Assembly (NCBI RefSeq): GCF_963675165.1
Contig: NC_087389.1
Span: 151,001 to 215,000, forward strand
Direction of reading: 5' to 3'
Length of the DNA: 64,000 nt
Source of the DNA: Halichondria panicea
Lineage: Eukaryota > Porifera > Demospongiae > Suberitida > Halichondriidae
Shown here: positions 1 to 64,000 of the stretch, one piece after another
Layout: every line of letters begins with the position of its first letter
Position numbering within the stretch: position 1 is the stretch's first letter
The notes under the pieces: model-generated
Seen by the model: the letters and a program-made list of their open reading frames with translations, nothing else
What the model was told of the DNA's origin: nothing
Databases searched by the model: none
Made by a program: the position numbers and the translations under genes

Positions 1-25
1 TGATGCTGATGCCGTTGGCACTTGA
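1..25 (+). CDS. 3' end of an upstream NADAR-A gene copy (partial)
   Basis: The first bases match position 19311 onward, the end of the complete NADAR-A gene at 17975-19335. They encode the terminal residues DADAVGT and a TGA stop at 23-25. The window therefore opens inside one more copy of the repeated block, and the array continues to the left. The 3' untranslated part that follows (26-180, with AATAAA at 168-173) is nearly identical to 19336-19490. Confidence 0.8.
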
Positions 26-179
26 ACTAAGGACTGTGTTAGCTATATTGTGTAGCTAGTCTGTATATGTGTGTTGCTGTAAGTTAGTATAGTCATAGAT
101 AAACTATGGTACAGTGTATAATTGTACATGTGTACAGTGTTGTTGATTGATAATGCTGATTGAGCAAAATAAACATTTA

Positions 180-190
180 GGGGATATCCC
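180..190. promoter_or_regulatory. NF-kB-like site upstream of PDZ gene copy 1
   Basis: GGGGATATCCC is a perfect palindromic Rel/NF-kB-type decamer 55 bp upstream of the start codon at 245. It is conserved at 19490-19500, and copy 3 has GGGGAATATCCC at 36327-36338. The match is seen; binding is inferred. Confidence 0.5.
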
Positions 191-244
191 ATTATAATTA
201 GAAGTTGATGATCACTTATATTTCACACAAACTTCTACGGTACT

Positions 245-1887
245 ATGAGTTCTCCTGTTACTGACTCAAGAGGTGTGCTCAGGGGAAGGTGTACCAGTTG
301 TAATTGCTCTGGGTATCAAGGTGGAACTGCTGGACTGAAGTGCAGCATCTGCACACACCCACCAGGGAAGCATCAGAACATCACACCAGGATTTGCTGCC
401 CAGACCTATGGTAAGCATTGAAGTGTTATAATCACTCGTTCTATAATGTTACTACTATAATTAAAGTTACTACAGGTTCAAGCCGACCAAGCAATACCAG
501 CGATGCTCATGGTGGATACAGTTATCAAAATGTATATCGGGTAATACCGTAAGCGTTCCAATTATAGAACCAGCCTCGGGTAGGACGCCCTCTTTTATAA
601 CGCCCATATACCACAAATAAAATCTTTTTTTTTGGTACATGTTTCTAGAAAAATAATTATTTTTTACTGGTTTTATAATTAGAACGTTTACGGTAACTAG
701 ATCTAGGTGTTTACTTTTTTTGTACAGCCTCCAGAAACAGGTCCATGCAGTGCAAACAACTGTAACAAGCCTTGCTACTATGATCCGAGTGTTGGGGAGT
801 TTGACTACTGCAGTCCATCGTGTAGAGACAAGCACTTGCTGCCCAAGGAAAAAAAGAGTCTACAAGATGATCTCAAAGCCTTTGAATATCAGGTGAAGTT
901 ACCTGTATCTGGTGGTGAAAAGCGTGGAATTGGAGCACACACAGCTGGTGGAGAGTCAGAGTATCAATCAACTCAAGCATCAGGAGGGAGGCATTCTTAT
1001 AGTAGTGCTGTGTCATCAGGTAGCCAAGCAACTACAAGATCCTCCAGCTCAGGCAAAGCCCATAATATTTCCCCAAATGTTAGTGAGTGTCTTGTTACTA
1101 CAGGAAGGCAGACGACAATCAAAGTGTTTTTTCAAAAGAGTCCATCAAATGATATTGGCCTCATTGTCAGTGAAGAGATATACAGATGTGACACATTTTC
1201 TGGGGTATGCCATTATACTTTTGATCAGTCAATGTACATATTTTGTATAATGCAGCTGCTGGTGCTTGGATTTGAGTACAATACTAAAGCTGAATACCTG
1301 ATTACTACGAATGAAGTACGTGTGCTGGATGTGATCACTTCATTGAATGACAAAAAAATCAGCCCGTTAACCTATAAAGAAGAAGCAACAAAGAATAGGT
1401 CATGTTCTCTGGAACTGAAAAGATGGATTTCACTTCCTCAACTGAAGCCACTTATGGACAAAGGTACTTTTGACATGCCTGAAATCAATTTATTGTTTTT
1501 GTTTTTTACAGCCGAATTCTCCAACCCAACAGCTCTTGTTGCTGTAATGAATCCAAAAGATTATCCCAATTGTTCCACTGCAAAAGGATTTGGACTGGGA
1601 ATCACTGTAAGCCATGACTGTTGCACATACTTCTTCTGTATTGATCATTCGTTTCTTAACAGTCTCTTCTTAGTACCACCTCTGTGGTTTCTGTGACAGC
1701 AAACACACCAGCACGATTCAGCAGACTAGAGTATGGAGATGAGATAATAGCCTATGGGTTTGTGAAGAAGAACAAGCTAGAAATTGGGAAGGATGCATTG
1801 AGTCTGACGACCAATCTGGAAGAAGCTGCAAAAGATGGAAAAACACTTGTCCTAGTAGTTAAGAGACCAGTGATAATTAACTTGTAG
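245..1887 (+). CDS. Cys/His-finger protein with two PDZ-like domains, copy 1
   Basis: Six exons read as 245-410, 476-540, 728-1204, 1256-1463, 1512-1606 and 1663-1887, giving about 411 residues. The N-terminus has the RGRCTSC ... CSICTHPPGKH module. A second Cys module follows (CSANNC ... YCSPSCRDKH), then a Ser/Gly/Gln-rich linker. The C-terminal half holds two PDZ-like folds. The first runs from IGLIVSEE to LELKRW. The second is clearer: GFGLGITV, then PARFSRLEYGDEIIAYGF, ending LVLVVKRP. No catalytic domain is present. It lies tail-to-tail with P2, with 69 bp between stops. PDZ domains bind C-terminal peptides, so a scaffold role in the cluster is my inference. The start at 245 matches the short N-termini of the sister genes. 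Confidence 0.75.
545..695. mobile_element. MITE in intron 2 of PDZ copy 1
   Basis: About 29-bp imperfect terminal inverted repeats begin TACCGTAA at 545 and end TTACGGTA at 695. The element is missing from the same intron of copy 2, which is only about 46 bp long (19861-19905). The TA at each end fits a TA-duplicating Tc1/mariner-type MITE. Confidence 0.7.
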
Positions 1888-1955
1888 ATTAAGAATAACT
1901 GTGTCAAAGTGAAACTATATAATTATATGATTAGTAATAATTGTGTATAAAGAAG

Positions 1956-4139
1956 TCATTTGAATGTAATAACAAAACGTGGTAAATCATGAGCAGGGTT
2001 CTTCATCACTACAATGTCCCCATGTTTTGTATGATGAGTTCCAGTCTGTCCTAGCAACAGTTCATTCAGTAGTAGCTTCTTTCCACTCTTGCAGTAGCCG
2101 AGAGGAATGGTGGGAGATGTTGCGAAGTATTCCCCGGCACCATAGGCTTGGCCATTTCTCTTCTTTTGGTCATAGCCAGTAGTACAAATACTGTCGATAT
2201 TACTCTCTGCCGTTCCATGAAATGCAAGGCAAGTGTTTCTTTGGCTAGTGGGTAGAGACATCATTGCGCTCCTAAATTTATTGAATAAAGCACCTCCAGG
2301 CTTAGCGTGGTCGTTTTCTTTCATTGAGGCAACTTTGAGATTCGGGAATTTCTGGAGAAACTTTTGAACTTCCGGCATACTTGTAAGAATCCTCGCTGCA
2401 AATTGAATACAATAGTAGTAAAATAAAATTGTTAAGCCAGCTCTATATAATATTCATTATACCATCTCTGTTGGGGGCGTCCTTCTGTGCATGGTCTAGA
2501 CAACAGTAGTCATGGACTGTCCCTCCCTCTGTTTTCCTTCTGTTAGTGCATCCAGGTAGGCCACACTGATCTTCAACCTTATCAGCTGTAGCTGCAGGCA
2601 CAGGCATCACAAGTTATAACAACACCACCCATTCTATATCATGTATTATCAAGTATTCTAAAACAGCAGGAGTAACTTCTTGGTAAGAGTATACTAGGGA
2701 CTTTCCCAGGGGAATTTTCAGTGATTTTATCAAACCACACATAGTGGCCAGATAGCTGACAGGGACTCTCCCAGGGGAATTAAACCAATAAACAGGTGAC
2801 CCAACAGTTAAAACCAATCCTAAAATAAAGGTGACACAACAGTCCACTCTTCACATACCATAAATGCCTCTCCTCTTCCCCTCATCAGCATGGCTCTTCC
2901 CACAGTAGTCATAGGTGGCCCCAGTACTGCTGTCCACAAACTTGGGCTTCTGACAACCAGGGATGATGCACGATGAGCTGTCCTTAGGCCCAGCTTGAGA
3001 TGCAGTGGTAGTTCCAGCAACTGGTGGTGGAGCTGTGAAAAACTATAATCAAGGCTATAAATGCAATGAAACTTACTTACCCACAAGCCCTTGTTGCAAT
3101 CCAAGATTAGCATGTGTTCTCCCACAATAGTTCTCAAAAGGCCATGTATGTTTATTACAGCCAGGTAGTAGACAGTGTGTAACTCCTTTCACCACTTGCT
3201 GGTTCACCTCTACATGCAGGTACATACACAGTGAAACGTACAAGATGTTAGCTTACGTTGCCACAGAGCCTGTCTCCTCTGGTGCTCCATAGCATGAGTG
3301 ATACCACAGCACTCATGCACCGTACCACTCTCATCAACATAGCATGCATTTGGGCACTCAGCAATAGCACATGTGGCCCTTGATGTGGGTACAACAGGAG
3401 CCTGTACTGGAGTTGGTAGTGCTGCACCATCTTGGATATTCGCTGTAATAAGCATTAGCAAAACTACTAGATAGAGTTGAAGCTTACGTAATATTCCTCT
3501 CATCTTCCCCTCTTGGGCATGCGTCTTCCCACAGTAGTCATGGAGAACTCCAGTGCCACTGTCCATATACTTAGGCTGGAAACACTCGGGGATAATGCAC
3601 AGGGAATTGTCCTGTACGCCTTGTGCCACGGAGAACATACTTGAATCTATAGAGGGAGAAATAAATGGAATGGGTGAGTTTATAATTATAGGCGTACACT
3701 CACCTTGATAAAAGTTCTCTTCATATTGATTTCCATGCCCAAATTGATTATCTTCAAACATTCTCATACTTGCAGTCATTATATGAAAATGACAGTGTAT
3801 GCTTTCCATGCCCGAATTCAAGTCGAAGTCAACCGTCTGATTACAGTTGGGGAAGCCACATAATGATGATATTGGGGACGACTGAATGTTCAGAGGAGAT
3901 GCAAATGAGTTAGAAATTGGAAGAGCGACATGACTCTGATCCGTACAAGTGTTTCGGGTAGAAGTGTCTCGGATAAAAGTGTCTCCTTGCTGTGATTGCA
4001 GGGACTGGTCCAGCCTAGAGTGTCCTGCAGGACGACAGCCACATTGGGAGCACTTGAGACCACTGCTAGGGGGAGTGTAGCCTCCACAGCTAGAGCAATT
4101 CTTGCACCTTCCTCTGGAGATTCCACGGGCATCATCCAT
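1956..4139 (-). CDS. P2: six Cys/His fingers plus PARP-like domain, copy 1
   Basis: Seven exons on the minus strand: 4139-3704, 3646-3488, 3442-3257, 3209-3081, 3032-2859, 2591-2463 and 2395-1956. All introns are phase 1 and each internal exon carries one finger. The protein starts MDDARGISRGRCKNC (RG-Cys module with CSQCGCRPAGH). Finger cores follow: CGFPNC, CIIPEC ... HDYCGKTHA, CAIAEC ... HECCGITHA, CLLPGC ... YCGRTHA, CIIPGC ... YDYCGKSHA and CGLPGC ... HDYCCLDHA. The last exon is a PARP-type ADP-ribosyltransferase fold with FHGT (His), GAGEYFATSP (Tyr) and HGDIVVMKNPAHDLPRF. The usual catalytic Glu position reads Asp. An upstream in-frame Met at 4220 exists, but 4139 fits the sister genes better. 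Confidence 0.75.
2697..2785. promoter_or_regulatory. NF-kB-like motif cluster in a P2 intron
   Basis: GGGACTTTCCC (2697-2707) is the textbook kappa-B sequence. GGGGAATTTTC (2709-2719), GGGACTCTCCC (2762-2772) and a GGGGAATT half-type follow. The first is kept at 21851-21861; in copy 3 it is altered (GGGACTTTCCA near 38690). The cluster could be an intronic enhancer. Confidence 0.4.
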
Positions 4140-4337
4140 CAAGTCTCTCTCACTCTCTCTAGCTCTAGCTCTCTCGATCTCTCTCTTTCTTGCATGTAGA
4201 TCTACTCTGTGTGAAGTCATACAATGCCAATGGGAAGCCCCCTCTTATGTAATGCTATTGGCATGTCTATTTATGCGTACCTTAACCTATTAACTCGAGC
4301 TAGCTCTACGTCTACTATACTAAACAAAGTCTCTAAG
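4140..4337. promoter_or_regulatory. Bidirectional promoter P2 / P1, copy 1
   Basis: This 198-bp gap separates the P2 start (4139, minus) and the P1 start (4338, plus). It holds opposed CCAAT boxes (CCAAT at about 4227 and ATTGG at about 4256) around GGGAAGCCCCC, a weak kappa-B-like match. No clear TATA box is visible. Confidence 0.45.
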
Positions 4338-7008
4338 ATGAGCTCCAACACTGATTCCAGAGGTGTACGGAGAGGTGATTGCAATTGCCCTCAATGTGAC
4401 TGTGACCAGTATGATGGAGGAACTGAAGGAATGAAATGCAATTACTGTGGTCACCCTCCTGGAAAGCATGTGAACATGAACACAGGCATTGCTTCTTTGG
4501 CACCAACAACTACTTCGTTCTTACCATCTAGCTCTTTCCATTCTACTATGGTTATGGATGATACCAAGTTCCCTAGTACCCAGAGTCAACCTTGTTTTGA
4601 TCTCAACACGGGCGTAGATGTACAAGATGGTTACAGCCCCCAATTTACTGACCACTCTGCACCCGATCAATCGACTATGTCGATGTCACCTCAAAGAGCT
4701 GTGCAATCACCACCGAGTCAATTTGATATTATGTCTTCCATATTACGAAGTCCCTTCAAGCGGCCACGACCAACTACTGCTCCCCCACCAGCATTACGTT
4801 CACCTGCACCTCAGCTAGCCCTAGCCCGTATGTTACTCTAATAATTTTATATAAAATTAATGATTAAATTATATTCCTATGCTTACAGTTCCACTTGACC
4901 AGCATTGTAAGCTCAGTGGATGCTCCAGGTGGTCGTGTACATGACTGTTGTGGGAGAAGACATGCGACAGAGTATGCCAAACAAAATTGTAAAGTTCTCA
5001 TGCTGTAACAGTACTTGTCATACTCTTTAGACATACTTCTATAGGTGAAATTACATCCGAGTTGCAATGCAAGACTCCTGGATGCTATAAACAGAGGTAC
5101 CCAAATGGCCAAGGAGGACATTTTGATTACTGTGCCAAATATTGTCGTGACAGTGGAGGCAAACCACAAGGGTCAATGCTTGCTTCAGGTAAGAGCTACT
5201 AAATGTGTACATGTTATAATACTATAAATTTATAGCTTCAATGCCGGACATGGCTCTGACAGGCGGATATGGTATCTGTCAGTTCCCTCAGTGTGCAAGA
5301 CCCAAGTACTGTGATCCTGCCAATGGGAGGGTGCATGACTTCTGTAGGAGATCCCATGCTTACCAAGCCAGAGTGCAAGGTACTTATTGCTGTGATGTAG
5401 ACTTATTATTATGTAGCTCTTGGGTATTTCCCAGGTGATTCCCCAAGTGATTCTCCAAAATGATAGTGGCCATTGTTATTAATGTGTCATGCTTTTGTTA
5501 TTCATACTTCTCAGGAATCACCACTAGCACTGCTGTGAATATCAGAGTAGCCACTGCACAAGAGCTCTCCACAATTGCAGGGAAGTTCAAGCAGTCATGG
5601 GCTAGTGCAAAGGGGGCCTGTCCACCAGTTTCATTTGTCTACATCATCAGTAACTCACAACTCACACAAAGATGGACCACGTACAGAAATGGGTTACAGA
5701 AGAAGGACGTTGAAGAGTACTACCATGGTACTAAACTGACATGCAACATTACAGCGACTTCAACTCTGTGCAACGATCAACATTGTGGTGCATGTGGTAT
5801 CTCAAACACTGGACTGGATCGAAGATGCATTCAAAAGAACATCAAGTTTCAGAGGTTTGGTCATGGCTTTTACCTCGCTCCTAATTCATCAAAATGCCAT
5901 GACTACACCCAAGGATGCTCCTCGTATAGAGCTATGCTGTTGTTTGATGTTTGTCCCGGAAATAAATCCAACCTCAAGAAAGACGATGCAAAATTAAAAG
6001 CACCACCTCAAGGATTTGATTCTGTTTATGGACGGAAAGGAGTCCGCTTGAACTATGTTATGGTTAGAACATGGGCATGAGGTATCTATGTGTTATAGTG
6101 TCCCAAAGCTCGAGGGCTTTAGCCCGAGGGATGAGGGACACTATAACCATAGATACCGAATGCACATGTTCTAACTGATTTAGATCCCAAAACCTATTGG
6201 CTACTAGAAATGCACTAGCTTAGCAACAGTCAACCTATATAAACAGCCAACCTAGCAACTGCATCATTATTCTTTTGAAAACTAATATCTGAAGTTGGCA
6301 TCTCTGTGTCTCTACTAAGTCTCTATTCAAGTCAACCCTGTTCCTCCACCTCAGTTTGATGGACAAAATTATAGTCCTAGCTAGCTCCACCCACAAAACA
6401 GAAACAACCAGCTCCTCCCCCAGTTTTGCAGCAAACAAGCCCAGCACACTTCCCAAGAAACGAGCGGCTCGTACTACTCTCACAAAGCGAAAGGAAGACA
6501 CCTAAGCTATAATTTGCAGCAAACAAGCCCAGCAAACGAGCGGCTCCTATACTACTCTTGAAAAAAGCGAAAGGAACTTTAGGAAGAAGCCAAAGCTAGA
6601 ATCCCAGCACTTCCATACATCCAGCTCCTCCCCCATGCAGCCTTGCAGCAAAAAAGCACAGCACACTGCCCAAAAAACGAGCGTCTCCTACTACTCTCGA
6701 ACAAAGCCAAAAAAAAGAAACTAGAGCTTCTCTCTTTCATTCTAGTTCTGTTATTATATTGCATCTAGCTACAATAATTTTTATGTTATTACATGTGTAT
6801 CTTCTTGTAAATCACAATACAATGTACAATGTTGTAGTTTGTAGCCCAGAGCAATCTATAGTACCCGGTACTATAGCTCATAGTTCCCTGCTAAATACAC
6901 TCAAATGGGATCTAAGAAGAAATAGTAGTGTACAACGCTGATGCTGCCCTTCCAAAATGTATTATTGTGTACCAAAAAGACAGTATAGGGAAAATAGCAA
7001 CAGGATAG
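4338..7008 (+). pseudogene. P1: finger-PARP gene, copy 1, doubly disrupted
   Basis: Same gene as the intact copies at 23568 and 48550. Exon 1 (from 4338, RGDCNCPQC ... CNYCGHPPGKH) is intact. Exon 2 (about 4891-4990) lacks 20 bp present in copy 2 after the codons for SGCS, which shifts the frame inside a finger. The final exon has the catalytic His (YYHGTK) and Tyr (FGHGFYLAPNSSK), but at 6057 it is cut by an ~858-bp insertion. That insertion adds an early stop and separates the Glu-containing end, which resumes at 6916 and ends at 7008. Either lesion alone should destroy the product. Confidence 0.8.
6058..6915. mobile_element. Hairpin-bearing insertion in the PARP exon of P1 copy 1
   Basis: The empty site is readable in copy 2 at 25303-25310. 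The left end begins with a long imperfect palindrome (about 6065-6175: GTTAGAACATG ... CACATGTTCTAAC around GAGGTATCTATG ... ATAGATACC). TTAGATCCCA just after it pairs with TGGGATCTAA at the right end. Inside, a roughly 40-70-bp phrase with AAACGAGCGGCTC recurs near 6460, 6535 and 6675. No transposase frame is visible, so it is non-autonomous. A similar element lies at about 61200-62068. Confidence 0.7.
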
Positions 7009-7136
7009 CACTTTTCATTTTTTCAGTAGCATAGCGTAATACAGTAGAAGTTTTTTCTATACAAAAACATTGTGTGAGCTGTATTATACATTGTCCTCCA
7101 AAATGCACTCATGCTAATAGCTAAGACTTCATCTAG

Positions 7137-8182
7137 CTAAGAGTTCATCTGTGATTGCATAAAGCACTGGTCACACCAGCCCTTCCCTGGGTTAGCTTGT
7201 TTCACTCGACACTTGGAGCACATCTTGCCACCAGCTGTCGCTGGCATGGACTGAGTAGAAGGGCCCAGGGGCATAGATCCACCAGAATGGGAGATAGGCA
7301 AACTATCATATGGTAGCATCGGAGGGCCTTGTCCTTGCATTTTAGAGTAGTAGCTCATGGCCCCACGTTTATCAGTAGAGGAAGGCCCACTGGAAATAGC
7401 AGATGATCCTGGTGGCTGTCTGTAAGCCCTTGGAGAGCTGCTGCCTTGTTGAGCTGCATGATTAGAATAAGTAGCAAGATTATAAAAAATAAAACCCACA
7501 CCTGTCTTCGTGGCAGCAACCTTCTGTTGGTGAAAGGATGATTGAAGTTCATTGAACTTCTTAGCACATGTCCTGCTACAGAAATCGTGGATCTTGTCAC
7601 CTTCTCTTCGTTTTGGAAAAGTACATCCAGGACATTTACAAGTTCCATAAGTTACTAGCTGAAGAGGTTGTTCATGAGCGTCATATCTTGGTTCGAACCC
7701 GGAGGCGCCCTGGGCCTGGGACATCATCTGACCAGACGTCACGGGTGCACCCGGTTGCTGAGGACGAGGCTTGCGTACTGCGAGTGAAACAAAGAACTAC
7801 GTTAGAAAAACGTAGATAGCTGGTGATAGATTTACATACAGAAATGATATAGAAACACATACGGACATGTCACATACGATGACAACCATAGCTAGCTAGC
7901 TATACGTATATACATACGTTTATCAGCTCCAGCGTGCGTATGAGCAGGGCAGCCACAGTATTCACAGTCAGTGTAGCTGTTTGGATCCTCAGACTGGTAC
8001 TTTTTGCACTCGTCTTTGTCACATTTACTGCAAGCTCCCAGTGCTATGATCCTGACATGCTCTCCTGGTGTATGGTTGCAGTACTCACAACGCAACTGTC
8101 CAGGCTGTGTGGGTGAAGTACGGTACTCTTTACACTCACAAGTGTTGCATTTGCCCCGCTGAACTCCTTGGATGTCCTTCAT
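7137..8182 (-). CDS. Cys-rich adaptor-like protein without catalytic domain, copy 1
   Basis: Three exons (8182-7918, 7777-7502, 7453-7137) give about 285 residues. Exon 1 holds two tandem RG-Cys modules: RGKCNTCECKEY ... CEYCNHTPGEH and GACSKCDKDECKKY ... CEYCGCPAHTH. Exon 2 has a finger of the cluster type (CKCPGC ... HDFCSRTCAKKF). Exon 3 is Pro/Ser/Gly-rich and ends in a CxxC ... CxxC motif (MCSKCRVKQ ... WCDQCF). No PARP, NADAR or PDZ domain is visible. It sits tail-to-tail with P1 and upstream of PARP-S. Sharing modules with the enzymes suggests a common partner or substrate; that is inference. Confidence 0.65.
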
Positions 8183-8244
8183 TATTCTGTCAGTATAACA
8201 TGGATAGTAGAAAGAGTATAAGAATCTCGAGATGATTGTGATTA

Positions 8245-8511
8245 GGCCACTCCAAGTGATACTCTGGTTTCTGGTCCACCGCCCGCATCAGATTTTATTC
8301 TTGGATTTCTATGGATTTCTATCCCATTATTTCTACTACGCATGCGCATAATGGTCACGTGTGGTACAAAATAGTGTGATAATGATATTCATTTGCAAAA
8401 TAATGAGATTCATAAGGTGAAATTGATAATGACATAATGAGAAAACCCGCCCGCCCGCATGCAATTAGAAAAACTTCAGGACCAGAAACCAGAGTGTCAC
8501 TTGGAGTGGCC
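8245..8511. mobile_element. MITE with 3-bp TTA duplication between adaptor and PARP-S
   Basis: Terminal inverted repeats of about 35 bp (GGCCACTCCAAGTGA ... and its complement) are flanked by TTA at 8242-8244 and 8512-8514. The empty site GTGATTACATG is at about 26515-26525 in copy 2. The interior is 267 bp and non-coding. A 3-bp TSD fits several superfamilies, so none is assigned. Confidence 0.8.
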
Positions 8512-8546
8512 TTACATGTACATACGTATAATTATAGTGGCTTCAA

Positions 8547-8567
8547 GGGAATCCCGAGGGGAATCCC
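8547..8567. promoter_or_regulatory. Tandem kappa-B-like sites upstream of adaptor copy 1
   Basis: GGGAATCCC (8547-8555) and GGGGAATCCC (8558-8567) lie about 370 bp upstream of the adaptor start and are conserved near 26554-26575 in copy 2. Confidence 0.35.
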
Positions 8568-8700
8568 AGAGGAGGTAAGACATCCGCGTGTCAAAGGAAA
8601 CGAATCCCCAAAAGATAGTACACACCTTCTTTTTAGAGGGATCATATCCAATTGGCCAAGTGTAATTACATTAATTAAAAAATCACTAAAATCACTAAAA

Positions 8701-9616
8701 TCATTTTGCAATCTTTTCCACACCATCTAACTCATACACAACAATAAACTGAGGCATAACAGCAGCTACATCAAACACCACTATCTCATCATAGTTCAGA
8801 GAGCCTCCAGCAACACCATGCACTGAATTGTATTCTTCTGGAGGACCAGTGAGAGTCGTGCTGTCTTGACGAATCTCGTACTTTGCACCACACGCCACCA
8901 AACACAGCAACTGAGCACGTACTTTATGGAGCGGATTGCCTTGAGTGTAGTCGTGACATTTTGAAGAATTAGGAGCGAGGTAGATTCCTTTACCAAATCG
9001 CTGAAATCGAGGAATATTGCTACCAATGCGATGGGAATCAAATCCATTGGAAGATATTCCACATATTCCACAGCCTCTGTCTTGACAACAATCATCACGC
9101 TCTAGTAAATTGCACGTTAGTTTAGTTCCATGGAAAAACAGATCGGAGTTTGTAGCCTTCTGGTCGCCTTGCTTGATTCGATCACTGTACTCGTGAAATG
9201 ATTTTGTCAGCTGCTTGTTCTGTACAGCATATATCGCCAATGGCACGGGAGGGGTGGGACATTTGGGAGTGATTTTCACCCATTCTTTCTTGAAGTGCTC
9301 CAATATGTCTTTGTGCGTTTGTTGCTCCGAGTCTAGTCGCTTGAGCATGCTTGACTCTTGAACTACTGCAGGAAAGTAAAGGAAAGTAAAATACTGTAAC
9401 TTCCAAACATTTACCTAACTTAAGCTTCACCGAACACTTACCTGTTCCCTTTCTTTGTGCTTGGTAGCACTCTGTACAGAGCTTGAAAGGATGGTTTCTT
9501 TCCTTCTCCCCACACTCATAACACAGCTTGTGGTCTAGTTTACAGGACCTGCACAGAAAGTCTCCTTGAAGACGAGGATGGGAGTCACATTGAAAGCAGA
9601 GTTTGTCCTCAGCCAT
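8701..9616 (-). CDS. PARP-S: zinc-ribbon plus PARP catalytic domain, copy 1
   Basis: Two exons (9616-9442, 9365-8701) encode about 279 residues. Exon 1 is a compact Cys-rich module starting MAEDKLCFQC with five CxxC-type pairs (CRSC, CYEC, CTEC and others). Exon 2 is nearly all PARP-type domain: FFHGTK (His), GKGIYLAPNSSKCHDY (Tyr), PPEEYNSVHG, then LNYDEIVVFD with the third-position Glu. This complete H-Y-E set predicts an active ADP-ribosyltransferase. A Cys cluster (CCQDRGCGICGI) sits between the His and Tyr motifs. The layout resembles PARP domains I know from basidiomycete fungi more than animal PARP1-16. It shares a 125-bp promoter with NADAR-B. Confidence 0.8.
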
Positions 9617-9741
9617 CTTGTGTGTGTACTATTGTGTGTAGGGGAATTCCCAGGGGAACTCCCGTTACATCCACTGCAAAACACCACACCTCACTGCAAT
9701 GTCTAGCTCTTGCTAAGCTGCAAGCTCAATTAACTTTTGCA
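9617..9741. promoter_or_regulatory. Bidirectional PARP-S / NADAR-B promoter with two kappa-B sites, copy 1
   Basis: GGGGAATTCCC (9641-9651) and GGGGAACTCCC (9653-9663) lie 25-47 bp from the PARP-S start and about 80-100 bp from the NADAR-B start. Both sites and their spacing are retained at 27660-27682 and 54257-54279 while surrounding bases vary. Confidence 0.6.
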
Positions 9742-11015
9742 ATGGCAACAAGATCACTCACTGGTAAGCTGGTTAAACAACTGCCTGCTGCTGCTATTAT
9801 ATTTTTGTTTGCATATTAGCTTGCTGCCTAGGCCTTTTAAAATCATCATGAGCTGAAACCTTGACAACTAGACCATTCACCATCCCTTTTGCCCAGGTAC
9901 AGTATGCAGGTACCCAGGCTGCTTCAAGCCAGGATACAAGGAGCCCAGTGGCTACACACACAACTTCTGTGGACGAACACATGCTGAGATGTACAGGTCA
10001 ATTCCTCTCGCTTCCCCAACCCCCACCACCTCGGCATTCTCATACTCAAGTAAGTTTGCAAAACAATGATTTTCTATTACTTTTACTTGTTGTGTCTTCT
10101 CTTGCAGGACCGGCTAAGTCAGCACAAACAACAAAAAGTGCTCTGAAACCATTGAAGGCACTTCAAAAATATGTATCACCATCGTCAAACGAGATAAAGT
10201 TCTACAACAGTTATGACCCCTTCTACGAGTTTACAAACTTTTATCCAACATTTATGACAATTGATGGAAGTTCTTGGCCTTCTTCTGAACACTACTTTCA
10301 AGCTCAAAAATTTGTCGGTACTCCATATGTAGAGAAAATAAGAAAAATGTCTTCGGCTAGAGAAACGTTCCAGTTTTCGAGGAACCCAGCCGTATCTCGA
10401 TGGCGAAGGTCGGATTGGGACCAAGTGAAAGATGACATCATGCTGAAAGCTCTAAGATGCAAGTTTGGGCAATCAGACAGACTGCGTTCTCTTCTTTTTG
10501 GCACAGGAGACAAGAAACTCATTGAGCACACAGAGAATGATTCTTACTGGGGAGACGGTGGAGGAAAAGGAAAAGGCTTGAACAAACTCGGCGAACTGCT
10601 CATGAAAGTACGAAGAGAGCTCAAAGAAATGGAAAAAATAAAAAGCCCTTTGAAAAGAAGCAACTCATTTTCAATTTCTAGCACAAAATCATCAAAACCG
10701 AAGTACACAGATGATATGAACGCTTTGGGACGCACTTCTCCATTGTTATCTCGTCGCTTGTCAGGATCACAGAACTCTTTACACACACCAAGCAGCACCA
10801 CCTACAGAGTAGGCTACTCCTCTCCTTCACTGGCAAGCAGGCCTAGCGGTTTCACTCCTCGCACACAAACCACAAATGGTTCCGGCTATTTGTATACCAA
10901 ACCAGGCACTGCTAACTACACTCCTAGTCCAAGACAACATACCACTCCTTCTTACAAGCAACGAAGGGGAAATGATTCCACTGGAGTGGCTTCAATTTTT
11001 GCACTTTATAAATGA
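9742..11015 (+). CDS. NADAR-B: one finger plus NADAR domain, copy 1
   Basis: Exons 9742-9763, 9897-10049 and 10108-11015. A 22-nt first exon (MATRSLT) leads into one finger (CRYPGC ... HNFCGRTHAEMY). The NADAR fold follows, from IKFYNSYDPFYEFTNF. Signature blocks are SSEHYFQAQKF (conserved Glu), SRWRRSDW, KALRCKFGQS, and DSYWGDGGGKGKGLNKLGELLMKVRREL. NADAR/YbiA proteins are N-glycosidases acting on riboflavin intermediates or ADP-ribose linkages. The C-terminal ~120 residues are Ser/Thr/Pro-rich, low complexity, and differ between copies. The short first exon is kept in all three copies, which supports the start. Confidence 0.8.
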
Positions 11016-11133
11016 ACTTAATTATTATTGATTTACTTCCCTTCCCTTCCAAACTTATTTGATTTTCAATACGTGAAAAAATTGTTATCTCCAATTTCAA
11101 TTATAAAAATAACAAAATTTTAATTATTATTGT

Positions 11134-11288
11134 TTATATTTTTCCACCAAACTTGTAATATTGTTTATACTGATCTAACAAAGTCTGACAGCTATCTCTA
11201 GTCACTGAGTCCATTGGAGACTTGAGGAAGGCAATATCTCCTTGTGAGGCCAGCTTCATCAAGCTGAACACTCCGGGTAGCATGGCAT

Positions 11289-11332
<44 letters not shown>

Positions 11333-14300
11333 GAGGGAGGGGTGTGGTTAATTACGGGGTGGGTGGGGCAATTAGAACTTATTCTGACTTGAGTGTGGAG
11401 GGGTCTTGTGTGTGCTGTCACAATGTATTCATGAAGGATGTACATCACAAACTACAGAGCAGTAGATGATAAACAAGCGTGTTCACACACTGTATATCTA
11501 CCTTACAAAACACCACTTGCTGAGAAATAAGCTCCATTGATCTAAAAGTGGATTCACAAAACATGGTACTAAAATGAATGCACATCACATTAAGTTACCT
11601 GGATACGAAACTGGCACATTGCACTAGCTCCTTGGTACTGGTGAGAGTGTACTTGGTTGCCACCTGTTGCTCCTTCAGATCCTGCCCTGAGGCAACCACC
11701 TTGTGTATCAGCTGTGGTCATCAGTCAAGAATAACAACCACCAATGAATACACTTATAAGAATAGCTGTACACATGATGTAATTAAGGAGTGTTATGAGG
11801 ATATTAATTAAGGCTGTAATGACAGGGGCAGGGGAGCGGGTGATTGTGTTTGAGTGTTACCTACACACAGACATCACCATCTCAGCAATGGCTCCAAGAA
11901 GCTCTACTCTCCTGTAGAAAATAAATTCATATTCCGTTATCATAACACCTACTCTGAAAACGAAAGCAAACATACAACACCGTAGTCACATTACTTACTG
12001 AATATTCAAAGAGTTTACGTCAAGTAGTGAGCACATCTGAAGAGCAGCCATTACTGATTGACTATCAAGACCAACCTACGTGCATATAATTATAATTATA
12101 TACGTTAACAAAATAATCCATGATACCACTTGTACACCTCATCGTCTCTAACGCATACCTGAGTGGGGAGAGAGACTAGAACAGCCACCAGCTGTACCAG
12201 ACCAGTTGCTAGCGGTGCCGAGGCTAAGAGAGCGTGTGCAGCAGACCGGCACAGTACCACAACCTACGAAAACAACACTAAATGTTTGGTGTGGCTAATA
12301 CTCGTTCACCTTGCTGAAGTGCTTCCTGAGTCCTTCTCTGCTAGACTGCTTTAGTTTAGAGTCCAAGATGAGCTTCCAGCTCGCACAGAAGACACACACA
12401 GACACTGGGTCACTGCAATCCTGGACAACAATAATTTATAAAACACATAATAATAATCATAAACAAAAATGTTAATTTAAAATAAAAATTTTTTTAACAC
12501 ACCATTTCAGAAAGTTCTTCCAAAATTTGAGACAGCTCCTCTCGATCCACCATGCACAGAACCACCCTCGTCACCATGGTAACTTTCTCGTACACCATCC
12601 TGAGCACCTGGTCGCTTTTACTGCTGCTATGAGATGCTTGGTCCCTTCTCGTGAGATAGTCTAGTGGATTGAGTCGTGGAGATCGTGCGAGGGATAATCT
12701 AAACAGTAAAGTGAGGGAAGAGTGAAGTCTTGTCCATGCTTTACGAATGTTTGGGACTGTTGGTTCAACATCCTCACACTCAGCAGCTGATTCTTCAGGA
12801 GGAACCGAGAGAGCCGTCAAATATATACAGTCAAGAAGAGCATTGAACTAAATTAAACGGAAAAATCGTCATCACAACATTAGCTCGTAAATTGCGTGTG
12901 CATTAATTATTATACTGACCACATTTAGTTGTTTCTGAAGATCAGGTGATCTCGACTCCAGTACAGTACCTAGGTCCACTGGACACTCTGCAACACGTTC
13001 TAAAGACGCCATGATTGCACTCACCCTACGAATAAAGCATACAGCTTAATAAAAACTTATACCAATTCTAATTACCTTGACGACATAAGCCCAGGCTGAC
13101 ACCGGAGTACAGCTGCCAGTGAGGAAATCAGGAGGGGGTGGTCCGGTAGTAATCTGTCAGGGGTTCCCCCCTCAATCAGCGACACAACAACTTCACAGAT
13201 TTGCTCCAGATTTGGGCGTGGTCTTTTTAAGGAGGGGTCAGTCAGTTGGCAGTGCTGCGGTGCAAACAACATAATATTATTGTGTACTTTATATACTTGT
13301 ACATACAACACTTTAGGACGTTCGCAACCCAAGTTATGGCCTCTCAAAGTTAGCTCTGAAAACAGGCCTGATTTAGAAAAAACACCCACTTATAGCCCAC
13401 GCTTTATTTCCAGAAATGGACAACCAAAATGAAGTACTGATCTAAGCACACCAACACTATACAGATAGTACATGTACAGAGTTGCTATAGTAACCCACCT
13501 TACAAGCAACGACAACAATACAATGAAGCCACCTCTCAGATAGTGGGGAACTCTTAGTCTCAGCCAACTAGAATGAATGGAGGGGGTGCTTGGAAACAAG
13601 AGGTGAGCTGACTCCATTGATATGCTTACCAGGTCTAGTTCTTTGTCAGGGTGACCTCCGACCTTAATTCGTACGTCAATGGCCATTTCCATGGTAATCA
13701 TCTTTGGGTTATCCCTACATAATCATGAACACAGAGTGTAGTTAATAAACACGAATATGTACATGCAGTATGAAGGTTGTGTAGTCCCTTAACACGATCC
13801 ACTAATATTGAAGTTACTGGGGTTTCCTCTAGAGAAAGGGTACACAGATATATACCTACCATCACGCTATCCTGACTCCGGTGAGGGTGTACTCAGAGCC
13901 GAGGTCTACAGCCACCCAGTTGTATGCACCAGCTGCAGGTATCTTCCAGTAGCTGATGGGATCATCTGTGCATGGAGGTAACACACAACTTGATATGAGT
14001 TAATAAAATGAAGGACCCTTTACTATATTACTAGGTAAAGGGTCATCTCATAAACAAACGAAAAACATAGTGACTCAAGGTAAAGGGTCATATTAATAAC
14101 AAACTCATAGTGACTCACTGTCCAACAGGCAGGTGGGTGGGTGCTGCTTGGTCCATGCACTGCAGTAGTCTGGAGTGGGTTGACACCATTCAGCCTTGTT
14201 CTTGAGCAGTGGATATGTGACTGTGCACAACAGAATAGTGCATGGTAGTGACTGTGCACAACAGAATAGTGTATGGTGGTTACTAGGAAGTCTATGATAA

Positions 14301-17300
14301 ATAAATGCACAACACAAGAGAGCTATACAGCTGCTACCCCCACAAGAGAGCTATATAGCTGCTACCCCCACAAGAGCTATACAGCTGCTACCCCCACAAG
14401 AGAGCTATACAGCTGCTACCCCCACAAGAGCTATATAGCTGCTACCCCCACAAGAGCTATACAGCTGCTACCCCCACAAGAGCTATACAGCTGCTACCCC
14501 CACAAGAGAGCTATACAGCTGCTACCCCCACAAGAGCTATACAGCTGCTACCCCCACAAGAGCTATACAGCTGCTACCCCCACAAGAGAGCTATACAGCT
14601 GCTACCCCCACAAGAGAGCTATACAGCTGCTACCCCCACAAGAGCTATACAGCTGCTACCCCCACAAGAGCTATACAGCTGCTACCCCCACAAGAGAGCT
14701 ATACAGCTGCTACCCCCACAAGAGAGCTATACAGCTGCTACCCCCACAAGAGCTATACAGCTGCTACCCCCACAAGAGAGCTATACAGCTGCTACCCCCA
14801 CAAGAGAGCTATACAGCTGCTACCCCCACAAGAGAGCTATACAGCTGCTACCCAATATGTTCAGTTGAACGTAGCATATGGACACTTACTGAAAAGATCG
14901 GCTGAAACTTTTTCTTTTGGAGAATCATGAGTCTGTTGTGACTGTTTGAAATGTATGCAGACAATATATATGTAATTATATGCAAGACTAAACATTATAA
15001 AGCTCATACATTAATGTTAGTCTACTTAGAGAATATTATTTGTTCATTAGTGGACACATAATATATAATTTTAGTGCTCAGAGAAATACTTATTAGTGCC
15101 TAAGAAGACAGAGAAGAGAATAATGGTATTCACCTTTGGCACTCTGAGTGGCTTCCCACGCTGTTGAACAAACATGGAAATGAATTCATCCCTCTTGGCC
15201 TCAGGATGCTGTTTAGCTATGCTGATGGCCGTCTGTGTGTGGGTGGTGTGGGTGGTGTGTGTGTGGGAGAAATGCAAGGTATAAGTATAAGTGTACATGG
15301 TCTAGAATTATATTATATCATGAGAGTGGTTTACTGGTAGCTATAGAGATATACACAGGTGTGTGGGTAGTGTGGTGTGTATGTGTGGGTGGTGGTGTGG
15401 TGCGTGTGTGTGTGGGTGGTGTGGTGTGTGTGTGTGTGGGTGTACCTGTCCATTGGAGACTTGTTGGGTCGGGTCTCCTCCAAACTCCAACAACAGCTGT
15501 GCCACATTTTTCCTAAGTATTCAGAGGGAGTACAGTACATGACCTAATACGCTAACACATCAAGTCCTTAATTAGATATCAATACACACAAGTCCTTGTA
15601 AGGTGATTAGCTGAGCTCACTTGAAGTATCTGATGGCTTCGTGCATGGGAAATGTGCCTGAAAGGAGAGAAATTGTTAATTCTTCACTCATGCTTGACCA
15701 ATGTTGGTGTAGTCAAGTAAGCAGTACGTATCCAACGATGCTCACCTTTGTTATGATCAAAGATATTTGGGTCCATTCCAGCCTCCAGTAAGATCTCAAT
15801 GATCTCCTTACGACCTAGAGAGAAAGTGATGAAAGCTAGGGTCAGTCTTAGTATGCAATGACATACTATACAGTCCAAGGATACCATCCAACATCATTAG
15901 ATATAAATGATTGCTCAGTTTGGGGCTACCTTAATTGTTAGAAACAAAGAAGTAGTTGTTTGGTGAATGCATTGTAGACTAACCACTCTTTGCTGCCTCG
16001 ATGATGGGTTTGGTCTGCTTGAGTGTACGAACATCAGCATCAATCAGCAGTGGCACTGCATCTGCCATTGTAATGTGTGTGTGTGTATGTAAAAGAATCA
16101 GTATAATAATTATGTTAGGAATATCAGTAAGCCCCTCAACAAAAGAAACAACACCTGAATGCTGAAGGCTAAACCAATAACAATCTTCGATCATACTGAC
16201 AACTCACCTATCTTGTTGAATCTAACGGCAAGGTCAAAGGGCGAATCTCCGGCCATGTTAGTGACGAGCACGTTGCAGTTATGTTGCAGAAGCTTGTTGA
16301 TGGTGAAGGTCTTACCAGGAGGGCAGTACTGACAGGTATAGTGCAGGGGAGTGTTCCCTTCACGATTGGCTATTTCTGCCTATAGAGAGAGATTAGTGTT
16401 AATGGACACTAATATCAAGTATTCCCATGACACTATCAAGGACCACTACACCACCATAAGGGTACCACACTGTCATTGCAAGTACAATGTATGAAATCAC
16501 TTGAGATAAGTTTTGGAGCATCTCAGAAGCTCTGTACGTATGTCTTCCATCCACACTTACCAGAGCTCCGTTAGCCAGTAGTAGGTCAACAATGTCTGAG
16601 CGATTGTGCCAGGCAGCAAAGTGGAGGGCAGTGTTCCTAATAGTAACAGGGAGGAGTGAACATTAAAAGACAGTCATTAATTTGTCGTTATGAGGTAGGG
16701 ACACAATTAAAAGTTGGCAATATCTCGAATTGGTAGTATCAGTTTATGGTGCTCTAACACGGCAGTCACTATAAGAGGTGTGTGTAGGGTTGTATGCTAG
16801 GTGTATGTAACTGGCAGCTAGCACACAACTACACACTGGCTTAGGCTCACACTGGCTTAGGCTCACACTGGCTTAGGCTCACACTGGTACTACACACTGG
16901 CTTAGGCTCACACTGGTACTGAACGTTGGCTTAGGCTCACACTGGTACTGAACGTTGGCTTAGGCTCACACTGGCAGTATAAATATTGTACGTTACTAAC
17001 AATAGCTAATAATATTATCCACTTAGCAACCATACCCTTGATTGTCCATGGTGAACAGCTCTGCAGAATACTGCAGGAGAGTGTATACCACGTCCTTGTG
17101 TCCATGCAGTACAGCTAGCATGAGTGCAGTGGAGCCAGTGTCATCACGATAGTCCACATTGATGCTAGAGGACTGCTTCTTGTTCTGGATCACCAGAGGA
17201 GGGGGAGAGTCGGAGAGACCATCACTCAACTTGTCAGAGGAGAGCAGTTTCTGGAGCTTGGACTGTCCCTTGAGCAGTTGCTGCAGGACAAATATTGATG

Positions 17301-17768
17301 CATTACATTGTACATGGGTGGCTTTTCCTAACACAGTGATGGAATTGGTTTTACAGTTTATGCAGGTGATATAGATGCATAATCTATACAGGTGCATTTA
17401 GTTAGCAGTTAAAATAAGCAGTGAGAGTGTCTTGCAAATGAGCCACTGTTGTTTCAGTATTATCTACCGTTTCACAGACAAATATAAAAATTATCAACCG
17501 CTACTTTGCATTTTACGATAGGACAGTGATTAGGCAGTTTTGCTGTTTGATAATTACACCAGTGACATTTACTATATCCAACACACACTGACAAATCTAG
17601 ATCTAGCTTTATAGTATAGTCATGCAACTTGCTAGAGTATTAGTCTGTGGCCCAGTGCAGTGTGGGTAGAGTATTTTTAGATAGTTTATTGCTAGCTATT
17701 CCACTCACCTCCACTTTACTATTGTTTCCAGCTGAAGCTGCCTCTAACAGTTGTGTTTCTTTCCCCAT
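11134..17768 (-). CDS. Large multi-exon protein: ankyrin repeats, discoidin/DOC-like module, helical repeats
   Basis: The first exon (17768-17709, MGKETQLLEAASAGN) opens an ankyrin array. Visible repeat cores include TGSTALMLAVLHGHKDVVYTL, EGNTPLHYTCQY and GRKEIIEILLEAGMDPNIF. After about 15100 come PDYCSAWTKQHPP and YWKIPAAGAYNWVAVDLGSE, running into GVRIADNP across a splice; this resembles a discoidin or APC10-type beta-sandwich. Exons between 13700 and 11134 encode long helices rich in Leu (for example RKAWTRLHSSLTLLFRLSLA) and end YYKFGGKI. I do not recognise the family. Exon borders in the middle are only partly resolved. The 3' portion is repeated at 55740-58250. Confidence 0.55.
11291..11330. 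repeat. (TG)n microsatellite
   Basis: About 20 TG units in the intron before the last exon of the ankyrin gene. The paralogous site near 55896-55905 has only a few units. Confidence 0.9.
14313..14853. repeat. 28/26-bp minisatellite
   Basis: About 20 tandem copies of CACAAGAGAGCTATACAGCT plus GCTACCCC, mixed with a variant lacking one AG. It lies in an intron of the ankyrin gene (14225-14880). It reads open in one forward frame (LYSCYPHK repeats), but that is a by-product of unit length. Confidence 0.9.
16830..16975. repeat. CACTGGCTTAGGCTCA short tandem repeat
   Basis: Several copies of a unit built on CACTGGCTTAGGCTCACACT lie in an ankyrin-gene intron. The paralogous intron (33345-33535) has the same core but a 33-bp unit carrying TATACTATACA. 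Confidence 0.85.
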
Positions 17769-17974
17769 GATTGATAGTATAAAATCTGCTCTAAATCAAG
17801 AAGGGCGTGACCATCCATCAGATTATTAGCCTCGATTTTATTCTTTCTTGCGGCCTGGAATGGAGGCTCTTTGTCATCATCTAAGGGATTTCCCCTCAAA
17901 AAGCCCCCTACAAGTCAGTTTTCTTTTCGCTGCGTTTTCTTTTTTGCTGTACAGAACATTAACAGAAAACTAAA
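17769..17974. promoter_or_regulatory. Bidirectional ankyrin gene / NADAR-A promoter with kappa-B site
   Basis: GGGATTTCCCC at 17885-17895 is a strong Rel/NF-kB match 80-90 bp upstream of the NADAR-A start; it is conserved at 34507-34517. A 42-bp stretch at about 17828-17869 begins TAGCCTCGAT and ends GGAGGCT, resembling the termini of the 9-bp-TSD elements found elsewhere here. Confidence 0.5.
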
Positions 17975-19335
17975 ATGGAACATGTGGAAGCATTTAAGCA
18001 GAAAGTACAGGAGCTAGGAATAATTGTATACTTTAAGTCTCTGATTGCCTCTGATCCAGGAGTATGTGTGCAGTGTCACTCTCCCTGTGACTCTGAATTT
18101 TGCTCTCCACACTGTGAAATGAAGTATTGGGATGAGTTCAACCATCAGTACACCTACCATTCAGGTATAATGACCTGGGACTCCATTTGGTGCAGTACTA
18201 GTCTATTTATCTATTTAATCTACTTGCAGGGAAGACTCCACTGTGCAAATTTCCCAGATGTTTCAAGACTTGCTATGTTGAGAATCACGGTCGTGTTCAT
18301 GACTATTGCAGCAAATCTCATGCTGGAGAGCACCAAAAGATGAAAGAAGTAGCTCAAAGACAGCAACACACTTCCAGAAACCAGAGGGGCAAGGGTAACT
18401 TGTGGAGAGGGGGCCATCAACTAGGAGGCAGAGGTGGAGGTGGAGCAGGGACATCTCAAGCTGGGCGATGTCAGCAAGGTATGTAGCTACTTAATTGTTT
18501 TAATTTTTAAGTCACTTTTTCTGCTCCATATATAGGGCATACTCGAGGAGGTACCAACTATTCTCACTGCTCGGATAGTCATGGAACAATCTATTTCTAC
18601 AATCGTGGCGAACCATACTACGAGTTTACTAACTTCTACAATGGTGCTGCATTCAGTCTCGATGACAGTGAATGGCCTACTACTGAGCACTATTTCCAAG
18701 CCCAGAAATTCGTTGGTACACCTTACGTTCGCAAGATTCGGAATGCCTTTGGGCCGCGAGATGCTTTCGAATTGTCCCGCAATCCAGCTATCTCTCGTTG
18801 GAGGAGGAGCGATTGGGAAGTTGTCAAGATGGATGTGATGAGAAAGGCTCTTTTCGCTAAGTTTACTTCACACACATTTTTGAAAAATAAGCTTCTTGAT
18901 ACTGGTAAAAGAGAGCTTGTTGAACGATCTCCACATGATAGCTACTGGGGAGACGGTGGTGATGGTACAGGAGAGAACCATCTTGGAAGACTTCTCATGG
19001 AACTGAGGGCAAAGCTGCAAGGTGGTCAGTACAAGGATGTGGAACGAGATGGTATGCAAGCAGGAACGAGTTGTGGCGTTCCATCATATAACAAATTGAC
19101 GAGGAATCCATTACGTGACAACACACAATGTAAAGTAGAAGATGAAGTTGAAGACATGGATTATGAGAATACTGGGTTTCCAACTGGGTCACTGGTGTTA
19201 CTAGATGATTCGAATGAAAACGCATCTGACTATCCACCGCTTCCAACGCATTTCAATGGGAAACCATTAATACCCTCCCCATCACCTACGCCCCCTACTG
19301 GTACTGGTGCTGATGCTGATGCCGTTGGCACTTGA
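17975..19335 (+). CDS. NADAR-A: two Cys modules plus NADAR domain, first full copy
   Basis: Exons 17975-18164, 18230-18478 and 18536-19335. The N-terminus MEHVEAFKQKVQELG leads to CVQCHSPCDSEFCSPHC. The second exon has a cluster finger (CKFPRCFKTCYV ... HDYCSKSHAGEH) and a Gly/Gln-rich stretch. The NADAR domain begins YFYNRGEPYYEFTNFY and includes TTEHYFQAQKFVGTPYV, SRWRRSDW, LLDTGKRELVERS and DSYWGDGGDGTGENHLG. The catalytic-type Glu in the TEHYF block is present. The acidic/Pro-rich tail ends ADADAVGT. It is head-to-head with the ankyrin gene and followed by the PDZ gene in the same direction. It is about half identical to NADAR-B over the NADAR fold, so the two are older paralogues. Confidence 0.8.
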
Positions 19336-19489
19336 ACTAAGGACTGCGTTAGCTATACTGTGTAGCTAGTCTGTATATGTGTGTTGCTGTAAGTTAGTAT
19401 AGTCATAGATAAACTATGGTACAGTGTATAATTGTACATGTGTACAGTGTTGTTGATTGATAATGCTGATTGAGCAAAATAAACATTTA

Positions 19490-19500
19490 GGGGATATCCC
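19490..19500. promoter_or_regulatory. NF-kB-like site upstream of PDZ copy 2
   Basis: GGGGATATCCC lies about 64 bp before the start at 19564, as in copy 1. Confidence 0.45.
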
Positions 19501-19563
19501 ATTATAATTAGTCATATAAAGTTGATGTGATCACTTATATTTCACACAAACTTCTACGGTACT

Positions 19564-21065
19564 ATGAGTTCTCCTGTTACTGACTCAAGAGGTGTGCCCA
19601 GGGGAAGGTGTACCAGTTGTAGTTGCTCTGGGTATCAAGGTGGAACTGCTGGACTGAAGTGCATCATCTGCACACACCCACCAGGGAAGCATCAGAACAT
19701 CACACCAGGATTTGCTGCCCAGACCTATGGTAGGTATTAAAGTGTTATAATCACTTGTTCTATAATGTTACCACTATAATTAATGTTACTACAGGTTCAA
19801 GCCAACCAAGCAATACCAGCGATGCTCATGGTGGATACAGTTATCAAAATGTATATCGGGTATGTATTGTAATATAACGCATAATTTATACTGTGGTGTT
19901 TACAGCCACCAGCAACGAGTCCATGCAGCGCACCGGACTGTAGTAATTCCTGCTACTATGATCCGAGTGTTGGAGAGTTTGACTACTGCAGTCCATCGTG
20001 TAGAGACAAGCACTTGCTGCCCAAGGAAAAAAAGAGTCTACAAGATGATCTCAAAGCCTTTGAATGTCAGGTGAAGTTACCTGTATCTGGTGGTGAAAAG
20101 CGTGGAATTGGAGCACACACAGCTGGTGGAGAGTCAGAGTATCAATCAACTCAAGCATCAGGAGGGAGGGATTCTTATAGTAGTGCTGTGTCATCAGGTA
20201 GCCAAGCAACTACAAGATCCTCCAGCTCAGGCAAAGCCCATAATATTTCCCCAAATGTTAGTGAGTGTCTTGTTACTACAGGAAGGCAGACGACAATCAA
20301 AGTGGTTTTTCAAAAGAGTCCATCAAGTGATATTGGCCTCATTGTCAGTGAAGAGATATACAGATGTGACACATTTTCTGGGGTATGCCATTACACTTTT
20401 GATCAGTCAATGTACATATTTTGTATAATGCAGCTGCTGGTGCTTGGATTTGAGTACAATACTAAAGCTGAATACCTGATTACTACGAATGAAGTACGTG
20501 TGCTGGATGTGATCACTTCATTGAATGACAAAAAAATCAGCCCGTTAACCTATAAAGAAGAAGCAACAAAGAATAGGTCATGTTCTCTGGAACTGAAAAG
20601 ATGGATTTCACTTCCTCAACTGAAGCCACTTATGGACAAAGGTACTTTTGACATGCCTGAAATCAATTTATTGTTTTTGTTTTTTACAGCCGAATTCTCC
20701 AACCCAACAGCTCTTGTTGCTGTAATGAATCCAAAAGATTATCCCAATTGTTCCACTGAAAAAGGATTTGGACTGGGAGTCGCTGTAAGCCATGACTGTT
20801 GCACATACTTCTTCTGTATTGATCATTCGTTTCTTAACAGTCTCTTCTTAGTACCACCTCTGTGGTTTCTGTGACAGCAAACACACCAGCACGATTCAGC
20901 AGACTAGAGTATGGAGATGAGATAATAGCCTATGGGTTTGTGAAGAAGAACAAGCTAGAAATTGGGAAGGATGCATCGAGTCTGACGACCAACCTGGAAG
21001 AAGCTGCAAAAGATGGAAAAACACTTGTCCTAGTAGTTAAGAGACCAGTGATAATTAACTTGTAG
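19564..21065 (+). CDS. Cys/His-finger plus two PDZ-like domains, copy 2
   Basis: Near-identical to the gene at 245-1887, with the same six exons. Intron 2 is short because it lacks the MITE. The finger reads CSAPDC ... SCYYDP, whereas copy 1 has CSANNC ... PCYYDP. The PDZ-like second domain differs at a few residues (GLGVAV for GLGITV). No disabling change was seen. It is tail-to-tail with P2 copy 2. Confidence 0.75.
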
Positions 21066-21133
21066 ATTAAGAATAACTGTGTCAAAGTGAAACTATATAA
21101 TTATATGATTAGTAATAATTGTGTATAAAGAAG

Positions 21134-23330
21134 TCATTTGAATGTAATAACAAAACGTGGTAAATCATGAGCAGGGTTCTTCATCACTACAATGTCCCCA
21201 TGTGTTGTATGATGAGTTCCATTCTGTCCTAATAACAGTTCGTTCAGTAGCAGCTTCTTCCCACCCTTGCAGTAGGAAAGAGGGGTGTTGGGAGATGTTG
21301 CGAAGTACTCCCCAGCACCATAGGCTTGGCCATTTCTCTTCTTTTGGTCATAGCCAGTAGTACAAATGCTGTCGATATTACTCTCTGCCGTTCCATGAAA
21401 TGCAAGGCAAGTGTTTCTTTGGCTAGTGGGTAGAGACATCATTGCGCTCCTAAATTTATTGAATAAAGCACCTCCAGGCTTAGCGTGGTCGTTTTCTTTC
21501 ATTGAGGCAACTTTGAGATTCGGGAATTTCTGGAGAAACTTTTGAACTTCTGGCATACTTGTAAGAGTCCTCGCTGCAAATTGAGTAGTAAAACAAAATT
21601 GTTAAGCCAGCTTAATTTATATACCATCTCTGTTGGGGGCGTCCTTCTGTGCATGGTCTAGACAACAGTAGTCATGGACTGTCCCTCCCTCTGTTTTCCT
21701 TCTGTTAGTGCATCCAGGTAGGCCACACTGATCTTCAACCTTATCAGCTGTAGCTGCAGGCACAGGCATCACAAGTCATAACTATTCTACATGCATGTAT
21801 TATCAAGTATTCTAAAACAGCAGGAGTAACTTCTTGGTAAGAGTATACTAGGGACTTTCCCAGGGGAATTTTTCAGTGATTTTATCAAACCACACATAGT
21901 AGCCAAATAGTGGCCAGATAGCTGACAGGGACTCTCCCAGGGGAATTAAGTGTTAGAACCAATAAACAGGTGACCCAACAGTTAAAACCAATCCTAAAAT
22001 AAAGGTGACACAACAGTCCACTCTTCACATACCGTAAATGCCTCTCCTCTTTCCCTCATCAGCATGGCTCTTCCCACAGTAGTCATAGGTGGCCCCAGTA
22101 CTGCTGTCCACAAACTTGGGCTTCTGACAACCAGGGATGATGCACGATGAGCTGTCCTTGGGCCCAGCTTGAGATGCAGTGGTAGTTCCAGCAACTGGTG
22201 GAGGAGCTGTGAAAAACTGTAATCAAGGCTATAAAAATGCAATGAAAATTTACTTACCCACAAGCCCTTGTTGCAATCCAAGATTAGCATGTTTTCTCCC
22301 ACAATAGTTCTCAAAAGGCCACGTATGTTTATTACAGCCAGGTAGTAGACAGTGTGTAACTCCTTTCACCACTTGCTGGTTCACCTCTGCATGCAGGTAC
22401 ATACACAATGTGAAACGTACAAGATGTTAGCTTACGTTGCCACAGAGCCTGTCTCCTCTGGTGCTCCATGGCATGAGTGATACCACAGCACTCATGCACC
22501 GTACCACTCTCATCAACATAGCATGCCTTTAGGCACTCAGCAATAGCACATGTGGCCCTTGATGTGGGTACAACAGGAGCCTGTACTGGAGTTGGTAGTG
22601 CTGCACCATCTTGGATATTCGCTGTAATAAGCATTAGCAAAACTACTAGATAGAGTTGAAGCTTACGTAATATTCCTCTCATCTTCCCCTCTTGGGCATG
22701 CGTCTTCCCACAGTAGTCATGGAGAACTCCAGTGCCACTGTCCATATACTTAGGCTGGAAACACTCGGGGATAATGCACAGGGAATTGTCCTGTGCGCCT
22801 TGTGGCACGGAGAACATACTTGAATCTATAGAGGGAGAAATAAATGGAATGGGTGAGTTTATAATTATAGGCGTATACTCACCTTGATAAAAGTTCTCTT
22901 CATATTGATTTCCATGCCCAAATTGATTATCTTCAAACATTCCCATACTTGCAGTCATCATATGAAAATGACAGTGTATGCTTTCCATGCCCGAATTCAA
23001 ATCAAAGTCAACGGTCTGATTACAGTTGGGGAAGCCACACAATGATGATATTGGGAACGACTGAAAGTTCAGAGAAGATGCAGAAATTGGAAGAGCTACA
23101 TGACTCTGATCCATAGAAGTGTCTCGGGTAGAAGTGTCTCCAGTAGAAGTGTCTCGGATAGAAGTGTCTCCTTGCTGTGATTGCATGGACTGGTCCAGCC
23201 TAGAGTGTCCTGCAGGACGACAGCCACATTGGGAGCACTTCCAATTGAGACCACTGCTAGGGGGAGTGTAGCCTCCACAGCTAGAGCAATTCTTGCACCT
23301 TCCTCTGGAGATTCCACGGGCATCATCCAT
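21134..23330 (-). CDS. P2: six Cys/His fingers plus PARP-like domain, copy 2
   Basis: Same seven-exon plan as copy 1, starting MDDARG at 23330. Between the RG-Cys module and the first finger, the RDTST-type repeat is slightly expanded (RDTSTGDTSTRDTS). The PARP-like exon is intact: FHGT, GAGEYFATSP and GDIVVMKNPAHDLPRF, again with Asp where most PARPs have Glu. One finger has CLKAC for CPNAC. It shares a promoter with P1 copy 2. Confidence 0.75.
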
Positions 23331-23567
23331 CAAGTCTCTCTCTAGCTCTAGCTCTCTCGATCTCTCTCTTTCTTGCATGTATATGTAGATCTACTCTGTG
23401 TGAAGTCATGTCATACAATGCCAATGGGAAGCCCCCTCTTATGTAATGCATGCTATTAATTTTATTGGCATGTCTATTTATAGTCTCTAACCGTACCTTA
23501 ACCTATTAACTCGATCAACTTTAGCTATCTAGCTCCTACGTCTACTATACTAAACAAAGTCTCTAAG
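23331..23567. promoter_or_regulatory. Bidirectional P2 / P1 promoter, copy 2
   Basis: This 237-bp gap keeps CCAATGGGAAGCCCCC and a downstream ATTGG (inverted CCAAT), as in copy 1. CT-rich microrepeats flank the P2 start. Confidence 0.4.
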
Positions 23568-25397
23568 ATGAGCTCCATCACTGATTCCAGAGGTGTGCAG
23601 AGAGGCGGTTGCAATTGCCCTCAATGTGACTGTGGCCAGTATGATGGAGGAACTGAAGGAAGGAAATGCAATTACTGTGGTCACCCTCCTGGAAAGCATG
23701 TGAACATGATCACAGGCATTGCTTCTTTGGCACTAACAACTACTTCGTTCTTACCATCTAGCTCTTTCCATTCTACTATGGTTATGGATGATACCAAGTT
23801 CCCTAGTACCCAGAGTCAACCTTGTTTTGATCTCAACACGGGCGTAGATGTACAAGATGAGTACTGTCCACAACCTACTGACCACTCTGCACCCGATCAA
23901 TCGACTATGTCGATGTCACCTCAAGGAGCTGTGCAACCACCACCGAGTCAATTTGATATTATGTCTTCCATATTACGAAGTCCCTTCAAGTGGCCACGAC
24001 CAACTACTGCTCCCCCACCAGCATTACGTTCACCTGCACCTCGGCTAGCCCTAGCCCGTATGTTATTCTAATAATTTTATATAAAATAATGATTAAATTA
24101 TATTCTTATGCTTACAGTTCCACTTGACCAGCAGTGTAAGCTCAGTGGATGCTCAAGGAGGAGATACACTGAACCAGGTGGTCGTGTACATGACTGTTGT
24201 GGGAGAACACATGCGACAGAGTATGCCAAACAAAATTGTAAAGTTCTCATGCTGTAACAGTACTTGTCATACTCTTTAGACATACTTCTATAGGTCAAAT
24301 TACATCCGAGTTGCAATGCAAGACTCCTGGATGCTACAAACAGAGGTACCCAAATGGCCAAGGAGGACATTTTGATTACTGTGCCAAATATTGTCGTGAC
24401 AGTGGAGGCAAACCACAAGGGTCAATGCTTGCTTCAGGTAAGAGCTACTAAATGTGTACATGTTATAATACTATAAATTTATAGCTTCAATGCCGGACAT
24501 GGCTCTGACAGGCGGATATGGTATCTGTCAGTTCCCTCAGTGTGCAAGACCCAAGTACTGTGATCCTGCCAATGGGAGGGTGCATGACTTCTGTAGGAGA
24601 TCCCATGCTTACCAAGCCAGAGTGCAAGGTACTTATTGCTGTGATGTAGACTTATTATTATGTAGCTCTGGGTATTTCCCAGGTGATTCCCCAAGTGATT
24701 CTCCAAAATGATAGTGGCCATTGTTATTAATGTGTCATGCTTTTGTTATTCATACTTCTCAGGAATCACCACTAGCACTGCTGTGAATATCAGAGTAGCC
24801 ACTGCACAAGAGCTCTCCACAATTGCAGGGAAGTTCAAGCAGTCATGGGCTAGTGCAAAGGGGGCCTGTCCACCAGTTTCATTTGTCTACATCATCAGTA
24901 ACTCACAACTCACACAAAGATGGACCACATACAGAAATGGGTTACAGAAGAAGGATGTTGAAGAGTACTACCATGGTACTAAACTGACATGCAACATTAC
25001 AGCGACTTCAACTCTGTGCAACGATCAACATTGTGGTGCATGTGGTATCTCAAACACTGGACTGGATCGAAGATGCATTCAAAAGAACATCAAGTTTCAG
25101 AGGTTTGGTCATGGCTTTTACCTCGCTCCTAATTCATCAAAATGCCATGACTACACCCAAGGATGCTCCTCGTATAGAGCTATGCTGTTGTTTGATGTTT
25201 GTCCCGGAAATAAATCCAACCTCAAGAAAGACGATGCAAAATTAAAAGCACCACCTCAAGGATTTGATTCTGTTTATGGACGGAAAGGAGTCCGCTTGAA
25301 CTATGAAGAAATAGTAGTGTACAACGCTGATGCTGCCCTTCCAAAATGTATTATTGTGTACCAAAAAGACGGTGTAGGGAAAATAGCAACAGGATAG
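23568..25397 (+). CDS. P1: RG-Cys module, fingers and PARP domain, copy 2 (intact)
   Basis: Five exons: 23568-24057, 24118-24237, 24294-24437, 24485-24628 and 24763-25397. Order of parts: RGGCNCPQCDC ... CNYCGHPPGKH; a Ser/Thr/Pro-rich linker; then three fingers, one per phase-1 exon (CKLSGC ... HDCCGRTHA, CKTPGC ... FDYCAKYCRD, CQFPQC ... HDFCRRSHA). The PARP-type domain carries YYHGTK, FGHGFYLAPNSSKCHDY, PPQGFDSVYG and LNYEEIVVYNADAALP. The H-Y-E triad is complete, so ADP-ribosyltransferase activity is predicted. A Cys cluster (CNDQHCGACGI) sits between His and Tyr, as in PARP-S. This is the best reference for the damaged copy 1. Confidence 0.8.
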
Positions 25398-25509
25398 CAC
25401 TTTTCATTTTTTCAGTAGCATAGCGTAATACAGTAGAAGTTTTTTCTATACAAAAACATTGTGTGAGCTGTATTCTACATTGTCCTCCAAAATGCACTCA
25501 TGCTAATAG

Positions 25510-26461
25510 CTAAGAGTTCATTAGTGACTGCATAAAGCACTGGTCACACCAGCCCTTCCCTGGGTTAGCTTGTCTCACTCGACACTTGGAGCACATCTTG
25601 CCACCAGCTATCGCTGGCATGGACTGAGTAGAAGGGCCCGGGGGCATAGATCCACCAGAATGGGAGAGAGGCAAACTATCATATGGTAGCATCGGAGGGC
25701 CTTGTCCTTGCATTTTAGGGTAGTAGCTCATGGCCCCACGTTTATCAGTAGAGGAAGGCCCACTGGAGATAGCAAATGATCCTGGTGGCTGTCTGTAAGC
25801 CCTCGGAGAGCTGCTGCCTTGTTGAGCTGCATGGTTAGAATAAGTAGCAAGATTATAAAAAATAAAACCCACACCTGTCTTCGTGGCAGCAACCTTCTGT
25901 TGGTGAAAGGATGATTGAAGTTCATTGAACTTCTTAGCACATGTCCTGCTACAGAAATCGTGGATCTTGTCACCTTCTCTTCGTTTTGGAAAAGTACATC
26001 CAGGACATTTACAAGTTCCATAAGTTACTAGCTGAAGAGGTTGTTCATGAGCATCATATCTTGGTTGGAACCCGGAGGCGCCCTGGGCCTGGGACATCAT
26101 CTGACCAGACGTCACGGGTGCACCCGGTTGCTGAGGACGAGGCTTGCGTACTGCGAGTGAAACAAAGAACTACGTTAGAAAAACGTAGATAGCTGGTGAT
26201 AGATTTACATACAGAAATGATATAGAAACACAGTATTCAGTCAGTGTAGCTGTTTGGATCCTCAGACTGGTACTTGTCGCACTCGTCTTTGCCACATTTA
26301 CTGCAAGCTCCCAGTGCTATGATCCTGACATGCTCTACTGGTGTATGATTGCAGTACTCACAATGCAACGGTCCAGGCAGTGTGGCCGCGGGTGAAGTAC
26401 GGTACTCTTCACACTCACAAGTGTTGCATTTGCCTCGCTGAACACCTTGGATGTCCTTCAT
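25510..26461 (-). pseudogene. Cys-rich adaptor, copy 2, exon 1 truncated
   Basis: Exons 2 and 3 match copy 1. In exon 1 about 105 bp are gone: the end of the second RG-Cys module and the splice donor. The frame now stops right after SYTD near 26237. Without a donor the rest of the protein cannot be joined normally. A downstream start (MTSGQMM at about 26115) might still make a shorter protein. Confidence 0.65.
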
Positions 26462-26563
26462 TATTCTGTCAGTATAACATGGATAGTAGAAAGAGTATAA
26501 GAATATCGAGAACAAGTGATTACATGTACGTACGTATAATTATAGTGGCTTCAAGGGAATCCC

Positions 26564-26694
26564 GAGGGGAATCCCAGAGGAGGTACGACGTGTCAAAGGA
26601 ACGTTTTAGACACACTTAGGTCAAAGTTCGGAATGTGTGTGTTAAAGACACGCGGATGTCGTACCACCTCTGGGGGAATCCCCCAAAAGATAGT
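26564..26694. repeat. Inverted duplication with kappa-B-like arms
   Basis: GAGGGGAATCCCAGAGGAGG and following bases (arm 1, to about 26590) are repeated in reverse complement at about 26659-26694. Copy 1 (8557-8615) has a single arm. The loop is about 70 bp. Confidence 0.6.
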
Positions 26695-26763
26695 ACACAC
26701 CTTCTTTTTAGAGGGATCATATCCAAGTGTAATTACATCAAAAAATCACTAAAATCACTAAAA

Positions 26764-27635
26764 TCATTTTGCAATCTTTTCCACACCATCTAACTCATAC
26801 ACAACAATAAACTGAGGCATAACAGCAGCTACATCAAACACCACTATCTCATCATAGTTCAGAGAGCCTCCAGCAACACCATGCACTGAATTGTATTCTT
26901 CTGGAGGACCAGTGAGAGTCGTGCTGTCTTGATGAATCTCGTACTTTGCACCACACGCCACCAAACACAGCAACTGAGTACGTACTTTATGGAGCGGATT
27001 GCCTTGAGTGTAGTCGTGACATTTTGAAGAATTAGGAGCGAGGTAGATTCCTTTACCAAATCGCTGAAATCGAGGAATATTGCTACCAATACGATGGGAA
27101 TCAAATCCATTGGAAGATATTCCACATATTCCACAGTTTGTGTCTTGACAACAATCATCACGCTCTAGTAAATTGCACGTTAGTTTAGTTCCAGATCGGA
27201 GTTTGTAGCCTTCTGGTCGCCTTGCTTGATTCGATCACTGTACTCGTGAAATGATTTTGTCAGCTGCTTGTTCTGTACAGCATATATCGCCAATGGCACG
27301 GGAGGGGTGGGACATTTGGGAGTGATTTTCACCCATTCTTTCTTGAAGTGCTCCAATATGTCTTTGTGCGTTTGTTGCTCTGAGTCTAGTCGCTTGAGCA
27401 TGCTTGACTCTTGAACTACCGCAGAAGATTAGTAAAATACCGTAACTTCCAAACACTTACCTGTTCCCTTTCTTTGTGCTTGGTAGCACTCTGTACAGAG
27501 CTTGAAAGGATGGTTTCTTTCCTTCTCCCCACACTCATAACACAGCTTGTGGTCTAGTTTACAGGACCTGCACAGAAAGTCTCCTTGAAGGCGAGGATGG
27601 GAGTCACATTGAAAGCACAGTTTGTCCTCAGCCAT
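26764..27635 (-). pseudogene. PARP-S, copy 2, catalytic His lost
   Basis: Exon 1 (27635-27461) is intact. Exon 2 has a 10-bp deletion at 27192/27193 compared with 9130 in copy 1 and 53745 in copy 3. It removes the codons for the FFHG motif and shifts the frame to a stop. The acceptor of exon 2 also reads GCGG where the other copies read GCAG, although a TAG three bases on could serve. Downstream PARP sequence is otherwise conserved, so the loss is recent. Confidence 0.85.
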
Positions 27636-27771
27636 CTTGTGTGTGTACTATTGTGTGTAGGGGAATTCCCAGGGGAACTCCCATTACATAACTTGCAAAA
27701 CACCACACTAGCACTGCAAATAATAAACTAGTTCTAGCTAGCTAAAGCTGCAAGCTCAATTAACTTTTGCA
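27636..27771. promoter_or_regulatory. Bidirectional PARP-S / NADAR-B promoter, copy 2
   Basis: It keeps both kappa-B-like sites (27660-27670 and 27672-27682) although PARP-S copy 2 is dead, consistent with continued use by NADAR-B. Confidence 0.5.
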
Positions 27772-30700
27772 ATGGCAACAAGATCACTCACTGGTAAGCT
27801 GGTTAAACAATAGCCTCGGTCCCAGGCCGATTTTTTTTTAATAGAACGAAGTTGAAAAATACGGCCTGGTATTGATTGTATCTGGGCATGGCAGGAACCG
27901 GTGTCATAGGATAGAACCTCCGGGCGACAGTTTCTCCCCCGGAGCCTGCGGTCTTAGGACAATGCCTCCCCCCCCGGTGGTTTTGTCCTAGGACAGAATC
28001 CCCGCCCCCAGGATATATCATCCGGGTACATGTACCCTGTCAAAACCTGTCAAGGCTATAGTATAAGCGTATGTGCGAGTGCATGAGAAATGTATAGACT
28101 GTTAGCAATCAGAATGCCTACTCAACAAGAGTATGAGGACATACTGCTGTACAAGACTGCTGCCAGCAATGCTGGCCAGAAGAAATACAGAGACGGGCTT
28201 TCCACTAATGACAAGAGAAGTATAAGAGACAAAGTTCAAAGATATGCTCTGCAGCAACAATGCTTATACCTGCCTGAGAAGGACAGCACTGGCATGCATA
28301 GAATGAGAAGAGTTGTGGTGAAGCAAGAGGAGAAAAGCAGGATACTAAACATGTGCCACGATGGACTGGATGGAATGCATTTTGGGAGAGACAAGACCTA
28401 TGGAAAGGTATATTTATCATCATATCTTATAAAGTATAATTATATCTGTTTCATGCATGTAGGTTGCTCAGGATTTCTACTGGAAAGGCCTACATGCTGA
28501 CGTCATACAGCTCTGCAAGCACTGCGACAAATGCCAACGAACGAATCACCAACTGCAGAAGCCCAGAGCAGAACTACATCCCATCCCTGTGACAAAGGTC
28601 TGGTACAGAGTTGGTATTGACTTAGTAGGACCTCTACCTGAAACAAGCTCTGGAAACAAGTACATTATCACGCTCTCAGACTATTTCTAAGTGGCCTGAG
28701 GCTGCCCCACTCCCATCAAAATCAGCAGAAGGTGTAGCAAAATTTCTGTTTGACACATTTTGCAGGCATGGGTGGCCAAAAGTGATTCAATCAGACCAAG
28801 GAAGAGAGTTTGTCAACGAAATCAACACCCGACTTTTTCAGTTGACTGACATACAGCACTGCGTATCAAGTGCTTACCACCCACAAACAAATGGCCTTGA
28901 TGAACGCTTCAACCAGACTCTAGTGAATACTCTCAAGAAGGTAATCGATTCTAGTACTGATGACTGGGATCAGCATCTCTCTGCTGCTCTTTATGCCTAT
29001 CGCATATCAAAACAGGTAAAATTTTAATTATTATATCATGCATGCTTTTATTTTTTGATTGTAGGCGTCATCAAAGTACACACCCTTTTTCTTAATGTTC
29101 AATCGCCACCCGCGGAAAGCTGTTACTTTTGATATAGATCAACGAGATGGTGCCGACGCTATAGAAGATAGAGGAGATGCTGACCAATTGAGTGGAGAGG
29201 AGACAGAAAATGAAGAAGACGGAGAAGACATGGATGGAATTCTCCGAAGGTTGATGGAAATTCGTGATCGCTGTCACCTCAATGCCAAGGAGAACATTGC
29301 TGCTGCACAGCAAAAACAGAAGCAGCAGTATGACAACAAGCATAACTCTTTGAAGGTATTATTTTATATAGCAAACTTTAGCTTAATTTTTGCCATTTTT
29401 GTCGTAGAGTTATCCAGTTGGCAGCAGTGTCATGCTAAAGAATATGGCCAATTCTCATCGAATGGGAGGGAGAGTGGACTGCACCTGGAAAGGTCCATAT
29501 AACGCTTTCCCCAAGTACTGAGCTCCAGATAGCACAAGTGTATAGCCCATTAATTCAATGCAATGGGCTGTTGATTTCTGTGGTGGCTCTCCAGCAGCAA
29601 GAGGGTGCTAACAACTGCGGACTATTTAGCATTGCTGCTGCAATCACGCTGCTATGAACGATAATGTGGATTCTCTAGTGTTTGATGAGGCCAAAATGAG
29701 AGCACATCTCATTAAGTGCTTTGAGAAGGGCAAACTCTCACGGTTCCCTCGCACAAAGAAAGCGATGCCCAAAAGACCAACACCACAAACCATTGCCATT
29801 ACAATAATTATACTGCATGTGCAAGAGACCGGACTCTTTTGAGGATATGGTCATGTGTGACAAATTTAGTGAGTAGTATCACTATCGCTGTGCCAAAATT
29901 CGCAATGAACCAGTAGGTAATTGGTTTTGTTCTGGTTGTATCACTTTATGATTTGTGCACTTTTGGTTATATTTATTGTACTTCTTTCTCTTGCATTGTT
30001 GTATTTATTGAGTATTGAGATCTATAACATAATAGATACAGCATCTATTGCATCTAGTCTATGGCTGTTTACTTCGTATATAGCCTAGACTAGTCTCTTC
30101 TCAGATTACCTGTGGACTGACTTTCACCTGCACCGCAGAATGGGGGAGCTCTGGTCCTGGGGTAGGAGCTTTTGTCCTAGGACAGAAACTCCGGGGGGAG
30201 GAAATATCCTAAGGACGGAACCCCCCCCGGAGCTACTGTCCTGGGGGAGGCCGTGTCCTGTGACACCGGAAACAAAAGCAGTGATTCTTTACATTTTGTT
30301 TCCTGCTTTTTTTCTGTAATACTAAAGGTGTACGTAGAGGCATTTTACTCCCGTAAAAGTTACAGTAATTTAGCTCCGTGTCATGTTCTCAATTTATAGC
30401 TAGCTAGCTATGGCATGCAACTCGTTGTCTTGTTTGAAGCAAGATGGCCTCACTCTCATGGCAGAACAGGCCCAGGCTCTCAAGCTCCTGTTTGAGGGAA
30501 GGGACGTGTTTATCTGGTTCCCAACGGGGTATGGCAAGTCTCTCTGCTATATCAGTTGCTACCCTTTTTAATGGACTACAAGCTAGGTAGGACCAAGGCT
30601 CCTCCTGTTGACAAAAGTGTTCTTCTTGTTAATTGTCTCTCCCCTTGTATCTCTCATCATGAGACTCATGATTGACCAGATCAGAAGTCTAAACAATAGA

Positions 30701-32281
30701 GGTGTTTCTGCTGCCATCCTCAGTAGCAATAAAGGAATCGACAAAGATTTGGTTGCCACTGCCAAAGAAGTGTCTTTTGGGAAGTATTTCCTGCTGTATA
30801 CTGCCCCAGAGGCTGTTGTTGAAGACCACTGTTGGAGATTAATTTTTTGTTGTACCACCAGTCAATTTGTTTTATGTTTTATGTATTAAAAAAACCACGC
30901 CCAGATCACGCCCAAATACAATCAATACCAGGCCTAGTAGGCGACCTAGCGTTCAATTGGAGACCGATCGGCCGGGGGTCGAGGCTAGTTAAACAACTGC
31001 CTGCTGCTGCTATTATGTTTTGTTTGCATATTAGCTTGCTGCCTAGGCCTTTTTATATAAAATCATCATGAGCTGAAACCTTGACAACTAGACCATTCAC
31101 CATGCATCCCTTTTGCCCAGGTACAGTATGCAGGTACCCAGGCTGCTCCAAGCCAGGATACAAGGAGCCCAGTGGCTACACACACAACTTCTGTGGACGA
31201 ACACATGCTGAGATGTACAGGTCAATTTCTCTCACTTCCCCCACCTCGGCATTCTCATACTCAAGTAAGTTTGCAAAACAATGATTTTCTATTACTTTTA
31301 CTTATTGTGTCTTCTCTTGCAGGACCGGCTAAGTCAGCACAAACAACAAAAAGTGCTCTGAAGCCATTGAAGGCATTTCAAAAATATGTGTCACCGTCGT
31401 CAAACGAGATAAAGTTCTACAATAGTTATGACCCCTTCTACGAGTTTACAAACTTTTATCCAACATTTATGACAATTAATGGAAGTTCTTGGCCTTCTTC
31501 TGAACACTACTTTCAAGCTCAGAAATTTGTCGGTACTCCATATGTAGAGAAAATAAGAAAAATGTCTTCGGCTAGAGAAACGTTCCAGTTTTCGAGGAAC
31601 CCAGCTGTATCTCGATGGCGAAGGTCGGATTGGGACCAAGTGAAAGATAACATCATGCTGAAAGCTCTGAGATGCAAGTTTGGGCAATCAGACAGACTGC
31701 GTTCTCTTCTTCTTGGCACAGGAGACAAGAAACTCATTGAGCACACAGAGAATGATTCCTACTGGGGAGACGGTGGAGGGAAAGGAAAAGGCTTGAACAA
31801 ACTCGGCGAACTGCTCATGAAAGTACGAAGAGAGCTCAAAGAAATGTACAAGACAAAAAGTGGCAGCCCTCTGAAGAAAAGAAGCAGCTCGTTTTCATTT
31901 AATAGTACAACATCAAAACCTAAGTACATTGATGATATGGATATCTCTCTGAGCTCTTCAGGGCACAATCCTCTATTATTATCTCGTCACTTGTCTGGAT
32001 CACTAAGCTCTTTGCACACACCAAGCAGCACCCCCAAAGTAAGATGCTCATCTCCTTCACTGGCACGCAGTCCTCTCGGTTTCACTCCTCGCACACAACC
32101 CACAAATGATACAAGCTATTTGTATACAAAACACAGCACTGCTACCTACACTCCTACTCCATCACAATGGAAAACAACTTCTCAATCTACTGTGACAAAG
32201 CGACCTAAGGGAAATGATTCCAGTCAAGTGGCTTTTCTCTTTACTTCTTCACATAAACATACTAAACATTTTAGAGTTTGA
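27772..32281 (+). CDS. NADAR-B, copy 2, with a 3.2-kb transposon in intron 1
   Basis: Exons 27772-27793, 31121-31264 and 31323-32281. The reading frame across exons is intact: MATRSLT, finger CRYPGCSKPGY ... HNFCGRTHAEMY, then NADAR with SSEHYFQAQKF, SRWRRSDW and DSYWGDGGGKGKGLNKLG. Intron 1 is enlarged from about 130 bp to 3.3 kb by the nested transposons at 27811-30987. The C-terminal tail is the most divergent of the three copies and ends KHFRV. Whether the long intron is still spliced is unknown. Confidence 0.7.
28090..29500 (+). pseudogene. Ginger-type integrase-like transposase, frameshifted
   Basis: Exons are visible from 28090 to about 28407, 28462-29013, 29066-29355 and from 29408. 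An H2C2 zinc-binding segment (H ... CKHCDKC) precedes an rve-type DDE core: VGIDLVGPL (first Asp), VIQSDQGREF (second Asp) and YHPQTNGLDERFNQ (Glu). Between the first and second Asp, at about 28688, two bases are missing in the DYFSKWPEA block, giving an immediate stop. The element is therefore not autonomous as it stands. Confidence 0.75.
29575..29842 (+). pseudogene. Ulp1/C48-type protease remnant in the Ginger-like element
   Basis: The frame around 29580-29800 contains QQQEGANNCGLFSIAAA, the Gln and Cys segment of Ulp1-like proteases, followed by MRAHLIKCFEKGKLSRFP. The upstream His/Asp part is only partly visible and a frame change occurs near 29650. Ulp1-like proteases are known passengers of Ginger transposons. 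Confidence 0.55.
30411..30889 (+). pseudogene. RecQ-like helicase N-terminal fragment
   Basis: The frame from 30411 shows DVFIWFPTGYGKSLCY (Walker A, motif I). After a frame change come VSPLVSLI, DQIRSLNNRGVSAAILSSN and YTAPEAVVE, the order seen in RecQ motifs Ia-II. It stops before the DEAH box. It lies between the Ginger-like element and the right end of the outer element, so it probably belongs to the outer one. Confidence 0.65.
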
Positions 32282-32899
32282 ACAATTGTAATTTATTTAC
32301 ACGCTACCATACTTCCCCTACCAAAATATGGAATGTCAAATTATTATTATTATTATGTCAATTATAATAATTATTGTTTATATTTTTCCACCAAACTTGT
32401 AATACTGTTTATACAAAGAAGTAGTTGTTTGGTGAATGCATTGTAGACTAACCATTCTTTGCTGCCTCGATGATGGGTTTGGTCTGTTTGAGTGTACGAA
32501 CATCAGCATCAATCAGCTGCATCTGCCATTGTAATGTGTGTGTGTGTGTATGTGAAAGAATCAGTATAATAATTATGTTAGGAATATCAGTAAGCCCCTC
32601 AACAAAAGAAACAACACCTGAATGCTGAAGGCTAAAACAATAACAATCTTTCGATCATACTGACAACTCACCTATCTTGTTGAATCTAACGGCAAGGTCA
32701 AAGGGCGAATCTCCGGCCATGTTAGTGACGAGCACGTTGCAGTTATGTTGCAGAAGCTTGTTGATGGTGAAGGTCTTACCAGGAGGGCAGTACTGACAGG
32801 CATAGTGCAGGGGAGTGTTCCATTCACGATTGGCTATTTCTGCCTATAGAGAGAGATTAGTGTTAATTGACACTAATCAGTATTCCCATGACACTATCA

Positions 32900-32985
32900 A
32901 GGACCCCTACACCACCATAAGGGTACATGTACCACTACACCACCATAAGGGTATGTACCCCTACACCACCATAAGGGTACCACAC
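32900..32985. repeat. CACCATAAGGGTA short tandem repeat
   Basis: Three to four copies of a ~25-28-bp unit with CTACACCACCATAAGGGTA. Copy 1 (16445-16465) has one unit, so it expanded after duplication. Confidence 0.8.
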
Positions 32986-44789: not shown

Positions 44790-45640
44790 GGGTAGTAGCC
44801 AGGTAGTTCAGTTGGTATAGTCGAGTAGCTATATAGTTGGGTAGTGGAGTAGCTATATACCTATAGGTAGTTGGGTAGTGAAGTAGTCGAGTAGTTATAG
44901 GTATAGTGAAGTAGTTGGGTAGTGCAGTAGCTAGGTAGTTGGGTAGTGAAGTAGTTGGGTAGTGAAGTAGTCAAGTAGTTGGGTAGTGCAGTAGTTGGGT
45001 AGTGCAGTAGCTAGGTAGTTGGGTAGTGCAGTAGCTGGGTAGTGAAGTAGTTGGGTAGTCAAGTAGTTGGGTAGTCAAGTAGTTGGGTAGTCAAGTATAG
45101 TTGGGTAGTGAAGTAGTGAAGTAGTTGGGTAGTGAAGTAGTGAAGTAGTTGGGTAGTCAAGTAGTTGGGTAGTTGGGTAGTGCAGTAGCTGGGTAGTGAA
45201 GTAGTTGGGTAGTTGGGTAGTGAAGTATAGTCAAGTAGTTGGGTAGTGCAGTAGCTAGGTAGTTGGGTATATATATAGTGAAGTAGTTGGGTAGTGAAGT
45301 AGTCGAGTAGTGAAGTAGTTGGGTAGTGAAGTAGTTGGGTAGTGAAGTAGTGAAGTAGTTAGGTATAGTGAAGTAGTTGGGTAGTCAAGTAGTGAAGTAG
45401 TTGGGTAGTGAAGTAGTGAAGTAGTTGGGTAGTGCAGTAGCTATAGGTATAGGTTGGGTATAGTGAAGTAGTTGGGTATAGTGAAGTAGTTGGGTAGTGA
45501 AGTAGTGAAGTAGTTGGGTAGCGAAGTAGTTGGGTAGTGAAGTAGTGAAGTATAGCTGGGTAGTGAAGTAGTGAAGTAGCTGGGTAGTGAAGTAGTTAGG
45601 TAGTGAAGTAGCTAGGTAGTGAAGTAGTCGAGTAGTGAAG
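44790..45640. repeat. ~850-bp TAGTTGGGTAGTGAAG minisatellite
   Basis: Dozens of degenerate units mixing GTAGTTGGGTA, GTGAAGTA, GTCAAGTA and GTGCAGTAGC. The strand is strongly G/T/A-biased with almost no C. The hierarchical ordering of 8-bp subunits suggests slippage. Confidence 0.9.
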
Positions 45641-45890
45641 TAATTGTACGGGAGCTCTGTGCTGCACTTAGTGACAAACAGATCTCAATCACTGTGCAAG
45701 ACTTTCAGAAGAGAATTGCCAACTTCCCTTTGAACACTGTCAATCCCCAATGGTTCCTAAACAAAACAACTGACAGGACCACGATTCCATCTAGCTAGCA
45801 TCCATATATGCATGCTAAGCAAAAGAAGTGCTCACAGATCTACCAGTCCAGCTTTGACGAGTCTTTTCTCGAAAAGTTGGAAGCAGGTGT
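45641..45890 (+). pseudogene. Possible exons upstream of the PHD-finger gene
   Basis: An open stretch reads RELCAALSDKQISITVQDF, then NTVNPQWFLNKTTDR. A second short open segment near 45820-45885 reads SQIYQSSFDESFLEKLEAG. They look protein-like and precede the PHD gene in the same direction, but I recognise no domain. Confidence 0.3.
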
Positions 45891-46054
45891 ACGTAATTAT
45901 AATAATTATAACATTCATCAATATTCATGCTAAAATTATTCCGAGCATAAAATTATAATTTATCAGGGCATATACCTTTAATAGATAGTATATGCAGCAT
46001 GCATAATTATACTGAATTATATAATCATGCAATTTTGTGTCTTTTTTATAGCTA

Positions 46055-47908
46055 TACATGGAGAAGAGGTGTGTTCAGCTAGAGGAAGTTGACAAGGACT
46101 TCGACTCCAGTGGCCTTTGGGGCGGGGAGAGTCAGACTCCTCCAAAGGAAACCATGTGGAAAGAGAGACCCCGCCCCTCCATCATCAGACACTCCTCATG
46201 TGGTAGAGACCCCTCCATCAAACAGCAGTACAACTTCTCCTTTGGTAGAGACCCCTCCATCATCAGACACTCCTCACGTGGTAGAGATCCCTCCATCAAA
46301 CAGCAGTACAACTCCTCCTGTGGTAGCTGCACTGTTAGAACTGGGGTGTAATTTACACCCAATTATATGGGTACTGCATATATATACGCTTTAAAAACTC
46401 TACACCAGGGGTGTAAACTGGAGCAGTTAGTTTACACCCATACAAGAGTAAACTATACCCCCAAAGAGTGTATACTACATACTTTTTTTCACATGCAGAT
46501 ATAGGTTATGAACAACTTAAAAATGTTAACAGTGACATTAATTTTAAGTGAAAAGTGACAACAGTTACTAACAAAACAACAGTTAGAAGAAAATTGTACA
46601 GTGATAATACAAAGGAAATTGATTGTTTACAGAACAGGTCTTCTTGGTGTAACATACTGGAACTCAGGTATAGCAAGACCGATCACTCTTGACGATGAAG
46701 CGCCCACCTAGGCATGTGGAAAGTTCATATCATGTAACCACTTCATAGGTAGTAGGGTCGCCTGGCTCCGGCCAGATTGCTTTATTCTTTCTCACATTGA
46801 CATGTATACTTTCCAGTTAGTATTTACTGTAGAAAAAAGGTGGACTATGTATGCTTAGAAAGTATATAGAAAAATAGACAGTGACCAGTGTTTACCTAAT
46901 TATAGATAACTAGTCATCTGTCTGTTCCTTACCTGTCATAGAAGTACATTGTAACATCATCCACTTCATGTAATGCAGTGAACAAATCCTGTCTTGTCTC
47001 TTGTCTCTTGTCTTTGTCTTTTGGAAGCTCAATGGTTTCACAGCTAATAGATCTACTGAGCATGCGCAACTAAATTGAGCCACTTCCATAGCACTTCCAT
47101 AGCTAGCTGCAAACTTGTGCATATCTTTCAACCGGCTTTGTAACAATGCCTTGAGATTTTTCCTTTACAAAAATACTCCAGGTGGATCTTTCGTACACCA
47201 GATGTATATATATAGTAGACTTTTGGGGGGTACTTGCTGAAGCACAGATACACAGTTCATTGAATGTGATGAGTCTGCTTCTAGCATGCGCAGTGCTCTA
47301 TAGCACTGCTTTTACAAGAGGAAACTAACAGCATAAAGTATAGAAAGCATAATGTTATGTCCAGGTGATGAAAGACACCGACCAGAAACTAAAATTCACT
47401 GGTCAGGAAATATTGCTACAGTATACATGCACTCTTGTGGGATTATTTACACCCATGTTCACTATTTTACACCCCAGGGTTCACCATTAACACCAGTACC
47501 AGATTTACACCCTATAAGGGGCTGTTGTTTACACCCCTCCTTGCATTTTTTACGCCCCAGTTTTAACAGTGACTGTGTGTAGAGACCCCTCCATCAGACA
47601 GTGGTACGAACAGAGATCCAGCGAGCAGTGGTGAAGCCGTGACAAAACAACTAAAGCGTGCTCTTACACTTTGCACTGAAGACAATACTCCTGTGTTGAA
47701 GCGCAGCAAACGGATGAAGGGGAGACACAGTACCACCCCTGTGGTGAAACGCAGACGCATGAACAAAAAGATCAACAAAAAGATCGACACAAACATTTGT
47801 CAGCAGTGCCAGCAGGCAGGAGACGAGGAGAATTGGGTGGGATGTGATTACTGTCCACGTTGGTTCCACATTAATTGCGTGAGGATTGACCGACGTCAAC
47901 ATGCATGA
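46055..47908 (+). pseudogene. PHD-finger protein gene split by a transposon
   Basis: The first part (46055-46329) encodes a low-complexity repeat (VETPPSSDTPHV and similar). It resumes after the inserted element at 47573 with VETPPSDSG, then a Lys/Arg-rich stretch (KRSKRMKGR, KRRRMNKKINKK). It ends with a PHD finger of C4HC3 type: CQQCQQAGDEENWVGCDYC followed by WFHINC. The stop is at 47906-47908. PHD fingers bind histone tails and also occur as transposon passengers. The left part is probably the C-terminal half of a mobile-element protein. Confidence 0.55.
46330..47571. mobile_element. CACTGTTA-ended TIR element inside the PHD gene
   Basis: The ends CACTGTTAGAACTGGGGTGT and its near complement (47550-47571) frame 1.24 kb without a clear ORF. 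Multiple TTTACACCC-type motifs lie near both ends. The flanks (GTGGTAG left, GTGTGTAG right) are similar but not an exact target duplication. Confidence 0.7.
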
Positions 47909-48549
47909 CATCCGTGAACAGTGGAAATGCTCAATATGTTAAACAGATTGTTCTAAGTTTCTGAGCTATCACTTACGTTTTGTGTTCACCTAGTAGATAT
48001 AATATCTAGATCTATACTCATTTATTTACTCATTTATACAACAACAGCTCAATGTTCACTTTGTAAATCAGTTAGTAAATGTCATGGTGTTCAATTATTG
48101 GAATTATTACTGATAACTAGTGATTGGACAATTGGTGATGACTACCCACTACTTGACTAAGGTGGTAGTCTACAGCGCATAGTTTAAAGATCAAGACATA
48201 TATGACAAAATGAGTAGGCAGACCGGGGTAGTCACTTCAACCAGTTCCTTATATAATACTGAGAAGCTACACTCTTATTTCAGACTTCTCTGGATAACTA
48301 GTAACGAATAATTTTATCTGTGGTAAATGAAAACTCATGTAAAAAAACTTGCCTGACTCAGCAATATTGTGCTCCCGTGATGTTGTCCAACCTTAAATGT
48401 TTGGGAATATCACGTGACCAGTGACTTCCGCTCTAGACATTGGAGATGCAGGAACTCTGAAAACCGCAGTATCTATGCCTTAACCTATTAACTCGATCGA
48501 CTCTAGCTAGCTCTACGTCTACTATACTATACTAAACAAAGTCTCTAAG

Positions 48550-50251
48550 ATGAGCTCCAGCACTGATTCCAGAGATGTGCAGAGAGGCGGTTGCAATTGC
48601 CCTCAATGTGACTGTGGCCAGTATGATGGAGGAACTGAAGGAAGGAAATGCAATCACTGTGGTCACCCTCCTGGAAAGCATGTGAACATGAACACAGGCA
48701 TTGCTTCTTTGGCACCAACAACTACTTCGTTCTTACCATCTTATCCTATACAAGATGGTTACAGCCCCCAATTTACTACCCACTCTGCACCCGATCAATC
48801 GACTATGTCGATGTCACCTCAAGGAGCTGTGCAACCACGACCGAGTCAATTACGAAGTCCCTTCAAGCGGCCACGACCAACTACTGCTTCCCCACCAGCA
48901 TTACGTTCACCTGCACCTCGGCTAGCCCTAGCCCGTATGTTACTCTAATAATTTTATATAAATGATTAAATTATATTCTTATGCTTACAGTTCCACTTGA
49001 CCAGCAGTGTAAGCTCAGTGGATGCTCAAGGAGGAGATACACTGAAGGTGGTCGTGTACATGACTGTTGTGGGAAAACACATGCGACGGAGTATGCCAAA
49101 CAAAATTGTAAAGTTCTCATGCTGTAACAGTACTTTTCATACTCTTTAGACATACTTCTATAGGTCATATTACATCCGAGTTGCAATGCAAGACTCCTGG
49201 ATGCTACAAACAGAGGTACCCAAATCGCCAAGGAGGACATTTTGATTACTGTGCCAAATATTGTCGTGACAGTGGAGGCAAACCACAAGGGTCAATGCTT
49301 GCTTCAGGTAAGAGCTACTAAATGTGTACATGTTATAATACTATAAATTTATAGCTTCAATGCCGGACATGGCTCTGACAGGCGGCTATGGTATCTGTCA
49401 GTTCCCTCAGTGTGGAAGACAAAAGTACTGTGATCCTGCCAACGGGAGGGTGCATGACTTCTGTGGGAGATCCCATGCTTACCGAGCCAGAGTGGAAGGT
49501 ACTTATTGCTGTGATGTAGATATTATGTAGCTCTGGGTATTTCCCAGGTGATTCCCCCAAATTGATAGTGTGCGGGCCTATTGTTATTATTGTGTTATGC
49601 TTGTTTGTATTCATACCTCCAGGAATCACCACTGCTGTGAATATCAGAGTAGCCACTGCACAAGAGCTCTCCACAATTGCAGGGAAGTTCAAGCAGTCAT
49701 GGGCTAGTGCAAAAGGGGCTTGTCCAGCAGTTTCATTTGTCTACATCATCAGCAACTCCCAGCTTACACAAAGATGGACCACATACAGAAGTGGGTTACA
49801 GAAGAAGGACGTTGAAGAGTACTACCATGGTACTAAACTAACATGCAACATTACAGCGACTTCAACTCTGTGTAACGACCAAAATTGTGGTGCATGTGGT
49901 ATCTCAAACACTGGACTGGATCGAAGATACATTCGAAAGAACATTAACTACCAGAGATTTGGTCATGGCTTTTACCTCGCTCCCAATTCATCAAAATGCC
50001 ATGACTACACCCAAGGATGCTCCTCGTATAGAGCTATGCTGTTGTTTGATGTTTGTCCTGGAAATAAGTACAACCTCAAGAAAAACAATGAGAAATTAAC
50101 AGGTCCACCTCAAGGATTCGATTCTGTTTATGGACAGACAGGAGGAGGCAACTTGAACTATGAAGAACTAGTAGTGTACAACGCTGATGCTGCCCTTCCA
50201 AAATGTATTATTGTGTACCAAAAGGACGGTGAAGGAAAAATAGCAAAATAG
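48550..50251 (+). CDS. P1: RG-Cys module, fingers and PARP domain, copy 3 (intact)
   Basis: Exons 48550-48934, 48991-49107, 49164-49307, 49355-49498 and 49623-50251 keep phase 1 throughout. The linker after the RG-Cys module is shorter than in copy 2. Finger 1 is three bases shorter (YTEGGRVHDCCGKTHA). PARP motifs are YYHGTK, FGHGFYLAPNSSK and LNYEELVVYNADAALP, so the H-Y-E triad is complete. Its native P2-shared promoter is now separated from P2 by the 8-kb insertion, leaving only about 66 bp of original upstream sequence. Confidence 0.8.
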
Positions 50252-50322
50252 ACATTTTTTAATTACAGTTACTGTTTTTCTATACAAAACATGTGTGATG
50301 TAGACTATTATACATTGTCCAA

Positions 50323-51396
50323 TTAAGAGTTCATCTGTGACTGCATATAGCACTGGTCACACCAGCTCTTCCCTGGGTTAGCTTGTCTCACTCGACACTT
50401 GGAGCACATCTTGCCACCAGCTGTTGCTGGCATGGACTGAGTAGAAGGGCCCGGGGGCATAGATCTACCAGAATGGGAGAGAGGCAAACTATCACTTGGT
50501 AGCATCGGAGGGCCTTGTCCTTGCATTTTAGAGTAGTAGCTCATGGGTCCACTGGAGATAGCAGATGATCCTGGTGGCTGTCCGTAAGCCCTCGGGGAGC
50601 TACCTTGTTGAGCTGCATGAAATTAATAGTAGTAGATTATATAAAATAACCCCCCCACCACCATCCTACCTGTCTTAAAATAACCCCCCCCCCATCCTAC
50701 CTGTCTTAAAATAACCCCCCCACCACCATCCTACCTGTCTTGGTGGCAGCAACCTTCTGCTGGTGAAAGGATGATTGAAGTTCATTGAACTTCTTAGCAC
50801 ATGTCCTGCTACAGAAATCGTGGATCTTGTCACCTTCTTTTCGCTTTGGATATTTACACCCAGGACATTTACACTCCCCAAATATTATTTTTTGAACAGG
50901 TTGTTCATGAGCATCATATCTTGGTTGGAACCCGGAGGCGCCCTCGCCCTGGGACATCATCTGACCAGACGTCATGGGTGCACTTGGTTGCTGAGGACGA
51001 GGCTTGCGTACTGCGAGTCAAACAAAGAACTACGTTAGATAGCTGGGGTAATGATAATTATAGACTCACATATGGAAATGATATAAATACACATACGGTG
51101 ACAGCCATCTATAATTATGTACAATTCTTACGTTTATCAGCTCCAGCATGCAATTGAGCAGGGCAGCCACAGTATTCACAGTCAGTGTAGCTGTTTGGAT
51201 CCTCAGACTGGTACTTGTCGCACTCGTCTTTGCCACAGCTACTGCAAGCTCCCAGTTCTATGATCCTGACATGCTCTACTGGTGTATGGTTGCAGTACTC
51301 ACAACGCAACTGTCCAGGCTGTGTGGGTGAAGTACGGTACTCTTCACACTCACAAGTGTTGCATTTGCCCCGCTGAGATCCTTGGATGTCTTTCAT
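50323..51396 (-). CDS. Cys-rich adaptor-like protein, copy 3
   Basis: Exons 51396-51132, 51010-50735 and 50612-50323. Both RG-Cys modules are intact (RGKCNTCECEEY ... CEYCNHTPVEH; GACSSCGKDECDKY ... CEYCGCPAQLH). The finger (CKCPGC ... HDFCSRTCAKKF) and terminal CxxC pairs are also intact. Exon 3 is shorter than in copy 1, lacking the segment coding STDKRGA. The intron 2 donor is triplicated. Confidence 0.65.
50642..50736 (-). repeat. Triplicated 5' splice donor
   Basis: Two or three tandem copies of a ~30-45-bp unit containing CATCCTACCTGTCTT (minus strand AAGACAG|GTAGGATGG) lie at the exon 2 / intron 2 border of adaptor copy 3. This gives several equally good GT donors in a row. Confidence 0.7.
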
Positions 51397-51777
51397 TATT
51401 CTGTCAGATCACTCAGTAGATATATAATTATGATTATCTCCCCAAAAACTGAACATAGACATCTACGGCTTTCTTTGATTATGTAGGGGAATCCCATAAT
51501 TAAATTATGCATACATTTGCCATGTCTGGACTGTACTGGCACAACAGTGAACACTGACAGTTCAACACCATGCATGAACTGTGCATATTATTGTCACACT
51601 GTTTCTTATCTTAGAGGTCAATGCAAAAAGCATAAATGAGGGGGCGTACAACGAGGCCTATGTGTACGACTGCTGAGCCAATAATCACACATGTATCCCA
51701 TCACAACTATTTACTGACTGTCGACAGTTCATAATAAAACCCGACAAACTGTACATAGAGGTATAAAAGTAAAGTTT

Positions 51778-53019
51778 TCACGGTCTCTTTACAACTAAGA
51801 CAAGTGTTTTTCTAACTATTGCAGCCAGATCCAGATCAACATTGGACAACATTCCTGTCCCTGTTTCCAACACATAGTGTTTCACAAACCCATAGGTAAT
51901 TATCTCATCTTCGTACTCTAGTCCGCTAAATCGTGCTGGCGAGTTCTTTGTCACAGAACTCACAGTGGTGGTAGTAAGATGAGACTGTAAAAAAAGTGAA
52001 TGATCAAAATAACAAATAGTGCATATGGCTTACAATGACAGTCAGTCCAAATCCTTTTTGAGTTGAACAATTCTGATATTCTCTCGGATTTTGAACAGCA
52101 ACAAGAAAGGTTGGATTACAGTATTTGGCTGCATAAGAAATAAAACGATGTCATGCAGTATGTCACAAGAGCCAATTTCCAACACAATCAAAAAGTACCG
52201 TTGTCCATGAGTGGCTTAAGTTGAGGAAGTGCAATTGATCTGTTTAGTTCCAGAGAACATGACCTATTCTTTGTTGCTTCTTCTTTATAGGTTAACGGGC
52301 TGACTTCTTTGTCGTTCAATGAAGTGATCACATCCAGCACACGTACTTCACCACTCATAATCAGGTGTTCAGCTTTAGTATTGTATTCAAATCCAAGCAC
52401 CAGCAGCTGCATTATACAACACAATTGTGTACACTGACCATACAATAGAGGCGCATACCCCAGTAAATGTGGGACATCTGTACGTCTTTTCACCGACAAT
52501 GAGGCCAATATCTTTTTTTTTTACGTTTTGAAACAACACTTTGACCACCACCTGCCTTCCTGTAGCAATAAGACATTTACATTAATACCTTTGTAAGGGC
52601 GTTACCTGAGCCGGAGGATCTTGAAGTTGCCTGGTTACCTGATGACAGAACAGCACCATGAGAACGTTGACCACTCCCTCCTAATGCTGGAGCTAGTGTC
52701 TTCTTGGTGGCAGCAACCTTTTGTTGTTGAAAGGATGATTGAAGATCGTTGAACTTCTTAGCACATGTCCTGCTACAGATCTTGTCACCTTCTCTTTGCT
52801 TTGGAAAAGTACACCCAGGACATTTACAAGTTCCATGCATTATTTTCTTGGCAGGTTGTTCATGAGCATCATATCTTGGTTGGAACCCGGAGGCGCCCTG
52901 GGCCTGGGACATCATCTGACCAGACATCATGGACATCATCTGACCAAACGTCAAGGACATCAGCTGGCCAAACGTCAAGGACGCACTTGAGTGTTGGCTT
53001 TGAGGACGGGGTTTGCGTA
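51778..53019 (-). CDS. Chimeric gene: adaptor finger joined to PDZ-like domains
   Basis: On the minus strand, the first exon (53019 to about 52606) matches adaptor exon 2 (MSGQMMSQAQGASGFQPRYD, finger CKCPGC ... CSRTCAKKF). It then runs into the PDZ-gene linker (VLSSGNQATSRSSGSG). Later exons (about 52559-52458, 52407-52199, 52132-52033, 51987-51778) match PDZ exons 3-6: IGLIVGEK, FEYNTKAEHL ... LELNRS, KGFGLTVI, then PARFSGLEYEDEIITYGF ... LVLVVKRP. The TFGQLMS/MSGQMMS start is itself a small repeat. The finger has lost HDF (KICSRTC). The usual RG-Cys first exon is a relic (next entry), so the likely start is Met at 52978. Confidence 0.65.
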
Positions 53020-53097
53020 CTGCGAGTTAATTTAACCAAGAGCTATACGATATGATGGGTGAAAAACATAGCTAGCTAGCTATACGTACGACTTACG

Positions 53098-53196
53098 TTT
53101 ATCAGCTCCAGCATGCAATTGAGCATAACAGCCACAGTATTCACAGTCAGTCAAGTGTTGCATTTGCCTCGCTAAACACCTTGGATGTCCTTCATT
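53098..53196 (-). pseudogene. Relic of adaptor exon 1 upstream of the chimeric gene
   Basis: It reads MKDIQGV, then a stop, RGKCNT and another stop, then jumps to the end of the second module (CEYCGCYAQLHAGADK). Two in-frame stops and a deletion of about 160 bp make it non-functional. Confidence 0.7.
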
Positions 53197-53255
53197 CTGT
53201 CAACAAAGATTTACTGAATCTCTCCAGAAACAAAGCCACTGTTGGTGTGATTCAA

Positions 53256-53266
53256 GGGGAATCCCC
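53256..53266. promoter_or_regulatory. kappa-B-like site upstream of the chimeric gene
   Basis: GGGGAATCCCC is palindromic. It lies about 60 bp upstream of the exon relic and downstream of the PARP-S stop. Confidence 0.35.
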
Positions 53267-53316
53267 ACAACAAGATACGCCCCCACAAGTACATGCATCA
53301 AAGAACTAAAAACATT

Positions 53317-54232
53317 TCATTTTGCAATCTTTTCCACACCATCTAACTCATACACAACAATAAACTGAGGCATAACAGCAGCTACATCAAACACCACTAT
53401 CTCATCATAGTTCAGAGAGCCTCCAGCAACACCATGCACTGAATTGTATTCTTCTGGAGGACCAGTGAGAGTCGTGCTGTCTTGACGAATCTCGTACTTT
53501 GCACCACATGCCACCAAACACAGCAACTGAGCACGTACTTTATGGAGCGGATTGCCTTGAGTGTAGTCGTGACATTTTGAAGAATTAGGAGCGAGGTAGA
53601 TTCCTTTACCAAATCGCTGAAATCGAGGAATATTGCTACCAATTCGATGGGAATCAAATCCATTGGAAGATATTCCACATATTCCACAGTTTGTGTCTTG
53701 ACAACAATCATCACGCTCTAGTAAATTGCACGTTAGTTTAGTTCCATGGAAAAACAGATCGGAGTTTGTAGCCTTCTGGTCGCCTTGCTTGATTCGATCG
53801 CTGTACTCGTGAAATGATTTTGTCAGCTGCTTGTTCTGTACAGCATATATCACCAATGGCACGGGAGGGGTAGGACATTTGGGAGTGATTTTCACCCATT
53901 CTTTCTTGAAGTGCTTCAATATATCTTTGTGCGTTTGTTGCTCTGAGTCTAGTCGCTTGAGCATGCTTGACTCTTGAACTACTGCAGAAGATTAAAGGAA
54001 AGTAAAATACCGTAACTTCCAAACATTTACCTAACTTAAGCTTAACCGAACACTTACCTGTTCCCTTTCTTTGTGCTTGGTAGCACTCTGTACAGAGCTT
54101 GAAAGGATGGTTTCTTTCCTTCTCCCCACACTCATAACACAGCTTGTGGTCTAGTTTACAGGACCTGCACAGAAAGTCTCCTTGAAGGCGAGGATGGAAG
54201 TCACATTGAAAGCAGAGTTTGTCCTCAGCCAT
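53317..54232 (-). CDS. PARP-S, copy 3 (intact)
   Basis: Exons 54232-54058 and 53981-53317. The protein is almost the same as copy 1. The zinc-ribbon N-terminus MAEDKLCFQC, FFHGTK, GKGIYLAPNSSK and LNYDEIVVFD are all kept, with CCQDTNCGICGI between His and Tyr. Predicted active by motif. It is head-to-head with NADAR-B copy 3. Confidence 0.8.
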
Positions 54233-54356
54233 CTTGTGTGTGTACTATTGTGTGTAGGGGAATTCCCAGGGGAACTCCCGTTACATCAACTGCAAACAAC
54301 ACCTCACTGCAAATGTCTAGCTCTTGGCTAAGCTGCAAGCTCAATTAACTTTTGCA
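54233..54356. promoter_or_regulatory. Bidirectional PARP-S / NADAR-B promoter, copy 3
   Basis: GGGGAATTCCC (54257-54267) and GGGGAACTCCC (54269-54279) are in the same places as in copies 1 and 2. Confidence 0.55.
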
Positions 54357-55662
54357 ATGGCAACAAGATCACTCACTGGTAAGCTGGTTAAACAACTGCC
54401 TGCTGCTGCTATTATGTCTTTGTTTGCATAATTATTAGCTGCATGCCTAGGCCTTTCTATATATAAAATTATCATGAGCTGAAACCTTGACAACTAGACC
54501 ATTCACCATCCCTTTTGCCCAGGTACAGTATGCAGGTACCCAGGCTGCTCCAAGCCAGGATACAAGGAGCCCAGTGGCTACACACACAACTTCTGTGGAC
54601 GAACACATGCTGAGATGTACAGGTCAATTCCTCTCACTTCCCCCACCCCAACCACCTCGGCATTCTCATACTCAAGTAAGTTTGCAAAACAATGAATTTC
54701 TATTACTTTTACTTATTGTGTCTTCTCTTGCAGGACCGGCTAAGTCAGCACAAACAACAAAAAGTGCTCTGAAACCATTGAAGGCACTTCAAAAATATGT
54801 ATCACCGTCATCAAACGAGATAAAGTTCTACAATAGTTATGACCCCTTCTACGAGTTTACAAACTTTTATCCAACATTTATGACAATTGATAGAAGTTCT
54901 TGGCCTTCTTCTGAACACTACTTTCAAGCTCAAAAATTTGTCGGTACTCCATATGTAGAGAAAATAAGGAAAATGTCTTCAGCTAGAGAAACGTTCCAGT
55001 TTTCGAGGAACCCAGCTGTATCTCAATGGCGAAGGTCAGATTGGGACCAAGTGAAAGATGACATCATGCTGAAAGCTCTAAGATGTAAGTTTGGGCAATC
55101 AGACAGACTGCGTTCTCTTCTTCTTGGCACAGGAGACAAGAAACTCATTGAGCACACAGAGAATGATTCTTACTGGGGAGACGGTGGAGGGAAAGGAAAA
55201 GGCTTGAACAAACTCGGCGAACTGCTCATGAAAGTACGACGAGAGCTCAAAGAAATGGAGAAAACAAAAAGCCCTTTGAAAAGAAGCAACTCATTTTCAA
55301 TTTCTAGCACAAAATCATCGAAACCGAAGTACACAGATGATATGAACACTTTGGGACGCACTTCTCCGTTCTCATTATCTCGTCGCTTGTCAGGATCACA
55401 GAACTCTTTACACACACCAAGCAGCACCCACAGAGTAGACTACACACCAAGCAGCACCCACAGAGTAAGATTCTTATCTCCTTCACTGGTACACAGGCCC
55501 CCCCTCAGCGCCACTTCTCGCACACAACCCAACAAACAAGGCACTACTAGTCCAAGACAACAGACCACTCCTTCTAACAGAACTCAATCTACCACAAGGC
55601 GACACGTGGGAAATGATTCCAGTCAAGTGGCTTCTGCTCTTACACACATATATAGATATTAG
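54357..55662 (+). CDS. NADAR-B, copy 3
   Basis: Exons 54357-54378, 54523-54675 and 54734-55662. It has the MATRSLT leader, finger CRYPGCSKPGY ... HNFCGRTHA, and a NADAR fold with SSEHYFQAQKF, DSYWGDGGGKGKGLNKLG and LLMKVRREL. One change in a conserved block: SQWRRSDW for SRWRRSDW. The tail carries a local duplication of the TPSSTHRV segment. Intron 1 is short and free of insertions. Confidence 0.8.
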
Positions 55663-55739
55663 AATTTGAACTTTATAATTATATTGACTTAATTGCTTCC
55701 CTTAACCAATTTCAATTATAATAAATATCATATAATCGT

Positions 55740-58700
55740 TCATATTTTTCCACCAAACTTGTAATACTGTTTATACTGATCTAACAAAGTCTGACAGCTT
55801 TCTCTAGTCACTGAGTCCATTGGAGACTTGAGGAAGGCAATATCTCCTTGTGAGGCCAGCTTCATCAAGCTGAACACTCCGGGTAGCATGGAATCCTGTG
55901 TGTGTGCGGAGGGAGGGGTGTGGTTAATTATGGGGTGGGTGGGGCAAATAGTACTTACTCTGACTTGAGTGTGGAGGGGTCTTGTGTGAGCTGTCACGAT
56001 GTATTCATGAAGGATGTACATCACAAACTACAGAGCAGTAGATGATAAACAAGCGTGTTCACACACTATACCTACCTTACAAAACACCACTTGCTGAGAA
56101 ATAAGCTCCATTGATCTAAAAAAAACATGGTACTAAAATGAATGCACATCACATTAAGTTACCTGGATACGAAACTGGCACATTGCACTAGCTCCTTGGT
56201 GAGAGTGTCTTGGGTTGCCACCTGTTGCTCCTCCAGATCCTGCCCTGAGGCAACCACCTTGTGTATCAGCTGTGATCATCAGTCAAGAATAACAACCACC
56301 AATGAATACACTTATAAGAATAGCTGTACACATGATGTAATTAAGGAGTGTTATGAGGATATTAATTAAGGCTGTAATGACAGGGGCAGGGGAGCGGGTG
56401 ATTGTGTTTGAGTGTTGCCTACACACAGACATCACCATCTCAGCAATGGCTCCAAGAAGCTCTACCCTCCTGTAGAAAATAAATTCATATTCCGTTATCA
56501 TAACACTTACTCTGAAAACGAAAGCAAACATACAACACCATAGTCACATTACTTACTGAATATTCAAAGAGTTTACGTCAAGTAGCGAGCACATCTGAAG
56601 AGCAGCCATTACTGATTGACTATCAAGACCAACCTACGTGCATATAATTATAATTATATACGTCAACAAAGTAATCAGGGTACTTACTCTAGACCTCATC
56701 GTCTCTAACGCATACCTGAGTGGGGAGAGAGACTAGAACAGTCACCAGCTGTACCAGACCAGTTGCTAGCGGTGCCGAGGCTGAGAAAGCGTGTGCAGCA
56801 GACCGGCACAGTACCACAACCTACGAAAACAACACTAAATGTTTGGTGTGGCTAATACTCGTTCACCTTGCTGAAGTGCTTCCTGAGTCCTTCTCTGCTA
56901 GACTGCTTTAGTTTAGAGTCCAATATCAGCTTCCAGCTCGCACAGAAGACACACACAGACACTGGGTCACTGCAATCCTGGACAACCATCATACATCATT
57001 TATAATTATAAACACATTATAAAACAATTTTAAAACATACCATTTCAGAGAGTTCTTCCAAAATTTGAGACAGGTCCTCTCGATCCACCATGCATAGAAC
57101 CTCCCTCGTCACCATGGTAACTTTCTCGTACACCATCCTGAGCACCTGGTCGCTTTTACTGCTGCCATGAGTCACTTGGTCCCTTCTCGCTAGAGTGAGA
57201 TAGTCTAGTGGATTGAGTCGTGGAGATCGTGCGAGGGATAATCTGAACAGTAAAGTAAGGGAAGAGTGGAGTCTTGTCCATGCTTTACGAATGTTTGGGA
57301 CTGTTGGTTCAACACAATCAGCAGCTGCTTCTTCAGGAGGAACCGAGAGAGCCGTCAAATATATACAGTCCAGAAGAGCATTGAACTAAATCGAATGGAA
57401 TGATCGTCATCACAACATTAGCTTGTAAATTGCGTGTGCATTAATTATTATACTGACCACATTTAGTTGTTTCTGAGGATCAGGTGACCTCGACTCCAGT
57501 ACAGTAACTAGGTCCACTGGACACTCTGCAACACGTTCTAAAGATGCCATGATTGCACTCACCCTACGAATAAAGCATACAGCTTAATAAATATTAGTAA
57601 AAACTTATACCAATTCTAATTACCTTGACGACATAAGCCCAGGCTGACACCGGAGTACAGCTGCCAGTGAGGAAATCAGGAGGGGGTGGTCCGGTAGTAA
57701 TCTGTCAGGGGTTCCCCCCTCAATCAGCGACACAACAACTTCACAGATTTGCTCCAGATTTGGGCGTGGTCTCTTTGAGGAGGGGTCAGTCAGTTGGCAG
57801 TGCTGTGGTACAAACAACATAATATTATTGTGTACTTTATATACTTGTACATACAACACTTTTTTTAATTGGACGTTCGCAACCCAAGTTATCGCCTCTC
57901 AAAGTTAGCTCTGAAAACAGGCCTGATTTAGAAAAAACACCCACTTATAGCCCACGCTTTTGTTCCAGAAATGGACAACCGAAATGAAGTACTGATCTAA
58001 GCACACCAGCACTATACAGATAGTACATGTACAGAGTTGCTATAGTAACCCACCTTACAAGCAACGACAACAATACAATGAAGCCACCTCTCAGATAGTG
58101 GGGACCTCTTAGCCTCAGCCAGCTAGAATAGATGGAGGGGGTGCTTGGAAACAAGAGGTGAGCTGACACATTGATATGCTTACCAGGTCTAGTTCCTTGT
58201 CTGGGTGACCTCCGACCTTAATTCGTACGTCAATGGCCATTTCCATGGTAATGAGCAACGAGCTATTGAGCTCTGGTATCTGTATATATGTACGCACAAA
58301 CACTAAAATATCACTTCAGAATCAAATTTAATAATTCAAGAAATCCTTTTATACACAACACAATTACTGAAGTTACACACCTCATCAATCTTGAGACAGC
58401 TGTTCCGAGCCAGAGCAGCTGTTCCCTTGTACAACCATTCACAAATGAGATCAAGGAGCGATGAAAACTTGACAGCTGCAGACGCTAAGATTTCTCGCTT
58501 GGACTTTGAACTCTTGGGGGTGTAGCGTAGAAGGGGACAAAGAGAGAGACACTGTAGAACCCAACCCAGGAGATAGCTTGTCTTCACTAGCAGAGGAAGT
58601 GTGGCACTGTCTTCAGGAAGATCGGCCGTTGTGGAGACCTGAAAATGTGCGAGATATTCGTGACGTCTATATGCACATTTATACTAGAAAGCGGTACAAA

Positions 58701-59900
58701 CTACATGTAGGTACTGTGTACATGTATGATCAAAATGTTTAAGTTTACAAAGAATGGTTGCAACAGGCACTGGACGAATTAATCAGTAAACTATACACCC
58801 AGGAAACATCCAGGATGTATGTATGCAGGATGTATGTATGTAGGTGTTGCGCCCTCGGGAATACATAGAACTGCCCATTTCCGGGAAATAATTATATGGC
58901 CATTCTTGAGTGTTAGTTTAATTCGTCCGGTGACATGTACTGCTACATGCACAGACCAGCAAGGCAGCAACTCTAAGCATGGTTATGATACACTGACTAC
59001 AGAACAACGACTAGCTGCTGTGACTCACAGCGAGTGTAAGAGAGGTGTGCCAGACACAGAGGGCGAGCAGAATCCTCTGTAGGGACACGGGACTGACACA
59101 CCGCAATGGAAGACTCTCAAGCAGCTGCAGACATGCACACAATATTTTTTATATTATAATTATATTTACTCGATATACTTACCTCAATGGTTGTTTTCAG
59201 AGTATCCAGCCATTGATTCAGTTTCTTGTCAGAGGAGGGTGGTCCAGCCCATGATGGTAGTGACTCCAGGGCACAGTTCAGGCTGGTTGACAGAGAACCA
59301 GTGAACAAGTCGTCCAGGAACACTCCCTCACCAGAGCAGCTGGCCGAGAATATCTTCCTCAGAGGTTTGGGGAAACTATAGGAACAAAATATATAGTGAT
59401 CGAACTATCACTGTTATTTCCTCAAGTGGCTATAACGTCAATCCAAGCGATGATGTATACACACTTGTATGACCAGCCCACACAAACATTTTTTTAACGC
59501 CATAAATTGCTTAGAATAATCGACGTTGTGAGCTAAACGCATCATCCAAAACCCAAAAGCCCCTTTTCATGCATCTCAATTGACAAACACCGAATGCCTA
59601 CACATATATACATACCATTTAGGTAACAGTAGTTGCTCGTGTGTGAGTGTGCAGGTCAGTAAAGCTTCGTGAAGATTCGCCATTTCAAGGAACACGTTAG
59701 ACACTAGAAACTCTCTCAGCACACCCCCCACAGTGAGACTAGATGTGGGAGGTCTATCAACACGATGGTGACACAGAGCCGTGACAATACCCCCCGCCAT
59801 GGTTGTGAGGTGATGGTTGGAGGTGTAGGGATAGAGGAGGGGCAGAGAGGAGAGGAGAAGCTGCCAGTACGCCACATCACTATTGTCATGGCAAAGGTCA
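55740..59900 (-). CDS. Large helical-repeat protein gene (C-terminal part shared with 11134-13700)
   Basis: From 58250 down to 55740 it parallels the 3' half of the ankyrin gene, exon for exon, ending YYKFGGKI. Upstream it differs. Instead of ankyrin and discoidin exons there are exons such as LCHHRVDRPPTSSLTVGGVL (about 59770-59700), LSTSLNCALESLPSWAGPP (about 59290-59190) and LASAAVKFSSLLDLICEWLY (about 58495-58435). Joining is through IPELNSSLL into ITMEMAIDVRIKVGG. It is a long alpha-helical solenoid-type protein of unknown family. The true start lies above 59900 or outside the region I can resolve. This copy may be the original context, and the ankyrin version the fusion, or the reverse. 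Confidence 0.5.
58262..59100. other. Intronic/intergenic stretch with a STAT-like palindrome
   Basis: Apart from the exon at about 58380-58520, little coding signal is seen. TTTCCGGGAAA near 58888 is a perfect STAT-type (TTC-N3-GAA) palindrome. I see nothing else definite. Confidence 0.3.
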
Positions 59901-60151
59901 TACGTCTACAGAGGGAGAAAACAGTTTACGCAGTCATTAAGAATAAACAGCTACTCTACTATATACCAAGTACTGGATTACCACAACAAAAGATAATTGA
60001 CTAACTCCTAGCAACGTTTCCTGTTTCACATTAAATGTACGTGCTTCTTTCAACTGATGAAGTTATACAAATTCGTTTATTCCTGGAAACCCACTGCTGG
60101 CTATAAATGAGGCATAAGTAGTGCATGTAATTCAGTTTCCATTTGTCCAAG

Positions 60152-62528
60152 ATGACAGCAGCTACTAGTGTACTATTTCTCTGTTCTGTCCTGCCAATAC
60201 TATCCCTGGCACAGCTGCAAGGTCAATGTGACCTACCAGGTTGTGAGTTAACTGTAAAAATCAAGTGTGTATCAGTTCGCATCTCGATATACTGGTACTA
60301 ACCCCCAGACTATCAACCTGAGGGGTCTGGATTCTATGTCTACCCCAATCTTTCCTGCACTGATAATGGCTTAACTATCCAACTAGTCCACAACTATGCA
60401 GAGGATCTAAGTGACTCAAGAATCCAGCTATTCTATGAGTGCACTGCAGCTTCTGGGGAGGTGAGCAAACTAATAAACAACACTATGTGTGTAATCACAC
60501 TATACACAGGTCTCATCTAACACAGTGCCAGACAGTTACAACACTCGAATTGATGACTTTGTGTACAGTGTACCCCTGTCCTCACTGCTTGTTGATCCTG
60601 GTTCCACGTGTGCAGTGTATGGCTGTTACGAGGAGAGTTCCATAGACGAGATGTTTGAACATTTCCCAATTCAAAGCCGAACTTGTCAGTATACAACAGG
60701 TAAGGATAAATGCATAAAGATCACGCAACCTCACAAACCCTCTATATATATACACAGGCAGTCCACCAAGTCCCAGCAGTCCACCACCAGTTGGAGAAGT
60801 AACGTATACGGGTAAGTAACAAACACATTATACAGATAGCAACTAATTACTGCTGTTATATATACAGAAGTGCCAACACAAGAGACGAGTGCAACAGTAC
60901 AAGTCTCAACACAAGAAGTCACAACTGAGGGCAGAGTTGAATCACAATGTACTCTTATAGGTGGTAAGTTGACCCAACTGCAATCAATATGCCCATGTAT
61001 ATATCTGTTGATTTACGAACCCCCAGACTATCAACCTGAGGGGTATGGATTCTATGTCTACCCCGATCTTTCCTGCACTGATGATGGCTTAAGATTCCAA
61101 CTAGTCCACAACTATACTGAGGATCTAAGGAACTCAAGAATCCAGCTATTCTACGAGTGCACTGCAGCTTCTGGGGAGGTGAGACTAACAATGACAATAA
61201 GTTATAGTTATAACACGGGCACGAGGGATGTATGGAATATATTGCACTGAAGCACGAGGGCGCCAGCCCCGAGGGCTGAGTGCAATATATGCCATGCAGC
61301 CCGAGTGCACGTGTTATAACTAGTTTATATCCCAAGGGCATAGCAACATAACACTGTCCTAGTAACACAATATAAACAGCACAAAAAAAAGACAGAGACA
61401 ACTCTAGACACAGCTCCATCTCTTCTCTCTTCTAGACGCCAGTATCTGCAGCGTATAAGATTGGCATGACCGACGAATGGCTTGACTGACACAAAATTGT
61501 TGGAGTTCCAACTGAAATCTGCAAAACAGCCCCACCCCACTTCTGGTGCTGCAAAACAGCCCCGCCCCACTTACTGCAAAGAAACAGCCCCACCCCACTA
61601 CTCAGTGAATACATGTATTAGCTGCTGGTCTACGCTCGGCCTCATAACCAAGCCAAGAAAGCTCGCTTCTATACTGCTGCAAAACAGCTCATGCCCCCAG
61701 CAAAAAGAGCCACTTCTATTGCTAGGGTGAAGCAGAATTGACATGCGCATCACGAGGTCAAGGACTAGGTCGATCTAGGAACACAGAATCTTCCACAAAA
61801 TGAATCTTGGACAATTTTAAAACCTGCATGGTTGCAAGAAGAAACTCCAGCAGTGCTGAACATTCATTCCTGCATGGCTGGACATACTTTGATACTTGTT
61901 ATTTCTCATGTGTATTAATTTAATTTTAATTTAATTGTCTGTCTAATTGCTAGAGGGGCGTTTTGTGGTTAGTGCATTATGACTTTGCGATCAGTGCAAT
62001 ATGACTTTCAGCAGTGCATTATGCTGCATATTGCACTTGGCAACAACATAGCAACGGGATATAATTAGGTGTAATCACACTACCGGTATATATATACATG
62101 CATGCAGATATCAAATGACATAGTACCAGACAGTCGCAACACTCAACTTGATGACTATGTGTTCAGTGTATCCCTGTCCTCACTGCTGGTTGATCCTGGT
62201 TACACGTGTGCAGTGTACGGCTGTTATGACCCGAGTACAGTAGACACGAATTTTGGAGTCTTCCCAATTCAAAGCCGAACTTGTCAGTACACAACAGGTA
62301 AAAGCAACTAGCATAAAGATCATGCAACCTCACAAACCCTCTATATATATACACAGACAGTCCACCACCAGTTGGAGAAGTAACCATACCTAATGGTGCC
62401 GGTGAGCTCACTACTAATATTACTGGAACAATTGTCTTACAATCAACATACATGCAGGCATCATTGGCTCATGCAGAAGCTTGCTTGTCATCTTGGCTGG
62501 GATTGTGTTGGCTACAGTGACACTATGA
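60152..62528 (+). CDS. Secreted two-repeat protein with hydrophobic C-terminal tail
   Basis: Nine exons: 60152-60242, 60309-60460, 60510-60699, 60758-60811, 60868-60963, 61027-61178, 62108-62297, 62357-62401 and 62458-62528. A signal peptide (MTAATSVLFLCSVLPILSLA) is followed by two copies of a ~115-residue Cys-containing unit. Unit cores: GFYVYP ... SCTD, IQLFYECTAASG, YSVPLSSLLVDPGSTCAVYGCY and FPIQSRTCQYTTG. Pro/Ser/Thr linkers separate them (SPPPVGEVT). The last exon, SCRSLLVILAGIVLATVTL, fits a GPI-attachment signal or a short membrane anchor. The unit family is not recognised. An intron holds the element at 61200-62068. Confidence 0.65.
61200..62068. mobile_element. Hairpin-bearing non-autonomous element in an intron
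   Basis: The left end has a long palindrome (about 61208-61320: GTTATAACACGGGCACGAGG ... CACGTGTTATAAC). TTTATATCCC just after it pairs with GGGATATAA at the right end (about 62057-62067). Repeated CAAAACAGCCCC(A/G)CCCCACT units lie near 61525-61600. The paralogous introns at 60461 and 63484 are short and lack it. Confidence 0.65.
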
Positions 62529-62659
62529 GCTGGACAGTGACAGCAAATCATTGTTCATGTAGAACGCTCATAAATACATGTAACTTTTGTTTGTACATCT
62601 AGAACAAGTGTTACGAATACAAATTGTCCCCAGACGTTGCAATGTTGCAAGCCAAAAGA

Positions 62660-63010
62660 AGTAGTTCCTGAATTGTGCACACAACGGGAGGGGAGGGGGT
62701 AAACCATTAGCGCTCATTCTGTGACCATGCAGTGATAATGGCTAAAGTTTCCATGCAACTAGGAACATGTTAGACGCTAGAAACTCTCTCAGCACACCCA
62801 CCACAGTTAGACTAGATGAAAACGGATATTCAACTCTTCCCCCTAACCCCTTGCTCCTAAGTTGTATAGTTGCAAACACGGCTGTATACTGGCAATACGT
62901 CGCCCCCTCACTACACTATACCAATACCACGACTGTATTCAGGCCAACACTAGCCTTTGGACTCACACACAGTTACAGTAATGCAATTACAATAACAATA
63001 TAGATAGTTG
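62660..63010. repeat. Duplicated fragment of the large minus-strand gene
   Basis: 62764-62820 repeats the exon end at about 59696-59750 (GTTAGACGCTAGAAACTCTC and following). 63025-63175 repeats 60030-60151. A ~3-kb unit covering the edge of one gene and the whole secreted-protein promoter was thus duplicated. No coding sequence of its own is supported here. Confidence 0.6.
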
Positions 63011-63175
63011 GATAACTGGGCATCAACTCATAGCAACCAGTTTCCTTAAATGTACTTCTTTCGACTGATGAAGTATACAGACTCTTCTATTCCTGGAACT
63101 CTACACTATATGCAGGCTGGCTATAAGAGGCGCATTCCTGAACAGGCACAGTATATCTAGTTACATTTGTCCAAG

Positions 63176-64000
63176 ATGACAGCAGCTACTAGTGTACTAT
63201 TTCTCTGTTCTGTCCTGCCAATACTATCCCTGGCACAGCTGCAAGGTCTATGTGACCTACCAGGTGGTGAGTTAACTGTAAAAATCAAGTGTGTATCAGT
63301 TCACATCTCAATACTGGGTACTAACCCCCAGACTATCAACCTGAGGGGTCTGGATTCTATGTCTACCCCGATCTTTCCTGCACTGATAATGGCTTAACTA
63401 TCCAACTAGTCCACAACTATACAGAAGATCTAAGTGACTCAAGAATCCAGCTATTCTATGAGTGCACTGCAGCTTCTGGGGAGGTGAGTAAACTAATAAA
63501 CAACACTAGTGCAACCACACTATACACAGGTCTCATCTGACACAGTGCCAGACAGTTACAACACTCAACTTGATAACTATGTGTACAGGGTGCCTATATC
63601 TTCACTGCTTCTTGATCCTGGTTCCACGTGTGCAGTGTACGGCTGTTACGAGGAGGATACTGTAGACACGATTTTTGAATATTTCTTAATTCAAAATCGT
63701 ACTTGTCAGTATACAGGTATAAGTGATTATTATAAAGATAGCACTATAGGAAAAAGAATATCACCGTTATATAGAAGTGCCAACACAAGAGACGAGTACA
63801 ACAGTCTCAACACAAGAGGTCACAACTGAGGGCAGAGAAGATTTGAAATGTACTCTTCCAGGTGGTAAGTTGACCCAACTGCAGTCAACATGCATGTACA
63901 CGTACTACTAACCCAGATGAGGACTCTGGATTCTATGTCTACCCCGATCTTTCCTGCACTGATGATGGCTTAACTATCCAACTAGCCCACAACTATACGT
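63176..64000 (+). CDS. Second secreted repeat protein (partial, runs off the window)
   Basis: Same signal peptide (MTAATSVLFLCSVLPILSLA) and exon plan as 60152-62528. The first unit is complete (GSGFYVYPDLSC, IQLFYECTAASG, YRVPISSLLLDPGSTCAVYG, NRTCQYT). The linker reads VPTQETSTTVSTQEVTTEG without the SPPPVGEVT exon. A second unit begins near 63919 (DEDSGFYVYPDLSCTDD) and is cut by the window end. Confidence 0.65.

Follow-up and report, generated by a model that had tools for sequence, protein, structure and literature searches.

A head-to-head PARP and NADAR gene pair with NF-kB-consensus sites in the sponge Halichondria panicea, a candidate ADP-ribose signaling locus whose linkage recurs in at least one other sponge

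What does it mean when a gene for a putative ADP-ribosyltransferase and a gene for a putative ADP-ribose hydrolase are found head to head in an animal genome? This question is raised by positions 8701-11015 of a 64-kb stretch of DNA from Halichondria panicea (called the window in the following), which lies on a 6.57-Mb contig (C13) of the 131-Mb assembly. A sequence-only reading had placed a PARP gene with complete H-Y-E motifs (PARP-S) and a NADAR gene (NADAR-B) on either side of a 125-bp gap, and spliced gene models with two exons for the former and three for the latter bear this arrangement out:

8701-9365, minus strand: PARP-S copy 1, exon 2, ART domain with H-Y-E (profile, alignment and fold)
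9366-9441, minus strand: intron of PARP-S copy 1
9442-9616, minus strand: PARP-S copy 1, exon 1, four CxxC pairs, ATG at 9616
9617-9741, no strand: ATG-to-ATG gap, 125 bp
9641-9663, no strand: 23-bp element with two tandem NF-kB-consensus sites, identical in three copies
9742-9763, plus strand: NADAR-B copy 1, exon 1 (MATRSLT), ATG at 9742
9897-10049, plus strand: NADAR-B copy 1, exon 2, zinc finger, 5' end at 9897 or 9903
10108-11015, plus strand: NADAR-B copy 1, exon 3, NADAR domain and low-confidence tail

RefSeq annotates NADAR-B copy 1 as LOC135346160, isoform X2 of which uses exon 2 from 9903. TTG 9861, at which the open reading frame begins, was rejected as start of NADAR-B; its frame misreads the finger exon.

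The 279-aa product of PARP-S copy 1 matches PF00644 (E 4.6e-14; 52.8 bits at a cut-off of 26.7), its H-Y-E triad is intact and invariant in 60 aligned sequences, and by domain and triad it is a member of the PARP/ARTD family with predicted transferase activity. Both profile and fold resemble tankyrase, to the corresponding region of which the triad aligns. The 50 listed entries of a fold comparison are tankyrases, with DarT absent among those listed, and at E values up to 1 Pfam listed PARP and no DarT. PARP-S differs from tankyrases in having no ankyrin or SAM part by Pfam and in an invariant cysteine cluster (C79, C88, C93, and C96 of the model), the position of which presumably differs from the tankyrase zinc site. 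In prokaryote species genomes and IMG/VR contigs, where a search yielded 121 and 18 pattern stretches, respectively, no relative of PARP-S could be confirmed.

NADAR-B is classified as a YbiA-type NADAR, since it matches PF08719 (E 9e-37) and contains the ADP-ribose pocket residues E, K, E, D, and W, and is predicted to hydrolyze guanine-linked ADP-ribose. It shares its fold and the ADP-ribose-contacting residues with E. coli YbiA and with the NADAR of Phytophthora nicotianae, an enzyme that cleaves guanine-linked ADP-ribose. The 8bau NADAR belongs to the YbiA subfamily according to its published classification. Compared to YbiA and the P. nicotianae enzyme, the sponge NADARs have an added N-terminal finger and NADAR-B also a fast-evolving tail. 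The pair is under purifying selection, with strong constraint on the NADAR domain of NADAR-B; the tail (about 10640-11015 and its copies) evolves almost freely (dN/dS 0.78-0.90).

The fingers connect several of these genes. One type, C-x4-C...C-x3-H-A, is found in NADAR-A (a second NADAR of this locus), NADAR-B, the finger exons of PARP-L (a further PARP gene), a PARP of Ephydatia and a NADAR of Geodia, and by pattern search in 12 of 124 NADAR-class proteins, many of which are database reading frames that possibly end at introns. This common finger may bring writers and erasers to the same place. PARP-S itself has a different, four-CxxC domain, which a pattern search recognized in 15 of 84 PARP-S-class proteins; 22 of the 84 have enough sequence N-terminal to the PARP domain, and all 15 are among these. 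A joined PARP-NADAR query gave 490 hits, the best 120 of which include no fusion of the two.

Self-comparison of the window revealed that the pair is part of a unit which is repeated three times with breaks and insertions and contains NADAR-A, a finger-rich stretch with the third PARP (PARP-L), the second PARP (PARP-S'), a ribbon-finger gene, PARP-S, and NADAR-B, as well as a further finger open reading frame (about 0.7-1.7, 19.9-20.9, and 36.8-37.7 kb):

150285-150713 of C13 (G000:C13), just left of the window: NADAR-A copy 1
1956-4139: PARP-L copy 1
4338-6080: PARP-S' copy 1, cut before the Glu motif, putative exon joining
7137-8182: ribbon-finger gene copy 1
17975-19335, plus strand: NADAR-A copy 2, NADAR domain plus finger exons, ATG with an NF-kB-like site 80 bp upstream
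21134-23330, minus strand: finger exons and PARP-L copy 2, Asp replacing Glu by eye, putatively joined into one gene
23568-25397, plus strand: PARP-S' copy 2, ribbon exon and PARP domain, putative exon joining
25510-26461, minus strand: ribbon-finger gene copy 2, no enzyme domain found
26764-27635, minus strand: PARP-S copy 2, pseudogene
27772-32281, plus strand: NADAR-B copy 2 (LOC135346159), intron 1 with integrase
34604-36185, plus strand: NADAR-A copy 3, NF-kB-like site 87 bp upstream of ATG
38073-40192: PARP-L copy 3, frameshifted
48550-50251: PARP-S' copy 3, putative exon joining
about 50.3-51.4 kb: ribbon-finger gene copy 3
53317-54232, minus strand: PARP-S copy 3, open frame with H-Y-E
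54357-55662, plus strand: NADAR-B copy 3, open frame with pocket residues

The threefold arrangement that had been reported is thus present, with ATG-to-ATG gaps of 125, 136, and 124 bp, but a 10-bp deletion removes the catalytic His of PARP-S copy 2, the splice acceptor of which is also altered, and the three copies are not independent because they were made by tandem duplication of one unit. NADAR-B copy 2, next to this dead PARP-S, is intact; its intron 1 (27793-31126, ~3.3 kb) harbors a retroelement integrase (rve, 28629-29027). A second head-to-head pair is formed by the finger/PARP-L gene and PARP-S', whose starts are about 200-240 bp apart (4139-4338 and 23330-23568) and enclose an NF-kB-like site; in unit three these starts (40192 and 48550) are separated by about 8.4 kb. 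Two further stretches of the window are repetitive, a short tandem repeat at 14273-14905 which by eye yields a spurious long open reading frame, and a low-complexity array at 44665-45684 with repeats in 8-bp register (GC skew 0.356 in 44001-46000).

Genome-wide, ten NADAR matches were obtained, six in the cluster, counting NADAR-A copy 1 outside the left end of the window, and four on C4, each of about exon size, which adjoin open reading frames resembling glycogen-debranching enzyme by eye. The PARP family accounts for 67 matches, none of them on C4, and a separate group of PARP-domain matches is located at 692-770 kb of C15 (G000). The PARP-S protein matched at seven places (E up to 0.1), all inside this cluster. 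Since six of ten NADAR matches and seven of seven PARP-S matches are found here, the clustering goes beyond chance.

The second question concerns the promoter, which had been read as one compact unit; this is supported by the short common gap with two tandem sites fitting the NF-kB consensus, GGGRNWYYCC, in all three copies. The 23-bp element and 24 bp on its PARP side are identical in the three copies, while 31 of the 113 remaining columns of the gap alignment vary. Nowhere else in the genome is the element found exactly; one place differs from it by one mismatch and two places by two. An NF-kB-consensus site lies within 150 bp upstream of 15 of the 17 placed starts of the cluster, compared to 1.6% expected at the genome rate, which is a whole-genome and not a promoter rate. 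Both starts of the PARP-S/NADAR-B pair have such a site in all three copies; the two exceptions are PARP-S' copy 3, which lacks a site in the 400 bp before its start, and ribbon-finger gene copy 1, whose site is 375 bp away. The 17 starts were placed by hand except for NADAR-B (RefSeq) and reduce to four different promoters, every one of which has a site in two or more copies; the finger gene at 19.9 kb and its copies are outside the 17. A Rel-homology locus is present on C6, and in two sponges exposure to microbial small molecules raises genes of the NF-kB pathway (PMC13042239).

Random gene order in related species had been named as an observation that would speak against the pair. With regard to linkage the opposite was found, in Ephydatia muelleri and on 17 further contigs, whereas head-to-head orientation was read in the H. 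panicea window alone and linkage elsewhere means co-occurrence on a contig. For this comparison 120 listed of 152 PARP-S-family hits and 120 listed of 503 NADAR hits were used with the longest contig per hit, and PARP and NADAR contigs were equated by identical size in bp. Among the matches listed, 18 of 58 distinct sizes of PARP-S-relative contigs (at least 10 kb) recur exactly among NADAR contigs, some of which are maybe near-duplicates, while the expectation from coincidence is 0.008 (jittered sizes). Two shared contigs below 10 kb (1489 and 3681 bp) were left uncounted because 0.58 such coincidences are expected there. Contigs of 10-300 kb were shared in 9 of 27 cases, where 0.18-0.36 would be expected if NADARs were scattered, and those of 300 kb to 5 Mb in only 8 of 30, against 1.9-3.5 expected.

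Ephydatia muelleri, the sole species assigned among the 18 shared contigs, belongs to another order than Halichondria, and on its 25-Mb record the PARP has gene number 2404 and the NADAR 2406 (EMCRGX_G002404-G002406). The other shared contigs are probably of sponge origin as well, since those NADAR matches for which a species is given name sponges only. Fourteen of the 18 linked PARPs are closest to PARP-S and four, including the one from Ephydatia, to PARP-S', and the NADARs on shared contigs are of both A and B type. The NADAR contigs of Geodia (29,974 bp) and Amphimedon (195,374 bp) had no PARP among the matches listed.

We consider it about an even chance (roughly 0.5) that these genes constitute a demosponge ADP-ribose signaling module which is NF-kB-inducible and acts in innate immunity or a stress response. 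The two genes would be switched on together by NF-kB dimers occupying the tandem sites of the 125-bp gap. PARP-S, tankyrase-like with an extra cysteine cluster, would put ADP-ribose on a target picked by its N-terminal CxxC domain, and NADAR-B, YbiA-type with a finger, would strip ADP-ribose from base-linked (N-glycosidic) products, an activity that might limit self-damage or end the signal. NF-kB binding, co-expression, catalytic activity, a shared substrate, and an immune role of the pair are what we infer from the genes and their arrangement. The functional pairing proposed by the sequence-only reading gains from recurrent contig sharing, the short common promoter, and the one finger type; the chemistry between the two enzymes is likewise something we infer. 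Whether NADAR-B erases the mark of PARP-S itself is uncertain, and such direct writer-eraser chemistry is less sure than the inducible module because tankyrases are known for protein targets and NADARs for guanine-linked ADP-ribose. A more specific version, that NF-kB-inducible, reversible ADP-ribosylation of nucleic-acid bases serves sponges as antiviral/antibacterial immunity, with zinc-tagged PARPs writing and finger-tagged NADARs erasing on self, appears possible but doubtful. The odds given to these and the following readings do not have to sum to one, since they overlap (the toxin-antitoxin case falls within the main reading).

It is also conceivable, with a lower probability, that PARP-S and NADAR-B are two arms of one immune program which have no substrate in common and are linked for co-regulation. 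PARP-S would then mark proteins or viral components, while the NADARs would shield the cell from microbial base-ADP-ribosylating toxins or soluble ADP-ribose products. NADARs do not act on phosphate-end marks (PMC11833690), nor do bacterial NADARs act on uracil marks made by PARP10 (PMC13036486), which, given the protein targets of tankyrases and the tankyrase-like fold of PARP-S, suggests that a common substrate may not exist. A guarding role of NADARs against foreign transferases is a suggestion made in another study (PMC11125620). Damage to the copies points in the same direction, with three of nine PARPs affected (PARP-S copy 2, PARP-S' copy 1, and PARP-L copy 3) as compared to none of the six NADARs, all of which keep the pocket residues tested; this difference is not significant (one-sided p about 0.18 by hand). 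Nevertheless, the head-to-head gap and the recurrent PARP-NADAR linkage are more specific than general immune clustering. Moreover, among 20 cluster proteins scanned with Pfam (two spliced, 18 of 115 open reading frames) the domains found were PARP, NADAR, ankyrin, PHD, and integrase, and no further immune effector domain was seen in these 20.

Another explanation is ordinary tandem duplication, with linkage kept only by a slow decay of gene order in sponges and NF-kB-like sites due to local composition. All copies in the window indeed stem from one duplication set, and the NF-kB pattern is frequent in the genome (14,221 matches in 131 Mb, 6,210 for the reversed control) and partly located in repeats. 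However, the window contains 53 matches over both strands (28 places after merging), where composition shuffles give 3.7 and the genome rate 6.9; its density is about 7.7 times the genome rate, a window count that triplication inflates, and the sites are concentrated at placed starts. Flanking 10-kb stretches on C13 contain 3, 1, and 0 sites, and stretches on C4 contain 4 (the 10-kb NADAR stretch) and 2. Density and position are relied on here because the NF-kB site pairs listed genome-wide are mostly repeated elements. The sequence GGGATATCCC is frequent among the listed genome matches, and its two sites in the window (181 and 19491) are away from every placed start; a palindromic repeat resembling paired NF-kB sites, GGGAAATTCCCNGGGAATTTCC, recurs genome-wide (e.g., G000:C1:96867 and C1:392849). 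Considering also the close gene numbers in Ephydatia, a sponge of another order, duplication as the whole explanation seems unlikely.

Less likely again is a toxin-antitoxin-like pair, in which PARP-S would be toxic through guanine ADP-ribosylation of DNA or RNA and NADAR-B its antitoxin, as in DarT1-NADAR and YarT-YbiA. The enzyme classes are the same and tightly linked, and the one broken pair (copy 2), a single case, lost its PARP and kept its NADAR. The statement that the locus mirrors DarT/NADAR holds only as an analogy, in that an ART adjoins a NADAR hydrolase with the key Glu and Lys of the pocket. DarTG1 itself, however, has a different ART (DarT), a BC4488-type NADAR with Asp, a co-directional operon, and a nucleic-acid toxin, while the sponge pair consists of a tankyrase-like ART and a NADAR with the YbiA-type Glu instead of the Asp of DarT1-partner NADARs (in six of six cluster copies), encoded by divergent, intron-bearing animal genes. 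Since neither an operon nor an Asp-type NADAR is found, membership in DarTG1 is not claimed; the pair is analogous to a DarT/NADAR toxin-antitoxin system without being one. A further likeness is a myxobacterial pair described in PMC11125620, in which a YbiA-type NADAR is the antitoxin of an H-Y-E transferase, YarT. YarT is a minimal Tre23-like operon toxin, whereas PARP-S is larger and tankyrase-like, carries a CxxC domain, and has a divergent promoter. PARP-S resembles tankyrase and not a minimal base-modifying transferase, the genes diverge, and addiction logic is not evident in an animal chromosome. A bacterial NADAR-family anti-phage model scored 66.3 and 71.9 bits, far below its cut-off of 240, and was rejected; one candidate PADLOC model matches (E 1.3e-10 and 3.3e-8).

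Finally, it is very improbable that the NADARs are metabolic riboflavin-damage N-glycosidases with an incidental PARP neighborhood: NADAR-B and NADAR-A score 124.9 and 124.6 bits with the riboflavin N-glycosidase model TIGR02464 (cut-off 73.7) and one Amphimedon relative is named after a riboflavin enzyme, but the linkage to PARPs is recurrent, and a role in riboflavin synthesis is disfavored because two enzymes of that pathway (PF00925 and PF00926) were not found in a six-frame search of the genome, which intron-split exons could escape, although the prokaryote controls were positive in 10 of 14 and 14 of 14 genomes.

A vertebrate parallel is offered by the interferon-inducible PARP9-DTX3L and PARP14, which are also ADP-ribosylation genes. 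Genes of the PARP9-DTX3L type reportedly have a cytokine-responsive bidirectional promoter, a description said to go back to Juszczynski in 2006; here, the sites are NF-kB-like and not of interferon type. The vertebrate PARP9/PARP14 genes use macrodomains where the sponge cluster has NADARs, and macrodomain matches in this genome (25, on C1, C2, C8, C15, and C16) were absent from C13. Published NADARs have bacterial transferases as partners, and their roles across eukaryotes, animals included, are described as unclear in PMC11125620. The literature searched, whose coverage did not extend to most subscription papers and bioRxiv, describes no animal PARP-NADAR locus, so that within it the present one is new.

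With its recurrent linkage and probable immune switch, the PARP-NADAR locus provides a concrete animal system with named genes and a partner enzyme, and a lead on NADAR function in animals. An ADP-ribosylation cluster of this kind would use NADARs where vertebrate clusters use macrodomains. Base-ADP-ribosylation immunity, if true, would represent an animal counterpart of the bacterial ART-NADAR modules and give animal NADAR a physiological role.
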